Assembly: GCF_001545155.1 (NCBI RefSeq)
Contig: NZ_CP014226.1
Span: 3,392,111 to 3,456,110, forward strand
Length of the DNA: 64,000 nucleotides
Reading direction: 5' to 3'
Source of the DNA: Halomonas chromatireducens
Lineage (GTDB): Bacteria; Pseudomonadota; Gammaproteobacteria; Pseudomonadales; Halomonadaceae
Position 1 is the stretch's first letter. Each line of letters starts with the position of its first letter. The position numbers were made by a program, and so were the translations under genes. Below the pieces are notes generated by a model. The model worked only from the letters and a program-made list of their open reading frames with translations, had not been told where the DNA came from and searched no databases. This document shows positions 1-64,000 of this stretch, in pieces.

Positions 1-67
1 GGTGGCGGTCTGCGCCATGGGGGCCATGTCCCCCGGACCCAGCCTGGCACTGGTGCTGCGCCATCTT
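1..67 (+). pseudogene. LysE/RhtB-family exporter, N-terminal fragment
   Basis: Read in the + frame starting at base 2, this stretch gives [19 protein letters not shown], the N-terminal membrane segment of LysE/RhtB amino-acid exporters with its SPGP motif. The match stops at about base 60-67, where the sequence passes into an inverted threonine dehydratase fragment. The two sides share the 9-base string CTGCGCCAT at the join. Upstream sequence lies outside the window, so the true start cannot be judged. It is not close to the intact LysE gene at 8184. A broken gene end or a chimeric join are both possible. Confidence 0.6.
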
Positions 68-168
68 GTTGTAGGCGCCGCGGATCTTGAAGGAGTAGAC
101 CGGCTGCAGGTCCTCCCGCTTGATCAGGATGGTGTTGTTGAAGCGCCGCGAGAGGAAGGCGAGCCTCT
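58..168 (-). pseudogene. Threonine dehydratase (IlvA-type) internal fragment
   Basis: On the minus strand this stretch encodes about 35 residues including [20 protein letters not shown], the PLP-lysine region of biosynthetic threonine dehydratase (the lysine in SFKxRGA forms the Schiff base). Neither the N-terminal start nor the rest of the roughly 500-residue enzyme is present. After AYNKMAQ the match ends abruptly and antisense LysE sequence follows. On its other side it joins the HD-domain gene in a different reading frame. It cannot encode a working enzyme and is read as one block of a three-part rearrangement scar. Confidence 0.7.
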
Positions 169-680
169 CCGGTAGATGGGTTCACCAGCCGGTTACGTTT
201 CAGCGCCTGGTCATCCCCTTCCATCGCTTCCAGAAGTCGGCGCTTCTCGGCCAGATAGACCCGGGCGAAGCCAGGATCTCGCGCGACGATGTTGATGGTG
301 TTGTCGATCAGGTCGGCGTATTTGATGGTCTGCGCCTCAGGGGAAACCTCAGCCAGCCTGTCACGCTCCAGCGCTTTGCGGTGAGCGCGGTTGCCGATTT
401 CCGGATCGATGAATTGATCCGTCAGTTCCTGGACCAGGGCGGCTACCCGCTGGCCGAAGCACTCCTCGATGTCCATCGGCGTAACGCCGGTATCCTCGAG
501 CACATCATGCAGTAGGGCGGCGGCGATCATCTCCGGTGTTGCCGTCTCGACTGCTGACACGATCTCTGTGACGGCCACCGGGTGGTGCCAGTAGGGCTCG
601 CCACTGTACTTGCGTCGTTGCCCAACGGCTTGATGTGCGGCCCTGCTAAACAGCGCAGCCCGTTCGGTTATGTCGTCCAT
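169..680 (-). CDS. HD-domain (p)ppGpp hydrolase-like protein, 3' end disrupted
   Basis: Starts at ATG 680 and reads [16 protein letters not shown]. It carries the HD metal-binding motif LLHDVLED near residue 60 and IKYADLIDN near residue 115, the pattern of small MESH1/SpoT-type HD hydrolases that act on ppGpp or related nucleotides (family knowledge). The recognisable protein runs about 165 residues, close to the normal length for the single-domain family. The frame then stays open to the left window edge through ilvA and LysE fragments read out of frame. The natural C-terminus and stop have therefore been replaced. The product may still fold, since the HD core is complete. Function is inferred from the motifs only. 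Confidence 0.65.
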
Positions 681-808
681 TCAGGTAACGTCCTCAGCTT
701 CACCTTCTCCATTGTGCCTGATATCTCTCGGCCTCGGATGGCTCTCGCGAGCCGGGTGAGGTCGATCTGCAATTGCCCTCGCTTCGGCTTTTCCAATGTC
801 AGGCCAGT

Positions 809-1393
809 TTACGGCAGCAACTGCTTTATCAACGCCTCCCTCTCCATCTCCAGCATTTCCCCCAGCATTGGATTCTTCATCGGATCGTCGCTGTCCTGCC
901 ATTCCAGCAATAGCGCATCGGCCTCGGGAGAGCCGGCCAGGCGAGCCGCCAGGATGTGGTTGGCGTTGGGATAGTCGTCTGGCTCGCTAGCCAGGACATA
1001 GGCGGCCTCCACCTCCGCATAGCACGCCAAGGCATCGTCCGTGGCTCCTTCCAGGCGCTCATGCAGCATGCAGCGCAGCAGCATTCCCTCCTTGTGTAAT
1101 CCTTCTTCGTGCAGTTCATCCAGGTCGCGTTTGGCTTCCTCGTACCGGCCGAGGCTGGCGAGGAGCTGCGCGCGGCTATTGAGCAATTCGGCGTTGTCAG
1201 GGTGTCGTTCCAGCCCTTCATCGTATATCGCAAGAACGTTCTCGAGCTGCTCCGTATCGCCCATGGCTTCCATAAGGGCGGTGCCGGCGCGCTCTAGATA
1301 GTGTGCCGGTGGCTCGCCGCTGGCCGGCGAGCAGGCAGTCAGTAGTAGGGAGGTAAGCAGGGTGGCCATCGAGATGAACAGGGTTTTCTTCAC
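809..1393 (-). CDS. TPR-like lipoprotein
   Basis: Predicted lipoprotein of 194 residues. It starts with GTG at 1393 (MKKTLFISMATLL), followed by a hydrophobic segment and the lipobox LLTAC with the acylated cysteine near residue 21. The mature part contains helical TPR-type repeats (AIYDEGLERHPDNAELLNSR, then LASLGRYEEAKRDL) around residues 50-100. TPR lipoproteins usually act as periplasmic scaffolds; no partner can be named here. A GAGG about 10 bases upstream supports the start. It is divergent from the CoA-transferase gene at 1587, with about 190 bases between them. It does not match BamD or NlpI closely enough to be named. Confidence 0.75.
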   Translation of the reverse strand: MKKTLFISMATLLTSLLLTACSPASGEPPAHYLERAGTALMEAMGDTEQLENVLAIYDEGLERHPDNAELLNSRAQLLASLGRYEEAKRDLDELHEEGLHKEGMLLRCMLHERLEGATDDALACYAEVEAAYVLASEPDDYPNANHILAARLAGSPEADALLLEWQDSDDPMKNPMLGEMLEMEREALIKQLLP

Positions 1394-1586
1394 TGTGGTT
1401 CTACCTCGATTTCAACGGCGATGGTTGTCGTGTGAGAAGCCAAGCTACCTGAAACGCTCAAAAAGAAGTAGCCAGATAGGCTTCGATGGGCCACTCGGGG
1501 AGCCGGGTGTTCGCGCCTCCCGCCATTCGACGGCTGTCCCCATGTGCTAGCTTGAATCTATCGAAGCCAAGGATGGGGTTCAGGCT

Positions 1587-3542
1587 ATGGGTGAACCGGT
1601 GAGTTATCAGGATGCTGACCAGTGCGTTGATCAGGTCATCGAGCGGGTGGGCAAGAACATTGTGTTGGGGCTGCCGCTGGGGCTGGGCAAACCCCTGCGG
1701 TTTGTGAACGCCCTCTATGCCCGCGCCCAGCGTGATCCGACGATCAAGCTGCATATCGTCACCGCGCTCTCTTTGCTGGCACCGGCGGGCGGCTCCTCCC
1801 TGGAGCGCCGTTTCATGGGGCCTTTTGTCGAGCGGCTGTACGGCGATATCCCCGAGCTGGCCTATGCTCGGGATGCCCAGGCCAACCGCCTGCCGGACAA
1901 TGTCACGGTGTCCGAATTCTTTTTCCAGGCAGGCAACCTGAAGAACAACACCGACCAGCAGCGCCACTATATCTGCACCAACTACACTCACGCGCTGCGC
2001 GATTTGATGGCCCAGGGCATCAATGTGCTGGCTCAGTTGGTAGCGCCCGATGAGCAGGGCGAAGCGGTGAGCCTGAGCTGCAATCCGGACATGACCCTGG
2101 ATGCGTTGCTCTGGCTGCGCGAGCAACCCTATGCCACCGTTTGTGTCGCGGAAACCAATCGGCACCTGCCGTATCTGGGTAATGACGCGGCTGTGGCGCG
2201 TACCGACTTTGACCTGCTGCTGGAAAACCCGGATACCGAGTATCCGCTGTTCAGCGCACCCCAGACGCCCATCTCGTCAGAAGATCACCTGATCGGCTTC
2301 TACGCCAGTTGCTTGCTGAAGGATGCCGGCACGCTGCAAATCGGCATCGGTTCCCTGGGGGCGGCGCTGGTGCATAGCACCCTGTTGCGCCAGCGGGACA
2401 ACGCCCGCTGGCAAGCGATTTACCAGGACCTGCAGGTGGCCGAGCGGTTTCCGGTGGCCGAGCAGTGGGGTGACACCCAGCCCTTCAGCCAGGGGCTGTA
2501 TGGCTGCAGCGAGATGATGGTGGATGGCTTTATCTACCTGATGGAAGGCGATGTGCTCAAGCGCCGGGTCTTTGCCGACGCCGACTTCCAGGAAGCGATC
2601 AACCGGGGCGAGATCGACCCGGAGAGCAGCGACCACCCCGACGCGGCCAAGGGTATGGTGATGCACGGCGGCTTTTACGTGGGGCCTCGGCGCTTCTACG
2701 ACAAGCTGCACGCGCTGTCCGACGCCGAGCGCGCCAGCATCAACATGACCAGCGTCAACTACATCAATGACCTCTATGATCACCGCTTCGGGAATCAGCG
2801 GCTCAAGGTGGCCCAGCGCCAGCATGCGCGGTTTATCAACTCTGCCATGCTATGCACGATCGATGGGGCGGTGGTATCGGATGGCCTGGAGGATGGCCGG
2901 GTGATCAGCGGTGTGGGCGGGCAGTACAATTTTGTCGCCATGGCCCACGAGCTGAGCGGGGCTCGCTCGGTCATTACCCTGCGCAGCACCCGCGAGAGCG
3001 GCGGCGAAACCCGGTCCAATATTCTGTTCAGCTACGGCCACTGCACCATTCCCCGCCACCTGCGCGATATCGTGGTGACCGAGTACGGTATCGCCGATTT
3101 GCGTGGTCGCTCTGATGAGGAGGTGTGCCTGGCGTTGATCGCCATTGCCGATGCGCGTTTCCAGTCCGAGCTGCTGGCTCAGGCCAAGGATGCCGGCAAA
3201 GTGGCCGCCGACGTCGAGATTCCCGCGCTCTGGCGGGACAATACCCCCGAGCAACTGGCGCAGCAGTTTGAACGGATGGGCGGCGAGCAGGTCTTCTCCC
3301 GGTTTCCGTTCGGCACCGACTTTACCGACGAGGAGCTGACCCTGGGCAAGGCCCTCAAGCAGCTCAAGGCGCGCACCGCCACCCGAAGCGGCAAGCTGAA
3401 AGCGCTGCTGGGCGCACTGAGTGCAGGCCAAGCCAGCGACGCTGAACAGTCGTTGCTGGCCCGGCTTGAGCTGGATCGGCCCAGCGGCTGGAACGAACAC
3501 CTGGAGCGGCGGTTGGTGCTGCAGGCGCTGCGATCGAAATAG
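1587..3542 (+). CDS. Acetyl-CoA hydrolase/transferase family protein
   Basis: A 651-residue member of the family I CoA-transferase/acetyl-CoA hydrolase group, longer than the roughly 500-residue typical enzymes. The C-terminal half has the family signatures GVGGQYNFVAMAHELSGARS and VVTEYGIADLRGRS, which form the CoA-binding and catalytic domain. The N-terminal half has the usual early segment (NIVLGLPLGLGKP). It probably moves or hydrolyses CoA on a small organic acid; the substrate cannot be read from sequence. It stands alone, followed 20 bases later by a strong hairpin terminator. No signal peptide is visible, so it should be cytoplasmic. Confidence 0.85.
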   Translation: MGEPVSYQDADQCVDQVIERVGKNIVLGLPLGLGKPLRFVNALYARAQRDPTIKLHIVTALSLLAPAGGSSLERRFMGPFVERLYGDIPELAYARDAQANRLPDNVTVSEFFFQAGNLKNNTDQQRHYICTNYTHALRDLMAQGINVLAQLVAPDEQGEAVSLSCNPDMTLDALLWLREQPYATVCVAETNRHLPYLGNDAAVARTDFDLLLENPDTEYPLFSAPQTPISSEDHLIGFYASCLLKDAGTLQIGIGSLGAALVHSTLLRQRDNARWQAIYQDLQVAERFPVAEQWGDTQPFSQGLYGCSEMMVDGFIYLMEGDVLKRRVFADADFQEAINRGEIDPESSDHPDAAKGMVMHGGFYVGPRRFYDKLHALSDAERASINMTSVNYINDLYDHRFGNQRLKVAQRQHARFINSAMLCTIDGAVVSDGLEDGRVISGVGGQYNFVAMAHELSGARSVITLRSTRESGGETRSNILFSYGHCTIPRHLRDIVVTEYGIADLRGRSDEEVCLALIAIADARFQSELLAQAKDAGKVAADVEIPALWRDNTPEQLAQQFERMGGEQVFSRFPFGTDFTDEELTLGKALKQLKARTATRSGKLKALLGALSAGQASDAEQSLLARLELDRPSGWNEHLERRLVLQALRSK

Positions 3543-3560
3543 CGTGTCAGGTTCAGAAAC

Positions 3561-3603
3561 AAAAAAACCGCCACTGACGGGTCTTCCCGGGGGGGCGGTT
3601 TTG
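3561..3603 (+). terminator. Rho-independent terminator of the CoA-transferase gene
   Basis: AAAACCGCC at 3564-3572 pairs with GGCGGTTTT at 3594-3602. The A-run on one side and T-run on the other make it usable in both directions, serving the + gene ending at 3542 and possibly the minus gene ending at 3651. Confidence 0.8.
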
Positions 3604-3650
3604 CGTTTCTGGCCCTCTGCTAGCGATTGCCGCTGGAGGACTGGTTCCGT

Positions 3651-3950
3651 TCAGCCGCGCAGCTTGCGCACGTTGGATTGGGTCTTGGTGCTGTATGGCT
3701 TCAGCGCTGCCGCGGTGATCTTTGCGGGATCGGCGCCGCTGGCCATCGCCACTGCCGCTCGCTCGGTTGCCGTGGCGTAAATTGTCCCTTTCTCCATCAT
3801 CATGCTCATGGCATCGGGGAGGGTCATGGTGCCGCTGGCCATCATCATGGTGCGGCGAACGATCACCTCACTGGAAGAAAGCATCATCTGGTTGTAGGAA
3901 GATGCGATCTTCATCCAGGCGAACATCATGTTCATCGGGTTATTCGACAT
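3651..3950 (-). CDS. Small methionine-rich helical protein (phasin-like)
   Basis: A 99-residue protein beginning MSNNPMNMMFAWMKIASSYN, very rich in Met, Ala and Ser, with no clear signal peptide. Similar short proteins in gammaproteobacteria are often labelled phasin-like or, wrongly, antifreeze proteins. The amphipathic, Ala/Met-rich helix would suit binding to the surface of polyhydroxyalkanoate granules, but this is inference. The basic C-terminal tail (TKTQSNVRKLRG) could contact nucleic acid or acidic partners. It is a single gene facing the CoA-transferase gene, with an AGGAG about 11 bases before the start. Confidence 0.6.
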   Translation of the reverse strand: MSNNPMNMMFAWMKIASSYNQMMLSSSEVIVRRTMMMASGTMTLPDAMSMMMEKGTIYATATERAAVAMASGADPAKITAAALKPYSTKTQSNVRKLRG

Positions 3951-4000
3951 TTCGTCAGGTACTCCTCGTTATTTCGGACTTCGATCTGGTGCTTGTGGGT

Positions 4001-4039
4001 GGAGATTGCTCTTGGAGATTGCTCTTGGAGATCGCTCCT
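4001..4039. repeat. Three 13-bp tandem repeats
   Basis: Units GGAGATTGCTCTT (4001-4013), GGAGATTGCTCTT (4014-4026) and GGAGATCGCTCCT (4027-4039). They lie in the non-coding stretch upstream of the phasin-like gene. No function is evident; they look like slippage products. Confidence 0.8.
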
Positions 4040-4148
4040 GTGGATAGCGAGTATCCACGCCTGAGCCTCGCCATGAAGCCATCGGGACTCAGAATTAGAG
4101 TCACACTAACCTGTCCTGCGACCTGTGTCGGTACGCTGGCCCACATTC

Positions 4149-4208
4149 ACATGGCCTTCAGGCCCTGGTTCGTGGCACCCAGCCAGCCCTTGCTGCCGCA
4201 GCTGGCGA
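4149..4208 (+). pseudogene. LysE-family exporter remnant
   Basis: About 60 bases that closely match bases 8571-8630 of the intact LysE-type gene, reading FVAPSQPLLPQLAI in the + frame, with a handful of substitutions. There is no start, no stop and no flanking LysE sequence. At 4209 it passes directly into an inverted DUF1289 fragment. The divergence from the intact copy argues for an old duplicated or paralogous remnant rather than a recent copy. Confidence 0.7.
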
Positions 4209-4262
4209 TCCCATGGATTTCCATTGGTGCATCTCATCCACGATGCGGCCAAAGGCCACCCC
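4207..4262 (-). pseudogene. DUF1289 gene remnant
   Basis: On the minus strand this reads like a damaged version of the DUF1289 core: FGRIVDEMHQWKSM against CGRTVEEIRQWKAM in the intact gene at 7425-7601. At least two of the conserved cysteines of the family (CxxC-type) are lost. It abuts the LysE remnant on one side and the stop codon of hipA (4262-4264) on the other, so hipBA sits exactly at the edge of the decayed segment. Confidence 0.65.
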
Positions 4263-5521
4263 TATCCGGCAGACCACCGCTCCGGCAGCTTTTGGCAATG
4301 GCTCAGCAGCCGCTGCTGTAGCCTTTCCAGCAGCGTCTGCTCAGTACCCTGATGAGCCTCGGTGCTCAGGGAGGCGAGTGTGCTGTCGATGGCCGCCGGC
4401 ATGCGTTCGGCGAGTTCTAGCCCCTGGCGTAGGAAATAGCGTGGCTGGAAGCGCATCGAGCGGGCCAGCGCTTCGAGGTGCGAGCGTTCGATGCTTCCGG
4501 GGCGATCCTCGTCGGCGATGCGAAACGCGAAGCGGCGCGCGAGCCCGCTGTAGAGCGTCGTGCTCATCAGATCGTAGAACGGCGCCAGCCGAGGCCCCTC
4601 ATCGGTATAGAGGATGGCGAGGTTCTTGGCGTGGCTGTCGTTGTTGCCCACCAGCAGGTTGAAGAAGAACCAGGCGATCAGGCGCTGCAAGTCCTTGGCC
4701 GGTGCGCCGGCCTGCTGCAGTAGGTCGCGACAGCGAGCCAGGCCGGGCCCGCCGTCGCTTTCGTACTTGATCAACGAAGGTGTACCGGCGAGCTGGCAGA
4801 AGTCGAGCTGGTGCAGGCGTCGCAGTCCGCCCTGTTCATCGGCAACCCGGTCGTAGCGGCGTACAAGGCAGGCGTGGGTCTCGGGCTGGTAGCTGGCCTC
4901 GGCGACTTTGAGCCCGAGTTCGGCGGCCAGCCGCATGCAGAAGGTCTCGTTGATGGCGGAACCCCATACGCCCCTCAGGGCCTGGATGTCCGGCTTGAGA
5001 ATATGGCTGGAAGGCGCCGATCCTTCCGGTATGGCGGGGCTCCCATCTTCCAGTACCATCAGTAGTAGCTTGTCCTGAGCGCCGGCCAGCGAGATGCGGG
5101 CTTCCTCACCTTGTTGCGAGAGCAGGGGGCTTCGTTCCCGGTGTTGCAGATGTTCCGCTAGCGCTTCCCAACTGATGGGGCGATAGTGCGGCGGAGCCGG
5201 TGACTCGCCCGGTGGCAGCAAGGTAAAGCCGCTGGCTGTGTCCCCACCGATGGCCTTCAGCAGGCCGAAAACGGTCGTGGTGTGGTGGCGAAGTGCCAGA
5301 TGGTGGCGCAGGTCGCCTTCCGGCAGCAGGTTCTCGAAGTAGGCCAGCACCGCATCGCCAACGTGAACCTGCTGAATGAGCGGCAGCGAGGGCGAGAGGC
5401 TGACCGCTTCAGGATGCTCCAGCCATTCGGTAGCATACTCGAAGCGCAGCGGTTGAACGTCGTAGAGGCGTCCGACATATTTGTCGCCGTGGTAAACCGC
5501 CAGAGTGTCATCACTCGCCAT
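4262..5521 (-). CDS. hipA: HipA-type serine/threonine kinase toxin
   Basis: Type II toxin of the HipBA module, about 419 residues from the ATG at 5521 (a GTG at 5533 is also in frame). The N-terminal subdomain has the usual HipA fold signature (VGRLYD...FEYATEWL). The kinase part shows SLAGAQDKLLLMV, the catalytic segment GNNDSHAKNLAI with the key Asp and Asn, and the metal-binding YDLMST region. Known HipA enzymes phosphorylate glutamyl-tRNA synthetase or related targets to stop growth; the target here is not known. It overlaps hipB by 11 bases. All visible catalytic motifs are intact, so it should be active and repressed by its partner. Confidence 0.9.
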   Translation of the reverse strand: MASDDTLAVYHGDKYVGRLYDVQPLRFEYATEWLEHPEAVSLSPSLPLIQQVHVGDAVLAYFENLLPEGDLRHHLALRHHTTTVFGLLKAIGGDTASGFTLLPPGESPAPPHYRPISWEALAEHLQHRERSPLLSQQGEEARISLAGAQDKLLLMVLEDGSPAIPEGSAPSSHILKPDIQALRGVWGSAINETFCMRLAAELGLKVAEASYQPETHACLVRRYDRVADEQGGLRRLHQLDFCQLAGTPSLIKYESDGGPGLARCRDLLQQAGAPAKDLQRLIAWFFFNLLVGNNDSHAKNLAILYTDEGPRLAPFYDLMSTTLYSGLARRFAFRIADEDRPGSIERSHLEALARSMRFQPRYFLRQGLELAERMPAAIDSTLASLSTEAHQGTEQTLLERLQQRLLSHCQKLPERWSAG

Positions 5522-5771
5522 GTCGGCTGGCACCCTTGCGCCGCACGACGACCTCGAGCCCCATCAGGTCCAGCACATCCAACACCTTTTGCAGCTGCAG
5601 GGTCGGCTTGCCCCGCTCCAGATCGACGATGAATCGGTTGCCGGTTCCGGCCAGGCCGGCGAGGTCGATTTGCAATAACCCCTGTTCGGCGCGCAGCTGG
5701 CGTACCAGCTTGCCGAGCTCTTCACTGTGGCGAATGTGTGTCGGGTGGGCAGGGGAGTCGTTGGTAGGCAT
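5511..5771 (-). CDS. hipB: HipB-type antitoxin and autorepressor
   Basis: Helix-turn-helix protein of the Xre type (ELGKLVRQLRAEQGLLQIDL, then LAGTGNRFIVDLERGKPTLQ), the DNA-binding antitoxin partner of HipA. Two starts are possible: ATG 5783 has no SD site, while ATG 5771 has AGG five bases upstream and is preferred, giving about 86 residues. The gene overlaps hipA, the classic operon arrangement in which HipB neutralises HipA and represses the shared promoter. Three copies of a 16-bp palindrome lie directly upstream and are the probable HipB binding sites. Confidence 0.9.
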   Translation of the reverse strand: MPTNDSPAHPTHIRHSEELGKLVRQLRAEQGLLQIDLAGLAGTGNRFIVDLERGKPTLQLQKVLDVLDLMGLEVVVRRKGASRHGE

Positions 5772-5786
5772 GGGAACCTGCATGTG

Positions 5787-5901
5787 ATTACTGTTCGGTA
5801 ATTCTAGGCGCGGCTCCCCTGTTCCGCAATGAAATAATTACCGATCGGTAATCATGAGGCCGTCAGGACGCGATAAATGGCGAAAATTACCGAACGGTAA
5901 C
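5787..5901. promoter_or_regulatory. Three HipB operator palindromes
   Basis: Three near-identical 16-bp inverted repeats: ATTACTGTTCGGTAAT (5787-5802), ATTACCGATCGGTAAT (5837-5852, perfect) and ATTACCGAACGGTAAC (5886-5901). They are spaced 50 and 49 bases apart, close to five helical turns, and lie immediately upstream of hipB. The motif was not noticed elsewhere in the window. Cooperative HipB binding with autoregulation is the natural reading (inference). Confidence 0.8.
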
Positions 5902-5944
5902 TCTGATCGAGTTTCCCTGGCAGGGGAGTCGTGGGAGCCATGAC

Positions 5945-5973
5945 AAAGCGGGCACCACAAGGGCGCCCGCTTT
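5945..5973. terminator. Hairpin terminator downstream of the dadA-like gene
   Basis: AAAGCGGGC (5945-5953) pairs with GCCCGCTTT (5965-5973) around an 11-base loop. It lies 20 bases beyond the minus-strand stop at 5993 and also insulates the hipBA control region. Confidence 0.75.
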
Positions 5974-5992
5974 CGTACAAAGCCTTGTGGCC

Positions 5993-7240
5993 TTACATTC
6001 GGAAGCGATCGACGCGGAAGGGCGTCATATCCACCGCGGGCTCTTCGCCATCCATCATCTGGGCGAGCAGCTCGCCGGTGGCCGGACCCAGGGTAAAGCC
6101 CTGATGGCCGTGGCCGAAGGCGAGCCACAATCCCGCCTTGTCGGGGGCCGGGCCGATCACCGGCTTCATGTCGGGCAGGCAGGGCCGGGCTCCCTTCCAG
6201 GGCTGGCCGTCACGGCGCTTGCCCAGCGGGAACAGCTTGCGTGCCACCCTCTCGGCGGCAGCCAGCTGCTTGTACTGGGGCGGCGAGTCCAGGTCGGCAA
6301 GCTCGGCGCCGGTGGTCAGGCGAATTCCGGCGCGCATCGGCTCGAGCAGGAACCCCTTTTCGGCGTCCATGACCCAGTGGTTGAGCTTGGCTCCCTCTTC
6401 GGCGGAGTAGTGCATATGGTAGCCGCGCTTCACGAACAGCGGCACCTTCATGCCCAGCCTTCCCAGCAGCTCTCCGGCCCAGGGCCCCAGGGCCACCACC
6501 ACCTCATCTGCCTCCAGGGGCCCCTCGCTGGTCTTGACCTGCCAGCCGCTATCTACCTGGAGCACGTCCTCGACGCTGGCCTGCATCACCTGGCCGCCCT
6601 GTTCCGCGAAGCTGCGGGCGTAGGCCTGCACCAGGCCGCCCGGGTCCGAAACCATCCAGGGCTGCGTCCAGAGGATCGCCCCGATCAGCCCCTTGCCCAG
6701 ATGCGGCTCCTTGGCGTAGAGCGCCTCGGCGTCCAGCACCTCATACTCGACTCCGAAGCGCTCGTGGTTCTCCCGGGCTTCTTCCTGGCGCTCCTCGAAC
6801 GCCTTGCGGGTGCGGTAAAGCTCCAGCCAGCCGCCCTTGCGCACCAGCGCCTCGGCGCCGGAAGCCTCGATCATCGGCGCGTGAGCATCCTGGCAGCGCA
6901 TGATCAACGACGCCCACTCGCGCACGATGCGCTCGTAGCGCTTACCGCTCGAGTTCAGCCAGTAGTTCAGGAGCGGACCTGCCGCGTTCATCATGCCGGT
7001 GGGGCGGTAGCGGATATCCACCTTGCGATTGGGCAGCACCCGCAGCAGGGTGCCGATATCGCGGGGGAAGGCGTAGGGGCGCACCGCCTCGCGCTGGATG
7101 ATGCCGGCATTGCCGAAGGAGGTCTCGAGCCCCGGCTCGCGGCGGTCCACCAGGGTGACGTCATGACCGCGACGCACCAGGTGCCAGGCCACAGATACGC
7201 CGACCATGCCGGCACCAAGAACGATGATATTGCGGGCCAT
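5993..7240 (-). CDS. FAD-dependent D-amino-acid dehydrogenase-like oxidoreductase
   Basis: A 415-residue DAO/DadA-family flavoprotein. It starts MARNIIVLGAGMVGVSVAWH with the Rossmann GxGxxG FAD-binding motif at the N-terminus. The start at 7240 is chosen because GGGAGAC lies a few bases upstream; an in-frame ATG at 7333 would add a non-homologous leader. The C-terminal part has the second conserved region, WKGARPCLPDMKPVIGPAP then GHGHQGFTLGPATGELLA. Family members oxidise D-amino acids or related secondary amines and pass electrons to the respiratory chain. The exact substrate is unknown; it is not in an operon with an alanine racemase, so it may not be dadA itself. Confidence 0.85.
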   Translation of the reverse strand: MARNIIVLGAGMVGVSVAWHLVRRGHDVTLVDRREPGLETSFGNAGIIQREAVRPYAFPRDIGTLLRVLPNRKVDIRYRPTGMMNAAGPLLNYWLNSSGKRYERIVREWASLIMRCQDAHAPMIEASGAEALVRKGGWLELYRTRKAFEERQEEARENHERFGVEYEVLDAEALYAKEPHLGKGLIGAILWTQPWMVSDPGGLVQAYARSFAEQGGQVMQASVEDVLQVDSGWQVKTSEGPLEADEVVVALGPWAGELLGRLGMKVPLFVKRGYHMHYSAEEGAKLNHWVMDAEKGFLLEPMRAGIRLTTGAELADLDSPPQYKQLAAAERVARKLFPLGKRRDGQPWKGARPCLPDMKPVIGPAPDKAGLWLAFGHGHQGFTLGPATGELLAQMMDGEEPAVDMTPFRVDRFRM

Positions 7241-7424
7241 GAAGGTCTCCCTGCCGATAGATACAGAAAGCTTCGCCGCGGGGCGAAGCCTGTCATTCAC
7301 GGAGTTTAGCAGCACTTCCTGGAAAATCGGCAATGCGCCGATAAGTAAGAGGATAAGTCTATTATTGTGGCTTAGTGCAGTGTTTATGCTTTTGTTCTGG
7401 GCTGTATTCCGAATTATTTTCTTG

Positions 7425-7601
7425 TCAGTCGCGCGAGATCTTCTTCAAGCGCTCATCGGCACGTTTTACCGTTTTCATCTTTTCCGGCCGCTTCATGGCT
7501 TTCCACTGGCGTATCTCCTCCACGGTGCGGCCGCAGCCCACGCACAGGCCCCCCGAAAGCTGGCAAATCGAGACACAGGGGTTTTCGATCTTCTTGGCCA
7601 T
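7425..7601 (-). CDS. DUF1289 cysteine-rich protein
   Basis: A 58-residue protein, MAKKIENPCVSICQ..., with the DUF1289 signature: Cys at 9 and 13 and the CVGCGRTVEEIRQW segment. The four cysteines suggest binding of a metal or iron-sulfur cluster; no function is established for the family. It is translationally coupled to the gene upstream, whose TGA stop is immediately followed by this ATG (TGAATG at 7604-7599). A decayed copy of the same gene lies at 4207-4262. Confidence 0.85.
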   Translation of the reverse strand: MAKKIENPCVSICQLSGGLCVGCGRTVEEIRQWKAMKRPEKMKTVKRADERLKKISRD

Positions 7602-7967
7602 TCAGTGCCTCATGGCCTTGGTGCGCAGCCGACACTGCCAGTCGCCGCCGTGTTCCCGCTGACACGCCTCTTCGCTGTCGAAGTCGAGATGCCTTGAGGC
7701 GTCGCCGACATCGACTCCGACTTCTGCCAATGCCTCGGCGGTCAGCTCATTGATGCAACGCCGGGCATCGCCCTTGAGCGCATTCGCCAGATTGGGGTGG
7801 GTATCGAACACCCAGGTGACCACCAGGCTCTCGGGAAAGCGCTGGTAATCGACCTCATGGGTCAGCCAGCAGAAGCCGGACAGCAGGGGCTTGGCCTGCT
7901 CACAGGCATGTGTCAGCGAAGCGGACAGTCGCCGCTCCATCTTGCCGCGTTCTCGCTTGGCGATCAT
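7602..7967 (-). CDS. Conserved hypothetical protein (often mislabelled Fis-type regulator)
   Basis: A 121-residue protein starting at ATG 7967, with GGGAGA upstream. The core (GFCWLTHEVDYQRFPESLVV, then LDFDSEEACQREHGGDW) matches a widespread gammaproteobacterial family that is frequently annotated as a Fis-family regulator, although no helix-turn-helix is visible here. It is directly coupled to the DUF1289 gene. A role cannot be assigned. An in-frame start at 8087 would add about 40 residues without a ribosome-binding site and is disfavoured. Confidence 0.7.
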   Translation of the reverse strand: MIAKRERGKMERRLSASLTHACEQAKPLLSGFCWLTHEVDYQRFPESLVVTWVFDTHPNLANALKGDARRCINELTAEALAEVGVDVGDASRHLDFDSEEACQREHGGDWQCRLRTKAMRH

Positions 7968-8183
7968 TGCGTCTCCCATGGGTTTAGCCTGATACGGGAA
8001 ACAGTCCCGCGAAGCCCTTGTCGGTGCCGAAGGCCGACCATGGTGGGCTACAAATTTTGATCGATCAAGGATGTTATAACGTAGCATATGTAGGCGTTGC
8101 GTCTTGCTTTTCCAAGTGGCGGCAGTGATGCACTATGAGGATGTGCCGAACGTCACCGATATGACCCATTCGAGGAACGCGCT

Positions 8184-8798
8184 ATGCCGCAGGAACTGTG
8201 GCTCTCCTTCTGCCTGGCCTCACTGTTGATCATCGCCTCCCCCGGCCCCGCGGTGGCCCTGCTGGTCACCACCGGGGTCAACCGCGGGCGACGGGCCGCC
8301 CTGGCCATGCTGCCCGGCTTTTTCCTTGGTGACCTGCTGGCCATGACCCTGTCGTTTGCCGGGGTTGGCGCGCTCCTGATGGCCTCCGCTGAGCTGTTCC
8401 AACTCTTCAAATGGCTCGGGGCCGCTTATTTGCTCTACCTGGGCATCAAGATGTGGCGCGAGGCTGGCCAACTGGGCGACTTGCAGCCTACGGGTACGGA
8501 TATTCGGCTCGGCACGGCCAAGGCGTTTCTGGTTACCGCGCTGAACCCCAAGAGCCTGGCCTTCTTCATGGCCTTCATGCCGCAGTTCGTGGCACCCAGC
8601 CAGCCCTTGCTGCCGCAGTTGGCCATCCTGTTCTCGACCTTTCTGGTCATCGGCGTGCTAAGCGATCTCGCCTTCACCTTCCTGGCGACCAGCGGCGGCC
8701 GGATGCTGAGCGCACGGCTGCGCCGCATCCTGCACCGCACCGGCGCCGGCAGCCTGATCGGGGCAAGTGCCCTGGTCGCCGCCATGCGGCGGCCTTGA
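8184..8798 (+). CDS. LysE/RhtB-family amino-acid exporter
   Basis: A 204-residue inner-membrane protein with the six hydrophobic segments of the LysE/RhtB superfamily. Family motifs are IIASPGPAVALLVTTG near the N-terminus and FLVTALNPKSLAFFMAFMPQ near residue 120. Such proteins export amino acids such as homoserine, threonine, leucine or related metabolites; the substrate is not predictable. AGGA lies eight bases before the ATG. Part of this gene (8571-8630) has a diverged match in the remnant at 4149-4208. It is divergent from the conserved hypothetical/DUF1289 pair. Confidence 0.88.
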   Translation: MPQELWLSFCLASLLIIASPGPAVALLVTTGVNRGRRAALAMLPGFFLGDLLAMTLSFAGVGALLMASAELFQLFKWLGAAYLLYLGIKMWREAGQLGDLQPTGTDIRLGTAKAFLVTALNPKSLAFFMAFMPQFVAPSQPLLPQLAILFSTFLVIGVLSDLAFTFLATSGGRMLSARLRRILHRTGAGSLIGASALVAAMRRP

Positions 8799-8896
8799 GA
8801 GTTTGTCAGGAATGCAGCAAAGAGGAAGCACCGACGCCACTGCAAGTCGTCCGGCGCTTGATGCCGGCGTGGGCGTATTGTCATAGGGAGAGCAGG

Positions 8897-9289
8897 ATGA
8901 AAACGGCAGGCGATGTGGTGCGTCAATTCTGGCAGCTGATGGCCACAAATGACTTTTACTCGGTCGCGACGGTGCTTGCGCCGGATTTCGTTCTCGAATG
9001 GCCGCAGTCCAATGAGCGTATTTGCGGAGGTGAGCGCTTCGCACAGATGAATGCCGAGTACCCGGCTCATGGCCGCTGGCAGTTCACGTTGAACCGGTGT
9101 GTAGAGGGGGAGGGTGAAGTGGTGACGGAGGTCGCCATTACTGATGGCGTTCAGTCGGCGACGGCGATTTCATTCTTCACGGTGGAGAAGGGCAGGATTG
9201 TGCGCTTGGTCGAATACTGGCCGGAGCCATACTCGGCCCCGCAGGGCAGGGCGCATCACGTAGAGCCGATCTCGCCATTATATTTATAA
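8897..9289 (+). CDS. NTF2-like/SnoaL-type protein
   Basis: A 130-residue protein, MKTAGDVVRQFWQLMATNDF..., with the cone-shaped NTF2-like fold pattern: an N-terminal helix, a strand pair (DFVLEWPQSNERICGGERFA), and a final sheet ending FTVEKGRIVRLVEYWPEPY. Members act as isomerases, cyclases, or small-molecule and self-resistance binders; no catalytic set can be assigned. AGCAGG upstream of ATG 8897 supports the start. It is a single gene with its own terminator, shared with the convergent cold-shock gene. Confidence 0.75.
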   Translation: MKTAGDVVRQFWQLMATNDFYSVATVLAPDFVLEWPQSNERICGGERFAQMNAEYPAHGRWQFTLNRCVEGEGEVVTEVAITDGVQSATAISFFTVEKGRIVRLVEYWPEPYSAPQGRAHHVEPISPLYL

Positions 9290-9293
9290 CGCA

Positions 9294-9319
9294 ACAAGGC
9301 CCGCCGAAGCGGGCCTTGT
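9294..9319. terminator. Bidirectional hairpin between the NTF2-like and cold-shock genes
   Basis: ACAAGGCCCG (9294-9303) pairs with CGGGCCTTGT (9310-9319) around a 6-base loop, a perfect 10-bp stem located between two convergent genes. Confidence 0.8.
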
Positions 9320-9359
9320 CATCGAACCCTAAGGTTCGACAAACCGTTTAACCGTCAGG

Positions 9360-9566
9360 TTATGCGATTTGCTTGATATTTGAAGCCTGAAGGCCTTTCT
9401 GACCCTGAGTCACGTCAAAAGAGACGGAGCTACCTTCCTGCAGGGATTTGAAGCCATCGGCCTGAATTTCGGAGAAGTGGGCAAAAACGTCATCGCCGCC
9501 GTCAGTCGGGGTAATGAAGCCGAAGCCTTTGGAATCGTTGAACCACTTAACTGTGCCAGTCGTCAT
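9360..9566 (-). CDS. Cold-shock protein, CspA family
   Basis: A 68-residue single OB-fold cold-shock protein. [20 protein letters not shown] contains RNP1 (KGFGFI) and is followed by DVFAHFSEI (RNP2-like VFVHF), so the RNA/ssDNA-binding surface is complete. The start at 9566 follows AAAGGA; an in-frame TTG or ATG further up would add an unlikely leader. Family members melt mRNA structure at low temperature or in stationary phase. The upstream region is a long AT-rich leader, typical for these genes, but a clear cold-box sequence was not recognised. Confidence 0.95.
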
Positions 9567-9925
9567 AATATATATCCTTTCGCGCTTAGCGCCTTGCAAT
9601 GTTTCTGGTTTTACCCAGGTTTGTAGCGGGTAGAACGAGATAAATTACAGACTGCCGAAAGAATCGAACACTACTGAAACTCTATAACGCTTACTAACCA
9701 GCTGCGACTACGGTGTCACGGTTACTGGCTTGGGTCAAAGTCTTTCTGTTTAATTTTCCCGTATTAGCGTGAAGCGCATGTTTTCGTTGAAATTAATAAA
9801 ATACTAATTTCGAGTGATGCGATACGAGAGTCTCACTTACCCAGTCGATGGGGTGCGGCCGGGGTCTGTGAGACCTGGACCAATGGCGCCGGGGGCTGGC
9901 TGACAGCAGGGCTCACGCTTCGATA
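9567..9925. other. Gene-free interval between csp and cobW-like genes
   Basis: AT-richer than its surroundings. It should hold the promoter and 5' leader of the minus-strand cold-shock gene and, to the right, the Zur-type site for the + strand GTPase gene. No further open frame with a ribosome-binding site was seen. Confidence 0.6.
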
Positions 9926-9944
9926 TATGTTATGATATAACATA
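9926..9944. promoter_or_regulatory. Zur-box-like palindrome upstream of the CobW GTPase gene
   Basis: TATGTTATGATATAACATA: perfect 8-bp arms around GAT. Its core GTTATGATATAAC differs at one position from the gammaproteobacterial Zur consensus GTTATANTATAAC. It lies about 150 bases before the COG0523 gene, the expected place for zinc-responsive repression. Confidence 0.75.
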
Positions 9945-10091
9945 AATGATGGCCTCGGGATGCCGTCTGGTAGCCAAGAGAGCGTGAAACATGCCAAGGC
10001 GGTGCGAGTGGGATGTTTCGCCAGGGCCTGCCAGGAACTTCCTTTCACTTCAACGATGTGGCGATGAATATGCCCCGTGATGGTGCTTTGT

Positions 10092-11174
10092 ATGAACGTT
10101 GATACCGCGGATCTGATTCCCGTTACCGTACTCACCGGCTTCCTCGGTAGCGGCAAGACCACGCTGCTCAATCGCCTTGTCCGCCAGCCGGCCATGAAGG
10201 ATGCGCTGGTGGTGATCAACGAGTTCGGCGATATCGGGCTGGACCACCGGCTGGTCGCCGAGAGTGACGAGCATACCGTGGTGGAAATGAGCAGCGGCTG
10301 CTTGTGCTGCACCATCCGCGGCGACTTGAGCCGCAACGTTCAGCAGGCCTGCGAGGCAGTCGAGCGGGAGGGTGGCCAGCCCTTCTCGCGGGTGATCATC
10401 GAGACCACCGGGCTTGCCGACCCGGCCCCCATCCTGCACACCCTGATGACCGACCACTGGCTGGCCCACCGCTTTGCCCTGGATGGCGTGATCTGCCTGG
10501 TGGATTCTGCCAGCGGTATCTCGACCCTGAATGCGCACCGCGAATCGCAGCGCCAGGTGGCGGTTGCCGACCGGTTGTTGCTCACCAAGACGGATCTGGT
10601 GGATGAGGAGCGGCTGTCGCGGCTGGCCAGCCATCTGGCGGCGATCAACCCGGCCGCCGAGCAGCTGCAGGTGCGTCACGGTGAGCTGGCGGCCGAATAT
10701 GTGGTCGGGAGCAGTCTGCCCGCGAAGGGGCAGCGCGCCGAGGGTTGGCTGCGTGCGGCTTCCTATGCCCAGGTTTCCCCGGCGATGGGCATGGCGCCAC
10801 CGACCCCCGGTGCCCTGGTCACGATGATGGCGCCGGCATCCGGCCCGGCGCTTACCCGGCATGGGGAACAGATCCGTTCCTTCTGCTTCACCGTCGAGCA
10901 GCCCATCGCCCCCGAAATCCTGGAAGACTGGCTGGACCTGCTGATGTCGCTGCTGGGCGATAAGATCCTGCGGGTGAAGGCCATCGTGAAGATCGCAGGG
11001 CGCGAGCAGCCGCTCGCTCTGCATGGTGTTCAGCACATCTTCCACCCACCGGAGCCGCTGCCGGTGGAGGCCTGCCGTGACGGTGTCTCGCGCTTCGTGT
11101 TCATTACCAACGGCGTGGCGCCGGAAGCGGTCACGCAGCTGTTCGACTACTTCCAGCCGGCTCAGGCGACCTGA
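10092..11174 (+). CDS. CobW/COG0523-family GTPase, probable zinc metallochaperone
   Basis: About 360 residues of the G3E GTPase family. The Walker [13 protein letters not shown] is followed by the conserved metal-binding [12 protein letters not shown] (CxCC) motif and a guanine-specificity LLTKTDL motif; the C-terminal CobW domain follows. Zur-regulated members of this group (YeiR, ZigA, ZagA) deliver or sense zinc during starvation. The Zur-like palindrome at 9926-9944 supports that role here and argues against the cobalamin-pathway CobW. ATG 10092 is chosen; in-frame GTG 10077 and ATG 10080 are alternatives. No zinc transporter genes are adjacent. Confidence 0.85.
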
Positions 11175-11368
11175 CGCCGGGGGGCGTTCAAGAGAACAGC
11201 GGCGGGCCGGAAGCGCTACCCCTTTGCACCGCGCCGACGCTTCGCCACGATCTGGGCTGGCATGGGACGGAGGGTGTGCCGTTATACCAACGATTGAACG
11301 CGACGGGTTTATGCTGTCATATACCGGCAACACGACCAGCAAACCCAATCGGAAAATCAGGACTGAGC

Positions 11369-11893
11369 ATGCCCTTACTGGATAGCTTTACCGTCGACCA
11401 CACGATCATGAACGCCCCGGCTGTGCGCGTCGCCAAGACCATGCAGTCGCCCTCCGGCGATACCATCACGGTGTTCGATCTTCGCTTCAACAAGCCGAAC
11501 GAAGAGATGATGGGTGAGAAGGGCATTCACACCCTGGAGCACCTGTTCGCAGGCTTCATGCGCAACCACCTGAACGGCAAGGATGTCGAGATAATCGATA
11601 TCTCACCGATGGGGTGTCGCACGGGGTTCTACATGAGCCTGCTGGGCAACCCCAGCGAGGAGCGTGTCGGTGAAGCATGGCTTGCGGCAATGCAGGACGT
11701 GCTGAACGTCAAGCGTATGGAGGATATCCCGGAGCTGAATGAGTACCAGTGCGGCACCTTCGTCATGCACTCTCTGGAAGAGGCAAAGGCGATAGCACAG
11801 GGCATCATCGAGCAAGGCATCGGGGTTAATCAAAACGAAAAGCTCGCACTGAGCGCCGAACAGCTAAAAGCGCTGGGCAACCCGGGCGCATAG
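11369..11893 (+). CDS. luxS: S-ribosylhomocysteine lyase, autoinducer-2 synthesis
   Basis: A 174-residue LuxS. It cleaves S-ribosylhomocysteine to homocysteine and DPD, the precursor of autoinducer-2, as part of the activated methyl cycle. The metal site HTLEH and the downstream EYQCGTF cysteine are present, as is [10 protein letters not shown] with the catalytic cysteine. The start [12 protein letters not shown] at 11369 is preceded by AGGA; the frame is open further upstream without homology. No pfs gene is adjacent. The next gene follows after 18 bases and could be co-transcribed. Confidence 0.96.
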
Positions 11894-11911
11894 TGTCTCC
11901 AGGCATCGCCG

Positions 11912-13123
11912 ATGACCGTCCAACAGCGCTTGTCCCTGACGCGGGCCGACGCTCGCCGCCTGCTGGTGTGCTATCACTTTCAGCTGGCCTCGCTGGCGAC
12001 CGTAATCCGTCGCCTGGGGACCATTCAGTTCGATCCCCTGGCACCGGTCGGTACCAACCCGGACCTGGTGCTGCAGTCCCGGGTACCGGGATACAGGCGG
12101 GGTGACTGGCTGCATGCGACCTATGCGCAGCGACTCCTGGTCGATGGCTGGGACAAGCAGGCCAGCCTGATCCAGCCCGGCGAGTGGTGGGCCCAGGCGC
12201 CGTTCCATCGCTGGTTCGAGCGGCGCTGGCGGCAGCACGGCGTGGACGTCGAATCCCCGGAAGCTCTCGCCCTGGTCGATCAGGCCGAACGCCACGGCCC
12301 CGCCACCAGCCTCGAGCTGGGTGATCAACGGTCCGATCCCGCATTACGCGGCAGCTGGTACGGGCCCAAGCGCTCGCGTCATCTGCTCAAGGCGCTGTGG
12401 GATGCCGGACGCCTGATGACGCACCATCGAGTGGGCGGCCGCCATGCCTACGACTTGCCCGAACGCGTGCTGCCCCCGGCCGCGGACATGCAGGGCGCCA
12501 CGCAGGAAGACGCCCTGCAACGGCTGGTGGTCCGTCGCGTGCAGGCCGCTGGCCTGCTGCGTCCCACCGCCGATGCCGCCGTGTGGTTGCTGCCCTGTTC
12601 GCGTGCCGAGCGCAACCGCATGGCCGCACGGGCCATCGCTGCGGGAGCGTTGGTCGAAGTCGACGTGGAGGGAACGGGCTACTGGGCCACGCCTGAGGCA
12701 CTCTCGGTTCTGGAGGCGTCGCCCGTTACGGCCGGTGGCACGAGTCAGGGAGTGCGTTTTCTCGCCCCGCTGGATCCGCTGATGTGGGACCGCGGAGGTG
12801 TTGCCCGCCTCTTCGGTTTCGACTACGTCTGGGAGGTCTACAAGCCCCTGGCCCAGCGGCGCTGGGGGTACTATGTGTTGCCGGTGCTGTGGGGCGACCG
12901 CTTCGTTGCTCGCTTCGACGCCAGGTGCCAGCAGGGCACCTTGAGCCTTCTGGCCTGGCACTGGGAGCCAGACATCCAGCCGGCCAGGCTTCCCGAGGGC
13001 CTGCCCGATGCCCTGCAGCAGGCTGCCCGTGAGTTTCTCGCCTACCTCGGCGCTACCCGTCTCGTCCTGCCCCGGGGCCTCGGTCGCGAAACCCGGCGTG
13101 CCTGGCAGAAGGCGGTCAAGTGA
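11912..13123 (+). CDS. YcaQ/AlkZ-type DNA glycosylase
   Basis: A 403-residue protein of the winged-helix DUF1006 family (HTH_42). It has an N-terminal LSLTRADARRLL segment and GTIQFDPLAP near residue 37, which contains the QxD catalytic signature of YcaQ-type enzymes (AlkZ proteins have QxQ). YcaQ removes alkylated bases and unhooks DNA interstrand cross-links. The C-terminal part keeps FLAPLDPLMWDR and the final barrel segment. It lies 18 bases after luxS. The assignment to the YcaQ subgroup rests on the visible QFD motif. Confidence 0.85.
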   Translation: MTVQQRLSLTRADARRLLVCYHFQLASLATVIRRLGTIQFDPLAPVGTNPDLVLQSRVPGYRRGDWLHATYAQRLLVDGWDKQASLIQPGEWWAQAPFHRWFERRWRQHGVDVESPEALALVDQAERHGPATSLELGDQRSDPALRGSWYGPKRSRHLLKALWDAGRLMTHHRVGGRHAYDLPERVLPPAADMQGATQEDALQRLVVRRVQAAGLLRPTADAAVWLLPCSRAERNRMAARAIAAGALVEVDVEGTGYWATPEALSVLEASPVTAGGTSQGVRFLAPLDPLMWDRGGVARLFGFDYVWEVYKPLAQRRWGYYVLPVLWGDRFVARFDARCQQGTLSLLAWHWEPDIQPARLPEGLPDALQQAAREFLAYLGATRLVLPRGLGRETRRAWQKAVK

Positions 13124-13331
13124 TTCCCTCTCGAGGGTAATGCCGCCGCAGCCCGATAACGCTCAGGTGCGGTAGCGACGGGCCGCCTGCGACTGGACGA
13201 AGCGGTAGCCGGTGCGCTGTACTGGCATCAGCCATCGGTCGAGCCGCCTGGTGCGATGCACGGTGCGACGCGACCCGCATAGTGCTGCCTCAGGAAGGGG
13301 CGGCGGATTCGCTTCAATCAGGAAGAGGTCT

Positions 13332-15104
13332 ATGACTGGAAACGGTGCATGGCGGCTGTGGAGCATCCTGGCGGTAATGGCAGTGGCCATTGTCATTTCC
13401 GGGGCCAGCCTCGCGCAGATGCCGCAGGGTGCGGTTGCGAATGGTGGCGAGAGTGAGAGCGACAGCGAGGAGAAGGAGTGGTTTCCGCTCGATACGTTGA
13501 ATGACGGGCTCGACGCCACCCCCGACGCGGTCAGGCGAGATACGCCACGAGAGTCGATCCGCAGTTTTCAGCAGCTCACTGATCAGGAGGAGTATGCCAG
13601 CGCGGCACACGTGCTGAATCTTTCCGAGCTGGACGCCGCTGAGCAGCCGCAGAGGGGCGCGGAATTGGCCAGGCAACTGGCCGAGATTCTCCGGCGTGGC
13701 GAATGGCTCGATGTATCCGACCTTCCCGGGCGCCAGGACGCCGCTATCGAGGACCCGTCAGGACAGCATCCCCAAGCCGGAGAACCACGCCGAAACCTCG
13801 AGCTGGCCTCGCTCGAGGCCAAGGGCGATACCTATGATATTCGCCTGGCCCGCTATCGGGTTGACGACGAGGATCCCATCTGGCTGATCACTCCCGATAG
13901 CGTTGCGTCAATTCCCGTACTCTACGAAGAGTTTGGTCCGTCGCTGTTGGAAGCGTATATCCCGGATCGCTTCAAGACCTCTTTCGGTAGGCTCCAGGTC
14001 TGGGAATGGATCGCCATTCCGGTCTTCCTGATGCTGATCGGCCTGGTAGGGTGGGGTGTCTACGGCCTGGTCGGCTTGCTATCGCAATGGTTCCCCAACG
14101 GCGTGCCCAGCATATTCGCCAGCAGGATCCGGAGCCCCATGGCTTTCCTCATCATGGCCTTCGTGGCGCAATCCCTGCTCGACTACGTGGTTTCCTTCAC
14201 TGCCGTTGCCACCACGTTTATCCGTATCCTGTTGATCATTATGATTGCCTGGGGCGTCGGTACGATAGCGCTTCGGTTAGTGGACACCATCCTGCTCAAA
14301 GTGACGCGGCGCATGGTGGGGGAAATCGACGACACCAAGCCCAAGGATGAGCGCAAGCTGCTGACCACGCTCTACGCTGTGCGCCGTATCATCATCCTGA
14401 TCACCGTCGCTGCGGTCTCTGTCTATGTGCTGAGCCAGATCCCGCTCTTCGAGACGCTGGGCATGTCGTTGCTGGCGTCAGCCAGCGTGCTGGCGGTGCT
14501 GGTGGGTATCGCGGGTCAGGCGGTGCTGGGTAATATTCTCTCATCCTTCCAGTTGTCGCTGGCCAAGCCCATCCGCATCGGCGACCTGGTGATGTTCGAG
14601 GGGCAGTGGTGCTATGTGGAAGGCATCTTCTACACCTTCATTCGCTTGAGAAGCTGGGATGAGCGGCGCTTGATCGTGCCGGTGACGTATTTCGTCTCCA
14701 AGCCCTTCGAGAACCTGTCGGTGAAGAGCGCCAAGATGTACCGCACGCTGGAGTTGGTCGTCCATCTGAGCGCCGACACTCAGGTCATACGAGAGAAATT
14801 CCTGGAGTATGCCAAGGAAGAGGACAACGTCGTCGAACACCACAGGCTGTGCTGCTACGTCACCGGCCAGAGCGAGCGGGCGCAGACCATCTCCTGTTAC
14901 CTGATGGCCTCCGACCCCTTCGCCGGCTGGGTGGCGGAAATGAATATCCGCGAGCGGCTGATGGCGTTTATCCGTGACAACCACCCCGAGTGGTGGCCGC
15001 GGGAGGTGGTGGTGCTCAGCCAGCACGACATAACTAAGGGCGACGAGCCGCGGGTGCGTCCGCCATCTGGAGTCGAGAGCCACGGTGGAGAGGCTTCCGA
15101 GTGA
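13332..15104 (+). CDS. MscS-family mechanosensitive channel with long periplasmic N-domain
   Basis: About 590 residues. It begins MTGNGAWRLWSILAVMAVAI, a signal-anchor segment, followed by about 200 residues of acidic, mostly polar periplasmic sequence. Several membrane helices follow (about residues 220-420). The MscS pore helix is AGQAVLGNILSSFQLSLAKP, followed by the beta domain IRIGDLVMFEGQWCYVEG. Such channels release solutes on hypo-osmotic shock, which suits a halophile (inference). The start at 13332 is chosen because AGAGG lies just upstream and the signal segment follows at once. The 13124-13331 leader shows no convincing gene. Confidence 0.88.
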   Translation: MTGNGAWRLWSILAVMAVAIVISGASLAQMPQGAVANGGESESDSEEKEWFPLDTLNDGLDATPDAVRRDTPRESIRSFQQLTDQEEYASAAHVLNLSELDAAEQPQRGAELARQLAEILRRGEWLDVSDLPGRQDAAIEDPSGQHPQAGEPRRNLELASLEAKGDTYDIRLARYRVDDEDPIWLITPDSVASIPVLYEEFGPSLLEAYIPDRFKTSFGRLQVWEWIAIPVFLMLIGLVGWGVYGLVGLLSQWFPNGVPSIFASRIRSPMAFLIMAFVAQSLLDYVVSFTAVATTFIRILLIIMIAWGVGTIALRLVDTILLKVTRRMVGEIDDTKPKDERKLLTTLYAVRRIIILITVAAVSVYVLSQIPLFETLGMSLLASASVLAVLVGIAGQAVLGNILSSFQLSLAKPIRIGDLVMFEGQWCYVEGIFYTFIRLRSWDERRLIVPVTYFVSKPFENLSVKSAKMYRTLELVVHLSADTQVIREKFLEYAKEEDNVVEHHRLCCYVTGQSERAQTISCYLMASDPFAGWVAEMNIRERLMAFIRDNHPEWWPREVVVLSQHDITKGDEPRVRPPSGVESHGGEASE

Positions 15105-15151
15105 GAGGGGGCACGAACCCCCCATTCCGAGATACCACGTAAGGAAGCGAC

Positions 15152-16165
15152 ATGGCCTCCATTCGCCGTGAGCTGGTGGCATTGATCGAACGCGGCGCGA
15201 TTTCGCGTGAACAGGTTGCGCGGGCGGTCGCGCTTTCCGGTCTCCACCCCTCGGGGCGGGCCTGGGGCGTGTTCCTGGATCGACTGCTGCTATGGCTGGG
15301 CACGCTGTCCCTGGCCAGCGCGCTGCTGTTCCTGGTCGCCTACAACTGGGCCGACATGGGCCGCTGGCTGCGCTTCGGGCTGGTGCAGGCGGCGCTGGTG
15401 GCGGCGATCGGCGTCTACTGGTGGGCCGAAGGACGCGGCCCAGTAGATGAGGGAAGAGCGGATGACGGTGTAGTCGTCAACATCGTGGCACGAGCCGCGC
15501 TGACGACGGCCTCGCTGCTGCTGGGCGTGCTGCTGGCGCTGTTCGGTCAGGTCTACCAGACCGGCGCCGACCCCTGGCAGCTGTTCTTCTTCTGGGCCGT
15601 GCTGATGCTGCCCTGGGCCGTGGTGGCCCGCTTCGATGCGCTCTGGGTCCTGTGGCTGGGGCTGCTCAACCTTTCGCTGCTGCTCTATTTCCGTACCTGG
15701 GGCGGGTTGTTTGGCAGCCTCTTCGGCGGAGACGCCGCCGCCCTCTGGGGGGTGTTCGCGCTCAATACCGTGGCACTGGCGGTGTGGGAGCTGGCCGCGC
15801 GGCGCTGCCGCTGGCTCTCTACCGGCTGGAGCACGGGCCTGCTGGCATTGGGCAGCGGCATTCCCCTGACCCTGCTGATGCTCATGTTCATCCTGGATGA
15901 GTGGGCCGATGTCTCGGCTGCCTTGCTGATTTACCCGCTGTGGCTGGCTGCGCTCTATTTCATCTATCGCTATTGGCGGCCCGACCTGTTCATGCTGGCG
16001 GGCGGTTGCCTGTCGGTCATCGTGGTGGTCACCACCTTCTTCGGCCGGCATCTGCTGTGGCAGGGCGGGGCGGAGGGCTTCCTGTTGTTATCCCTGGGGG
16101 TGCTGTCGCTGGGTGCTCTGGCGGTATTCTGGCTCAAGCGGCTTCACGTGGAGATGTCGCCATGA
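15152..16165 (+). CDS. DUF2157 multi-pass membrane protein
   Basis: A 337-residue inner-membrane protein. The N-terminal soluble segment (MASIRRELVALIERGAIS, about 45 residues) is typical of DUF2157 and is followed by roughly nine hydrophobic helices. No transport or catalytic motif is apparent. AAGGA lies six bases before the ATG. Its stop overlaps the next start (ATGA at 16162-16165), so it is the first gene of a coupled three-gene membrane operon with DUF4401 and GDYXXLXY proteins. This trio recurs in many proteobacteria but its role is unknown. Confidence 0.85.
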   Translation: MASIRRELVALIERGAISREQVARAVALSGLHPSGRAWGVFLDRLLLWLGTLSLASALLFLVAYNWADMGRWLRFGLVQAALVAAIGVYWWAEGRGPVDEGRADDGVVVNIVARAALTTASLLLGVLLALFGQVYQTGADPWQLFFFWAVLMLPWAVVARFDALWVLWLGLLNLSLLLYFRTWGGLFGSLFGGDAAALWGVFALNTVALAVWELAARRCRWLSTGWSTGLLALGSGIPLTLLMLMFILDEWADVSAALLIYPLWLAALYFIYRYWRPDLFMLAGGCLSVIVVVTTFFGRHLLWQGGAEGFLLLSLGVLSLGALAVFWLKRLHVEMSP

Positions 16166-17241
16166 CCCGGCCGCTCACGGAAAGGCTCGCCCAGGCCGGC
16201 ATCGTCGTTGACGAGGGTGATGCGCCGCCGGTGCTGGAGGCGCCCTGGTTCGTGCGGGCGCTGCAGGCGTTCTCGGGCTGGCTGGCCGCGCTGTTTCTGC
16301 TCGGCTTCATCGGCATGGGCGCGGTATTCGTGCTCGACAGCAGTGCGGCGGCCGCCACGCTGGGGCTGGTGATGATCGCGGGCGCCTATGCACTGCTGCG
16401 GGGTTCGAACGGTGACTTCGTCGAGCACCTGGGGTTGGCGGGAAGCCTGGCGGGCCAGCTGCTGGCGGCCTGGGCTCTGGGCGCCGCACTGGGAGACGTG
16501 AACGCCGGCTTCTGGTGGTCGTTGGCAGTACTGCAGGCGGTACTGGCATTGGTGATGCCAAGCCACACCCACCGCACTTTTTCCGCCTTCGCGGCGAGCC
16601 TGGCGTTTTATCTGGCCTTGACCGAAGGCGTCTCGGCGCCTTCGCTGGCCGGTGGCCTGGTGCTGCTGTCACTGACCTTCCTGTGGCTCAACGAGTTTCG
16701 CTGGCCGACATATATGCGCCAGCTGCAGGCGCTGGGCTATGGCCTCTTGCTGGGCCTGCTCGCCATTCAGGTCACGGGGTATCACGGGCAGTCGCTGCTG
16801 CTTGGGCGCTACGGTTACGGTACGGGCCTGGCCTGGCTGGAGCCTTGGGTGGGGGATGGCCTGGGCACGCTGGCGCTGTTGCTGCTGATTCGCCACGTCG
16901 TCCAGCGCCACAGGCACGCCATTGCGCCGAGCGCGCGGGTGGCGGCCTATGGCGCTGCGTTGGTGCTGATGCTGCTTTCGCTTCAGGCCCATGGACTGAG
17001 TCAGGGGGCGCTGGTGGTTGCACTGGGCTTCGCCATCGGCAATCGCCTGATCATGGGGTTCGGCGTGATATTGCTGCTGCTGGCCATCACGCATTACTAC
17101 TACTGGCTCGACGTCACGCTGCTGGCCAAGTCAGTGACGCTGCTCTTGCTGGGCGTGCTGCTGCTGGCGCTGCGCTGGGTGTTGTGCCGCAGATGGCCCA
17201 TCGATACGCGGGTCGCTGCCGGGGAGGATGTGAGCCAATGA
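16162..17241 (+). CDS. DUF4401 multi-pass membrane protein
   Basis: A 359-residue membrane protein starting MTRPLTERLAQAGIVVDEGD, a short cytoplasmic head, followed by about ten hydrophobic segments, many made of Leu/Ala/Gly. It belongs to the DUF4401 group commonly found between DUF2157 and GDYXXLXY genes. It begins in the ATGA overlap with the gene before and ends in an ATGA overlap with the gene after, so the three products are likely made in fixed ratio and may form one complex (inference). Confidence 0.82.
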   Translation: MTRPLTERLAQAGIVVDEGDAPPVLEAPWFVRALQAFSGWLAALFLLGFIGMGAVFVLDSSAAAATLGLVMIAGAYALLRGSNGDFVEHLGLAGSLAGQLLAAWALGAALGDVNAGFWWSLAVLQAVLALVMPSHTHRTFSAFAASLAFYLALTEGVSAPSLAGGLVLLSLTFLWLNEFRWPTYMRQLQALGYGLLLGLLAIQVTGYHGQSLLLGRYGYGTGLAWLEPWVGDGLGTLALLLLIRHVVQRHRHAIAPSARVAAYGAALVLMLLSLQAHGLSQGALVVALGFAIGNRLIMGFGVILLLLAITHYYYWLDVTLLAKSVTLLLLGVLLLALRWVLCRRWPIDTRVAAGEDVSQ

Positions 17242-17774
17242 CACCGACAGCGAAGTGGAGCCGGGTCACCGTGGTGGTAGCCCTGGTGCTGATCCTGGCT
17301 TTGGTCAACTGGAGCATCTGGGCCAAGGAGCGACACCTGGCCGAGGGCGAGGTGGCGTACCTGGAGCTGGCGCCGGTGGACCCGCGTTCGCTCATGCAGG
17401 GGGATTACATGGCGTTGAGTTTCGAGGTTGGAAACCGCATCCGGGAGGCGCTCGATGCGCAGCACAGGGTGGGTGGCGAACCGCAGAGCATTGATGGCCA
17501 TGTGATCGTTCGCCTGGACGCGCAGCGCATCGCGCACTTCGAGCGGCTGGATTCCGGGGAGAGTCCGCTGGATGCGGATGAGATACGCATAAACTACCGG
17601 TTGCGCAATGGCCGGGTGCGGTTCGCCACCAATGCCTTCTTCTTCCAGGAGGGCCACGCCGAGCGCTATGAGCCCGCCCGCTACGGCCAGTTTCGCGTCA
17701 ACCAGCGCGGTGCGCCTTTACTGGTTTCCCTGCACGACGCCGAGCTGGAACTGCTTGGAGCGATGGAGCGGTAA
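17238..17774 (+). CDS. GDYXXLXY-domain protein
   Basis: A 178-residue protein with one N-terminal membrane anchor (VTVVVALVLILALVNWSIW) and an exported domain. It contains the family motif GDYMALSFEV near residue 55, where the canonical final Tyr is replaced by Phe. Hydrolase or ligand-binding residues cannot be identified. As the last gene of the overlapping DUF2157-DUF4401-GDYXXLXY operon it would provide the periplasmic part of the putative complex. Confidence 0.82.
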   Translation: MTPTAKWSRVTVVVALVLILALVNWSIWAKERHLAEGEVAYLELAPVDPRSLMQGDYMALSFEVGNRIREALDAQHRVGGEPQSIDGHVIVRLDAQRIAHFERLDSGESPLDADEIRINYRLRNGRVRFATNAFFFQEGHAERYEPARYGQFRVNQRGAPLLVSLHDAELELLGAMER

Positions 17775-17811
17775 TAGCGATGGATTGTTGTAGCAAGCGA
17801 GATAGCAAAGC

Positions 17812-18258
17812 ATGAACAGGGGAAGCGTTCACCGAATGTTTGTCGCGGTCGAAATGCTCGTGCTGGCGCTGCCGGCGAGTGTGGTCTGCCTCTTCTCCAG
17901 CGTGGTTCTGTTTCTTACCTTGGGTTTTCCATGGAGTCTGATGGACTTGGTGGTCATGCACTTCGTGCTGATTGGAATGCTGGGTATTCTGGGGTTATGG
18001 CGTGTGGCGGTCGCTTGTATCTGGAATCGCCAGACGTGGGTCGATCACGAGGAGGCGTTGTACTGGTGGTGGCGGGCGGCCTGCCTTGGCGCGGGGCTGG
18101 TTGGCGTCTCCTTGGCAGTGTTCGTCCTTCTCGGCCTGGGGTGGGATGCGCCGAAGTGGGCGATCATCATCGCCCTCGGAATTGTTGCGAGCCCCTTGCT
18201 GATTCCATTCTGTCATCTTGTCTATCTACGGCGCAGCGGCTCGAAGCTTGAACGTTAA
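17812..18258 (+). CDS. Hypothetical four-helix membrane protein
   Basis: A 148-residue protein with four hydrophobic segments (around residues 12-35, 40-60, 80-105 and 115-135) and short polar loops (WNRQTWVDHEEALYWWWRA). No family is recognised. It lies 37 bases after the GDYXXLXY gene on the same strand and might be a distal member of that operon, though no start-stop coupling is present and the SD site is weak. Confidence 0.6.
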   Translation: MNRGSVHRMFVAVEMLVLALPASVVCLFSSVVLFLTLGFPWSLMDLVVMHFVLIGMLGILGLWRVAVACIWNRQTWVDHEEALYWWWRAACLGAGLVGVSLAVFVLLGLGWDAPKWAIIIALGIVASPLLIPFCHLVYLRRSGSKLER

Positions 18259-18336
18259 CACGCTATCTTTGTGGCACTGCGTGCTGTTTCCCCAGATGGG
18301 GTCGGGACGCTTCGTCACCAGCGAATTGGAGCTTTC

Positions 18337-19200
18337 ATGAGCCAAGACAACGAGTATGTGCCGCCGAGGGTCTGGAAATGGGAGAAGGAGAGCGGCGGTC
18401 AGTTCGCCAGTATCAACCGGCCCATCGCCGGCCCCACCCACGACAAGACGCTGCCGGTCGGCAAGCATCCGCTGCAGCTCTACTCGTTGGCCACGCCGAA
18501 TGGGGTAAAGGCTACCATCATGCTCGAGGAGCTGCTGGCGAGGGGGCATCAGGCGGCCGAGTACGATGCCTGGTTGATAAAGATCGGTGACGGCGATCAG
18601 TTCGGAAGCGGCTTCGTCGAGGTCAATCCCAATTCGAAGATCCCGGCGCTGATGGACCACAGCACCACACCACCTACACGAGTGTTCGAGTCGGGCTCCA
18701 TCTTGCTATACCTGGCCGAGAAGTTCGGCGAATTGTTGCCGCGTGAACCGGCGGGGCGAACGGAAACCCTGAACTGGCTGTTCTGGCAGATGGGCAGCGC
18801 ACCCTACCTGGGCGGCGGCTTCGGCCATTTCTATGCCTACGCGCCCACCAAAATCGAATACGCCATCGACCGCTTTGCCATGGAGGCCAAGCGTCAGCTC
18901 GACGTGCTGGATCGCCGCCTTGGTGAGACACGTTACCTGGGTGGGGACGACTACACTATTGCTGATATTGCGACGTGGCCCTGGTACGGGCAGCTGGCGC
19001 TGGGCCGTGTCTACGATGCCGGCGAATTCCTTCAGGTACAGACGTACGAGAACGTGCAGCGCTGGGCCAGCGATATCGATGCCCGGCCGACGGTGAAGCG
19101 AGGGCGGATGGTCAACCGTACTTTCGGCGAGCCTGAGGAGCAGCTGCACGAGCGCCATGACGCGAGTGACTTCGAGACGAACACCCAGGACAAGCGTTAG
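18337..19200 (+). CDS. yghU: Glutathione-dependent disulfide-bond oxidoreductase YghU
   Basis: A 287-residue GST-superfamily protein of the Nu class. After a 50-residue N-terminal extension (MSQDNEYVPPRVWKWEKE) comes the thioredoxin-like domain with LATPNGVKATIMLEELL, the YghU signature, then VNPNSKIPAL and FESGSILLYLAEK for glutathione binding, and an all-helical C-domain. E. coli YghU reduces organic hydroperoxides and disulfides using two bound glutathiones. GGAG lies before ATG 18337; the longer in-frame start at 18271 has none. Confidence 0.92.
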   Translation: MSQDNEYVPPRVWKWEKESGGQFASINRPIAGPTHDKTLPVGKHPLQLYSLATPNGVKATIMLEELLARGHQAAEYDAWLIKIGDGDQFGSGFVEVNPNSKIPALMDHSTTPPTRVFESGSILLYLAEKFGELLPREPAGRTETLNWLFWQMGSAPYLGGGFGHFYAYAPTKIEYAIDRFAMEAKRQLDVLDRRLGETRYLGGDDYTIADIATWPWYGQLALGRVYDAGEFLQVQTYENVQRWASDIDARPTVKRGRMVNRTFGEPEEQLHERHDASDFETNTQDKR

Positions 19201-19325
19201 TCGCTGTCTATCGAGGCAATAGTCCTGGCCTTCTTAACTGCCCGCTATCAGGGTGTCATTCCAGCCAACGCTGCGACGGGCCGGATGAGAGCATCTGGCC
19301 CACTATGCTATGGACTGGGCCTGGG

Positions 19326-19559
19326 TCACTCGCCGCGTTCCCTGCCCTGCTTTCCCTGGGCGATCAGCTCATCGGCGAGCGCGCGTGCGGCCAAGGCGAA
19401 TTCCACCCGGGCCGCCGACAGCGCGCCCATATCCTTGGAGCTGGCGTTTCTCTCCAGGTCATCAAGCACTAGCTTGGCCTGTACCAGCCGTTGCTCCAGG
19501 TTGTCGTGCTGCAAAGGGCCATGGGGCGACAGCTCACTTGCCCTACTCAAGTTGTTCAT
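19326..19559 (-). CDS. Small helical hypothetical protein
   Basis: A 77-residue protein, MNNLSRASELSPHGPLQHDN..., predicted entirely helical and possibly coiled-coil (LEQRLVQAKLVLDDLERNAS). GGAG sits seven bases before the ATG at 19559. No family is recognised and no cysteine or metal motif is present. It is convergent with yghU. Confidence 0.55.
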   Translation of the reverse strand: MNNLSRASELSPHGPLQHDNLEQRLVQAKLVLDDLERNASSKDMGALSAARVEFALAARALADELIAQGKQGRERGE

Positions 19560-19765
19560 TTTTTTCTCCAACGCCACTGCCTGCCGGGGGACATCCGAGG
19601 CTGTCGCGATCCATCGCCGGCCTTGTACGTCATTTGCTAATCGGGATATCGGAAGGCAGGAGGAAAACTTGAGCCTTGGAGGGATCAATGGCAGTCAAAT
19701 CCTGCCATTGAGGACGGTGATGTGGAGGAGGGTCGTAGAGGGAGGGGGGCTACCTTGTCAGGGGG

Positions 19766-20623
19766 TCAGCCGATGGCTTCCCTTTGCGTGAGCAAACGTA
19801 TTTGAGGAACGGTACAGGTTTGATTGCGACCGTTTGCTTTAGCGGTATAAAGCCCTTCGTCGGCCTGCTGAATCAGTGCATGAGGATCGAGATGGCGGGT
19901 GGGCATGACAGTGGATACCCCTATGCTTACCGTCACTTCGTTCCCCACCGGAGAGGCGTGAAAGGCGATACCGCGCTCCGCCAGAAGTGCTTGAATGCGC
20001 TGAGCCAGCGCCTTTGCACCTTCGAGGTCGGTGCGAGGGACGAGGATGACCATCTCCTCGCCGCCATATCGAGCCAGCAAGTCACCGGGGCGGTTGCTCG
20101 CTTGGTTGAGTACGGCTGTCACTTCCTGAAGGCAGCGGTCGCCCTGCAGGTGTCCATAGGTATCGTTGAAAATCTTGAAGTGGTCGACATCAATCATCAG
20201 CAGGCTGAGGGGTTGGTGTTCTCGTGCGGAACGGCCCCATTCCAGCTTCAGTACACGCTCGAACTCGCGGCGGTTGGCGATGCCCAGCAGGCCATCGCGG
20301 GTGGCCTGCTGATGTAGCTCGTTATTCAGGGCTTCGAGCACCGCCTGGGACTCCACGAGCTGGGTCTCGCGCGCCCGGGCGTCGCGCAGCAGGGGTAGGA
20401 AAAGCGCCGGGGGGAGAGCACCCCCGCCAAGAAACGATACCAGTATCAGGCCGGTGTGTATCGCGCCGGGTGCCATGCCAGTCGGGAAGGTGGTGCGAAC
20501 GAGGGTCTGTTGCGGTAGCAGGCTGTTGATGGCCAAGATGGCAGCGATGATAATCGTGCCTGCAAGGAGGCACGGCAATAGGTTGGGGCTAATGTACAGG
20601 GAGTACTTGGGCTTTATATGCAT
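19766..20623 (-). CDS. Membrane diguanylate cyclase (GGDEF)
   Basis: About 285 residues. Two N-terminal hydrophobic segments (LLPCLLAGTIIIAAILAI and TGLILVSFLGGGALPPALFL) are followed by a short coiled linker and a GGDEF domain. The catalytic motif is GGEEM (YGGEEMVILV). An inhibitory I-site RPGD lies five residues before it, so both synthesis of c-di-GMP and product inhibition are expected. ATG 20623 is preferred over the upstream TTG at 20656. The sensory input is not identifiable because the periplasmic loop is short. Confidence 0.88.
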   Translation of the reverse strand: MHIKPKYSLYISPNLLPCLLAGTIIIAAILAINSLLPQQTLVRTTFPTGMAPGAIHTGLILVSFLGGGALPPALFLPLLRDARARETQLVESQAVLEALNNELHQQATRDGLLGIANRREFERVLKLEWGRSAREHQPLSLLMIDVDHFKIFNDTYGHLQGDRCLQEVTAVLNQASNRPGDLLARYGGEEMVILVPRTDLEGAKALAQRIQALLAERGIAFHASPVGNEVTVSIGVSTVMPTRHLDPHALIQQADEGLYTAKANGRNQTCTVPQIRLLTQREAIG

Positions 20624-20714
20624 ACGTGGCGTCCGTTCCAAAGTCTGGTCTCGCAATGCTGAGTAGAGCTTTTCGGTGATGCGCCGTGCCTGCTTTTCGT
20701 TGCTGCTGGGAGCA

Positions 20715-20738
20715 AAAAAAAGGCCGCAGAGCGGCCCA
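20715..20738 (-). terminator. Rho-independent terminator (minus strand)
   Basis: GGCCGC (20723-20728) pairs with GCGGCC (20732-20737) around AGA, followed on the minus strand by a run of eight T. It lies 23 bases beyond the stop of the interrupted small gene at 20761-20994, which argues that the latter is or was transcribed. Confidence 0.85.
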
Positions 20739-20760
20739 AGTACGCAGGGAACTAAAGGAT

Positions 20761-20994
20761 CTAGCTGACCGTCAGCGAGCCGACGTGACGGGCAGCTGAG
20801 AATAGGGGGGAGGCCTCCTTGCCGGGATACATCCCGTATACACCATTCCCTGGCGATTTTTCCTTGGCTGCATCCTTCCTTGCCTGGGCAAGGGCCTCCT
20901 GAACGGGTTGGTCATGGTGTGCTACCTGATTTCCCCGATCATCTTGCTACTGGTAAGGTAATGCGATAAAGGTGCCATAAAAAATAATAGCCAT
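20761..20994 (-). pseudogene. Small protein gene with in-frame amber stop
   Basis: From ATG 20994 the frame reads MAIIFYGTFIALPYQ, meets TAG (20947-20949), then continues QDDRGNQVAHHDQPVQEALA and on to a natural stop at 20761, 77 codons in all. The second part looks protein-like (AlaGlnArg-rich helix, then GNGVYGMYPGKEASPLF) and has no alternative start. A strong terminator follows. The codon context CAG-TAG-CAA suggests a former glutamine codon. No SD site is obvious, and the family is unknown. It could alternatively be chance sequence. Confidence 0.45.
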
Positions 20995-21329
20995 AAAAAA
21001 CAAATTGTTATTGCAGATTTTTTTTAATGAGGACTTCAGCTTGACTGATAGAGGCTTCCTGAAGGCTCCGATCTGTTGCTGATCGCCGACAGTTATAGCG
21101 GGATAATAAAACTATCCCTGTAAATCAATGGCTTGTTGTGTCGCTATAATGCGACTGCTGTGGAGTGGGCGAGAGAGATTGGCGGCGACCGCCTGCGTGA
21201 GCGGGGATGTTCTCACGGGAGTCGTGCAGGCGTCAGGCACTGCTGGCCCGGCCGACCTCAGCAAGCGCTAGGTTGAGGAAAAGTAATAGCCGGGAGATGT
21301 GCTTTAGTGATGTTGGCGAGAAGACACCT
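20995..21329. other. Gene-free AT-rich interval
   Basis: About 335 bases between the interrupted small gene and the RlpA gene, with poly-A/T tracts near 20980-21030. A TATAAT occurs at 21145-21150 but without a convincing partner -35 element. Nothing else is supported. Confidence 0.5.
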
Positions 21330-21707
21330 TCACTCGACGGAGGTAATGAGCACCGGTGCTGTCCCCCGGTTGATCATGCCCAGTTCCCGGGCGGCGCGCT
21401 TCGAAAGGTCGATGATGCGTCCCTGTACGAAGGGACCGCGGTCGTTGATCAGGACTGTGACCTCGCGCCCGTTGTCCGGGCGGGTTACCACAACCTCGGT
21501 GCCGAATGGCAGGCTCGGGTGGGCTGCGGTCAGGGCCTGCTGGTCGAAGGGCTCACCGCTGGCGGTCGTTTGACCCTGGAAGCGGTCGCTGTAGAAGGAT
21601 GCGATGCCCTCATCGATCAGCTCCGTCGTTTCATGGGCCGCTGCCTTGGAAATCATCAGCAGGCCTATCAGACCAACGGTCAAAATCAGGCGAGTTTGTG
21701 TCGCCAT
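21330..21707 (-). CDS. RlpA-like double-psi beta-barrel protein, secreted
   Basis: A 125-residue exported protein. A signal peptide (MATQTRLILTVGLIGLLMIS, with AAA-H cleavage near residue 24) is followed by the RlpA barrel: GIASFYSDRFQGQTTASGE, AAHPSLPFGTEVVVT, VLINDRGPF and GRIIDLSKRAARELGM. The catalytic Asp and His positions of RlpA lytic transglycosylases appear kept. No SPOR domain is present, so it is the short form without septal glycan targeting. GAGGTGAAAC precedes the ATG. Confidence 0.88.
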   Translation of the reverse strand: MATQTRLILTVGLIGLLMISKAAAHETTELIDEGIASFYSDRFQGQTTASGEPFDQQALTAAHPSLPFGTEVVVTRPDNGREVTVLINDRGPFVQGRIIDLSKRAARELGMINRGTAPVLITSVE

Positions 21708-21965
21708 GTTTCACCTCGTGACTACTGCATCGCGCCGCATGATCGTATCCCACGGTCAGGCGCCATGATCAGTGATGGAGGACGCGTGGCTCATGCTGCA
21801 CCAGCCTCGCACTCGTCTCAAGCCAGCCCCCAGGCATCTGTTGCCCACCGGGAATCGGTATCCATATGTCACCGGTGGGTTTCCATATGGTACAAGATCG
21901 CCGACGTTAACAGGGGTTGCCGGCAGGATGGTAGCCGTATTGCCGGCCGAGGGCAACCCGATACG

Positions 21966-22001
21966 AAAACACCCTATTGGGCCAGGGGCCTAATAGGGTG
22001 T
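21966..22001 (-). terminator. Hairpin terminator of the 103-residue protein gene
   Basis: ACCCTATT (21971-21978) pairs with AATAGGGT (21992-21999), extended by a GGGCC/GGCC inner stem; on the minus strand it is followed by TTTT. It lies just beyond the stop at 22024. Confidence 0.8.
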
Positions 22002-22023
22002 GGTAGCAACCCGAACGTCAACC

Positions 22024-22335
22024 TCAGGAAGGGTAATCTTCCTTGTACAGCTCGGCCTTTGCGTCACGCATGACGTCTTCACAAGCTGCTTGCTGGGCGA
22101 GCTGAGTGAGTAGGCCCTGGGTGACTTCGAAGCCTTTTCCCAGGCAGGTATCGATGTCCTGGCGACTCACATGGGGTGTTACGTTGCAGTCGATCTTGAT
22201 CGTCCTTCCGCTGCCATCCAGCTTATCTGCGAGCTGTCGCAGTCGCCAAGCGATACGCTCTTTCCAGCTTGACGCTTCTTCCACGCCTTCATATACGCTA
22301 AACGTGCATTGCCACTCAGGTTTATAGATTTTCAT
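22024..22335 (-). CDS. Hypothetical 103-residue cytoplasmic protein
   Basis: Starts MKIYKPEWQCTFSVYEGVEE behind a very good SD site (GGAGG). The middle contains an amphipathic segment (WKERIAWRLRQLADKLDG), then a short strand (RTIKIDCNV) and a helical C-terminus with cysteines. No family is recognised. It has its own terminator and is a single gene; it is probably a true expressed protein. Confidence 0.65.
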   Translation of the reverse strand: MKIYKPEWQCTFSVYEGVEEASSWKERIAWRLRQLADKLDGSGRTIKIDCNVTPHVSRQDIDTCLGKGFEVTQGLLTQLAQQAACEDVMRDAKAELYKEDYPS

Positions 22336-22533
22336 ATGAAACCTCCGGGCTGGCTTGGAAAATTGGTCGATCGTGTTTTCTGCTCCACATGAGAATGGTA
22401 GTACGTTGTCACTATATACCCTTTAAGCCGTCAATAAACTGCAAAGATTCGGAAACACCACCATGGTGGCAGTTTCCGAGCACGGCCTGCCCTGATACTG
22501 GAAGGCGCCGCGCAATCGGCGCCTGCCTGAGCG

Positions 22534-22710
22534 CTAGTGAGTGTGGCGGCCTGTGGCAGCCTGAGCGCAAGCCAGGGGGGCTGTGCTTGCCATTGACAAG
22601 TAGTCGGCCAGGGCATCGAAGGCGGTTTGCTGTAGCTGTGCCTGAGTGGCCCAGAATTGAAGCACTTCGGCTTCGTATGGCTGGTTTTTCTGCGTTGCGA
22701 TATTCATCAT
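22534..22710 (-). CDS. Small 58-residue protein with perfect SD site
   Basis: MMNIATQKNQPYEAEVLQFW... ending TGRHTH. AAGGAGG lies six bases before the ATG at 22710 (second ATG at 22707). The sequence is helical and Ala/Gln-rich (ATQAQLQQTAFDALADYL), resembling the start of phasin-type granule proteins, but too short for a firm family call. Upstream, at 22757-22771, is a palindrome of the type bound by the PHA regulator PhaR, which is consistent with a granule role (inference). A GC-rich stem-loop (AGGCGCC/GGCGCCT at about 22502-22523) follows the gene. Confidence 0.6.
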   Translation of the reverse strand: MMNIATQKNQPYEAEVLQFWATQAQLQQTAFDALADYLSMASTAPLACAQAATGRHTH

Positions 22711-22756
22711 GCCGGCCCTCCTTAAGGGACTTCATAAACCAGCCTAGGCGCTTTAT

Positions 22757-22771
22757 TGCTGCAATGCAGCA
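22757..22771. promoter_or_regulatory. PhaR-like palindrome
   Basis: TGCTGCAATGCAGCA, 7-bp arms around a central A, contains CTGC-N3-GCAG, the form described for binding sites of PhaR repressors of phasin genes. It lies 47 bases upstream of the 58-residue gene on the minus strand. Confidence 0.4.
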
Positions 22772-22772
22772 T

Positions 22773-22816
22773 TCTTTTTGTAACTGTCGGACCTGCTCTT
22801 TTTGTAACGGTCAGAC
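22773..22816. repeat. Pair of 20-bp direct repeats
   Basis: TCTTTTTGTAACTGTCGGAC (22773-22792) and TCTTTTTGTAACGGTCAGAC (22797-22816) match at 18 of 20 positions with a 24-base period. They lie between the small gene and the AsmA-type gene and could be operator copies. Confidence 0.6.
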
Positions 22817-22916
22817 TATCAAGGTGCCTGGCTCGTGATACCCAGAGCCACCTGCCGCGGCCGCTGGCATTTGATCTCCTTGCCGTCCCGGTTGGACTGT
22901 TGCCGCTTCTCTGTCC

Positions 22917-25900
22917 ATGGTTAAGGGTATCGGCGAGGCCAGGGATGGAAATGTGAACAGGGCGGCCCGAATAACAGGTGTTGCGCTTCTAGGCGTAGTG
23001 CTGATGCTGGTGGTAGCGGTCGTGCTGCTGCTGGAATCATCGTGGATGCGCGCATGGCTGGAGCGGCAGGCCAGCCAGCAGCTCGGCCGTGAAGTCGAAA
23101 TTGTCGACCATGGCATCGGCTGGGGAACGCCGATCACGCTGCAGCTCGAGGAGGTGCGCATCGCCAGTGCCGAGTGGGCTGAAGCGGAGCCGCTGGCCCG
23201 CATGTACGAGCTGTCGATCACCCTGAATGTTCTCGCCTTGCTGCAGGGTAGGCTGGAGCTGGACCACATCGCCATCGACCAGCCCGTATTGCACCTGATC
23301 CGTCGGGAGGATGGCTCAAGCAACTGGGATGAGCTTTTCAATGGCGGTGACCCGGAGCAGGAGAGAGAGGAGGATGAGCCTCTTTGGCCCGGGGAGTTCA
23401 GTATCGGCCAGGGGCACCTGGTCTACCGCGATGCTGCCCTGGATCTACAGCTCGATGCCGTTTTTCAGACGCCGGGAGCCGAGATAACCGAGGGGCTGAG
23501 CCTGGAGGTGTGGGGCGATGGCCGCTTCAGGGAGGACGAGCTGGAGTATCAAGGGTTGGTTCATTATCTGCGGGAGGAAGATTATCTTCACGTCGAGTCC
23601 ATGCAGGGGCGGGTCGGTCGCGACCTCTTCTCCGGTGCCCTTGAACTGGACCTCGACCTGGCTGTGCTTTCCCTCGAGGCACGTCTCGATATGTTAGAGC
23701 TGGACCTGGAGCGCTGGGTTGACGACGCGGTGGCGCCTCCCTTTCCCGGCCCTGAATGGGAGCAGGAGCTGGCCGAGGTTTTGGCGATGCTGGAGGAGTA
23801 CGAAGCGAACCTCGACATTGCGGTGGAGGAGCTTCGCTACGGCGATCAGGTCCTGTACGAATTGATTCTTCAGGGTTGGGCCAATGAGGAAAGTGTCGTC
23901 ATCGAGCAACTTCAGGCCCTGCAGCAACTGGGGGATGACGCGTCGCCGCGTAAGCTCGTCGCGGAGGGCCGGGTCGGACTCCATGAGGAACGACCGGTAG
24001 CAGACGTGGCGGTACAGTTCGAACGCTTTGACCTGAGCGCAGCGCTGGCGCCACTGGGCCTGGGCGAGCTGGGCATCATCGACGGCAGGGTCAATGCCTT
24101 GCTGCGTGAAGGGACGCTCCTGCTGGATGATACCGTCCTGGACTATCGCGCACCGGCCTGGGGGCTGGCGCTTGAGTTACGGGCCGAGGCGCGCGAGGTC
24201 GACCATGCTGACAGGGCGGCGGTACGATTGGCCGGGAGTGGCTCTTATGAGGGACGGCCGGTCGAGTACGACCTGACGGTGGGGCCAGTCGATCTCGCCG
24301 AGGAGTCGCCTAACTACCCGCTTATCGGTCGGGTACGTACGGGAGACACCGTGCTGCAGATGGACGGGCGACTGGTGCGACCCTTCGAGCTCGAGGCCAT
24401 TGAAGGGCACGCTCGCCTCGAGGGCCCCACGCCCGAGGAGTTCGCGGCTTTCTTCGGCGCCGAACTGCCAACACTGCCTCCCTACTGGCTTGAAGCCTTC
24501 CTGCGCTACAGCGATAACGTCCTTACGCTCGATGATGCGCAGGGACGCATTGATGAACTGGATCTCACGGGCGACCTGGCAGTGGATTTCGGCCGCGACG
24601 TGACGCACATCGAGACCCGTATTCACGCCGATGAGCTGGACCTGGATCGCTGGGAGCCGCTGGACCAGACCGCGGCCGACGATTCGGCATGGAATGACCT
24701 GGGGCCGGGGCAGGACTGGGACCGGGATCTGGCCGAATCACTGAAGGGGCTCGATGGGTATGACGCCAGATTTGATCTGGCTTTCGATCGGCTGATCCAT
24801 GATGACCAGGTATTGCATGACGTTGCGCTGGAAGGGAGTGTCGAGGGGCCGCGGCTCATCGTTACGCATTTTCATGCGCTGCAGGAGGAGGCGCGAGGCC
24901 AGCAGGGGAGGCTGTCCCTGGAGGGCTGGGCTGAGGAGCGGGATCAGCGGCTGGCGGCGGAGGTGTCAGCGCAGCTTGACCAGCTCAATCTCGACGTGGC
25001 GCTGGCGCCGTTGGGCCTTGGCGAAGTGGGCATCCTGTCTGGTCGAATCAACCTGACCGTGGCAGAGGGAGGCTTGCGGTTCGAAAATACCGCATTGGAC
25101 TATCTCGCCCCCCAGTGGGATCTGGCCCTCTCCCTTCGGGCCGACTCGGTGGAGGGGGGCGACACCCCCGGCGTTCACCTGGTTGGTGATGGCACCTACG
25201 ACCAGACACCGTTTGGCTATGACCTGATCGTGGGACCACTGCTTGGCCTGGCTGTCGACGAGACGCCCTATCCGGTGAGCGGTGAGCTGAATACCGGTGA
25301 CACTCGGCTTCACCTCAATGGCAGTGTGGTCAGGCCTTTCGAGCTGGAGTCGTTGGAAGGGGATGCACGGCTAGCTGGCCCCACGCCGGCAGAGCTGAAC
25401 GAGTTGATCGACATTGGTCTTCCGGACCTGCCCCCCTATGAAGTGGCCGGCTATCTGCGCTACAGCGGCGATCTCCTCAACCTGGATGGCATGGAAGGGC
25501 GCGTCGGAGACAGCGATGTGGCGGGTGACGTGCGTTTCCATCTTGGTGAGCGCAACCAGGTATGGGCCACGCTCACTTCCGAGCGAGTCGATGTGGATGA
25601 GCTGTTGGGTATCGAACCGGAAGACGGGCCGGAAGCTGAGGTGACTTCGGAGCAGGAGTCCTGGATCGAGGATGTGGCGGGACATCGACGGGTGTTCCCC
25701 GACAGAGAGTGGAACCTGGAGGCGCTGCGTGCTACCGATGTCGTGCTCGACTACCGGGCCGGCGCGATTCACTCCCGGTATGCACCGCTCAATGACCTGA
25801 GCCTCGATCTCGAGCTGGAGCAGGGTGTGATGACCGTCTCGCCGCTGCGGGTGGGGCTCGGTGGCGGCCAGGTCTATGCGGCCTGGGTCCTGGACGCGCA

Positions 25901-26570
25901 TCAGGGGACCATCGTGGGTGAGATGCAGTTGGAGATAACCCAGGTAAACCTCGCCGCGCTGCTGGACGATGCGGGGCTTCCCGATGTGGCCGAAGATACC
26001 CTCGGTATCATTGGCGGTCATGGTAAATTCGATTTTCGCGGCCGCTCGATGGCCGAGCTCATGGCCGGGCTGGATGGTGATCTGGAGCTGGCAATGTCCC
26101 AGGGTTGGTTGGATATCATTGCTGCGGAGCTAATGCCCTTGAATGTTGCCAATGCCCTGGTGGAGGCGCTGGCTGGGGAGGGTGAGCTGGTGCGTCTGGA
26201 GTGCAGCTATGTTCACTTCCAGGCCGATGATGGTCTGGTTACCCTGGAGAACTTCTTCATGGCCACTGAAATCGCTCACTTCGTCGGCGCCGGCGCGATG
26301 AGCCTTGCGACCGAGGAGGTGGACATGGCATTCGAAGGGCACAACAGGGACGTCACGCTGTTCACGGCCAATACGCCGGTCAAGCTGGTGGGACCGCTGA
26401 GCAACCTGGAGGTGGAGGTAGTGACCCCTGAACTGCTCACGCGAGGCGTGCTATCTGCACTTGGCGCCCTGGTTGCGCCGCCGCTGGCGGTCCTGCCATG
26501 GATCGATCCAGGCGGCGGCGAGGATGTGGGAATGGGCTGTGCGGAGGCGCTGTCGCGATATCACGACTAG
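22917..26570 (+). CDS. Large AsmA-family envelope protein with internal tandem duplication
   Basis: A 1217-residue protein with one N-terminal membrane anchor (GVALLGVVLMLVVAVVLLLE) and a long acidic periplasmic part. AsmA-type features are the N-terminal block (LGREVEIVDHGIGWGTPITL, then SNWDELF) and the C-terminal block (GHGKFDFRGRSMAELMAGLD to the end). AsmA-like proteins form long beta-grooves that move phospholipids between membranes or affect outer-membrane assembly. Residues about 260-570 and 575-890 are similar to each other with a period near 315 residues. ATG 22917 lacks an SD site; GTG 22953, preceded by AGGGATGG, may be the true start. Confidence 0.82.
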   Translation: MVKGIGEARDGNVNRAARITGVALLGVVLMLVVAVVLLLESSWMRAWLERQASQQLGREVEIVDHGIGWGTPITLQLEEVRIASAEWAEAEPLARMYELSITLNVLALLQGRLELDHIAIDQPVLHLIRREDGSSNWDELFNGGDPEQEREEDEPLWPGEFSIGQGHLVYRDAALDLQLDAVFQTPGAEITEGLSLEVWGDGRFREDELEYQGLVHYLREEDYLHVESMQGRVGRDLFSGALELDLDLAVLSLEARLDMLELDLERWVDDAVAPPFPGPEWEQELAEVLAMLEEYEANLDIAVEELRYGDQVLYELILQGWANEESVVIEQLQALQQLGDDASPRKLVAEGRVGLHEERPVADVAVQFERFDLSAALAPLGLGELGIIDGRVNALLREGTLLLDDTVLDYRAPAWGLALELRAEAREVDHADRAAVRLAGSGSYEGRPVEYDLTVGPVDLAEESPNYPLIGRVRTGDTVLQMDGRLVRPFELEAIEGHARLEGPTPEEFAAFFGAELPTLPPYWLEAFLRYSDNVLTLDDAQGRIDELDLTGDLAVDFGRDVTHIETRIHADELDLDRWEPLDQTAADDSAWNDLGPGQDWDRDLAESLKGLDGYDARFDLAFDRLIHDDQVLHDVALEGSVEGPRLIVTHFHALQEEARGQQGRLSLEGWAEERDQRLAAEVSAQLDQLNLDVALAPLGLGEVGILSGRINLTVAEGGLRFENTALDYLAPQWDLALSLRADSVEGGDTPGVHLVGDGTYDQTPFGYDLIVGPLLGLAVDETPYPVSGELNTGDTRLHLNGSVVRPFELESLEGDARLAGPTPAELNELIDIGLPDLPPYEVAGYLRYSGDLLNLDGMEGRVGDSDVAGDVRFHLGERNQVWATLTSERVDVDELLGIEPEDGPEAEVTSEQESWIEDVAGHRRVFPDREWNLEALRATDVVLDYRAGAIHSRYAPLNDLSLDLELEQGVMTVSPLRVGLGGGQVYAAWVLDAHQGTIVGEMQLEITQVNLAALLDDAGLPDVAEDTLGIIGGHGKFDFRGRSMAELMAGLDGDLELAMSQGWLDIIAAELMPLNVANALVEALAGEGELVRLECSYVHFQADDGLVTLENFFMATEIAHFVGAGAMSLATEEVDMAFEGHNRDVTLFTANTPVKLVGPLSNLEVEVVTPELLTRGVLSALGALVAPPLAVLPWIDPGGGEDVGMGCAEALSRYHD

Positions 26571-26603
26571 CCCATCACGGGCGGGGCGCCTTTCACGCAG
26601 TTA

Positions 26604-27605
26604 TTACTGAAGGCGTACCAGCATCTTGCCCTTGTTGGCCCCTTCGAAGAGCTTCAAAAAGGCGTCTGGCGTGCGCTCCAGGCCCTCCTCGACCGTCTGT
26701 TCATAGTCGATCTCGCCCTTGGTGACCAGCGGGCCCACTTCCTCAAGGAAATGCGGATACTCGGTCCAGTGGTCGAAGATGATGAAGCCCTGCATGCGGA
26801 TCCGGCGGATCAGGATCATGGCGAGGTTGCCGGGGGCGGTGCTGGGCTTCTCGGCGTTGTAGTCGGCAATCAGGCCGCACACCGCTATGCGCGCGCCAAC
26901 GCGCAGGTTGTTCAGCGCCGCTTCCAGGCAGATGCCGCCCACATTTTCGTAGTAGACGTCAAAGCCGGCGGGGCAGGCCTCCTTGAGGTCGGCACTCAGC
27001 TGCTGAGCATCCTTGTCGCGGTAGCTGACGGCGGTGATACCGATCGACTCCAGCCAGGCGAGCTTTTCCGGAGCACCGGCGATGCCCACCACGGTGCCTC
27101 CCCTGGCCTTGGCCAGTTGGACCGCCAGCGAGCCCACGGCACCGCTGGCGGCACTGACCAGGACATTGTCGCCTTCACGGATCTTGGCGATTAGATTGAG
27201 GCCGGACCAGGCGGTCATGCCCGGCATGCCGAGAACCCCAAGATAGGCTTCTTCGGGTACCTCTATTTCCGGCAGCGGTTCGATGATGTCGGCCTTCAGC
27301 TGCGCGATATCCCGCCAGCCGGCCATGTGGCGAACCTTGTCGCCCTGCTTGAAGCGGGCGTCCCGCGACTCGATGACCTCACCCACAGCCGCACCCTCTA
27401 GCGGCTCATTGAGTTCGAATGGATCGATATAGGTCTTCACCCCGCTCATCCGGCCGCGCATATAGGGGTCAACCGACAGCCAGGTGTTGCGAATTCTCAC
27501 TTCGCCATCCTGCAACGGAGGCAGTTCGGTGCTGTGCAGCTCGAATAGCTCGCGTTGCGGCGTGCCTTGTGGATAGTCCGTGATGGTGAAATAGCGTGAC
27601 TGCAT
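26604..27605 (-). CDS. NADP-dependent MDR-family reductase (CurA/leukotriene B4 dehydrogenase type)
   Basis: A 333-residue zinc-free medium-chain dehydrogenase. NTWLSVDPYMRGRMSGVKTY is the family N-terminal signature; GMPGMTAWSGL and the nucleotide-binding VSAASGAVGSLAVQLAKARG follow. E. coli CurA and the mammalian prostaglandin reductases reduce alpha,beta-unsaturated ketones with NADPH. Start at ATG 27605 with AAGGAG seven bases upstream. It is a single gene. Confidence 0.9.
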   Translation of the reverse strand: MQSRYFTITDYPQGTPQRELFELHSTELPPLQDGEVRIRNTWLSVDPYMRGRMSGVKTYIDPFELNEPLEGAAVGEVIESRDARFKQGDKVRHMAGWRDIAQLKADIIEPLPEIEVPEEAYLGVLGMPGMTAWSGLNLIAKIREGDNVLVSAASGAVGSLAVQLAKARGGTVVGIAGAPEKLAWLESIGITAVSYRDKDAQQLSADLKEACPAGFDVYYENVGGICLEAALNNLRVGARIAVCGLIADYNAEKPSTAPGNLAMILIRRIRMQGFIIFDHWTEYPHFLEEVGPLVTKGEIDYEQTVEEGLERTPDAFLKLFEGANKGKMLVRLQ

Positions 27606-27715
27606 GGGCGTACTCCTTCGCATGTTCGGCTACGGCGCTGCAATCGCTTTGCAGTGCAGGCAGTCTAGATAGCCGGCCGGGATCTGGCGAACCCGGCGCC
27701 CGCCATGCTGCGTCA

Positions 27716-28588
27716 CTATTTCAGACTGACCTCGGCAAGCGCGTGGGTCAGACGTTCCAGTAACGCGCCGCTATGGCGCCAGAAATGCCAGTAGAGTGGT
27801 ACAGACAGCGACTCACCTGGTGCAATGCTGGCCAGCTTGCCTTCAGCCATCAGGGCGTCTGCCTGCATCATTCGCGGGATCATGCCGTAGCCCATGCCGG
27901 CAAGCGCCAGGCGCACGAAACCTTCCGAAGAGGGGCACAGGTGATAGGGAAAGCTGCCGTGATAGCCGTATTGGGCCAGGAAGCGATGTTGAAGCTGGTC
28001 ATGGGGGCCGAAGACGATGGCGGGAGCCTGGGCGAAGGCGTCGGCGGACGGGCCGTGGGGGAAGTGGCAGGCGATATAGTCCGACGTGGCCAGGGGATGG
28101 TAGGCCATCTCGCCAAGGGGGATGCAGCGGGCCCCCGCAATGGGCTGGGGGCTGGCGCACAGGCAGGCGGCGACGTCGCCGTCACGCAGTCGCTTGAGCC
28201 CCACGTCCTGATCCTCGACCACCAGGTCGAGCAACAGGCCTTCCGTTCGGCATAGCTCGCCCACGGCGTCGGCCCACCAGGTCACCAGGCTGTCGGCGTT
28301 GATTGCGATACGCAGCCTGGGAGCGGACTCCTCCAGCGTCGGCAGGGTGGTGCGCAGGTCTCGCTCGAGCAGCTGCACCTGCTGGTAGTGATTGAGTAGC
28401 CGCTGGCCGGCGGGGGTGGGGTGAAGTTCGGGGTGGCGGATCAGTACCGGCTGACCCAGGCGGACCTCAAGCGACTTGATGCGCTGGGAAACCGCTGATT
28501 GCGAAAGGCCCATGGCGTCACCGGCTCGTTCGAACCCGCCGCACTCGATGACCGTGGCCAGGGCCTGAAGCAGTTTGTAGTCCAGCAT
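27716..28588 (-). CDS. argP: LysR-type regulator of the ArgP/LysG group
   Basis: About 290 residues. The LysR helix-turn-helix is MLDYKLLQALATVIECGGFE, with LSQSAVSQRIKSLEVRLGQP; the effector-binding domain follows. ArgP-type regulators respond to lysine and arginine and activate a divergent LysE/ArgO exporter, and such an exporter starts 141 bases away on the other strand. Start at ATG 28588 fits the family; ATG 28618 is possible. The SD site is weak in both cases. The name rests on sequence type plus this gene pair. Confidence 0.85.
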   Translation of the reverse strand: MLDYKLLQALATVIECGGFERAGDAMGLSQSAVSQRIKSLEVRLGQPVLIRHPELHPTPAGQRLLNHYQQVQLLERDLRTTLPTLEESAPRLRIAINADSLVTWWADAVGELCRTEGLLLDLVVEDQDVGLKRLRDGDVAACLCASPQPIAGARCIPLGEMAYHPLATSDYIACHFPHGPSADAFAQAPAIVFGPHDQLQHRFLAQYGYHGSFPYHLCPSSEGFVRLALAGMGYGMIPRMMQADALMAEGKLASIAPGESLSVPLYWHFWRHSGALLERLTHALAEVSLK

Positions 28589-28728
28589 GGGGTTCTCGCT
28601 ATTCTTGGCACTCGCCATTAGAAAAACTGATGCATAATTAGCAGTATGATTTTTCAGTATATCGTTTTGTCTTTATGCTTGCCGCATTCGAGCTGGATAT
28701 TCCGAGCAGAAATTGAGGAGGGCAGGCG

Positions 28729-29334
28729 ATGCTGGAGAGTTATCTCACCGGGCTGATTGTTTGTGGCGGGATCATCATCGCCATCGGCGCCCAGAATGCC
28801 TATGTACTGGGCCTGGCGGTCAGGCGAGAGCATCACTGGTGGTCGGCCGGGCTCTGCATGGGGACCGATGTGGTATTGCTGACGGCAGGCATGTTCGGTG
28901 TCAGCGCCATCCTGTTGACCATGCCGAATGCCATGGAGGCGATGCGTTGGTTGGGCGTGGCGTTTCTCTCATGGCTCGCCGCCCAGGCGTTCTATCGCGC
29001 CACTACCGGGCGACAGGCGCTGACGGCTTCCAGGGCTGGCGGGCGCAGTCTGAAGCATGTGCTGTTCGCCACCCTGGCGGTGACGATTCTCAATCCGCAG
29101 GTCTACCTGGATACCCTGCTGTTGATACCTGCCATCGGCGCCCAGCAGGAGAGTGCGACGACCTTCGTGGCCGGCGCCAGCACTGCATCAATCCTGTGGT
29201 TCAGCCTGCTGGCCTGGGGCGGTGCGCTGCTGTCGCCATGGCTCTCTCGCCCCCTGGCCTGGCGCCTCATCGATGTGGTGATCGGGCTGATGATGGCTGC
29301 GGTAGCGCTCCATCTGGCCCGCAACGGGGTATAG
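28729..29334 (+). CDS. argO: Arginine/lysine exporter, LysE/ArgO family
   Basis: A 201-residue membrane protein with six hydrophobic segments. IIIAIGAQNAYVLGLAVRRE is the LysE/ArgO signature (GAQNAxVL), and TLAVTILNPQVYLDTLLLIP matches the second conserved region. It exports basic amino acids to prevent toxic build-up. GGAGGG precedes the ATG. Divergent from argP, so transcription is expected to be ArgP-activated. Confidence 0.9.
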   Translation: MLESYLTGLIVCGGIIIAIGAQNAYVLGLAVRREHHWWSAGLCMGTDVVLLTAGMFGVSAILLTMPNAMEAMRWLGVAFLSWLAAQAFYRATTGRQALTASRAGGRSLKHVLFATLAVTILNPQVYLDTLLLIPAIGAQQESATTFVAGASTASILWFSLLAWGGALLSPWLSRPLAWRLIDVVIGLMMAAVALHLARNGV

Positions 29335-29339
29335 CAGAC

Positions 29340-29696
29340 TCAGTCGAGAGCCGCTTCGTGCCATGCCTGGTGGCCGCAGCTCAGGCAGTGATAGAACGCT
29401 TCGAAACCAGTATTGGCATCCGCCGACTCACGCATCGTGCCCTTTTGGTAGGTAAAGGAACGCAGCGCACAGACTGGGCAGCGGATCTCTCCATGGAGAG
29501 GCGTGATGGCAGGCCCCTTTCCCGGGCGGGGTGGGGCAGGCGGCTGTGCTGCAACTTCAGGCGCCAACGCGTCGACATCGGCGCTCAACTTGGCCGCAAG
29601 CTGGCGTGCCGCTTCGGCCTGTTCGCCTCCCGCCAGGTTTGCCAGCTTCCTGATTCCTTCCTTGATGGCATCCAACCGGGATGTGGTGTCGGCCAT
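29340..29696 (-). CDS. Zinc-ribbon protein of unknown function
   Basis: A 118-residue protein with a helical N-terminal half (DAIKEGIRKLANLAGGEQAE), a Pro-rich linker (QPPAPPRPGKGP) and a C-terminal zinc ribbon with CPVC and CLSC pairs about 35 residues apart. The design suggests nucleic-acid or protein binding; no specific family is recognised. GGAGA precedes the start. It is convergent with argO, separated by only five bases. Confidence 0.7.
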   Translation of the reverse strand: MADTTSRLDAIKEGIRKLANLAGGEQAEAARQLAAKLSADVDALAPEVAAQPPAPPRPGKGPAITPLHGEIRCPVCALRSFTYQKGTMRESADANTGFEAFYHCLSCGHQAWHEAALD

Positions 29697-29971
29697 GGGC
29701 GCTCTCCTGCTGGTGGGTGAGACGTGTCACTGCTGCGTTATATCAGCATAGCCCCATCACTCGCGAGTCGGCGGCAGGGCTATTTGCCACCCGTGGCCTA
29801 TTCCCAACAACGTGCATGAAGGGGTGGATTCTTATATTGGAGCCGGACCTAAACCAGGGTGAAGGTCACCAGTTGTTGCATTATGTAAAGCCCGACGATT
29901 GAATCGAAGTATGATGAGCCTTTGCTAGACTGAATGATCGTGGCGACAAACTTCACAAAGAGGCGTGAAGC

Positions 29972-31144
29972 ATGGAGAGGACGTACAGTGTCACGAGTCG
30001 CCAGGAAGGCGACGGGACGCCTGGGTCGAGAAGCGCGGCGGCGGCATACTGGCGAGACCTGATGACGTCCGGCGGGCGCACCTGCGAGGATTGCCCGCAC
30101 TATCTTCGCATTACTCTTCTTAACCTGGCTGGAGCGGCCAGCATCATCGTCTGGGGAGTTTTCCTGTCGCTGACGCTGCTCGGTGTGCTGGAAGCCTCGC
30201 TTTGGCGCATGGTGTTTCATGTCGCTGGCCTGTTGGTCTCTGTCAGCGTCATCGTCGGTTTGCGCCGGGGAGGCTCGATTGCGGCAGTCACTCATGTGGC
30301 CCACGCCTTTCTCTTCATCAGCCTGCTGGGGTTGCCCATCCTCCGGGCCGATAACCCCTTGGCCATGTCGCTGCCGTTGATCTACCCGGCCATGGCATTC
30401 CTGCTGCTCGGTGACATACGCAAGGGAGTTGCCGGCACGCTATTGATGACCGCCGGTCTCAATATTGCCCTGGCGCTGGGAGCAGGACCCGAGCTACGCG
30501 ATAGCACCATGCTGCTCGATGGGGCCTTGACCCTCACGGCCGGGATGTCGTTCCAGGCCGTGGTCTTGGCGCTGTACGTACATCATCGTCAGCAGGTCTT
30601 GGCACGTCTGCGTGCGGTCGGTGAACAACTCTCGATTCAAGCCAACCGCGATTCGCTGACGGGGCTTCACAATCGCCGCGCTTTTATCGAAGACCTGGAG
30701 CGTGAGCTGCGGCGCCGCGATTGTGATGATCGTCAACTGGCCTTCCTGATTTTGGATATCGATGGCTTCAAGGCCTACAACGACCGGTACGGGCATCCGC
30801 AGGGCGATGCTCTGCTCAAGCGGCTGGCCAGTGTGATGCGGGAGGTGTTCAGTCGCCAGGAGGATATCCTGCTGCGTCTGGGCGGCGAGGAGTTCGGCAT
30901 CATCTTTCGCAGCGAGGACGAAGCCCAGGCCGAGGAGATGACCACCCACCTGCTATCAGTCATCGAGGAGCTCGGGGAACCGGCGCCCGACGGACCCTGT
31001 GATAGCGTTACCGTTTCCGCCGGGCTCTATCTGGTAGAACCCGGCAGTGGTGTTGACGCGGACCATGTCTACCGGCGGGCAGACGAGGCACTTTACCGTG
31101 CCAAGGCCGCCGGTAAGGCATGCTGGCACCGTGCCTCTCGCTGA
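29972..31144 (+). CDS. Membrane diguanylate cyclase (GGDEF), seven-helix sensor
   Basis: A 390-residue protein. A short N-terminal tail with the CEDCPHY cysteine pair is followed by about six hydrophobic helices (residues 45-205), a coiled linker and a GGDEF domain with intact LGGEEFGIIF. The inhibitory site RQED lies five residues earlier. An active, product-inhibited c-di-GMP synthase is expected. The membrane part resembles MASE-type sensor domains; the signal is unknown. GAGG lies seven bases before the ATG. Confidence 0.88.
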   Translation: MERTYSVTSRQEGDGTPGSRSAAAAYWRDLMTSGGRTCEDCPHYLRITLLNLAGAASIIVWGVFLSLTLLGVLEASLWRMVFHVAGLLVSVSVIVGLRRGGSIAAVTHVAHAFLFISLLGLPILRADNPLAMSLPLIYPAMAFLLLGDIRKGVAGTLLMTAGLNIALALGAGPELRDSTMLLDGALTLTAGMSFQAVVLALYVHHRQQVLARLRAVGEQLSIQANRDSLTGLHNRRAFIEDLERELRRRDCDDRQLAFLILDIDGFKAYNDRYGHPQGDALLKRLASVMREVFSRQEDILLRLGGEEFGIIFRSEDEAQAEEMTTHLLSVIEELGEPAPDGPCDSVTVSAGLYLVEPGSGVDADHVYRRADEALYRAKAAGKACWHRASR

Positions 31145-31388
31145 GGGGCTGACCAGCGTCAATCGCCGGGGCCATGAGACGTAAAGCGCTACATGGTGGC
31201 GATCCATGGCTGCAGGTTGGCGCTGTGAACGCACAGTGCAGTATGCGGTCGCATCGGGAATGCCGGTGGCATGACGGCATTTCTTGATGCTTTCTGCTAT
31301 TCTGTGCGCCTTCGATTACGACCCTCACGGCCCTTGCTTCGCGGCTCTCGCCTTCGCTTGTTCCTCAGGCTCCCACTCATTTTTCAGG

Positions 31389-32831
31389 ATGACTGCAGTG
31401 TCCGATTCCGTTCCCGACTCCGACTCTCCTGGCGAGGCCGCCTTCGCGTCGCTTTCGCTGCCGCCGGAGCTGCTTGGCAACCTGGGGTCCCTTGGCTATC
31501 ACACCATGACGCCGATCCAGGCTGCCAGCCTGCCAGCGATGCTGGCGGGGCGAGATGTCGTCGCCCAGGCGAAGACCGGTTCGGGCAAGACGGCGGCCTT
31601 CGGCCTGGGATTGCTCACGCGGCTTACGGTATCGAGCTTCAGCGTCCAGGCGCTGGTGCTGTGTCCCACCCGGGAGCTGGCCGACCAGGTGGCCGGTGAG
31701 ATCCGCCGTCTCGCGCGGGCGCTGCCCAATATCAAGGTGCTGACTCTGTGCGGCGGGGCGCCCCTGGGACCGCAGCTCAATTCGCTCGCCCACGGGGCCC
31801 ATGTCGTGGTCGGCACGCCGGGGCGGGTCGAGGAGCACCTGCGCAAGGGCTCGTTGAACCTGGCAACACTGGACACCCTGGTGCTCGACGAAGCCGATCG
31901 CATGCTCGACATGGGGTTCCAGGCCGCGCTGGAGGCGATCATCGGCGAGACGCCAACGAGTCGGCAGACACTGATGTTCAGCGCCACCGGACTGCAGGGC
32001 GAGGGCGCGGAGGGGGTTCGTGCCATTGCCGAGGGGTTCCTGCGTGACCCGGTGAACGTGGCGGTGAGCGAGACCCATGACGAGACCAGTATTCGCGAGC
32101 ATTTCTACCGGCTGGGTGACGAGTCGGAGCGCTTCGAGGCGCTGCGCCTGCTGTTGCAGCATCATCGTCCGCAATCCAGCGTGGTGTTCTGCAATACCAA
32201 GCGTGAGACCGACGAGGTGGCCGAGGCCCTGGACCAGGCCGGTTTCAGCGCCTTGGCGCTACATGGCGACCTCGAACAGCGCGACCGCGATCGTCTGCTG
32301 ATATTATTTGCCAACAAGAGCGCGTCGATACTGGTGGCCACCGACGTGGCAGCCCGGGGGCTGGATATCGACGCCCTGGATGCGGTATTCAATTACCGTA
32401 TCGCCCGCGAACTCGAGGTGCATGTGCACCGGGTGGGCCGTACCGGCCGGGCCGGCAGCTCCGGTGTGGCCTGCACCCTGGTCAGCGAGCAGGAGGCTTA
32501 TCGCCTGGAGCGACTCGGCGCGTTTCTCGAGCAACAGCTGGTGATGGAGGCGCTGCCCTCCCGCCGAGCCCTGTCAGGTGAGCCCATGGCACCGCCCATG
32601 GCCACGCTGCAGCTCGACGGGGGCAAGAAGCAGAAGGTGCGTCCGGGGGATATCCTGGGTGCCCTGACCGGGGATGGCGGTATCCGGGGTGACCAGGTTG
32701 GCAAGATCAAGGTGCTGGAGCGCAGCGCCTATGTGGCCGTGCAGCGCGAGGTCGCCAAGGCGGCGCTTGCGCAGTTGAGCGCGGGAAAACTCAAGGGGCG
32801 TTCGTTTCGCGCCCGGCGCGTCAGCCGCTGA
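31389..32831 (+). CDS. dbpA: DEAD-box ATP-dependent RNA helicase DbpA
   Basis: About 480 residues. Helicase motifs in order: TPIQAASLPAMLAGRDVVAQ (Q motif), AKTGSGKTAAF (I), PTRELADQ (Ia), VLDEADRMLDMGF (II), FSATG (III), then VATDVAARGLDI and HRVGRTGRAG (V, VI). The C-terminal RNA-recognition domain (KVRPGDILGALTGDGGIRGD) is the DbpA type that targets helix 92 of 23S rRNA in 50S assembly. ATG 31389 is directly against AGG; GTG 31398 with AGGA eight bases upstream may be the real start. Confidence 0.93.
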   Translation: MTAVSDSVPDSDSPGEAAFASLSLPPELLGNLGSLGYHTMTPIQAASLPAMLAGRDVVAQAKTGSGKTAAFGLGLLTRLTVSSFSVQALVLCPTRELADQVAGEIRRLARALPNIKVLTLCGGAPLGPQLNSLAHGAHVVVGTPGRVEEHLRKGSLNLATLDTLVLDEADRMLDMGFQAALEAIIGETPTSRQTLMFSATGLQGEGAEGVRAIAEGFLRDPVNVAVSETHDETSIREHFYRLGDESERFEALRLLLQHHRPQSSVVFCNTKRETDEVAEALDQAGFSALALHGDLEQRDRDRLLILFANKSASILVATDVAARGLDIDALDAVFNYRIARELEVHVHRVGRTGRAGSSGVACTLVSEQEAYRLERLGAFLEQQLVMEALPSRRALSGEPMAPPMATLQLDGGKKQKVRPGDILGALTGDGGIRGDQVGKIKVLERSAYVAVQREVAKAALAQLSAGKLKGRSFRARRVSR

Positions 32832-32879
32832 CATGCAGCAGGGCGATACGCTCGTAAGGCGATAGGCCAAAGTGGTGAT

Positions 32880-33746
32880 ATGAAAATACCCAAGCGATTA
32901 CAACCGCTGGTTGAAGACGGCATGGTCGACGAAGTCGTCGCCCAGCTGATGAGCGGCAAGGAAGCTCAGGTCTATGTGGTGCGTGCCGGCGGTGAACTTC
33001 GCTGCGCCAAGGTCTTCAAGGAGGCCAAGCAGCGCAGTTTCAAGCAGGCCGTGCAGTATCAGGAAGGCCGCAAGGTGCGCAACAGCCGCCAGGGCCGGGC
33101 GATGGCCAAGAAGACCCGCTATGGGCAGAAGGAGCAGGAGCAGGCCTGGCTGAATGCCGAGGTGGATGCGCTCTATCGGCTTGCGGCGGCGGAGGTGAGG
33201 GTGCCCAAGCCGTTCGGCTTCGTCGACGGCGTGCTGCTGATGGAGATGATCACCGACGCCGAGGGCTTTGCCGCTCCGCGCCTGGACGACGTCACCCTTA
33301 CCGCCGAACAGGCCCGTACTTATTATGCCAAGGTCATCGGCGACGTGGTGCGTATGCTGTGCGCGGGCCTGATTCATGGGGACCTCTCCGAGTTCAATGT
33401 GCTGCTGGCGACCGACGGCCCGGTGATCATCGATCTGCCACAGGCGGTGGATGCCGCCGGCAACAACAGCGCCGAAATGATGCTGGAGCGGGACGTCAAC
33501 AACATGCGCGCCTACTTCGGGCGCTACGCGCCGGAGCTGCTCAATACCGACTACGGCAAGGAGATCTGGGCGCTCTATGAGGCGGGTGAGCTGCATCCCG
33601 AGAGCCGGTTGACCGGCTGTTTTGCCTACGACACCACTGCAGTGGATGTCGATGATCTGCTGGCGGTGATCGAAGATGCCCGGGAAGAGCAGGATGAGCA
33701 TCTGGCAATGCTGGCCCGCAACGAGCAGGGTGACGAGGAGGACTGA
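32880..33746 (+). CDS. RIO1-family serine protein kinase
   Basis: A 288-residue atypical kinase. The nucleotide loop MSGKEAQVYVVRAGG is followed by the invariant-lysine strand (CAKVFKE), the catalytic loop LIHGDLSEFNVLL and the metal-binding VIIDLPQAVD, all complete. RIO kinases in archaea and eukaryotes act in small-subunit ribosome maturation; the bacterial proteins are little studied. It lies 48 bases after dbpA on the same strand, so a link to ribosome assembly is plausible (inference). A GC hairpin follows. Confidence 0.9.
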   Translation: MKIPKRLQPLVEDGMVDEVVAQLMSGKEAQVYVVRAGGELRCAKVFKEAKQRSFKQAVQYQEGRKVRNSRQGRAMAKKTRYGQKEQEQAWLNAEVDALYRLAAAEVRVPKPFGFVDGVLLMEMITDAEGFAAPRLDDVTLTAEQARTYYAKVIGDVVRMLCAGLIHGDLSEFNVLLATDGPVIIDLPQAVDAAGNNSAEMMLERDVNNMRAYFGRYAPELLNTDYGKEIWALYEAGELHPESRLTGCFAYDTTAVDVDDLLAVIEDAREEQDEHLAMLARNEQGDEED

Positions 33747-33758
33747 GTCGCCACCCAC

Positions 33759-33791
33759 GCCCTCCCCAAGCGGCTGACACCCGGGGAGGGC
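33759..33791 (+). terminator. GC-rich hairpin after the RIO1 gene
   Basis: GCCCTCCCC (33759-33767) pairs with GGGGAGGGC (33783-33791). No T-run follows, so it may be a weak terminator or an mRNA-stabilising structure. Confidence 0.55.
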
Positions 33792-33843
33792 TGCTGAAGT
33801 ATCCTGGTCCAGGCAATACGCTTCGCGCAGGTCTTCAGTTAAT

Positions 33844-33928
33844 GCTCAGAACTAGCTCCACGCTCAGGTCTTGGCCCATGCTCAGGTCTTGGCCCATGCT
33901 CAGGTCTTGGCCCAAGCTCAGGACTTGG
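33844..33928. repeat. 18-bp tandem repeats at the 3' end of the DUF3008 gene
   Basis: Units of GCTCAGGTCTTGGCCCAT: a diverged copy at 33844-33861, near-perfect copies at 33862-33879, 33880-33897 and 33898-33915, and a partial copy at 33916-33928. On the minus strand each unit contains TGA, and the gene's stop codon lies in the first unit. The unit is six codons long, so expansion keeps the frame. Confidence 0.9.
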
Positions 33929-34106
33929 TATTGTGCTTCGGCTTGTTCTTCCGCTTGGCCGACGCTATTTTTTCCAGCTCCTGCTCATCCATTGATTCAT
34001 ACATCTGCTTCGCGGCGCCATCGAGTTCGCTGACTCTCTTTTCCCCGCGCTTGGCGGAAAGCGCGGCGCCGGCCGCCATTTGCTGGGCCTGGGACTTGGC
34101 TGGCAT
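33918..34106 (-). CDS. DUF3008 small stress-type protein
   Basis: A 62-residue basic protein, MPAKSQAQQMAAGAALSAKR..., ending in a Lys-rich tail (KRKNKPKHNTKS). It matches the DUF3008 family, short proteins with MPAKSxxQQ starts found in many proteobacteria; function unknown. AAGGAG lies six bases before ATG 34106. The stop is inside an 18-bp tandem repeat array, so the C-terminus appears to be an evolving site. Confidence 0.82.
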   Translation of the reverse strand: MPAKSQAQQMAAGAALSAKRGEKRVSELDGAAKQMYESMDEQELEKIASAKRKNKPKHNTKS

Positions 34107-34507
34107 CTTTCTCTCCTTATGAAACAATTCCTGCTACCATTACCCTAGAAGTTTAATGGTAGAGTTGCCATGACAGCATGTAACCCAATGCTTCGTAATG
34201 ATGAAAAAAGGGAGCGTGGCGCCTGCAAAAATAGTGCTTTTGTTTTTTTTACACTGTTTTCATTTCACATTCGAAAGGCTGGGTTTGTTAATTAAAGTAT
34301 TCGTTAAATCCGATGGTAGCAGGCAGTGTTTGACGCTCTTGTTCAGAGCGTGATATTGAGGAGCGGTATCGTAACAAAACACGTAAATCCTACGTGAAAC
34401 AACCATAAGAGTGATCCGATTTAAGAGGGTGAGCCACTTTGTTGTGCAACCCTAATATAAAAGGATCGAATGCTTTTGCTGATCATGCACAGGAGAACGG
34501 ATTTCTC
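34107..34507. other. Gene-free interval upstream of the GGDEF-EAL gene
   Basis: AT-rich stretch of about 400 bases. It should contain the promoters of the divergent DUF3008 and GGDEF-EAL genes. A poly-T tract lies near 34240-34250. The coding frame of the + gene is open from a TTG at 34439 without homology. Nothing more is supported. Confidence 0.5.
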
Positions 34508-35815
34508 ATGCAGCAGTCCAGCCCTCGATTTCAGCCTCATGTCCCGATGGTGTCCGCCCCTGCCTGCCACGATGAGCTTACCGGCCTGACGACTCGCAAG
34601 GTCGGGGCACAGCAGCTGGAGATGCAGATTGCCGCCGCCCCCGAGGGGGATAGGGTGGCCGTTCTGCATATCGATGTGGACCAGTTGAAGGAGGTCAACC
34701 ACTCGCTGGGCTTGGAATTGGGCGATATCTATCTGCAGCGGATAGCCCGGCGCATCCGGCACTGCCTGGTCGATGGCGAAATAGTCAGCCGCCTCGGAAG
34801 TGACGAGATCCTTGTGGTGGTACCCGGCATTCGGCAGCCAGAAGAGGTCTCGGCCATCGTCGAGCGTCTGCTTGACCGGGCCGGGCAACCCATCGAACTG
34901 GCTGGGCAGACGGTGCTTGCCAGCTGTTGCATCGGAGCCAGCCTCTTTCCTGATCACGGCCGTACGGTCAATGAGCTGATGCGTCATGCCAACCTGGCCC
35001 GATGCCAGGCCCAGCGTCTCGGTCGGCGTCGGTACCAGCTCTTTACGCCGGAGCTGCTGGATGATGATTTCGACTATTGTGCCTTGCGATCGGCGTTTCA
35101 AGGGGCGCTTGATCGAGGTGAGCTGGAGTTGCTTTACCGCCCGATGCTCTGTGCGCGAAGCGGCCAGGTCGTGGCGGTCTCGGCGCTGCCCCGCTGGCGC
35201 TCGGCCCGCTTCGGGGGCCTGGAGCCGGAGCGCTGGATGGCTGCGGCCGCGGATAATGGCCAGCTAGCCGATATCTGCCTGTGGGTTCTGGAGAACGCCT
35301 GCCAACATGCGAGTTCCTGGTTCGAGGTAGGAGTCGGACTGAGGGTCGTGGTGCATGTCTCGATCGCAGGCCTGCTCGATGGTGGCTTTCTCGAGCGGGT
35401 CGATTTGGCACTTGGCAGGAGCGGACTGCCCCCCGAACTGCTGGAGATCGAGGTGACGGAGGGTGGTCTGATGCAAGACATCCATGGTGCTGTGACGCTA
35501 TTCGAACAGCTCAAGGCAAAGGGGGTGCGCCTGTCCGTGGATGGTTTCGGCAGCGGATACACGGTTCTTGGCCACCTGAGCCGTTTGCCCGTCGGGACAC
35601 TGAAACTCAGCGAGCTGTTCATTCACGAATGCCTCGACAATCCCCGCCACCAGGCGATCATTCGTGCTGTCATCGGCATGGCGCATGCATTGGACATCGA
35701 GGTCGTGGCCAATGGCATCAGCACCCGACAGCAGGCGGATTTCCTGCGCCAGCAGGGCTGTGACCTGCTGCAGGGTAGCCTATGGGCGCGCATGGAGTAT
35801 CTCCACACGCGCTGA
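34508..35815 (+). CDS. Degenerate GGDEF-EAL protein (probable c-di-GMP receptor or regulator)
   Basis: About 435 residues from ATG 34508. The GGDEF domain carries GSDEI instead of GGDEF, so cyclase activity is doubtful. The EAL domain lacks key residues: the EAL glutamate is Ser (VSALPRWR), the Asn of the NxS motif is His (VHVSIAG), DDFG is DGFG (VDGFGSGYTVL), and the KxD lysine-aspartate pair is LKLSEL. The EVTE glutamate is kept. Phosphodiesterase activity is therefore unlikely. Similar inactive proteins act as c-di-GMP receptors or partners (LapD, FimX, CsrD type). No membrane segment or sensory domain is present. Confidence 0.85.
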   Translation: MQQSSPRFQPHVPMVSAPACHDELTGLTTRKVGAQQLEMQIAAAPEGDRVAVLHIDVDQLKEVNHSLGLELGDIYLQRIARRIRHCLVDGEIVSRLGSDEILVVVPGIRQPEEVSAIVERLLDRAGQPIELAGQTVLASCCIGASLFPDHGRTVNELMRHANLARCQAQRLGRRRYQLFTPELLDDDFDYCALRSAFQGALDRGELELLYRPMLCARSGQVVAVSALPRWRSARFGGLEPERWMAAAADNGQLADICLWVLENACQHASSWFEVGVGLRVVVHVSIAGLLDGGFLERVDLALGRSGLPPELLEIEVTEGGLMQDIHGAVTLFEQLKAKGVRLSVDGFGSGYTVLGHLSRLPVGTLKLSELFIHECLDNPRHQAIIRAVIGMAHALDIEVVANGISTRQQADFLRQQGCDLLQGSLWARMEYLHTR

Positions 35816-35961
35816 GCCGGTGAATATTTGAATAACGAGCGGTCGCGCATTGTTCCGTTGCCGACGGGAACGACGGCTGCTGCCGTGCCGCAGTCCTTGA
35901 TGGTTGCGAAAAGGCGTGTTTCGGCTGAGTATACAAGGCTTTGTTTCCGCAGGAGCCGACG

Positions 35962-36153
35962 ATGCCCATCGTGACTATTCAGCAGTTTCCCCGTGACCTG
36001 GAGCAGAAGCGTGAGCTGGCGCGCCGTATCACCGAGGCCTTTACCGAGGTCTATGACGTGAAACCGGAAAGCGTTCAGCTTTTCTTCAGCGAGGTGGACG
36101 GCGAGAGCTGGGCGAAGGGTGGCGTGATGGGATGCGACAACACTCCCGGCTGA
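35962..36153 (+). CDS. 4-oxalocrotonate tautomerase family protein
   Basis: A 63-residue tautomerase. MPIVTIQQFPRDLEQKRELA has the catalytic Pro at position 2 (first in the mature chain), with the typical beta-alpha-beta fold and FFSEVDGESWAKGG at the C-terminus. Members act as oligomers on 2-hydroxydienoates or related enols; the physiological substrate is unknown. AGGAG precedes the ATG. It is close upstream of a small membrane protein gene. Confidence 0.88.
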   Translation: MPIVTIQQFPRDLEQKRELARRITEAFTEVYDVKPESVQLFFSEVDGESWAKGGVMGCDNTPG

Positions 36154-36191
36154 GCCCTATACACCATGACCGGATACAGGCAGTTCGTACC

Positions 36192-36425
36192 ATGATCAGG
36201 CAAGAACAGAGAGAGTGGATCCAGGGACACCTGGAAGAGATAGTCACGGCAGTCCTCACTGCCTTCTTCACGGCACTGATGTTTCGTGTCGGATTGGGAA
36301 TGCTGTTTTCTATCGTCACCGGGCTGGCCCTGGCTTATGGCATTCGCCTCATTGCCATGCGCCGGGTGGTGGCGTCGATTCGGCGGCGCATCCCCTGGCT
36401 GAGGGGGCCGACGAGCCCGGCCTGA
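36192..36425 (+). CDS. Small membrane protein
   Basis: A 77-residue protein with an acidic-amphipathic N-terminus (MIRQEQREWIQGHLEEIVTA), one long or two short hydrophobic segments (residues 20-52) and a very basic tail (MRRVVASIRRRIPWLRG). No family is recognised. It begins 38 bases after the tautomerase; the SD site is poor. Coding potential is judged from composition. Confidence 0.55.
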   Translation: MIRQEQREWIQGHLEEIVTAVLTAFFTALMFRVGLGMLFSIVTGLALAYGIRLIAMRRVVASIRRRIPWLRGPTSPA

Positions 36426-36526
36426 GCAGGGGGGGCGTCGCCTGGGGGAGGGCGGCAGGCAAGCGTTGGTGGCGGTGGCCGTCATAATTGTCGACACTGG
36501 GTTGCAGACAGCCCAAGGAGACAGAC

Positions 36527-37285
36527 ATGAAGCTGCAGCACGCCACCTGGCAGGAAGTGGAAGACTACCTGCAACGCGCCAGCGGGATCATCATTCCCAT
36601 CGGTTCCACCGAACAGCATGGCCCCAATGGCCTGCTTGGCACCGATGCGATCTGCCCCGAGAGCGTTGCCTGGGAGCTGGGAGCGCGCCACGATGTGCTG
36701 GTGGGGCCGACCCAGAGCATCGGCATGGCGCAGCACCACCTGGCTTTTCCCGGTAGCATCAGCCTGCGCCCCAGCACCTTGATCGCGGTGCTGCGCGATA
36801 CCGTGACTTCCCTGGTACGTCATGGCTTCACCCATGTTTTCTTTCTTAATGGACATGGCGGCAATATCGCCACCGTCAACGCGGCCTTCGCCGAGATCTA
36901 CTCCGGGCGAAGTCTGCGTAGCGATGGCCAGTCGTCAGGTGCGCTCCATCTCGCCTTGAACAACTGGTTCGCCGGCCCGCGGGTGCGTGAGCTGGCCCAG
37001 TCGCTCTACGGTGATGCGGAAGGGGGCCATGCCACGGCATCAGAGGTGTCGCTCTCCTGGTTCGCTCGCCCCGAGGCGGTCAAGGATGTCGCCATGTCAC
37101 CCCGTATCGCGCCCTCGGGCAGTGCCCAGTGCGATGCCGAAGAGTTTCGTCGTCGCTTCCCCGATGGTCGTATGGGCTCGGACCCGTCACTGTCGCGTAT
37201 CGAGCATGGTGAGCGCTTCCAGGCCGCGGCGGTCGAGGATACCTGGGACGCGTACCGGGCCTTCCTTGGCGAGGGCCTGCAATAG
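36527..37285 (+). CDS. Creatininase-family amidohydrolase
   Basis: A 252-residue protein of the creatininase superfamily. The metal-binding motifs are all visible: IPIGSTEQHGPNGLLGTDAI (Glu, His, Asp ligands) and FLNGHGGN, plus EGGHATASEVS downstream. Members hydrolyse cyclic amides such as creatinine, mycofactocin precursor or FAPy-type compounds; the substrate is unknown. AAGGAG lies six bases before ATG 36527. Confidence 0.9.
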   Translation: MKLQHATWQEVEDYLQRASGIIIPIGSTEQHGPNGLLGTDAICPESVAWELGARHDVLVGPTQSIGMAQHHLAFPGSISLRPSTLIAVLRDTVTSLVRHGFTHVFFLNGHGGNIATVNAAFAEIYSGRSLRSDGQSSGALHLALNNWFAGPRVRELAQSLYGDAEGGHATASEVSLSWFARPEAVKDVAMSPRIAPSGSAQCDAEEFRRRFPDGRMGSDPSLSRIEHGERFQAAAVEDTWDAYRAFLGEGLQ

Positions 37286-37414
37286 TCAGGCCTTTACCTG
37301 CTTTCATCACCCTTCTGTCCAGTTCTCCCTTTGTGAGAAGCCGAGCCGGTGACCTTGCAAAGGCTGCTGGGGATTGCCATGGTCAGGGTGACATTCATGA
37401 TCGATGGATCTGTC

Positions 37415-39382
37415 ATGAAGCGATGGAAACAGGGGGCGTCATCCAATGACCGTTCCGATTGGGACAGGAGTGAGCGCCAGCCGCGCTCGCCTCTAGATCT
37501 GGATTCGGGACCTGACGGCGGCCAGATGCAGCGGCCTCAGCGTCCGCAGTGGCTGCTGTTTCTCTGGTTTGCGATCGGTATCTTGCTGGTCTTTCATTTC
37601 CTCGATGCGGCCGAGCAGCATCAGGCTCAGGTCGAGCTGACCTATTCCGAGTTCATCGAAGCTATCGAGCAGGGGCATGTGGATGAGGTGACGCTGCGTG
37701 GCCAGTCGATCGAGGGGCGCTTCACCGAGGCGGGCCAGGAAGCTCAGGAGGCCGAAGGCGTGGAGTCCTTCGAGACCACTCGCCCGGACGTAGAGGGGGA
37801 GCGGCTTCTCGAGCGCCTGGAGGCCAATCAGGTACACATTTCCGCCAGGCCGGTGGACCCTCCCTGGTGGCAGCGCGTCCTGATAGGGGCGCTTCCGTGG
37901 ATTCTGATCCTGGGCCTGCTGTTCTGGTTCTGGAGCCGGATGCAGCAGCGCACCATGTCGGGCGGTGGCTTCTTCAGCATGGGCAAGTCGGGGGCTCGCC
38001 AGATCCGCAGTGAGGAGAGCCGGGTAAGGCTCGCCGATGTGGCGGGCTCGGAGAATGCCAAGCAGGAAGTCATGGAAGTGGTCGATTTCCTCAAGGAGCC
38101 GACACGCTTTCTCGACCTGGGGGCGAAGATCCCGCGCGGTATCCTGATGATGGGGCCGCCGGGTACCGGCAAGACGCTGATGGCCCGCGCCGTTGCCGGC
38201 GAAGCCGAGGTGCCCTTCTTCAGCATCAGTGGCTCGGAGTTTATCGAGATGTTCGTCGGCGTAGGGGCTTCTCGCGTGCGTGACCTGTTCAAGCAGGCCA
38301 AGGAGCAGGCACCGGCGGTAATTTTCATTGACGAGCTCGACTCGATTGGCCGCTCACGTGGCGCCGGCATGGGCGGAGGACATGATGAACGCGAGCAGAC
38401 GCTGAACCAGATTCTCGCGGAAATGGATGGTTTCGAGGTGGAGGAGTCAGTGGTGGTGCTGGCGGCCACCAACCGGCCGGACGTGCTGGACTCGGCGCTG
38501 CTGAGGCCGGGGCGCTTCGATCGCAAGATCACCCTGGAGAACCCTCATCGTGACGCGCGGCAGCGCATCCTCGAGGTGCATACCCGGAAGATGCCGCTGG
38601 CGGCGGATGTCGATCTCGAGCGGCTGGCCGAGATCACCATCGGTTTCTCCGGTGCCGACCTGGCCAACCTGACCAATGAAGCCGCCCTGCTGGCGGGCCG
38701 GCGTGAGCAGCAGGAGGTGGATTGGAGCTGCTTCGCCGACGCGCGTGATCGCCTGTTGTTGGGTGAGACCAAGGACACCGGGCTATCCAGAGAGGAGCGG
38801 CGCATCGTCGCCTACCATGAGGCGGGCCATGCGCTGCTGGCGTATCTGCTGCCCAAGGCCGATCCACTGGAAAAGGTCACTGTGCTGCCCCGCGGTCGGG
38901 CGCTGGGGGTAACCGCCCAGGTACCGGATGAGGAGCGCTACAACCAGGGTGAGGCCTACCTGCGTGATCGCATTACCGTCATGTTCGGTGGCCGCCTGGC
39001 CGAATCCATCGTTTTCGATGAGGTAAGCAGTGGTGCGGAGAACGATCTGGAGCAGGCGACCCGGCTTGCACGAAGGATGGTGGGACGCTGGGGCATGAGC
39101 GAGCGCATCGGGCCTGTGATGTTTTCCGAGAGCCAGGAGCATGTCTTTCTCGGCAAGGAGATGGCCCAGTCCCGTGAACACAGCGAGGCCATGGCCGGGC
39201 TGGTCGACGAGGAGGTCCAGCGTTTGCTGATGGAGTTGGAAGCCCACGGGCGCCGGCATCTCGAGCGGAACCGCGAGGCGCTGGTTGCGTTGGCGGAGGC
39301 ACTCGAGAAGCGCGAAACGCTGGACGCCGACGAAATCCGTGAGGTGCTTGACGGCCTGGTGCCTGGCGGGCAGGGAGGCTAG
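37415..39382 (+). CDS. FtsH-type ATP-dependent zinc metalloprotease (paralogue)
   Basis: About 655 residues. Two membrane helices ([17 protein letters not shown] and [19 protein letters not shown]) flank a periplasmic domain. The AAA+ module follows with [26 protein letters not shown] and the SRH region ([20 protein letters not shown]), and then the protease with HEAGH near residue 470. It is complete. It lacks the glycine- and glutamate-rich C-terminal tail of housekeeping FtsH and is coupled to an alpha/beta hydrolase rather than rlmE, so it is likely a second copy. Starts at GTG 37349 and ATG 37379 are also in frame. Confidence 0.9.
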
Positions 39383-39385
39383 CGA

Positions 39386-40222
39386 ATGCTGCGTATCCTC
39401 GTTTCGCTGGCGGCGATCTATGCCATCGTGGTGGCTCTGGCCTGGTTCTTCCAGGATCGCCTGCTCTACCTGCCGCACATGGGGCGGGAGCACGTCGGAA
39501 CGCCGGCGGACCGTGGCATGGCGTGGGAGCCGGTCGATCTCGAGACAGAAGATGGGCTGACGCTGGATGCTTGGTGGATACCGGCCGATGAAGCGCGCGG
39601 CAGCCTGCTGTTCTTTCACGGCAATGCCGGCAATATCTCCCATCGCCTGGATTCGATTCGCCAGTTCAACCGGCTCGGCCTGTCGGTGCTGATCGTCGAC
39701 TATCGGGGCTATGGCCGCAGCGAAGGCAGTCCGTCTGAAGCCGGCACGGCCAGGGATGCCCGGGCCAGCTGGCGTTGGCTGGTCGAGGAGGCCGAGGTTC
39801 CGGCCGAGGAGATCGTACTGTTCGGGCGCTCGCTGGGGGCTGCCGTGGCGGCGGAACTGGCCGCCGGGCTGGCGCCCGACGTGAGCCCGGCTGCGGTGGT
39901 CCTGGAGTCACCCTTCCGCTCGGTACCGTCGCTGGGCCAGAGCCTGTACCCGTTCCTGCCGGTACGCTGGCTGGCAAACCTGGAATACGATACCGAGACC
40001 TATGTGACCCGGTTCACGGCTCCGCTGCTGGTGATCCACAGCCGTGAGGATGAGATCATCCCCTTCTCCCAGGGCGAGGCGGTCTTCGAGGCGGCCAATG
40101 ATCCCAAGGAGCTGCTGGTGATTCGAGGAGGCCACAACACCGGGTTCCTCGACAGCGAACCCGAGTACTCCGAGGGCATCGACGCCTTCCTGGAGGAGCT
40201 GGCCGGCCTGCAACGGCATTGA
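39386..40222 (+). CDS. Membrane-anchored alpha/beta hydrolase (BEM46-like)
   Basis: A 278-residue protein with an N-terminal anchor (ILVSLAAIYAIVVALAWFF) and an alpha/beta-hydrolase domain. The oxyanion segment is FFHGNAGN, the nucleophile GRSLGAA, the acid HSREDEIIP, and the catalytic His in GGHNTGF. It belongs to the BEM46/YfhR-like group, whose substrates are unknown. It starts three bases after the FtsH stop with GGGAGG inside ftsH, so the two are coupled and may share a role in envelope quality control (inference). Confidence 0.87.
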   Translation: MLRILVSLAAIYAIVVALAWFFQDRLLYLPHMGREHVGTPADRGMAWEPVDLETEDGLTLDAWWIPADEARGSLLFFHGNAGNISHRLDSIRQFNRLGLSVLIVDYRGYGRSEGSPSEAGTARDARASWRWLVEEAEVPAEEIVLFGRSLGAAVAAELAAGLAPDVSPAAVVLESPFRSVPSLGQSLYPFLPVRWLANLEYDTETYVTRFTAPLLVIHSREDEIIPFSQGEAVFEAANDPKELLVIRGGHNTGFLDSEPEYSEGIDAFLEELAGLQRH

Positions 40223-40274
40223 CGGAACTGCCTGCCAGGCCGACGTCAGCTCTGGTTCGTATCAACTGTTCGTA

Positions 40275-41003
40275 TCAGCTGTTCGTTTGAACGTCGGCGT
40301 TATGGAACACGTTCTGAACGTCGTCCAGGTCATTGAGCGTATCGAGCAGCTTCTCGAACATGGCGACGTCGTCGCCTTCGACCGGCGTGGTGGTCTGGGG
40401 CACGAACTGGATCTCGTCGATCTCGAAGTCGAGCTCACCAAAGGCGTCGAGCAGGGCCTGCTTGGCCTTGGCATATTCGGTATGCGGTGCAAAGACGGTG
40501 ATGTGGCCATCCTCGCTTTCGATGTCGGTGACGTCCACGTCGGCTTCCATCAGCGCCTCGAGGGTGGCTTCCTCGTCGTCGCCGCTGAAGGCGAGAATCG
40601 CGCAGTGGTCGAACATGTGGCTGACGGTGCCGGGGGTGCCGAGCTTGCTCTTGGCCTTGTTGAAACAGGCTCGGACGTCACCGAAGGTGCGGTTCGGGTT
40701 GTCGGTCAGGCACTCGACGATGACCATGCAGTTGCCCGGCCCGAAACCCTCATAGCGTGCCGGCGAGAAGTCCTCGCCGCCCACGCCGCTGGCCTTGTCC
40801 AGCGCCTTGTCGATCACGTGCGACGGCACCTGGTCCTTCTTGGCGCGTTCGAGAAGCCCGCGCAGGCTCAGGTTGGCGGAAGGGTCGACGCCCCCGGCCT
40901 TGGCGACCACGTAGATCTCACGCCCGTATTTACTGTACACCTTGGTCTTGGCGGCGGCCGTCTTGGCCATGGATTCCTTGCGGTTCTGAAAGGCCCTGCC
41001 CAT
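40275..41003 (-). CDS. YebC/PmpR-family regulator (YeeN-like)
   Basis: A 242-residue protein, [20 protein letters not shown]..., with the family core [40 protein letters not shown] and [11 protein letters not shown]. The group includes YebC (ribosome rescue at proline stretches, or transcription) and YeeN. The sequence is closer to YeeN because of the early [11 protein letters not shown] spacing. AGGA lies before the ATG. It is convergent with the hydrolase gene. Confidence 0.9.
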
Positions 41004-41159
41004 AACGTTGTCCTGTTGCGTCTGACATGAAGCGGAATTCTACGAAACCGTTCCGGCAGGGAACAGTGTTATTTCTTGGGGAAGCGGGGTGGCATGACGC
41101 GAGTCATGGCTACACTGTCGGGGTGAGTTGCATCCTACTCTGCCTGGAGCCCACCTCTC

Positions 41160-42353
41160 ATGGACCATCATCAGTACCGTCATGCCCTGGCGGCCCACCT
41201 GCAGGCTGCCGAACTGGCCTTCCCCGAAGCCGAGTACGATGCGCGACAGGGGCGGGTCCGCGCCGCGATGGCGGACAGCGAACTGGATGCCCTGCTGGTC
41301 ACCGATCCTGCCGACATCTACTACCTCACCGGATACAACACCTTCGAGGTATCGGTGCATACCTGCCTGGTATTTTCGGGGGATCGCCTGGTGTTGCAGG
41401 TGCCCTCCATCGAGACCGGCCCGGCGGTGGTCACGGCCCGGGTCGACGAGCTGCTGGGCTATCGCTGGGAGGGTATCGAGGAGGTGCTCGAGCCCTTGGC
41501 AGAGACGCTATCGGGCTTTGCGGCCATCGGCCTGGATCCCTTCAGCCCCACCCTGCGCCACGGCATCATCGGTCCCTTGCAGCAGCGCCTGGGGGCCGAG
41601 CGATTTCAGGCCGGGGGTGGTGAGCTGCTGGATCGCATCCGCATCGTCAAGAGTGAGGCGGAGCTGGCCTGTCTGCGCGATAGTGCGCGGATCACCTCGC
41701 GGGGGCTGGCTGCCGCCATCGAGGTCATTGCACCGGGCATGACCGACAACGATGTTGCGGCGGAAGGCGCCCGTGCGCTGCTGGCGGCGGGTAGTGAATT
41801 CATGAGCATGCAGCCCATCGTCACCACCGGGCGGCGTATCAGCGTGATCCACATGAACCACCAGCGTCACCGGATCGAGCCGGATGAGCCGGTATTTCTT
41901 GAGTTCGGTGCTTCTTTCCGTCGTTACACGGCGCCGATGATGCGAACTGCGGTGGCAGGGCGTGCCAGCGGGGAGATGCAGGCCATGCGCGATGTCTGCC
42001 GCGCACTGTTCGAGGCACTGAGCGCGGCCATGCGGCCGGGCAACACCTTCGACGATGCCGCGCGGGCCGCGGAGTCGGTGCTGGCACCCCAGGTTGACCG
42101 GGTGTTTTTCTCGGGTGTCTTCGGCTATGCCGTGGGAGCACAGTTCCCGCCCAGCTGGGTCGAAGGCAGCGGCTATATCGCCCGTGGCCAGCAGCGAAAG
42201 TTCGAGGCAGGCATGGTCTTCCACCTGCCGCTCTGTCTGCGGGTGCCGGGGGAGTGGGGCATCGGTATCAGCGATACCGTTCAGGTGACGCCCACTGGGG
42301 GCGTGCCGATCACCGATAACGATTGGCAGCTCAAGGAGCGTTCGGGGAGCTGA
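41160..42353 (+). CDS. M24-family creatinase-like hydrolase lacking metal ligands
   Basis: A 397-residue protein with the creatinase N-domain (LVTDPADIYYLTGYNTFEVS) and a pita-bread C-domain (RIVKSEAELACLRDSARITS). The five metal ligands of aminopeptidase P-type enzymes are not visible: the first two positions read LEFGASFRRYTAPMMRT, the His region is GYAVGAQFPPSW, and the last Glu is Ser in GIGISDTVQV. This matches creatinase and ectoine hydrolase (DoeA), which work without metal. DoeA would suit a halophile, but no ectoine catabolic genes are adjacent. Substrate unassigned. Confidence 0.8.
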   Translation: MDHHQYRHALAAHLQAAELAFPEAEYDARQGRVRAAMADSELDALLVTDPADIYYLTGYNTFEVSVHTCLVFSGDRLVLQVPSIETGPAVVTARVDELLGYRWEGIEEVLEPLAETLSGFAAIGLDPFSPTLRHGIIGPLQQRLGAERFQAGGGELLDRIRIVKSEAELACLRDSARITSRGLAAAIEVIAPGMTDNDVAAEGARALLAAGSEFMSMQPIVTTGRRISVIHMNHQRHRIEPDEPVFLEFGASFRRYTAPMMRTAVAGRASGEMQAMRDVCRALFEALSAAMRPGNTFDDAARAAESVLAPQVDRVFFSGVFGYAVGAQFPPSWVEGSGYIARGQQRKFEAGMVFHLPLCLRVPGEWGIGISDTVQVTPTGGVPITDNDWQLKERSGS

Positions 42354-42408
42354 GGCAATTGCGTGCAAGGCGAAGGTCCATTCATCTTTCTGACCGGCAG
42401 GCCTGGCC

Positions 42409-42990
42409 ATGGGCATGACGCTGGTCCTGGTCGTGGTGACGACGACGGTGAGCGTGCTGGCCTGGATGTGGCCGCGACTATTCGATGCGCTGATCTATTG
42501 GCCGCCGGGTGTGTCCCGCGGCCAATGGTGGCGACTGCTTGGCCATGGCTTCATCCACGCCGACAGTACGCACTTGCTCTTCAACATGATCACTCTCTAT
42601 TTCTTCGGCACCGTGATGGAGCTGGTACTCACCCCGCACATCGGTTCGGCGGGCTTCATCCTGTTCTATCTCTCCGGACTATTGGTGGCAATCCTGCCGA
42701 CCCATCTGCGCCATCGGCACGACACACGTTTTTACAGCCTGGGGGCGTCGGGGGCGGTATCGGCAATGCTGTTCGCCTATATCCTGCTGCGGCCCTGGTC
42801 GCTGCTGTTCGTCTTCTTCGTGCCGGTGCCGGCGATCGCTTTTGCCGTCCTCTATGTCCTCTATTCGTTTCGCGCCCAGCGGCGCGGTGGCGACAATATC
42901 AATCACAGCGCCCACCTCTGGGGTGGTGGCTGGGGCGTCGCCTTCATGCTCCTCCTGATGGGGCTCACGGAGATGGAGAGCGTGGCGTGA
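42409..42990 (+). CDS. Rhomboid-family intramembrane serine protease
   Basis: A 193-residue membrane protein with six hydrophobic segments. HGFIHADSTHLLFNM carries the conserved HxxxN loop, the nucleophile Ser is in YSLGASGAVSAML, and the catalytic His in NHSAHLWGGGWG. It is the compact bacterial form that cuts membrane proteins near the periplasmic face. Two ATGs (42409, 42415) are possible. It begins 55 bases after the M24 gene. Confidence 0.9.
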   Translation: MGMTLVLVVVTTTVSVLAWMWPRLFDALIYWPPGVSRGQWWRLLGHGFIHADSTHLLFNMITLYFFGTVMELVLTPHIGSAGFILFYLSGLLVAILPTHLRHRHDTRFYSLGASGAVSAMLFAYILLRPWSLLFVFFVPVPAIAFAVLYVLYSFRAQRRGGDNINHSAHLWGGGWGVAFMLLLMGLTEMESVA

Positions 42991-43156
42991 ACCGCCTTGT
43001 CGGGCGTTAGTCGGTCTTGCCAATCTCCGGCACTGTTCGCCACTGTCCAATCGAGTGATCTGGCTATACTGGGCAGTAAGGCTAGGGAGAGTTCTTTCCT
43101 GTGCCCGGTTGCGGCGCCAGAAGGTGCTGCTCACGTTTCAGCCCCAGGAGGGTGTC

Positions 43157-43378
43157 ATGACACTGACTGTTACCGCCGATTACAGGGACTTGATGAAGGC
43201 CACCAATGCTTACGACGAGCTGGTATCCGAGGGCTATCCGCGCGAGAAGCTCTATTTCGACAGGGAGACGCACCAGGTCAAGGTCATCGTGCCCGATACC
43301 ACCCGGCCTGAAGCGGAGGAGATCCTGAGGCGGCATGAGCCTGTTGAGCTCTGGGCGCGCCCCTTTGAAGAGGGTTAG
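43157..43378 (+). CDS. Hypothetical 73-residue protein
   Basis: MTLTVTADYRDLMKATNAYD..., alpha/beta composition with a strand (HQVKVIVPDT) and a final acidic helix. CAGGAGGG precedes the ATG. The general shape resembles small ferredoxin-like or heavy-metal-associated folds, but no metal motif is present. Its stop is inside a strong hairpin. Confidence 0.6.
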   Translation: MTLTVTADYRDLMKATNAYDELVSEGYPREKLYFDRETHQVKVIVPDTTRPEAEEILRRHEPVELWARPFEEG

Positions 43379-43412
43379 GAGCCTGCCGAACGGCCAAATC
43401 CGACAGGCTCCT
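43377..43412. terminator. Bidirectional hairpin terminator
   Basis: AGGAGCCTG (43377-43385) pairs with CAGGCTCCT (43404-43412). It lies between two convergent genes and overlaps the stop codon of the left one. Confidence 0.75.
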
Positions 43413-43430
43413 GGTACCGCGCTTGGTCGG

Positions 43431-44066
43431 TCAGGCGGGATGATGTTTCGCTACGGATGACATGGCCCGATCGTCCAGCTCGTTGGCGCGCCGAAACGCT
43501 TCGCGGTCACTGACCCGCGCCCAGTAGTCGACGAAGGCGGGGCATGACTCCAGGCTGCCGAACTGCAGGCCCCAGCCGATATGTGAGCCGAGGTAGACAT
43601 CGGCTGCCGAGAAGTGTGCGCCGGCGATGTATTCACTGACGCTGACCGCCTGTTCCAACGTTTCTAGCACCGCTTCGATGCTGCCGTACCCGACCCGAGC
43701 CTGCTGTTCGGTATTGGGCTCCATGCCGAGGTCCCGATCGGTCGTGGCAGCTTCCAGCGGCCCGGCCGCGAAGAATAGCCAACGATAATAGGCTCCACGT
43801 GCGGTAAGCGGTGGGGCGAGGTCGGCCTCGGGGAAGGCATCCGCTAGGTAGGCGCAGATAGCCGCGCATTCGGTCACGATAGTCGTGCCGTGGCGAATCG
43901 CCGGTACCTTGCCCATCGGGTTGATGGCCAGGTAGTCGGGCGACTTCATGGCGGGGCCGTAGTCGATGAGTTCAGTGCGATAGGGCGCGCCGACTTCTTC
44001 CAGTATCCAGCGAGCGATACGACCGCGGGACATGGGGTTGGTATAGAGTACGAGGGAATCATGCAT
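43431..44066 (-). CDS. Glutathione S-transferase
   Basis: A 211-residue GST. The N-terminal thioredoxin-like domain reads LVLYTNPMSRGRIARWILEE, with the motif NPMGKVPAI and TECAAICAYLADAF for glutathione binding; the helical C-domain ends with SAADVYLGSHIGWGL. The catalytic residue is probably the Ser of PMSRGR. GGAGAGTT precedes the ATG at 44066. It is 112 bases from soxR on the same strand (downstream of it), and could be part of the redox response. Confidence 0.92.
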   Translation of the reverse strand: MHDSLVLYTNPMSRGRIARWILEEVGAPYRTELIDYGPAMKSPDYLAINPMGKVPAIRHGTTIVTECAAICAYLADAFPEADLAPPLTARGAYYRWLFFAAGPLEAATTDRDLGMEPNTEQQARVGYGSIEAVLETLEQAVSVSEYIAGAHFSAADVYLGSHIGWGLQFGSLESCPAFVDYWARVSDREAFRRANELDDRAMSSVAKHHPA

Positions 44067-44178
44067 GACGGAACTCTCCATGTATTGCCCATGAAGATAG
44101 CAGGTCCACGGAGCAGTGTTATCGGACTGTTAAACGGTACCGGAACGGGATGAAAGCCAACCGCTGATCAATCAAGGA

Positions 44179-44628
44179 TCAATCGGGGTCCAGCAGGCGG
44201 GGGCCGGTTCCTTCATCGGCCAGTTCGTCCTGCGGATTACGCAGCGGGCAGTCGTTCATCGAAAGGCAACCACAGCCGATACAGTGATCGAGCTGGTCAC
44301 GCAGCCGGGTCAGCCGGGCAATACGATCGTCGAGTGCATGTCGCCAGCGTGCGGAAAGGCGCTGCCAGTCGGCGGCGGTGGGGGCCCGGGATGCGGGAAG
44401 CGTCTCGAAGGCCTGGCGTATCTCGGCCAACGAGATACCGGTGCGCTGAGCGACCTTGATGATGGCCACCCGCCGAAGCACATCGCGGCTGAATCGCCGT
44501 TGGTTGCCGGCGTTGCGGCGACTGCTGATCAGGCCCTTGCCCTCATAGAAGTGGATGGCCGAGACCGCCAGACCGCTGCGCTCAGCCACCTCACCAACGC
44601 TGAGCTCCCGGTGCAGGTGTGACTGCAT
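44179..44628 (-). CDS. soxR: Redox-sensitive MerR-family activator SoxR
   Basis: About 149 residues from ATG 44628, preceded by GGAGA; ATG 44646 is also in frame. The MerR helix-turn-helix is [20 protein letters not shown], followed by the dimerisation helix and the 2Fe-2S cysteine cluster [12 protein letters not shown], exactly the SoxR pattern CxxCxCxxxxxC. SoxR responds to redox-cycling drugs or superoxide. The box it should bind lies upstream of the divergent ABC exporter at 44975-44992. No soxS is present, as is usual outside enterics. Confidence 0.96.
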
Positions 44629-44970
44629 TGCTGTATCTCCGGTCATTGCCTGGCTGCTGTTGTAACGATTGTATTGACGATAGCTTTAACGACTAATTGT
44701 TCTTGCGATTGTATTTGAAATGGTTATGGCGACTGGTTCGGCCACTGGAATGATCATTGCTCAAGCGGCCGTATCCTTCATTGTTTTAACGTGCGGGGCT
44801 GAGGTTGGCAAGGAACACTCCAGACGTTGCAACAAGTGCTTGTGAAGCAAAGTATTCTTGGTATCAGGTTTCGTGATGGATTCCATGACGATTATTGATT
44901 TCCCATGTGGCGGGGCGGCCTCTACTTTGAATTTTCTTCAAACGGCTGTGTTGTTTCCAAATTCTTTATC
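44629..44970. other. soxR upstream interval
   Basis: About 340 gene-free bases. Near 44660-44735 there are imperfect copies of CGATTGTATT and TTATGGCGAC-like strings. It presumably holds the soxR promoter. No coding frame with a ribosome-binding site was noticed. Confidence 0.5.
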
Positions 44971-45001
44971 TTGACCTCTACTTAGCTTGAGGTTTTAACC
45001 T
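44971..45001 (+). promoter_or_regulatory. SoxR box within a long-spacer promoter
   Basis: CCTCTACTTAGCTTGAGG (44975-44992) matches the SoxR consensus CCTCAAGTTAACTTGAGG at 15 of 18 positions. A -35 TTGACC (44971-44976) and -10-like TAACCT (44996-45001) are separated by 19 bases, the overlong spacing typical of MerR-type activated promoters. It drives the ABC exporter at 45053. Confidence 0.85.
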
Positions 45002-45052
45002 GCAGGCTACACCCGGGTTGAGCTCAGCGCTCGGCCCGCTGATTTTCCGCTG

Positions 45053-46957
45053 ATGGATAATGTCATGTTCCGTTTCTTTGAAACCCTGGTGAACCCTTAC
45101 CCGGCGGGTAAGCCCGAGACGCCTCCGAGGGGGCTCCTGCCCTTCATCCTGCATTTTTCGCGGCCAGTGCTGCCGTTGCTGATCCTGATGTCGCTGCTCA
45201 CGGCACTGGTGTCGGCCGCCGAGGTGCTCTTTTTCAGCTATCTCGGCGAGCTGGTGGATTGGCTGTCGGGTGCCGAGCGTGAGGGGTTCTTCGCCGAACA
45301 CGGTTGGCGCCTGGGAGCCATGGCGGCAATAGTGGTGATCGGGTTGCCGCTGCTGGTATTGATGCAGTCCCTGCTGACCCATCAGGCGATCTTCGGCAAC
45401 TATCCGATGATCGGTCGCTGGCTTGCGCATCGCCACATGCTCGGTCAAAGCATGGCGTTCTACCAGGATGAGTTTGCCGGGCGCGTCTCGCAAAAGGTGA
45501 TGCAGACGGCGCTCGCCATCCGCGAGACGGTAATGAAGCTGTTGGGCCTGCTGGTCTATGTAGTCGTCTACTTCGGCGGCGCGATGCTGCTCATGGGCAT
45601 TGCCGAGCCCTGGCTGATGCTGCCCCTGGTGGCCTGGCTGGCCGGATACATCGCGATCATGTGGATATTCGTGCCGAGGCTGCGCCGGGTCTCCATGGAG
45701 CAGGCCGATGCCCGCGCCCGCATGACCGGCCGTATCGTCGACAGCTACAGCAATATCCAGACCATCAAGCTGTTCGCTGATACCCGGCGGGAGCAGGCCT
45801 ATGCCCGCGATGCCATGGAAGGCTTCATGGTCACGGTGCATCGCCAGATGCGCCTGGCAACGCTGCTGTCGGTGTGCCTGACGCTGCTCAACTCGCTGTT
45901 GCTGACGAGCGTCGTGGCCATGGCCATCGGTGCCTGGTACTTCCAGGCCATTTCACTGGGTGCCATCGCCGTGGCCATCGCCCTGGTGATGCGCATCCGC
46001 TTCATGTCCGACTGGATCCTGTGGGAGGTGGCGGGACTGTTCGAGAATATCGGTACGGTGCAGGACGGCATCAACACCATCGCCCGGGAGCCGGCGGTGA
46101 AGGACCTCCCCGGTGCCGCCACCCTTACCGTGCCGCGCGGGGAGATCCACTTCGATGCGCTGCAGTTCGGCTATGAGCGTCCCGATGGTGAAGGCATTCG
46201 GGTCTTTGATGGCATGAGCCTGACCATCGCTCCCGGTGAGCGAGTTGGCGTCATTGGCCGCTCCGGGGCGGGCAAGTCGACCCTGGCCAATCTGCTGCTT
46301 CGCTTCTACGACCTGGAGGGCGGACGCATCGTGATCGACGGTCAAAACATCGCCGAAGTCACCCAGGAGTCGCTGCGACGCCAGATCGGGATGGTCACCC
46401 AGGACACCTCGCTGCTGCACCGCTCGGTGCGAGACAACATTCGTTACGGAAGCCCCCATGCCACAGAGGCGGAGGTCGAGGAGGCGGTGCGTCGTGCCCA
46501 TGCCGATAGCTTCATCAACGACCTGGTGGATCTCAAGGGGCGTCGCGGCCTGGACGCACATGTGGGAGAGCGCGGCGTCAAGCTTTCCGGTGGCCAACGC
46601 CAGCGTATCGCCATCGCCCGAGTGCTGCTCAAGAATGCGCCGATCCTGGTGCTCGATGAAGCCACGTCGGCGCTCGACTCAGAGGTCGAAGCGGCGATCC
46701 AGGAGCAGCTCTACACCCTGATGGAGGGCAAGACGGTGATCGCTATTGCACACCGGCTGTCGACCATCGCCATGCTCGATCGACTCGTGGTAATCGACGA
46801 GGGTCGAATCGTCGAGAGTGGGAGTCATCAGGAACTGCTGGCCCGCGATGGGCTCTACGCCGCGCTCTGGCGTCGCCAGTCCGGCGGTTTTCTGGGGCTG
46901 GACATTGACGCTGAGGCAGAGCAACACCACGGCAGGCCGCTGGGTGTGGAAACCTGA
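45053..46957 (+). CDS. ABC exporter (fused permease and ATPase)
   Basis: A 634-residue half-transporter. About six N-terminal helices (residues 35-330) are followed by an ATPase domain with GVIGRSGAGKSTLANLLLRF (Walker A), MVTQDTSLLHRSV (Q loop), VKLSGGQRQRIAIAR (signature) and ILVLDEATSALDSE (Walker B). Exporters of this MsbA/multidrug type work as dimers. The SoxR box just upstream suggests induction by redox-active toxins such as phenazines or quinones. A RidA-like gene follows after 26 bases. ATG 45065 is an alternative start. Confidence 0.93.
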   Translation: MDNVMFRFFETLVNPYPAGKPETPPRGLLPFILHFSRPVLPLLILMSLLTALVSAAEVLFFSYLGELVDWLSGAEREGFFAEHGWRLGAMAAIVVIGLPLLVLMQSLLTHQAIFGNYPMIGRWLAHRHMLGQSMAFYQDEFAGRVSQKVMQTALAIRETVMKLLGLLVYVVVYFGGAMLLMGIAEPWLMLPLVAWLAGYIAIMWIFVPRLRRVSMEQADARARMTGRIVDSYSNIQTIKLFADTRREQAYARDAMEGFMVTVHRQMRLATLLSVCLTLLNSLLLTSVVAMAIGAWYFQAISLGAIAVAIALVMRIRFMSDWILWEVAGLFENIGTVQDGINTIAREPAVKDLPGAATLTVPRGEIHFDALQFGYERPDGEGIRVFDGMSLTIAPGERVGVIGRSGAGKSTLANLLLRFYDLEGGRIVIDGQNIAEVTQESLRRQIGMVTQDTSLLHRSVRDNIRYGSPHATEAEVEEAVRRAHADSFINDLVDLKGRRGLDAHVGERGVKLSGGQRQRIAIARVLLKNAPILVLDEATSALDSEVEAAIQEQLYTLMEGKTVIAIAHRLSTIAMLDRLVVIDEGRIVESGSHQELLARDGLYAALWRRQSGGFLGLDIDAEAEQHHGRPLGVET

Positions 46958-46983
46958 AGCAGCACAACGGAAGGAGGGGAAGC

Positions 46984-47394
46984 ATGAAAGTCGTGGAAAG
47001 AGAGGTCATCAATCCGCGTGGTGTGCCGAATACGCTGCAGTACGGTTTCAGCCAGGCCGTCATGGTCAAGGGAAACTATCGCGTCCATCTCTCGGGACAG
47101 GTTGGCGTCGATGCCCATGAATGTCTGGTCGGCACCGATCTCGAAGGTCAGACCTTTGCCGCGCTGGACAACATTGCGGCGATTCTAGGCGCCTTGGGCG
47201 GCGAACTCTCGGACGTGGTGATGATGCGGATCTATATCGCCGAGCCCGCCCGCTATGACCAGGAGGGCGTGATGCGGGCGCTGCTTGCGCGCTTCCCCAA
47301 GTCGCCGCCGGCGACGTCCTGGATGATCGTGAGCGGCCTCTCAGAGCCGGAGTGGCTGATCGAGATCGAGGCTGAAGCGGTGCTTCCGGAATAG
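46984..47394 (+). CDS. RidA/YjgF-family protein lacking the archetypal arginine
   Basis: A 136-residue YjgF/YER057c-type protein (GVPNTLQYGFSQAVMVKGNY, then LSGQVGVDAHECLVG). Archetypal RidA enamine deaminases have an Arg after the FP motif; here the corresponding segment is RFPKSPPATSWMIV without Arg, so 2-aminoacrylate deaminase activity is doubtful. AAGGAGG precedes the ATG. It is probably co-transcribed with the SoxR-controlled exporter. Confidence 0.85.
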   Translation: MKVVEREVINPRGVPNTLQYGFSQAVMVKGNYRVHLSGQVGVDAHECLVGTDLEGQTFAALDNIAAILGALGGELSDVVMMRIYIAEPARYDQEGVMRALLARFPKSPPATSWMIVSGLSEPEWLIEIEAEAVLPE

Positions 47395-47412
47395 GTCATG
47401 AACAGGGACCCG

Positions 47413-48882
47413 TCATGTCACCGGTGAGGGAGCGTTTAAGGAGGCGGCCGAAGGAGCCGGTAGCGTCGGTCTGTCGTGCTTTGCCGTGGTTGACGGGATG
47501 CTATCTTCGTGAAACGTGAACTCGTTGATGGAGGCCATGAGCGACGTTGCCACTTGTGCCAGGTGTTCGGCCAGTCGATGGGCGTCTTCCAGTGAGTGTG
47601 CCGAGCGCTGGATCGAAGACTGCATCTCGCCGACGCTGGCGTCGAGGTCCTCAATGCCAAGGTGTTGCTGGGAGGTGGCATGGTCGATTTCGGCGAGGCG
47701 TGAGGCCACCTCCTGGAACGTTTTCATGACTTGTTGCATGGTCTGGTCGACATCCTGGGTCTGTTGTACGCCGCTGCGTACGCCCGTTTCAGTCTGTTGT
47801 ACGCGCTCGCGGATCCTGCCGGCGGTTTCGCTGGTTCGTTGCGCCAGCGTGCGAACCTCGCTTGCCACCACGGCAAAACCACGGTCGTGCTCGCCGGCCC
47901 GCGCAGCCTCTACGGAGGCATTCAGCGTCAGCAGGTTGGTCTGAAAGGTAATATTGTCGATCTCGCCCAGCAGGCTGGCAATGTTCCTGGCGTTCTCCTC
48001 CAGCAGTTGCATTGCGTCGCGCAGTGAGGCGGCCTTTGCCCCACCGCTCTTGGCGGCGAGTTCGGCCTCGGTGGCCAGCTGTCTGGTCTGGGAGGTTTTC
48101 TCGGCACTCTCCCGGGTCGTTGCTGCCAGTTCTGTGGCTGCAGCGGAAACGCGCTCCACCTGGGCCGTATTGTGCCTTGCCTGGCTGCGCACGCTGTCGT
48201 GCGCCTTGAACAATCCGTCACCCAGCGCATTGACTTGCTTTGCCGCCTCACGCGCAGCGCCTAGGGTGCCGGTCAGCTTCTGCTGCATGTTGCTGATGGA
48301 AGCAATGGCGGGCCGCGTCAGCTGTGCGCTGGAAAGCGACATGTCCAGTCGTCCTTCGCTGGCGGTTTCGGCAAATTCGCAGACCGTGAGGCTATCGTCC
48401 ACCATGTGACGCAGCTCACGGGCCAGAAAGCCAAGTACCACGACCTGTGCCACCACCGCGCCGGCGTGCATCAGCAGAGAGGCAATCAGGCTGGCTTTTT
48501 CCCCGTGGCTGCCAACGCTCTGGTATAGGTGGACATGCCCCCCATATTGCAGCCAGGTGAAGAGCGCATGATGTACGGCGATGACCAGGCCACCGAAAGC
48601 AATGACTCGCCAGTCGCTATAGAGGATGAGCACCGCCAGCATGATGAAGATGCTGAAGTGCGCCTCGATCATGCCGCCACTCTGTTCGATCAGTACTATC
48701 GACAGGCCCATGAACAGGGCTGCCTTGATAAAGCCATTGACGATATGACCGGGCAGCTTCCATTGCACCAGGGCGGCCAGCGGGAAGGCGGTCACTGCAA
48801 ATATCACCGTAAGGCCCAGCGTGCCGGTGGCAAGCCCGACGCCCAGGCAGAGTAACAGGTGGGCGAAGGCGGGCAGCCACAT
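47413..48882 (-). CDS. Methyl-accepting chemotaxis protein, natural start cut by TAA
   Basis: About 489 residues from ATG 48882. Five to six hydrophobic helices at the N-terminus (residues 5-160) act as a membrane sensor; the cytoplasmic coiled-coil has the signalling hairpin [20 protein letters not shown]. No HAMP domain is seen. In frame upstream is a better start: ATG 48936 with AGAGGG, encoding MSQPAFTIQRYH, then TAA (48898-48900), then [11 protein letters not shown]. The old N-terminus is thus interrupted at codon 13. Translation may restart at ATG 48882 or TTG 48885; neither has a clear SD site. Confidence 0.85.
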
Positions 48883-49104
48883 CAACTGATCGGTGCGTTA
48901 ATGATAGCGCTGGATGGTAAAGGCTGGCTGAGACATCGGGATCCCTCTGGCGGTGCGAGTCAGCATTAGCGATTCATTGTATATTGATTCTTTGATGTAT
49001 AGGATCCGTACAATGATGCGTTAATTTTCCTATCGGCCGGGATGAGGCCAACTTTAGCACTGGCCGGCATGCAGCGCATCGCCGAGGTCGATGGTTCGGG
49101 CGTC

Positions 49105-49869
49105 TCACAGCTGCCAGATATCGGGATGCCCCGCCTTGAGCACGCCCTGCTCGTCCCAGTCGTCCCAGCCGGCGAAGGAGATCGGCGCCTCATTGCCGAG
49201 TCCTTCCAGCCGTTGCGCCCAGGCCGCCTTCTCGGCCTCCAGGCGCTGGCGGAATGTCTCCTCCGCTTCGTAGCTCAACCCGCCGCCCTGAACGCCGTAG
49301 GTGACCTGGGGCGGCAGCACGCTGACGCCGAGGTAGTAGAGCGAATAGTGGACCGGCCACAGCAGCGCCACGATATGGCCGCTGCGACCGTGCCGGGTGA
49401 AGGTAGGCGCCGGGGCGCCGGTGGTCACCGAGAGCATCACCCGCTTCTCCGGAAAGCGCCCGCGGTCGTAGCGTATCCGGCCGGAGTAGAGCCCGCCGTA
49501 GACGAACACCCGGTCGAACCAGCCCTTGAGCATTGCCGGCTGGGCGTGCCACCACAGCGGGAGCTGCAGGATCACCAGGTCGGCGCGCTCGAGCCGCTCG
49601 ATCTCGCGCTGCACGTCGGCGGGCAGGGTGCCGCCCTCGAAGGCGTGGCGCTGCTCGGTGAGCGGCAGGAAGGTGCCGGATTCGCCGCGCTCGGCGAAGT
49701 GCGCTGGCCCCTCCACCGGGTCGAAGCCTTCGGCGTAGAGGTCCGAGACCTCGACGCTATAACCCTGGCGCTGCAAGGTTTCGACGGCAACGTCCTTCAG
49801 GGCGCCATTGAAGGAGTGGGGCTCGGGGTGGCAGAACACGATCAGGGCATGTGGGTGGGGACTACTCAT
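49105..49869 (-). CDS. NAD(P)H quinone oxidoreductase, flavodoxin-like
   Basis: A 254-residue flavoprotein of the NQO/MdaB-YwrO group. ALIVFCHPEPHSFNGALKDV is the phosphate-binding loop for FMN/FAD, and LQLPLWWHAQPAMLKGWFDR with VFVYGGLY is the flavin-site signature. It reduces quinones by two electrons and protects from redox cycling. GGAG lies before the ATG. It is divergent from a LysR regulator at 49964, its likely controller. Confidence 0.92.
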   Translation of the reverse strand: MSSPHPHALIVFCHPEPHSFNGALKDVAVETLQRQGYSVEVSDLYAEGFDPVEGPAHFAERGESGTFLPLTEQRHAFEGGTLPADVQREIERLERADLVILQLPLWWHAQPAMLKGWFDRVFVYGGLYSGRIRYDRGRFPEKRVMLSVTTGAPAPTFTRHGRSGHIVALLWPVHYSLYYLGVSVLPPQVTYGVQGGGLSYEAEETFRQRLEAEKAAWAQRLEGLGNEAPISFAGWDDWDEQGVLKAGHPDIWQL

Positions 49870-49963
49870 TACAGGGCTCCGGTTCGTTGGCTACGGTGCA
49901 TGCCCTCAGGCTATGCTGTACGAAAACGAACTGAAATTACCCAGAAATGACAATGAACCTTGC

Positions 49964-50827
49964 ATGAATAAACAAGCTTTGCACTGGGACGACCTGCGCG
50001 TGGTACAGGCCATTTCCGAGGCGGGTACGCTCTCGGGCGCCGGACGGCGACTGGGGGCCAGCCACGCCACGGTGTTCCGGCGGCTGAATGCCATCGAGCG
50101 GCGCCTGGGCGTGGCGCTGTTCGAGCGCTCGCGCACGGGCTATGCAGCCACGGCGGCGGGGGAGGACCTGGCGGCTACTGCCGCCCGTGTAGCGGCCGAA
50201 GTGCATGGCGCCGAGCGGCGCGTGGCGGGGCGCGACCTGCGCCTCTCCGGCGCCATCCGAGTGACCACTACAGACACGCTGCTGATGGGGTTGCTGTCGC
50301 CGATCTTCGCCGACTTCCAGCGTGCTCATCCCGAGATTGTCCTCGAGGTGGCGGTTTCCAACCAGCTGTTCAATCTCTCCCAGCGGGATGCCGACGTGGC
50401 GGTGCGGCCCTCGTTGTCGCCGCCCGAGCACCTGGTGGGGCGGCGGGTCGGCTCCATTGCCCAGGCGGTCTATGCCTGCGCCGATAACCACAGCGATGCC
50501 TGGGTTGGGCCGGATCGCCACCTGGGCTATGCCGCGCTCGATGCATGGATGGTCAATAACGGTGCGGACGAGCGCTGCCGCTACCGCGTCGACACCATGT
50601 TCGGCATGCTGGCCGCCGCCCGCGATGGGCTCGGCCGCGCCGTGCTGCCCTGCTACCTGGCCGATGCCGAGCCGGCGCTTATGCGCCTCGGCGAGCCGAT
50701 TCCCGAACTCGCCACTGACCTGTGGCTGCTGACCCATCCTGACCTGCGCCGGGTGGCGCGTATCCGGGCCTTCATGGCTTTCCTGGCCGAGGCCATTGGC
50801 GCACGCGAAAGCCGCCTGACAGGCTGA
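49964..50827 (+). CDS. LysR-family transcriptional regulator
   Basis: About 287 residues. The helix-turn-helix reads WDDLRVVQAISEAGTLSGAG with GASHATVFRRLNAIERRLGV; the effector domain follows. The LSGAIRVTTTDTLL segment is typical of the CbbR/YafC-type subgroup. The divergent quinone reductase is its probable target. ATG 49964 fits the family start, though the SD site is poor; the frame is open from 49808. Confidence 0.9.
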   Translation: MNKQALHWDDLRVVQAISEAGTLSGAGRRLGASHATVFRRLNAIERRLGVALFERSRTGYAATAAGEDLAATAARVAAEVHGAERRVAGRDLRLSGAIRVTTTDTLLMGLLSPIFADFQRAHPEIVLEVAVSNQLFNLSQRDADVAVRPSLSPPEHLVGRRVGSIAQAVYACADNHSDAWVGPDRHLGYAALDAWMVNNGADERCRYRVDTMFGMLAAARDGLGRAVLPCYLADAEPALMRLGEPIPELATDLWLLTHPDLRRVARIRAFMAFLAEAIGARESRLTG

Positions 50828-50939
50828 CGGAAGATACCCGGACCAGTTCCGGCGACAAGGTTTGCGCATGCCTACCAAGGCTGCCATGGTCATCACGAAA
50901 TAGCGGTGGTTTCTATACGATGAGGAAAGGAGTGCAGAG

Positions 50940-51947
50940 ATGAAGGTCGTTACCCTACGCAGCCCCGGCGGGCTGGACCAGCTACAAGTCAGCGAGCGGG
51001 AGGCGCCCGGCGAGCCGGGGCCGGGTGAGATTCGCGTGCGTGTACATGCCAGCTCCCTTAACTTCCATGACTACGGCGTGGCGTCCGGCATGATTCCCAC
51101 CGAGGACGGTCGCATCCCCATGTCCGACGGGGCGGGCGTGGTTGAGGCGGTCGGCGAAGGTGTCGATGAGTTCGCCGTGGGCGATGCCGTGGTCTCCACC
51201 TTCTTTCCCTACTGGCTCGACGGCCCGGCGCGGGTCGGCGACTTCAAGACCACGCCTGGCGACGGCGTCGACGGCTATGCCCGGGAGCGGGTGATCCGCC
51301 CAACCACCTGGTTCACCCACGCACCCAGCGGCTACAGCCACGAAGAGGCTGCCACCCTGACTACCGCGGGGCTCACCGCCTGGCGTGCGCTGGTGGTGGA
51401 CGGCAACCTCAAGGCGGGCGATACAGTGCTCACCCTGGGAACCGGCGGCGTTTCCATCTTCGCTCTGCAGTTCGCCAAGGCCATGGGCGCGCAGGTGATC
51501 TCCACGTCCTCCTCGGATGAGAAGATCGAAAAGCTCAAGGAGCTTGGCGCCGACCACACCCTTAACTACAAGGCAGAGCCTGAGTGGGGCAAGAAGGTGA
51601 AGGCATTTACCAATGGCCAGGGCGTCGACCACGTGATCGAGGTCGGCGGCCCCGGCACCTTGCCGCAATCCATCGATGCCGTGCGCATCGGCGGTCACAT
51701 TTCGCTGATCGGTGTGCTGACCGGTCGCGGTGGCGAGATTCCCACGGCCAAGCTGATGGCCAAGCAGGCACGCCTGCAGGGGCTTATCGTCGGCAGCCGC
51801 ATTCACCAGCAGGAGATGGTGCGTGGCATCGAGGCCAGCGGCGTGCGTCCGATCATCGACAGCACCTTCGGGCTTGAGGAAATTGCCGACGCCTTCCGCC
51901 ATGAGGAGGCGGGGCGCCACTTCGGCAAGATCTGTCTTAGCTACTGA
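50940..51947 (+). CDS. Zinc-independent alcohol dehydrogenase/quinone oxidoreductase (MDR)
   Basis: A 335-residue MDR-family enzyme. VHASSLNFHDYGVASG at the substrate side, then VLTLGTGGVSIFALQFAKAM as the NAD(P)-binding loop. The structural-zinc cysteine cluster is missing. Members reduce quinones or alkenals. AAGGAG lies six bases before the ATG. It follows the LysR gene on the same strand after 112 bases. Confidence 0.9.
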   Translation: MKVVTLRSPGGLDQLQVSEREAPGEPGPGEIRVRVHASSLNFHDYGVASGMIPTEDGRIPMSDGAGVVEAVGEGVDEFAVGDAVVSTFFPYWLDGPARVGDFKTTPGDGVDGYARERVIRPTTWFTHAPSGYSHEEAATLTTAGLTAWRALVVDGNLKAGDTVLTLGTGGVSIFALQFAKAMGAQVISTSSSDEKIEKLKELGADHTLNYKAEPEWGKKVKAFTNGQGVDHVIEVGGPGTLPQSIDAVRIGGHISLIGVLTGRGGEIPTAKLMAKQARLQGLIVGSRIHQQEMVRGIEASGVRPIIDSTFGLEEIADAFRHEEAGRHFGKICLSY

Positions 51948-52128
51948 TGATGGGATAGGTGCTCCGGCCAGCGTCGCGTCGCTGTGCCGTGTGTCGCTAA
52001 AGGCTAGCCGATTGGGCTACAGGCCAACTTCATCGGCGACAGTCGCTACGGCGAGATACGGTTTTGCTCTGGCGTGTGTCTGCTGTTAGCGTGGGTAAAC
52101 AGATGAATCAGATATTGGAGCAAGCAAC

Positions 52129-52332
52129 ATGGATTCAGCCGTCAATACCATCGTCGGCCAGTCGCTGGTCATGCAGCAGGCTCAGGCCGCTCAGCAGGTA
52201 CAGCTGGAGGTCTACAAGGAAGCCCTGGACATGCAGAAGGACCAGGTTGCCGCCCTGATGGCTTCGGCTTCGGTGGCACCGCAGTTGGCCAATGATGGCA
52301 TGGTGGGCACCCACATCAACACCTACGCCTGA
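52129..52332 (+). CDS. YjfB-like putative motility protein
   Basis: A 67-residue protein, MDSAVNTIVGQSLVMQQAQA..., matching the YjfB/putative motility protein family: a helical, Gln/Ala/Met-rich body (QQVQLEVYKEALDMQKDQV) and a polar C-terminus. Related genes are often expressed with flagellar operons. GGAG lies eight bases before the ATG. A sigma-28 promoter was looked for but not found. Confidence 0.75.
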   Translation: MDSAVNTIVGQSLVMQQAQAAQQVQLEVYKEALDMQKDQVAALMASASVAPQLANDGMVGTHINTYA

Positions 52333-52342
52333 TCCTTCTCTT

Positions 52343-53038
52343 TCAATCCCCGATTGCCCACTTCACCGCTTCCTCGGCGTGAATGGCTGCGGTGTCGTAG
52401 AGCGGCACCGCGGTATGGCTCTGCTGCACCAGCAGGGCGATTTCGGTACAGCCGAGGATTACCGCCTCGGCGCCCTTCTCGCGTAGTGACTCGATGATCT
52501 CCAGGTAGCGCTGCCGCGACGCTTCCTTTACCTGACCCAGGCACAGCTCGTGAAAGATCACCTCGTGAACCTGGTCACGCTGACCCTCGTCGGGCACCAG
52601 CACCTCGATGCCGAAGCCCTCAGTGATGCGCCCCTTGTAGAAGTCATGCTCCATGGTGAAGCGGGTGCCGAGCAGGCCGACGCGGCTAACGCCGTCGGTG
52701 GCCAGGCGATGTGCCGTAGCGTCGGCGATGTGCAGCAGCGGAATCGAGACCGCTTTGGCGACCTGCGGTGCGACCTTGTGCATGGTGTTGGTGCCGATCA
52801 GCAGGAAATCCGCACCGCCGGCCTCTACGCTGCGGGCAGCCTGGCTGAGGATCTCGGCGGTGGCGTCCCAGTCGTCGGCGTGCTGTAGCCGCTCGATCTC
52901 GGCGAAGTCGACGCTGTACAGGCACAGCTTGGCTGAGTGCAGCCCGCCCAGGGCAGCTCTAACGCCCTCGTTGAGCGCCCGGTAATAGCTGGCGGTGGAT
53001 TCCCAGCTCATGCCGCCGAGCAGGCCGATGGTCTTCAT
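52343..53038 (-). CDS. Aspartate/glutamate racemase family protein (YgeA-like)
   Basis: About 231 residues from ATG 53038 (MKTIGLLGGMSWESTASYYR); longer starts at 53044 and 53056 are in frame. In place of the first catalytic Cys is Thr (LIGTNTMH); the second is kept (ILGCTEIALL). This Thr/Cys pair is that of E. coli YgeA-type broad-specificity or L-Asp/Glu-specific racemases. It is convergent with the YjfB gene. Confidence 0.88.
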   Translation of the reverse strand: MKTIGLLGGMSWESTASYYRALNEGVRAALGGLHSAKLCLYSVDFAEIERLQHADDWDATAEILSQAARSVEAGGADFLLIGTNTMHKVAPQVAKAVSIPLLHIADATAHRLATDGVSRVGLLGTRFTMEHDFYKGRITEGFGIEVLVPDEGQRDQVHEVIFHELCLGQVKEASRQRYLEIIESLREKGAEAVILGCTEIALLVQQSHTAVPLYDTAAIHAEEAVKWAIGD

Positions 53039-53110
53039 GGTCATGCGCTCCCTCATGTTGTCGTTTATTCCATAACTGTCATACGGCGCTGCCTATGTCT
53101 CGTATTCGTC

Positions 53111-53213
53111 GTGGCGGCGGTTCCAGACGTAGGCTACCGCTTTACCGACCTCACCGCCGCCTGCCAGGACGACTGGCGCGCCTATACCGAGCACGACTTC
53201 GTGCGCAGCCTCG
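53111..53213 (+). pseudogene. Thiaminase II (TenA) N-terminal fragment
   Basis: The + frame encodes YRFTDLTAACQDDWRAYTEH then DFVRSLA, the N-terminal segment of TenA-family aminopyrimidine aminohydrolases. A GTG at 53111 could be the start. After residue 34 the natural GTLP continuation is lost and the sequence passes into an inverted piece of the RND pump gene at 53212. The remaining roughly 190 residues of TenA are missing. It is one partner of a recombination joint. Confidence 0.7.
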
Positions 53214-55392
53214 CCCCACGCGGCTTCGGCAACATCGAGAATTTCAACAACGGCTTCGCCATCATCAGCATGTCCCCCTGGGGCGAGCGTCGCGATGCCT
53301 GGTCGATCAGTCTCGGGTTGTCCTCGCGGATATGATCCATCAGGGTGTCGCGCCACTCGGCAAGCTCTTCGTAGGTGCCGCCACCCAGCACGAACTCCAC
53401 CGGCTTGCTGATGCGCTGGCCAAAGCCCTGGCGCATCACCGGGAAGGCCTGCACCCCGGGCAGGTCGGCCAGCTCCCGGCGAACCTCGTCCATGATCGAC
53501 CAGGCATCGCGACGCTCGCCCCAGGGGGACATGCTGATGATGGCGAAGCCGTTGTTGAAATTCTCGATGTTGCCGAAGCCGCGTGGGGCGCGCACCACCA
53601 CTCGCTCGAGCTCGCCGCTCTCAAGCATGGGATCGAGCCGGGTCTCGATCTCATCCATGTAATCCATGATGTAGTCGAAGGTGGCCCCCTCCGGGCCGTT
53701 GACCAGGATGATGAAGCTGCCGCGATCCTCCTGCGGGGTGTATTCGCTGGGCAGCAGGTCGGCCAGCCAGACGGTGGCGGCAATCAGCGCCACGAATACC
53801 GCCAGCACCGCGGCACGCGCCCTGAGTATCCAGATCAGCAGGGTACGATAGATGCGCTGGGTGAATTCCAGCAACCACTGGACCGCCAGTGCGATGCGGC
53901 CCTCGTGCATCGAAGGCTTGAGAATCTTCGAGGCCATCATCGGGGTCAGGGAGAGCGCCAGCACGCTGGATATGGCCACGGCGGCGGCCATGGTCAAGGC
54001 GAACTCGGTGAACAGGCGACCGACGTTGCCCTGCAGGAAACCCAGCGGCACGAACACGGCGATCAGCACCAGCGTGGTGGCAATGACCGCAAAGGCGATC
54101 TGGCGGGTGCCGCGGAAGGCCGCCACCAGAGGGGTCTCGCCGTAGTCGTGCATGCGGCGGTGAATGTTCTCCAGCACGACGATGGCGTCATCGACGATAA
54201 GGCCGATGGCCAGCACCAGGGCGAGCAGGGGCAGCAGGTTGATCGAGAAGCCCATCAGGGCCAGGGCCATGAAGGCGCCGACCATTGCCACCGGCACCGT
54301 TACCGCAGGTATCAGGGTGGTACGCACGTTGCCCAGGAACAGGAAGATCACCACGACGACCAGACCCATGGCGATGAAGAGCGTGATCACCACCTGCTGG
54401 ATGGCGCCGGAAACGAAGACCGAGGCATCATAGTTGAGGGAGAGCGACATGCCCTGGGGCAGGCTGTTCTGCACCCGCGCCAGCTCCGCCTGCACGCCCT
54501 CGGAGACCTCCAGCACGTTGGCGGTGGACTGTTTCATGATTCCCAGGCCCACCATCGGCACGCCGTTGGCGCGGAAGATCGAGCGATCATCCACCGAGCC
54601 GATTTCCACTCTCGCCACATCGCCCAGGCGAACCAGATAGCCATCGGGGCTCTGGGTCAGCGCCAGGCGCTCGAAATCATCGGGCTGGTTGAAGGTGCGC
54701 GGCAGGCGAACCATGAACTGCCGGTCGCGGGACTCGATCGACCCGGCCGGCAGTTCCACGTTCTCGGCACGCAGGGCGCTTTCCACATCGCCCACGGTGA
54801 GGTTGCGGGCCGCCAGCGCATTGCGGTCGAGCCACACCCGCATGGCATACTCCCGTCCGCCCCCCACGCGTACCCTTGCCACGCCGGGCTGTACCGAGAA
54901 GCCGTCCACCAGGTAGCGGTCGGCATAGTCGGTGAGCTCGGGAATCGTGTAGTCGTCGCCGGAGAGGGAGAGCCACAGCACCACCTCCTCGCTGGAGTCG
55001 GCCTTCTGCACTTCCGGCGGGTCGGCTTCGTCGGGCAGGTTGCGCAGGGCGCCGGAGATGCGGTCGCGTACGTCGTTGGCGGCAGCATCGATGTCCATGT
55101 CCAGGCGGAACTCGATGTTGATCCGTGAACGGCCATCCTCGCTGGAGGAGGTGATCAACTGGATGCCCTCGACCCCGGCGATGCGGTCTTCCAGCAGCTG
55201 GGTGATCCGGGTTTCGACCACGTTGGCCGAGGCGCCGGGGTAGCGGGTGTCGATGCTGACCACCGGCGGGTCGATGGAGGGGTACTCCTGCAGCGGCAGG
55301 CGCTGCATGGCCAGCAGGCCGAAGGCGACGATCAGCAGGGCCAGGACGGTGGCCATCACCGGGCGCTGGACGGATAGGTCCGAGAGCCGCAT
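53182..55392 (-). pseudogene. RND efflux pump, truncated at about residue 694 of ~1030
   Basis: Inner-membrane RND transporter beginning MRLSDLSVQRPVMATVLALL. Early periplasmic loops, helices including IVDDAIVVLENIHRRM (residue ~400, proton-relay Asp pair region) and the second periplasmic part are normal up to GTYEELAEWRDTLMDHIRED NPRL. At 53310 the gene runs into an inverted copy of its own residues near 600-633, then antisense TenA sequence to a stop at 53182. About 335 residues, with the last five helices, are missing, so no working pump is expected. It overlaps the adaptor gene by one base (TGATG). Confidence 0.85.
53212..53590. repeat. 98-bp perfect inverted repeat
   Basis: 53212-53309 is identical to the reverse complement of 53493-53590 at all 98 positions, with a 183-base spacer. 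The right arm is the natural RND coding sequence (GFGNIENFNNGFAIISMSPW); the left arm is the displaced copy that closes off the gene. Confidence 0.95.
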
Positions 55393-56516
55393 CAGGAGCT
55401 TTCCTCACTGCGGTTCCGCTCGAGTATCTTGCGGATCGTGGCATCGTCGTCGGCGATGCCCAGCAGCCTCACGTTGTCCCCCTCCCGGGCACGCTGCAAT
55501 CCATGGTTGACCACCAGTTCACCCTCGGCCAGGCCTTCGAGTATCTCGACCTGACCGGTACGGCGCTCTCCCACGGTGACGCGGCGGCGCTCGAGTCGGT
55601 TGCCGTCGGCTTCATCAATCACCATCACATATTGTCGGTCACCGCTGGGAACGAGTACCGATTCGGGTGCCACTACGGCTTGTCGGGGCCTGCGCTGGAC
55701 CACGACCTCCATCAGCATGCCCGGGCGCAGGCGAAGCTCGGGATTGGCCAGCTCGGCGCGAACGCTGACGCTGCGGCTGACCGGGTCGACCCGCGAGCCG
55801 ACGCTGGCTACCTCGCCCTCGAAGACATCGTCGGGAAAGGCCGCGCTGTGCGCGGTCAGTGGCAGGCCAGGCTCGAGAATCGCCAGAAAGACCTCGGGCA
55901 CGTTGAAGTCGAGCTTCATCACGTCGGTCTTGTCCAGGGTCACTAGCTGGGTACCGGGGGTGACCAGGCTGCCCACGCTGATGTTGCGAAAGCCCACCCG
56001 GCCGTCGAAGGGGGCGCGCAGCTGGTAGTTCGTCAGGCGCGCCTCCAGTCCCTGGATCTCGGCTTCCACCTGGCGCAGTCGTGCCTGGCTGTCCTCGACG
56101 TCGGCGCGGGGCGCCATGTTGCGTTCCTGCAGCTGGGTGAGCCGGTTGACCGCACTGCGTCGCTCGTCGCGCTGGGCCTGGGCGGCTCGAAGCTGTGCCT
56201 GCTGCTCGCCATCCTCCAGGCGGATCAGCAACTGGCCGGCTTCCACCAGGTCACCGTCACGAAAATTGAGCTCGGCGACGATCTCGGTAACGGTGGCAGA
56301 CAGGGTGACGCTCTCGTCGGCGCGCAGGGTGCCCAGCGCCTCGAGGGGGTCGGACCAGGGCTCCAGCGTCACGCGGGAGGCAATCACCGCGGTGCGCTCC
56401 TGAGCGGCAAGCGGCAGGCTCAGCAAAAGCAGAGCGAGTGTTAGCATCAACAACGATGACAGCAACAACACTGTGTTGTGCCACGTGGGGGGCTTGAGGC
56501 GTGAAATCGTTTTCAT
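55392..56516 (-). CDS. RND periplasmic adaptor (membrane fusion protein)
   Basis: A 374-residue HlyD/AcrA-type adaptor. A signal or anchor (LLLSSLLMLTLALLLLSLPL) is followed by a lipoyl/barrel-sandwich half (DGDLVEAGQLLIRLEDGEQQ), an alpha-hairpin (QAQRDERRSAVNRLTQLQER), the second lipoyl half (LRAPFDGRVGFRNISVGSLV) and a membrane-proximal barrel. It sits first in the operon with the RND pump, whose start overlaps its stop. It has no outer-membrane factor nearby. A palindrome and a pentanucleotide array lie upstream. Confidence 0.92.
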   Translation of the reverse strand: MKTISRLKPPTWHNTVLLLSSLLMLTLALLLLSLPLAAQERTAVIASRVTLEPWSDPLEALGTLRADESVTLSATVTEIVAELNFRDGDLVEAGQLLIRLEDGEQQAQLRAAQAQRDERRSAVNRLTQLQERNMAPRADVEDSQARLRQVEAEIQGLEARLTNYQLRAPFDGRVGFRNISVGSLVTPGTQLVTLDKTDVMKLDFNVPEVFLAILEPGLPLTAHSAAFPDDVFEGEVASVGSRVDPVSRSVSVRAELANPELRLRPGMLMEVVVQRRPRQAVVAPESVLVPSGDRQYVMVIDEADGNRLERRRVTVGERRTGQVEILEGLAEGELVVNHGLQRAREGDNVRLLGIADDDATIRKILERNRSEESS

Positions 56517-56664
56517 CGGGGCTCTTGTGGCGAATCGGACGATGCATGACTGAGAGACGACCCAATCCTTTGGGGCACCGTGATAATACTAGCCACGCGG
56601 CTTGGTGGAAGTGTGGCAACAATTCACAAGTTCCACGCAGTGACAGTGACGCAGTCAGATTTAA

Positions 56665-56683
56665 TTGTACGTATATTGTACAA
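56665..56683. promoter_or_regulatory. Palindromic operator candidate
   Basis: TTGTACGTATATTGTACAA: perfect 6-bp arms around 7 bases, about 150 bases upstream of the adaptor gene. It has the size of a TetR-type operator, but no tetR gene is adjacent. Confidence 0.55.
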
Positions 56684-56685
56684 AA

Positions 56686-56715
56686 AAGAGAAGAGAAGAG
56701 AAGAGAAGAGAAGAG
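56686..56715. repeat. (AAGAG)6 pentanucleotide tract
   Basis: Six perfect AAGAG units. They adjoin the palindrome at 56665-56683 in the region upstream of the RND adaptor gene. Slippage could change spacing in the control region. Confidence 0.95.
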
Positions 56716-56728
56716 ATGTGAGGCGGAA

Positions 56729-56757
56729 ATGCCGGCCCCGGAAAGGAGCCGGCGGCA
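56729..56757 (-). terminator. Hairpin after the TctC-type gene
   Basis: GCCGGC repeats at about 56731 and 56746 flank a short loop just past the minus-strand stop at 56761. On the minus strand only a short T-run follows. Confidence 0.5.
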
Positions 56758-56760
56758 AGG

Positions 56761-57732
56761 TTACTCTGGCGCTTCAACCCCTCCCATTTCGTCGATCAGC
56801 TCGGCGAAAGCGTCACGCTGGGCATAGAGCGTGTCGGTCAGTTCCTCCTCGTCCATATAATTGACCGGCAGTAGCAGACGCTCCTCGGTCACTTCAATGA
56901 AACGCTCGTCCTGTGTCGCCGCTTCCAGGGCCTGGGCCAGGCGCTCTGCACGCTCATCGGGCACGCCCTTCGGCAGGGCCGCCATGAGAATGTCGCCCGG
57001 CGTGATGTCGTAGCCGGCTTCGACCAGAGTCGGAGCGTCCGGGAAGGCAACAAGGCGATCCTCGGCCAGGCTGAGCAGTACGGGCATCTCTCCGGAATCG
57101 GCATAGCCAGAGTGGGTGCCTCCGCTATAGGCGAAATCAACATCACCGGACAGGATCAGCGGGGCCATGCCTGCCCCGCCGGCTGTCGGCACGATACGCA
57201 GGTCCAACCCCTCCTGCTCGGCGATATAGTCGATGATCAGCCTATCCTGGGCTGTCTGGGTGGCATAGCTGACCCCCGGGTTCTCACGGGCATAGTCGAG
57301 CAGCTCTTCCCAGCTGTCGCCGAAGGGGCGATCTTCACCGGTGACGATACCGGCCTGCGCCAGGGAGACCGCCGAGATATAGCGGAAGTCATCCATGTCG
57401 TAGTCGACCTCGGTCGCCAGGGGGCCGAAAGTAATCGGCGAGGTCGGGCCATAGAGGAAGGTGTAGCCCTCGTCATCGTTATTGACCAGGCGCGTTAGGG
57501 CCACGCCCATGCCGGCACCGGGTTGGTTGACCACGTTGACCGGCTGGCCCAGCTCATCCTCCAGCACATTGGCCAGAACACGACCCTGGATATCGGTGCT
57601 CCCCCCGGCGCCAAAGCCGATCACCATCGTCAGTGGCTGGCTCGGGAAGTCGTCCGCCTGCACCAGGCCGCCCGCCATCAGAGTGGTAGCCAGCAGAGCG
57701 CCGCCCAGCATTGCCTTCTTCGGATACGTCAT
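56761..57732 (-). CDS. TctC/Bug-type tripartite tricarboxylate transporter binding protein
   Basis: A 323-residue periplasmic protein. The signal peptide (MTYPKKAMLGGALLATTLMA, cleavage before DDFPSQP) is followed by the Bug fold: PLTMVIGFGAGGSTDIQGRV and VNQPGAGMGVALTRLV, then TPGDILMAALPKGVPDERAE. It binds a carboxylate for TctAB permeases, but no tctA or tctB is present nearby, so it is an orphan binding protein, common in this family. AGAGG precedes the ATG. Confidence 0.9.
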   Translation of the reverse strand: MTYPKKAMLGGALLATTLMAGGLVQADDFPSQPLTMVIGFGAGGSTDIQGRVLANVLEDELGQPVNVVNQPGAGMGVALTRLVNNDDEGYTFLYGPTSPITFGPLATEVDYDMDDFRYISAVSLAQAGIVTGEDRPFGDSWEELLDYARENPGVSYATQTAQDRLIIDYIAEQEGLDLRIVPTAGGAGMAPLILSGDVDFAYSGGTHSGYADSGEMPVLLSLAEDRLVAFPDAPTLVEAGYDITPGDILMAALPKGVPDERAERLAQALEAATQDERFIEVTEERLLLPVNYMDEEELTDTLYAQRDAFAELIDEMGGVEAPE

Positions 57733-58087
57733 TATTGAACCTCTTTTCTTGATTGTGATGTTTCTTCGGTTGGCTTGTTGACCCTAGCACAGCTTGGCAC
57801 AGCTGTTTTTTCTGAATCGACCCTGAAGGCATGGTCATCCCGTCACCCAGCGGTGCGCAATTGGCTTCGTTTCTGCGCCCAAGTTCCAGCCTTCAGCCGG
57901 CACAGTGCTGCTTTCGGCACACTCCACCAAAATTCTTCAAGCCGCTGCAAGATAGTCCTAGTCTCCTGCAAGATACTTCAAGCATTCACACATGGTAACG
58001 ACAATGCTGACTTCCGAGAGCCGGGGCAAGAAGCGCCGGTTTCCGACAACAGCAAGCTTGAAAAAACAAACGTACGGAGAAGCAATC
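57733..58087. other. Gene-free interval upstream of flp
   Basis: About 355 bases between two divergent transcripts. It should contain the promoter of the Tad operon and that of the TctC-type gene. The + frame upstream of flp is open from 57992 but has no homology. Nothing else is supported. Confidence 0.5.
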
Positions 58088-58306
58088 ATGAGCAAGCTGA
58101 TGAAGGGTATCGAGCGTTTCTGGCGCGAAGAAGAGGGCACCGAGGTGGTGGAGTGGGCCTTGGTGGGTGGACTAATTGTCGCCGTTGGTGCAGCAATTTT
58201 TGTGGTAATTGGAGAGCACACAGGCGATTTGCTTGCAACTGTAAGAGATACTTTGGGTACAGCGGTAACAGAAGCAGGAGCTGAAGGAGCAGCTGGCGAA
58301 AACTGA
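58088..58306 (+). CDS. flp: Flp/Fap-type pilin (type IVb prepilin)
   Basis: A 72-residue prepilin. A short leader (MSKLMKGIERFWREEEG) ends at the Gly of the cleavage site, and the mature chain begins TEVVEWALVGGLIVAVGAAI: Glu at +5 and the hydrophobic helix are as in Flp pilins, with Trp in place of the usual Tyr at +6. It is the main subunit of the Tad pilus. GGAG lies nine bases upstream. A hairpin follows before the next gene, which would leave this gene with the highest mRNA level. Confidence 0.93.
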   Translation: MSKLMKGIERFWREEEGTEVVEWALVGGLIVAVGAAIFVVIGEHTGDLLATVRDTLGTAVTEAGAEGAAGEN

Positions 58307-58334
58307 GACGGATAATGGGTGATAACACGGAAAT

Positions 58335-58359
58335 TAGGGCGTCATAAGTTGACGCCCTA
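58335..58359 (+). terminator. Attenuator hairpin between flp and tadV
   Basis: TAGGGCGTC and GACGCCCTA form a 9-bp stem around ATAAGTT; a T-poor AT stretch follows. It probably stops part of the transcripts, keeping pilin expression above the assembly genes (inference). Confidence 0.7.
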
Positions 58360-58388
58360 TTAGATAAATTATTCAGGAATTACTGGCT

Positions 58389-58934
58389 ATGCGTCATGAG
58401 CTCCTGCTGATTCCCTGCTTGTTGCTGGCCTGGATCGCTGCAGGCTGGGATCTGCGTATACGGCGCATCCCCAATCGACTTGTTCTGGCCGGGACCGTCA
58501 TGGGCCTGCTGTTGCAGGGAGTGCTGGTAGGAACCGGCGGTTTCCTGGCCGCCATCCTTGGTTTGCTGGTGGGGATGGCGATCCTGATGCCGGGCTATCT
58601 GATGGGCTTTACCGGGGCGGGTGATGCCAAGCTGATGGCGGCGGTGGGTACCTTTCTGGGACCGGTGGGTGTATTGCAGGCGGGCCTCATGAGTATTGTT
58701 GTTGGAGGAATTGTTGGAATGGTCTTCGCCACCTCGGCGCTTTTCAGAAGACAGTCGGTGTCGCCCTGGAGTCGCTATGGACTGATGGCAAAGACGCTGC
58801 TCTATACCGGAAGACCACTGTATATCGCCCCGAAAGAAGGTGAGGTAATGGGCTCAAAGTTTCCCTTTGCAGTGTCGATCGCGATCGGTGCCACGGGCTG
58901 GATGATCTGGCAATGGCCGCTGGCATTTGGATAG
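58389..58934 (+). CDS. tadV: Prepilin peptidase TadV/CpaA
   Basis: A 181-residue membrane aspartyl protease (A24 family). The two catalytic Asp are visible in AAGWDLRIRRIPNRL and GFTGAGDAKLMAAVG. It lacks the N-terminal methylase domain of PilD, as is normal for TadV. It processes Flp and the TadE/F pseudopilins in the inner membrane. Second gene of the locus. Confidence 0.93.
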   Translation: MRHELLLIPCLLLAWIAAGWDLRIRRIPNRLVLAGTVMGLLLQGVLVGTGGFLAAILGLLVGMAILMPGYLMGFTGAGDAKLMAAVGTFLGPVGVLQAGLMSIVVGGIVGMVFATSALFRRQSVSPWSRYGLMAKTLLYTGRPLYIAPKEGEVMGSKFPFAVSIAIGATGWMIWQWPLAFG

Positions 58935-59084
58935 GCCTTTCGCGGAATTATTTAGCGAAACTATTTGAAACTATTTAAAGGGTTCTTAAAATTATTAAAA
59001 AAATCATCAAGAAAATTAGTGAAATTTTCCGATTTTCGGGCGTTTTTTTCAAGTTTTGTAACGAAATAGTAAGCGAGGTGTGCC
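58935..59084. other. AT-rich 150-base interval in the Tad locus
   Basis: Many A/T-runs (ATTATTAAAAAAATCATC and similar), in sharp contrast to the GC-rich coding flanks. No gene or clear terminator is seen. It may hold an internal promoter for the ATPase gene or a binding site for a nucleoid protein. Confidence 0.6.
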
Positions 59085-60434
59085 ATGCCTGTCGAAGCCA
59101 CCGACTCCCATTCAGCCGGCCCTGGCCAGCGGGCAGCTACCTTGGCCACGCCGCGCCCAGGCACGGTGGCTGAAACCGGGCTTTCGGTGCTCTACCTGGG
59201 CGACCTGCTGGTCAAGCAGCTCTTCGAGCAGGGCATGCTCGACCTGCACCAGCTTTGCCGCGAGAGCGCGCTGGCCGGCAGCGTGGTGGAGGAGGTATGC
59301 CGGTTTCTGCGCGATGGGGGGCGGGTAGAGGTGCGCGGCCAGGGCGAGGGCGGTGCGCTGCGCTTCGGGCTGACCGACCGTGGCCGCGCCTCGGCGCTGG
59401 AAGCGCTTAACCGCGACGGCTACAGCGGCAAGGCGCCGGTTACCCTGGCGCACTACCAGCAGCGGGTCGAGGCCCAGGCGCTCAGTGACGTGGCGATTCG
59501 GCGCAACACGGTCACGGAGGCTTTCGCCGATACGGTGATCGACCCTGCGCTGCTCGACCAGCTGGGGCCGGGGCTGCACTCCGGCCGGGCCATGTTCATC
59601 CATGGCGAGGCGGGTACCGGCAAGAGCTATATCGCCCGGCGCCTGACACGGCTGCTGTCCGGGGAGGTACTGATTCCCCATGCCATCCAGGTCGGGGGCA
59701 AGGCGGTGCGCTGCTTCGACCCGGCCGTGCATCAGCCGGTTGAGGTTGCCGAGCAGAACGCCGCGCTCTCGGCGCTCTACCTGGAGCGCGGCCATGACCC
59801 GCGCTACGTGCGCTGCCGGCGGCCCTGCGTGGTCACCGGCGGCGAGCTGACCATGGAGCGGCTCGAGGTCCAGTACGATATGGCGACCCATATTCACCAG
59901 GCGCCGATCCAACTGCTGGCCAACAACGGCATGCTGGTGATCGACGACCTGGGTCGCCAGCGCATGTCGCCCACCGAGCTGTTCAATCGCTGGATCGTGC
60001 CCTTGGAAGAGCGCCGCGATTTCCTGGCCCTCTCCAACGGTTACCACTTCAGCGTGCCCTTCGATGTGGCCCTGGTGTTTTCCACCAACCTCGACCCGCT
60101 CTCACTGGCCGATGCCGCCTTTCTTCGCCGCATCGGCTACAAGATTCGCTTCTCACCCCTGGCACCGGAGGCCTACCGGGCCATCTGGGCCCAGCAGTGC
60201 CAGGCGCAGGGGCTGGCGTTCGAGGAGGCGCTGGTGAATTTCGTTATCGACGAACTGCATGCCCGCCACGGGGTGCCGCTGCTGGCCTGCCATCCCCGCG
60301 ACCTGTTGAGCCTGGCGCTGGACCAGTTGAGCTATCGGGGAGCAACAACCCCTGACCGCGAGACCCTGAACTGGGCCTGGCAAACCTACTTCGGCGATTT
60401 CACCGACGGTGACGCCGCCGTGCATGGGAGGTAA
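59085..60434 (+). CDS. AAA+ ATPase embedded in the Tad locus, no named Tad role
   Basis: A 449-residue protein. An N-terminal winged-helix-like domain (LYLGDLLVKQLFEQGMLDLH, then FGLTDRGRASALEALNRDGY; residues about 30-120) is followed by an AAA+ domain: FIHGEAGTGKSYIARRL (Walker A, residue ~175), GMLVIDDLGRQ (Walker B), FSTNLDPLSL (sensor 1) and AAFLRRIGYKIRF (Arg finger). It is neither TadA (secretion ATPase) nor TadZ. It is 5 bases upstream of cpaB on the same strand, so it is co-transcribed. It might regulate assembly or gene expression. No function is known to me. Confidence 0.75.
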   Translation: MPVEATDSHSAGPGQRAATLATPRPGTVAETGLSVLYLGDLLVKQLFEQGMLDLHQLCRESALAGSVVEEVCRFLRDGGRVEVRGQGEGGALRFGLTDRGRASALEALNRDGYSGKAPVTLAHYQQRVEAQALSDVAIRRNTVTEAFADTVIDPALLDQLGPGLHSGRAMFIHGEAGTGKSYIARRLTRLLSGEVLIPHAIQVGGKAVRCFDPAVHQPVEVAEQNAALSALYLERGHDPRYVRCRRPCVVTGGELTMERLEVQYDMATHIHQAPIQLLANNGMLVIDDLGRQRMSPTELFNRWIVPLEERRDFLALSNGYHFSVPFDVALVFSTNLDPLSLADAAFLRRIGYKIRFSPLAPEAYRAIWAQQCQAQGLAFEEALVNFVIDELHARHGVPLLACHPRDLLSLALDQLSYRGATTPDRETLNWAWQTYFGDFTDGDAAVHGR

Positions 60435-60439
60435 GGATC

Positions 60440-61264
60440 ATGAAACGCAAAGGTATCTTCGCGATGTTCGCGATTTCACTATTCATGGCCCTGAGCGCCG
60501 CCCTGGTGGCCATGAGCTGGTTGCAGCAGCAGGGGGGGGAGCGAGACGCCTTGGCCGAGACGAGCCAGGTGGTGGTGGCGGCAATGCAGATTCCCTTTGG
60601 TACCACGGTGCAGGCGTCCGACCTCAAGGTGATGGAGTTGCCTCCCGAGTCGGTGCCGCCGGGGAGCTTCAATGACCTCGACAGCGTTGTTGGGCGTGTC
60701 AGCAACCAGGTGATCTTTTCCGGCGAGATTCTCCACGAAGGGCGGGTGGCCGAGCACCTAGGCGGCAGTGCCCTGGCGGCGCTGCTGGACCACGGCAAGC
60801 GCGCCATGAGCGTACGGGTGGACGATGTGGTGGGCGTAGCGGGCTTCCTACTGCCCGGCAACCGGGTGGACGTGGTTTCCTCCCAGCGCAACAACGGCAA
60901 CCGCAACAGCGTCGCGTCGGAAACCATCCTGCGCAACATCAAGGTGCTGGCGGTGGACCAGATCGCCTCCCAGGAGCGTGATGGCCCGGTGATCGTGCGT
61001 GCGGTCACCCTCGAGGTGGACCCGCGCCAGGCCGAGACCCTGGTCCAGGCCACCCAGGAGGGCAAGGTACAGCTCACCCTGCGCAATCCCCTGGATCAGG
61101 AGGACGAGAATGACGTGATGACGGCCCAGCGCTCGGTGCTGAACCTGCCGGAAATCGAGCCGCGGCAACAAGCCAGGCCGGCGCCTGCACCCGCGGCACC
61201 GGTACAGCGTCAGGTCCATGTGATTCGCGGCACCCAGACCAGCACCGTCAATGTACGCAACTGA
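60440..61264 (+). CDS. cpaB: Flp pilus assembly protein CpaB/RcpC
   Basis: A 274-residue protein with an N-terminal anchor (GIFAMFAISLFMALSAALVA) and a periplasmic SAF domain (VVVAAMQIPFGTTVQASDLK), then RAMSVRVDDVVGVAGFLLPG NRVDVV. It ends in a Pro/Ala-rich tail. CpaB works with the secretin in passing the pilus through the envelope. TAAGGA precedes the ATG; five bases after the ATPase gene. Confidence 0.93.
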   Translation: MKRKGIFAMFAISLFMALSAALVAMSWLQQQGGERDALAETSQVVVAAMQIPFGTTVQASDLKVMELPPESVPPGSFNDLDSVVGRVSNQVIFSGEILHEGRVAEHLGGSALAALLDHGKRAMSVRVDDVVGVAGFLLPGNRVDVVSSQRNNGNRNSVASETILRNIKVLAVDQIASQERDGPVIVRAVTLEVDPRQAETLVQATQEGKVQLTLRNPLDQEDENDVMTAQRSVLNLPEIEPRQQARPAPAPAAPVQRQVHVIRGTQTSTVNVRN

Positions 61265-61305
61265 CAAAAGAAAAAACAGGATCCGGCAAGGGCAAGCAAC
61301 ACTTT

Positions 61306-61344
61306 GAAAGCAAGTAACGAAAGCAGCTAACGAAAGCAGGTAAC
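61306..61344. repeat. Three 13-bp tandem repeats before the secretin gene
   Basis: GAAAGCAAGTAAC, GAAAGCAGCTAAC and GAAAGCAGGTAAC at 61306-61318, 61319-61331 and 61332-61344. They lie in the cpaB-cpaC leader just upstream of the SD site. Confidence 0.85.
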
Positions 61345-61364
61345 GCGGGGCAAGGGGAATCGAG

Positions 61365-62996
61365 ATGACCAGACAAGGCGAACAGTGGACACGGCGTGAC
61401 GGGTGGGCTGCCCGCAGATGCATGAGCTGCAGGAGGACGAGCTGCAGATGGTTGAGCGGGATGGTAGTGCTGGCACTGCTACTCGCGGTGAGCTGGGCCG
61501 GGTCGGCAGCGGCCCAGGACCGCGGCACGCCGCGCAACGTCTCCATGCCCATCGAGGGGCGCTCGGTCGCGGTGGCGGTGGCCATCAACAAGGGCCAGGT
61601 TCTGGAGTTTCCTCGGGCGGTGCGGGTGGTATCGGTGGGCAACCCCGAAATCGCCGACATCGTGGTAATGGGCTCGCGCCAGCTCTATGTTCTGGGAAAG
61701 TCCACCGGTACCACCAACGTGGTGCTGTGGGATCAGGGAGAGCAGGTCGAGGGTGCGCTCAATGTCACGGTGACCCACGACCTGGAAACGCTCAAGAGTA
61801 GCCTGCACCAGCTGCTGCCCGGCGAGAACATCCAGGTGCGCTCCGCCCAGGATGGCATCGTGCTGAGCGGACAGCTCTCCAGCGCCGAGCGGCTGGAAAC
61901 TGCCCTGCGCCTGGCCAGCCGCTTCGGCGGCGAGGATGCGGTGCTCAACCTGATGCAGGTGGGAGGCGCCCAGCAGGTAATGCTCGACGTCAAGGTGGCC
62001 GAGGTCTCCCGCTCCCTGGTCAAGCGCCTGGAGGCCAACTTCAACGTCTTCAACGTCGGCTCTTCGGCATTCCGCGCCGGCGCGGTCAGTGGTGGGGCCA
62101 GCTTCCCCGATGCGGTATTCAGCGACTTCGGTGGCGATGGTCGCTTTTCGGCGCTGCCATTTGCCATGGGGCAAACACCTATCGGACCGGCGGTCACCGA
62201 GTTCGCACCGGCCACCGCCACCATCGCCGATACCGGGATCTTCGCTAGCTACCAGCGTGGCGACTACCTGCTCAACCTGGTGCTGGACGCCGCCAGCCGT
62301 GAAGGCGTGGCCAAGATTCTCGCCGAGCCCAACCTGACCACACTGACCGGCCAGCCGGCCCAGTTCCTGGCCGGTGGCGAGTTTCCCATTCCCGTGCCCC
62401 AGGGAAACGGCCAGGTGGCCATTGAGCACAAGGAGTTCGGGGTGGGGCTGGGGTTCCTGCCCACGGTGCTGGATTCCGGCACCATCAACCTCCAGGTGAA
62501 CGTCGAGGTCTCCGATCTGGTGCCGGTCAACAGCCTGCAGGTGGGGGTCGGCAGCGGGGTGAGCACCCAGTTCTTCGTGCCTGCGCTGGCCAAGCGTAGT
62601 GCCAGTTCCACGGTGGAGCTCGCCACCGGCCAGACGATCGCCATCGCCGGCATGCTCAACGAGAACCTGCGCGAGAACGTCTCCAAGATGCCCGGCCTTG
62701 GTGATCTTCCGGTGTTGGGGGTGCTGTTCAGAAGCCAGGAATTCATCAAGGAGCAGACCGAGCTAGTGATCTTCGTCACCCCCCGGCTGGCGCGCTCCTT
62801 TGCTCCGGAGCAGGTGCGCCTGCCCACCGGCTCCTTCGTGCCACCCAGCGACCTGGAGTTCTACCTGCTGGGCAGCTTTCGGTCCCTGGAGGAAGGTGGC
62901 GACAACCCGCGACAGCGGCCGAGCAGCTTCGACCTGGAGCTGATGTCCAGCCGCCCCGATGGCGGCACCGAAGGCCGCTTCGGTCATGATCTCTGA
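61365..62996 (+). CDS. cpaC: Tad secretin CpaC/RcpA
   Basis: A 543-residue outer-membrane secretin. A long leader (signal segment MVVLALLLAVSWAGSAAAQ) is followed by the N-terminal BON/pilus domain (INKGQVLEFPRAVRVVSVGN, then LYVLGKSTGTTNVVLWD) and the secretin domain (ILAEPNLTTLTGQPAQFLAG, GEFPIPVPQ, then TIAIAGMLNENLRENVSKMP and TELVIFVTPRLARS). It forms the channel for the Flp pilus. AAGGGG lies eight bases before the ATG. Confidence 0.93.
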   Translation: MTRQGEQWTRRDGWAARRCMSCRRTSCRWLSGMVVLALLLAVSWAGSAAAQDRGTPRNVSMPIEGRSVAVAVAINKGQVLEFPRAVRVVSVGNPEIADIVVMGSRQLYVLGKSTGTTNVVLWDQGEQVEGALNVTVTHDLETLKSSLHQLLPGENIQVRSAQDGIVLSGQLSSAERLETALRLASRFGGEDAVLNLMQVGGAQQVMLDVKVAEVSRSLVKRLEANFNVFNVGSSAFRAGAVSGGASFPDAVFSDFGGDGRFSALPFAMGQTPIGPAVTEFAPATATIADTGIFASYQRGDYLLNLVLDAASREGVAKILAEPNLTTLTGQPAQFLAGGEFPIPVPQGNGQVAIEHKEFGVGLGFLPTVLDSGTINLQVNVEVSDLVPVNSLQVGVGSGVSTQFFVPALAKRSASSTVELATGQTIAIAGMLNENLRENVSKMPGLGDLPVLGVLFRSQEFIKEQTELVIFVTPRLARSFAPEQVRLPTGSFVPPSDLEFYLLGSFRSLEEGGDNPRQRPSSFDLELMSSRPDGGTEGRFGHDL

Positions 62997-63036
62997 CCTT
63001 TATCGCCTTGGCGACTTATCAACAGGGGGCGCGTCC

Positions 63037-63354
63037 ATGTTTCCTTCACAACGATCCAGTGCAGGCAGGCTTGATACCACTCACCGTGCTCTGTCGGCCC
63101 GGCGGTTCCTCTGGGGGCGCCGATGGCTAGCCTTGGGGTTCCTGCTCTTTGCCCCGCTTCTGGCGGGCTGCATGGCCCCCCAGCCGGGAGCCGACCTGCC
63201 GCCCTATGGCGAGAGCGTGCAGCATACCAAGGCGATGCAGACCTATGAGCCCGGCGATTCGGTGCCGCCGCTACACGGTGCCAAGGCGGCAGAGGCCATG
63301 CGCCACTATCGCCAGGCACCTGGCGGCAGCCAGGCCCCGAGCTCACTGCCCTGA
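63037..63354 (+). CDS. Small Tad-locus lipoprotein
   Basis: A 105-residue protein with a basic N-terminus (about 25 residues), a hydrophobic signal and the lipobox LLAGC, then a short polar domain (MAPQPGADLPPYGESVQHTK). Its place between secretin and TadZ genes suggests a pilotin or secretin helper like CpaD/RcpB, but the sequence is much shorter and not recognisably homologous. AGGGGG lies seven bases before ATG 63037. Confidence 0.7.
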   Translation: MFPSQRSSAGRLDTTHRALSARRFLWGRRWLALGFLLFAPLLAGCMAPQPGADLPPYGESVQHTKAMQTYEPGDSVPPLHGAKAAEAMRHYRQAPGGSQAPSSLP

Positions 63355-63420
63355 GCGGCCCACCCACCGACAGCAGGACACACGGCAACCAGGGACTTTC
63401 ATTGACAAGCAGGTGACGCA

Positions 63421-64000
63421 ATGCGTAAACGGCTCGAGATATTGCTGGCGGGAAGAACCCGGGATGAACTGGGTGCTCTGGAGTCGCTGCTGAGCAGCCA
63501 GGGCGATATCCAGGTCACCTCTCGTCTGATGGTCAACGGTAACGTCGACCCTCTGGAAGGGGTGGCACCCCTTCCCGATGCCCTGGTGCTGCTGGTGGGC
63601 ACCCACTGGGAAGCGGAGCTGATGGCCCTGTGCGAGCGACCGGCGGCGGAGCGCCCACCCCTGCTGGTGGTGGGGCCCAAGGGAAACGTGGAGCTGATTC
63701 GCCTGGCCATGCGCGCCGGAGCGCGTGATTTCTTTTCTCCACCCATCGACGATGCCGAGATCTTCCACTTCCTGCGCGAGCTGGCCCGGAACCGGCGCGA
63801 CGCCCCGAGCCATGCCGCACGGTTAACGGCGGTAATCAATGCCAAGGGGGGCTCCGGGGCCAGCCTGGTGGCCGCCAACCTTGCCCACTGCCTGGCACGG
63901 CAGGGGCGCGATACCGTGCTGGTGGATCTCGACGTGCAGTTCGGTTCCTTGCCGCTCTACTTCAATGTGACCCCGGACCATGGCCTGGTGCGGGCGCTGG
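63421..64000 (+). CDS. cpaE: CpaE/TadZ pilus localisation protein (partial, runs off right edge)
   Basis: The first 193 residues. The N-terminal receiver-like domain (LEILLAGRTRDELGALESLL, residues 1-125) is followed by a ParA/MinD-type ATPase start: TAVINAKGGSGASLVAANLA is an atypical Walker A in which the second Lys of KGGxGKT is Ala, as seen in TadZ proteins, then TVLVDLDVQFG. TadZ positions the Tad machine at the pole. AGGTGACG precedes the ATG. The gene is open at the window end. Confidence 0.9.
   Translation, partial: MRKRLEILLAGRTRDELGALESLLSSQGDIQVTSRLMVNGNVDPLEGVAPLPDALVLLVGTHWEAELMALCERPAAERPPLLVVGPKGNVELIRLAMRAGARDFFSPPIDDAEIFHFLRELARNRRDAPSHAARLTAVINAKGGSGASLVAANLAHCLARQGRDTVLVDLDVQFGSLPLYFNVTPDHGLVRAL

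Follow-up and report, generated by a model that had tools for sequence, protein, structure and literature searches.

Gene content and structure of the joint

The window analysed here is a 64-kb stretch of the Halomonas chromatireducens genome assembly (G000; 3,973,651 bases in one contig, listed as 99.99% complete). Between positions 53133 and 53304 it contains a joint that couples two pieces of unrelated origin. To the left lies a minus-strand gene for an amino-acid (aspartate/glutamate) racemase (52343-53056; TIGR00035, 242.6 bits, cut-off 93.1). To the right, also on the minus strand, are the N-terminal part of an RND efflux permease (53304-55392) and the membrane-fusion (periplasmic adaptor) protein of the pump's operon (55392-56516; HlyD_D23, 98.3 bits). 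The assignment of the pump as an RND permease is supported by a match to Pfam ACR_tran (PF00873) at 653.8 bits against a cut-off of 28, covering profile positions 2-703. The open reading frame itself (53182-55392, minus strand) tracks this profile to residue 696 and then reads falsely into filler sequence; because the match ends there, at profile position 703 of 1021, about one third of the pump is absent at this place.

Two fillers lie between the racemase side and the pump. The first is an 82-bp segment (53132-53213, plus strand) and the second (53212-53309, plus strand) is a 98-bp inverted copy of RND DNA at 53493-53590. An earlier reading made from the sequence alone had described a perfect inverted repeat here, and this was borne out: the arms at 53212-53309 and 53493-53590 are 98 nt long, 100% complementary and separated by a spacer of 183 nt. 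A perfect 98-mer inverted repeat is not chance. The same reading had proposed that a TenA fragment was joined to the reverse copy within a shared CGCCCC. DNA of tenA is indeed present, but its extent is corrected to 53132-53213, an exact copy of the start of tenA at G000:2698665-2698746. The proposed string is not common to both sources because the tenA source continues GGGCC, leaving only CG (2 bp) at that boundary. Comparison with the sources gives GG as the string common to the racemase side and tenA, and CGATCA as that common to the inverted RND copy and the RND gene. The racemase side is native to about 53133, being collinear that far with the related genomes G009 and G008, and also with contig C34 of the relative G005. 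No N is present at the joint or anywhere in the 64-kb window, and this counts against reading the structure as a misjoin.

Location of the missing gene parts

When the joint was used to search the assembly, a single match appeared outside the window, where the 72 bp at 53304-53375 are identical to 1267931-1268002. The RND frame resumes there on the minus strand and runs to 1266861 (L004 431-1537). Searched separately from the window part, this piece matches ACR_tran at 331.4 bits (cut-off 28) over profile positions 698-1020. The sequence-only reading had taken the pump to have lost its C-terminus and had raised the matter of where in the genome the missing part might lie. The C-terminus is absent from the window locus, but the part described as lost is present at G000:1266861-1267967, at 1.267 Mb and with the 72-bp overlap. 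On its other side the C-terminal piece, of which the 72-bp stretch forms the end, stops at a single N (L004:1573 = G000:1268003). Another frame lies beyond that N, which we take from its sequence to be bioF-like. In the living cell the pump gene is very likely intact, and reads would be expected to carry it onward past the joint.

The sequence that continues the racemase side in relatives is found at G000:2296130-2296805 (L061 11282-11957), a piece also ending at an N. The overlap between this piece and the window is short, about 24 bp including two mismatches, and this counts against a misjoin. The tenA gene at 2.699 Mb (L094 2163-2828, from G000:2698662 on) is itself cut after about 137 codons, its frame continuing into unrelated sequence, while the C-terminal part of the TenA profile (positions 112-209) is matched at 627930-628229 (L008 1404-1800, G000:627.8-628.2 kb). 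Like the pump, tenA is thus divided between two distant places with overlapping ends, a point in favour of misjoining; the weakness of the overlap (55 bp at 89%) counts against it.

Comparison with related genomes

Sequence to the left of the joint matches G005 contig C34, and that to the right, including the permease and adaptor genes, matches G005 contig C45. A single continuous stretch of C45 is spread over three separate places in the H. chromatireducens assembly, at 847 kb (L090), 1.266 Mb (L005) and in the window (3.445 Mb), and these three overlap identically by 112 and 72 bp. In the complete chromosome of G007 the pump lies at 1514869 and the racemase at 2355280, about 0.84 Mb apart. 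Pump loci were also compared among the best 80 of 100 relatives, each locus reaching at most 4 kb either side of the match. An intact RND gene in relatives, another point raised by the earlier reading, was found throughout, the pump continuing unbroken and in frame at 80 of 80 named loci. At every one of these loci, fetched with the pump protein, the C-terminal part comes after the N-terminal part in the same frame and no more than 60 bases from its expected place, and the racemase occurs at none of the 80 pump loci within those 4 kb. The two sides of the joint are therefore not adjacent in relatives (G005, G007 and 0/80 pump loci), and their true neighbours lie elsewhere in the assembly with overlapping ends (1.267 Mb and 2.296 Mb).

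Elsewhere in the window, positions 26000-45900 are collinear with C34 wherever matched. The joint is the sole false one seen in those stretches of 26000-63999 that match G005; the stretches with no G005 match include most of 57811-63999. Beyond the C45-matching part lies a small frame (57992-58306) that resembles a Flp-type pilin.

Recurrence across the assembly

Twenty evenly spaced 15-kb stretches of the assembly were sampled for undetermined bases, together with an equal amount of G007. The 300 kb of H. chromatireducens sequence contained 10 Ns, in 5 of the 20 stretches, against none in 300 kb of G007. These sampled single Ns are located at L057 14255; L058 5799 and 13319; L060 4573 and 13058; L061 4970, 9233 and 11958; and L069 12845 and 14404. 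The 120 bases on each side of all 10 Ns were searched against the assembly and against G005, with 40 candidates scored per genome per flank search, so that weak copies could escape. A second copy within the assembly (68 bp or longer, identity no lower than 96%) was obtained for 18 of the 20 flanks. The two flanks with no second copy, left of L061:11958 (the racemase neighbour) and right of L069:14404, count against misjoining. In G005 the two flanks fell on different contigs at 8 of the 10 Ns and only one flank was found at the other 2; at none did they adjoin. Five random points served as a control: none of their 10 flanks had a second copy, the best off-site match being 31 bp at 90%, and in G005 four points were unbroken and one was not found.

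Discontinuity in G005 was also seen at joints lacking an N, near 847106 (C12 to C45) and 540914 (C12 to C5), which correspond to about L090 2107 and L091 1915 respectively. One of these two joints cuts the bioF-like gene, whose parts share an identical 89-bp overlap with 1.268 Mb. L005 has three further single Ns, at 8264, 10003 and 19923, of which the pair closest to the pump piece was traced. Single Ns join pieces that are non-adjoining in G005, and near-identical copies of most flanks occur at other places in the assembly. A 119-bp direct repeat at L050 6043-6161 and 8782-8900 (99% identity, 2.7 kb apart) falls in the length class of the duplicate contig ends.

Scanning for exact 25-mer inverted matches no more than 5 kb apart revealed no further spacered inverted repeat in the 300-kb sample of the assembly; the G007 control yielded two, both short (32 and 25 bp). 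The fold-back in the window is consequently atypical of the false joints here. The window joint is one of a class of false joints, though the only fold-back among them.

Origin of the joint

The structure is best read as an assembly misjoin and not a chromosomal event, a reading to which we assign a probability of roughly 0.96 on the basis of the sequence comparisons. An assembler or a gap-filling step would have joined two contigs that are not neighbours, one carrying the racemase and the other the RND pump. They would have met through short chimeric tails, the 82 bp of tenA and the 98 bp of folded-back RND sequence, with overlaps of 2, 2 and 6 bp, and their true neighbours would have been placed elsewhere in the single-contig chromosome. 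At the sampled places at least, contigs are strung in an order absent from relatives, frequently with a single N at the boundary. What is demonstrated is where the patchwork comes from, where the true neighbours lie and overlap briefly at their ends, and that the pattern recurs at other sampled places. The tails would have been made by chimeric reads or by gap filling, and any step from the false joint to an exact cause is one that we infer.

One specific cause of such a joint would be chimeras formed during whole-genome (multiple displacement) amplification. In one study of this method, inverted joints with short complementarity were the commonest, 406 chimeras (85%) being inverted with complementarity of at most 21 bp (PMC1855051). 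With its 98-bp arms and 183-bp spacer, the fold-back in the window resembles a chimera of this sort. Short tails originating elsewhere were seen at several contig ends. In addition to the two fillers in the window (82 and 98 bp), tails of 90 bp (L005:8265-8354, 99% to 3.297 Mb) and 50 bp (L005:10004-10053, 98% to 2.949 Mb) were found, as were tails of 68 and 74 bp to the right of two Ns. Among the tails for which both source and body could be placed on G005, a small set of five, the window fold-back alone is local. Judged by position, the remaining four derive from different contigs or from a distance of about 240 kb, a point against amplification. Amplification is a possible cause that these data do not single out, and we consider it rather unlikely.

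A recent chromosomal rearrangement could also be envisaged, in which the pump was cut short and its C-terminal part displaced by microhomology-mediated template switching with templated insertions. The strings of 2, 2 and 6 bp common at the joints would fit such an event, as would the 100% identity of the arms. Yet the missing C-terminal part at 1.267 Mb ends in 72 bp that duplicate the window sequence exactly and abut an N, the relatives' locus has a third piece at 847 kb whose end is likewise duplicated, over 112 bp, and the pattern recurs at other sampled Ns and is absent at random points. A single loss or move would be expected without duplicate ends at gaps, whereas the observed ends are duplicated over 72 and 112 bp and one stops at an N. 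A real rearrangement is disfavoured because it would have to leave identical duplicate ends far apart, one at an N, in an assembly where this pattern is recurrent, and we regard it as extremely improbable. The earlier proposal that one copying event with template switching truncated both the RND and tenA genes was not upheld, since the joint is pieced together from the racemase side, tenA, inverted RND and RND sequence, and its tenA piece is an extra copy of DNA present elsewhere. Its view that the structure was either very recent or an artefact holds for the second branch, supported by the missing parts elsewhere, the end overlaps, the Ns and the recurrence, but not for a real recent event. 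It is just as improbable that the strain truly carries a recent fold-back in the pump and that the 1.267 Mb piece derives from an unrearranged subpopulation. The 2.18-Mb distance to the missing part had pointed to a large inversion with two breakpoints, a reading rejected because an N terminates the partner place and the locus has a third piece at 847 kb. An assembler overlap of fixed length (72 = k-1) was likewise rejected; other overlaps measure 55, 89, 112, 119 and 127 bp.

The apparent fold-back, which truncates the pump gene and fuses it to a piece of a vitamin enzyme, is almost certainly an assembly error, with no new biology at this spot. Its significance is mainly as a warning that a one-contig genome listed as 99.99% complete contains false joints. 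Other broken genes, fusions and fold-backs in this assembly should therefore first be examined for Ns and for contig ends present in duplicate. A search of the literature for misassemblies involving inverted repeats found nothing on this genome.

Comparison with known systems

Template-switch rearrangements with templated insertions are characterised by short common strings and inserted copies, and in both features the window joint resembles them. Such rearrangements leave unexplained the duplicate ends beside Ns and the recurrence across the assembly. The chimeras of multiple displacement amplification (PMC1855051) are likewise similar in that the window joint is inverted and has a short common string, and dissimilar in that the other placeable tails here are not local. 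False joins between contigs with chimeric or low-quality ends resemble the present case in their short fillers from elsewhere, duplicate contig ends, Ns at joints and synteny broken with respect to relatives. The window joint differs from them in lacking an N and in having a local inverted copy as one of its fillers.
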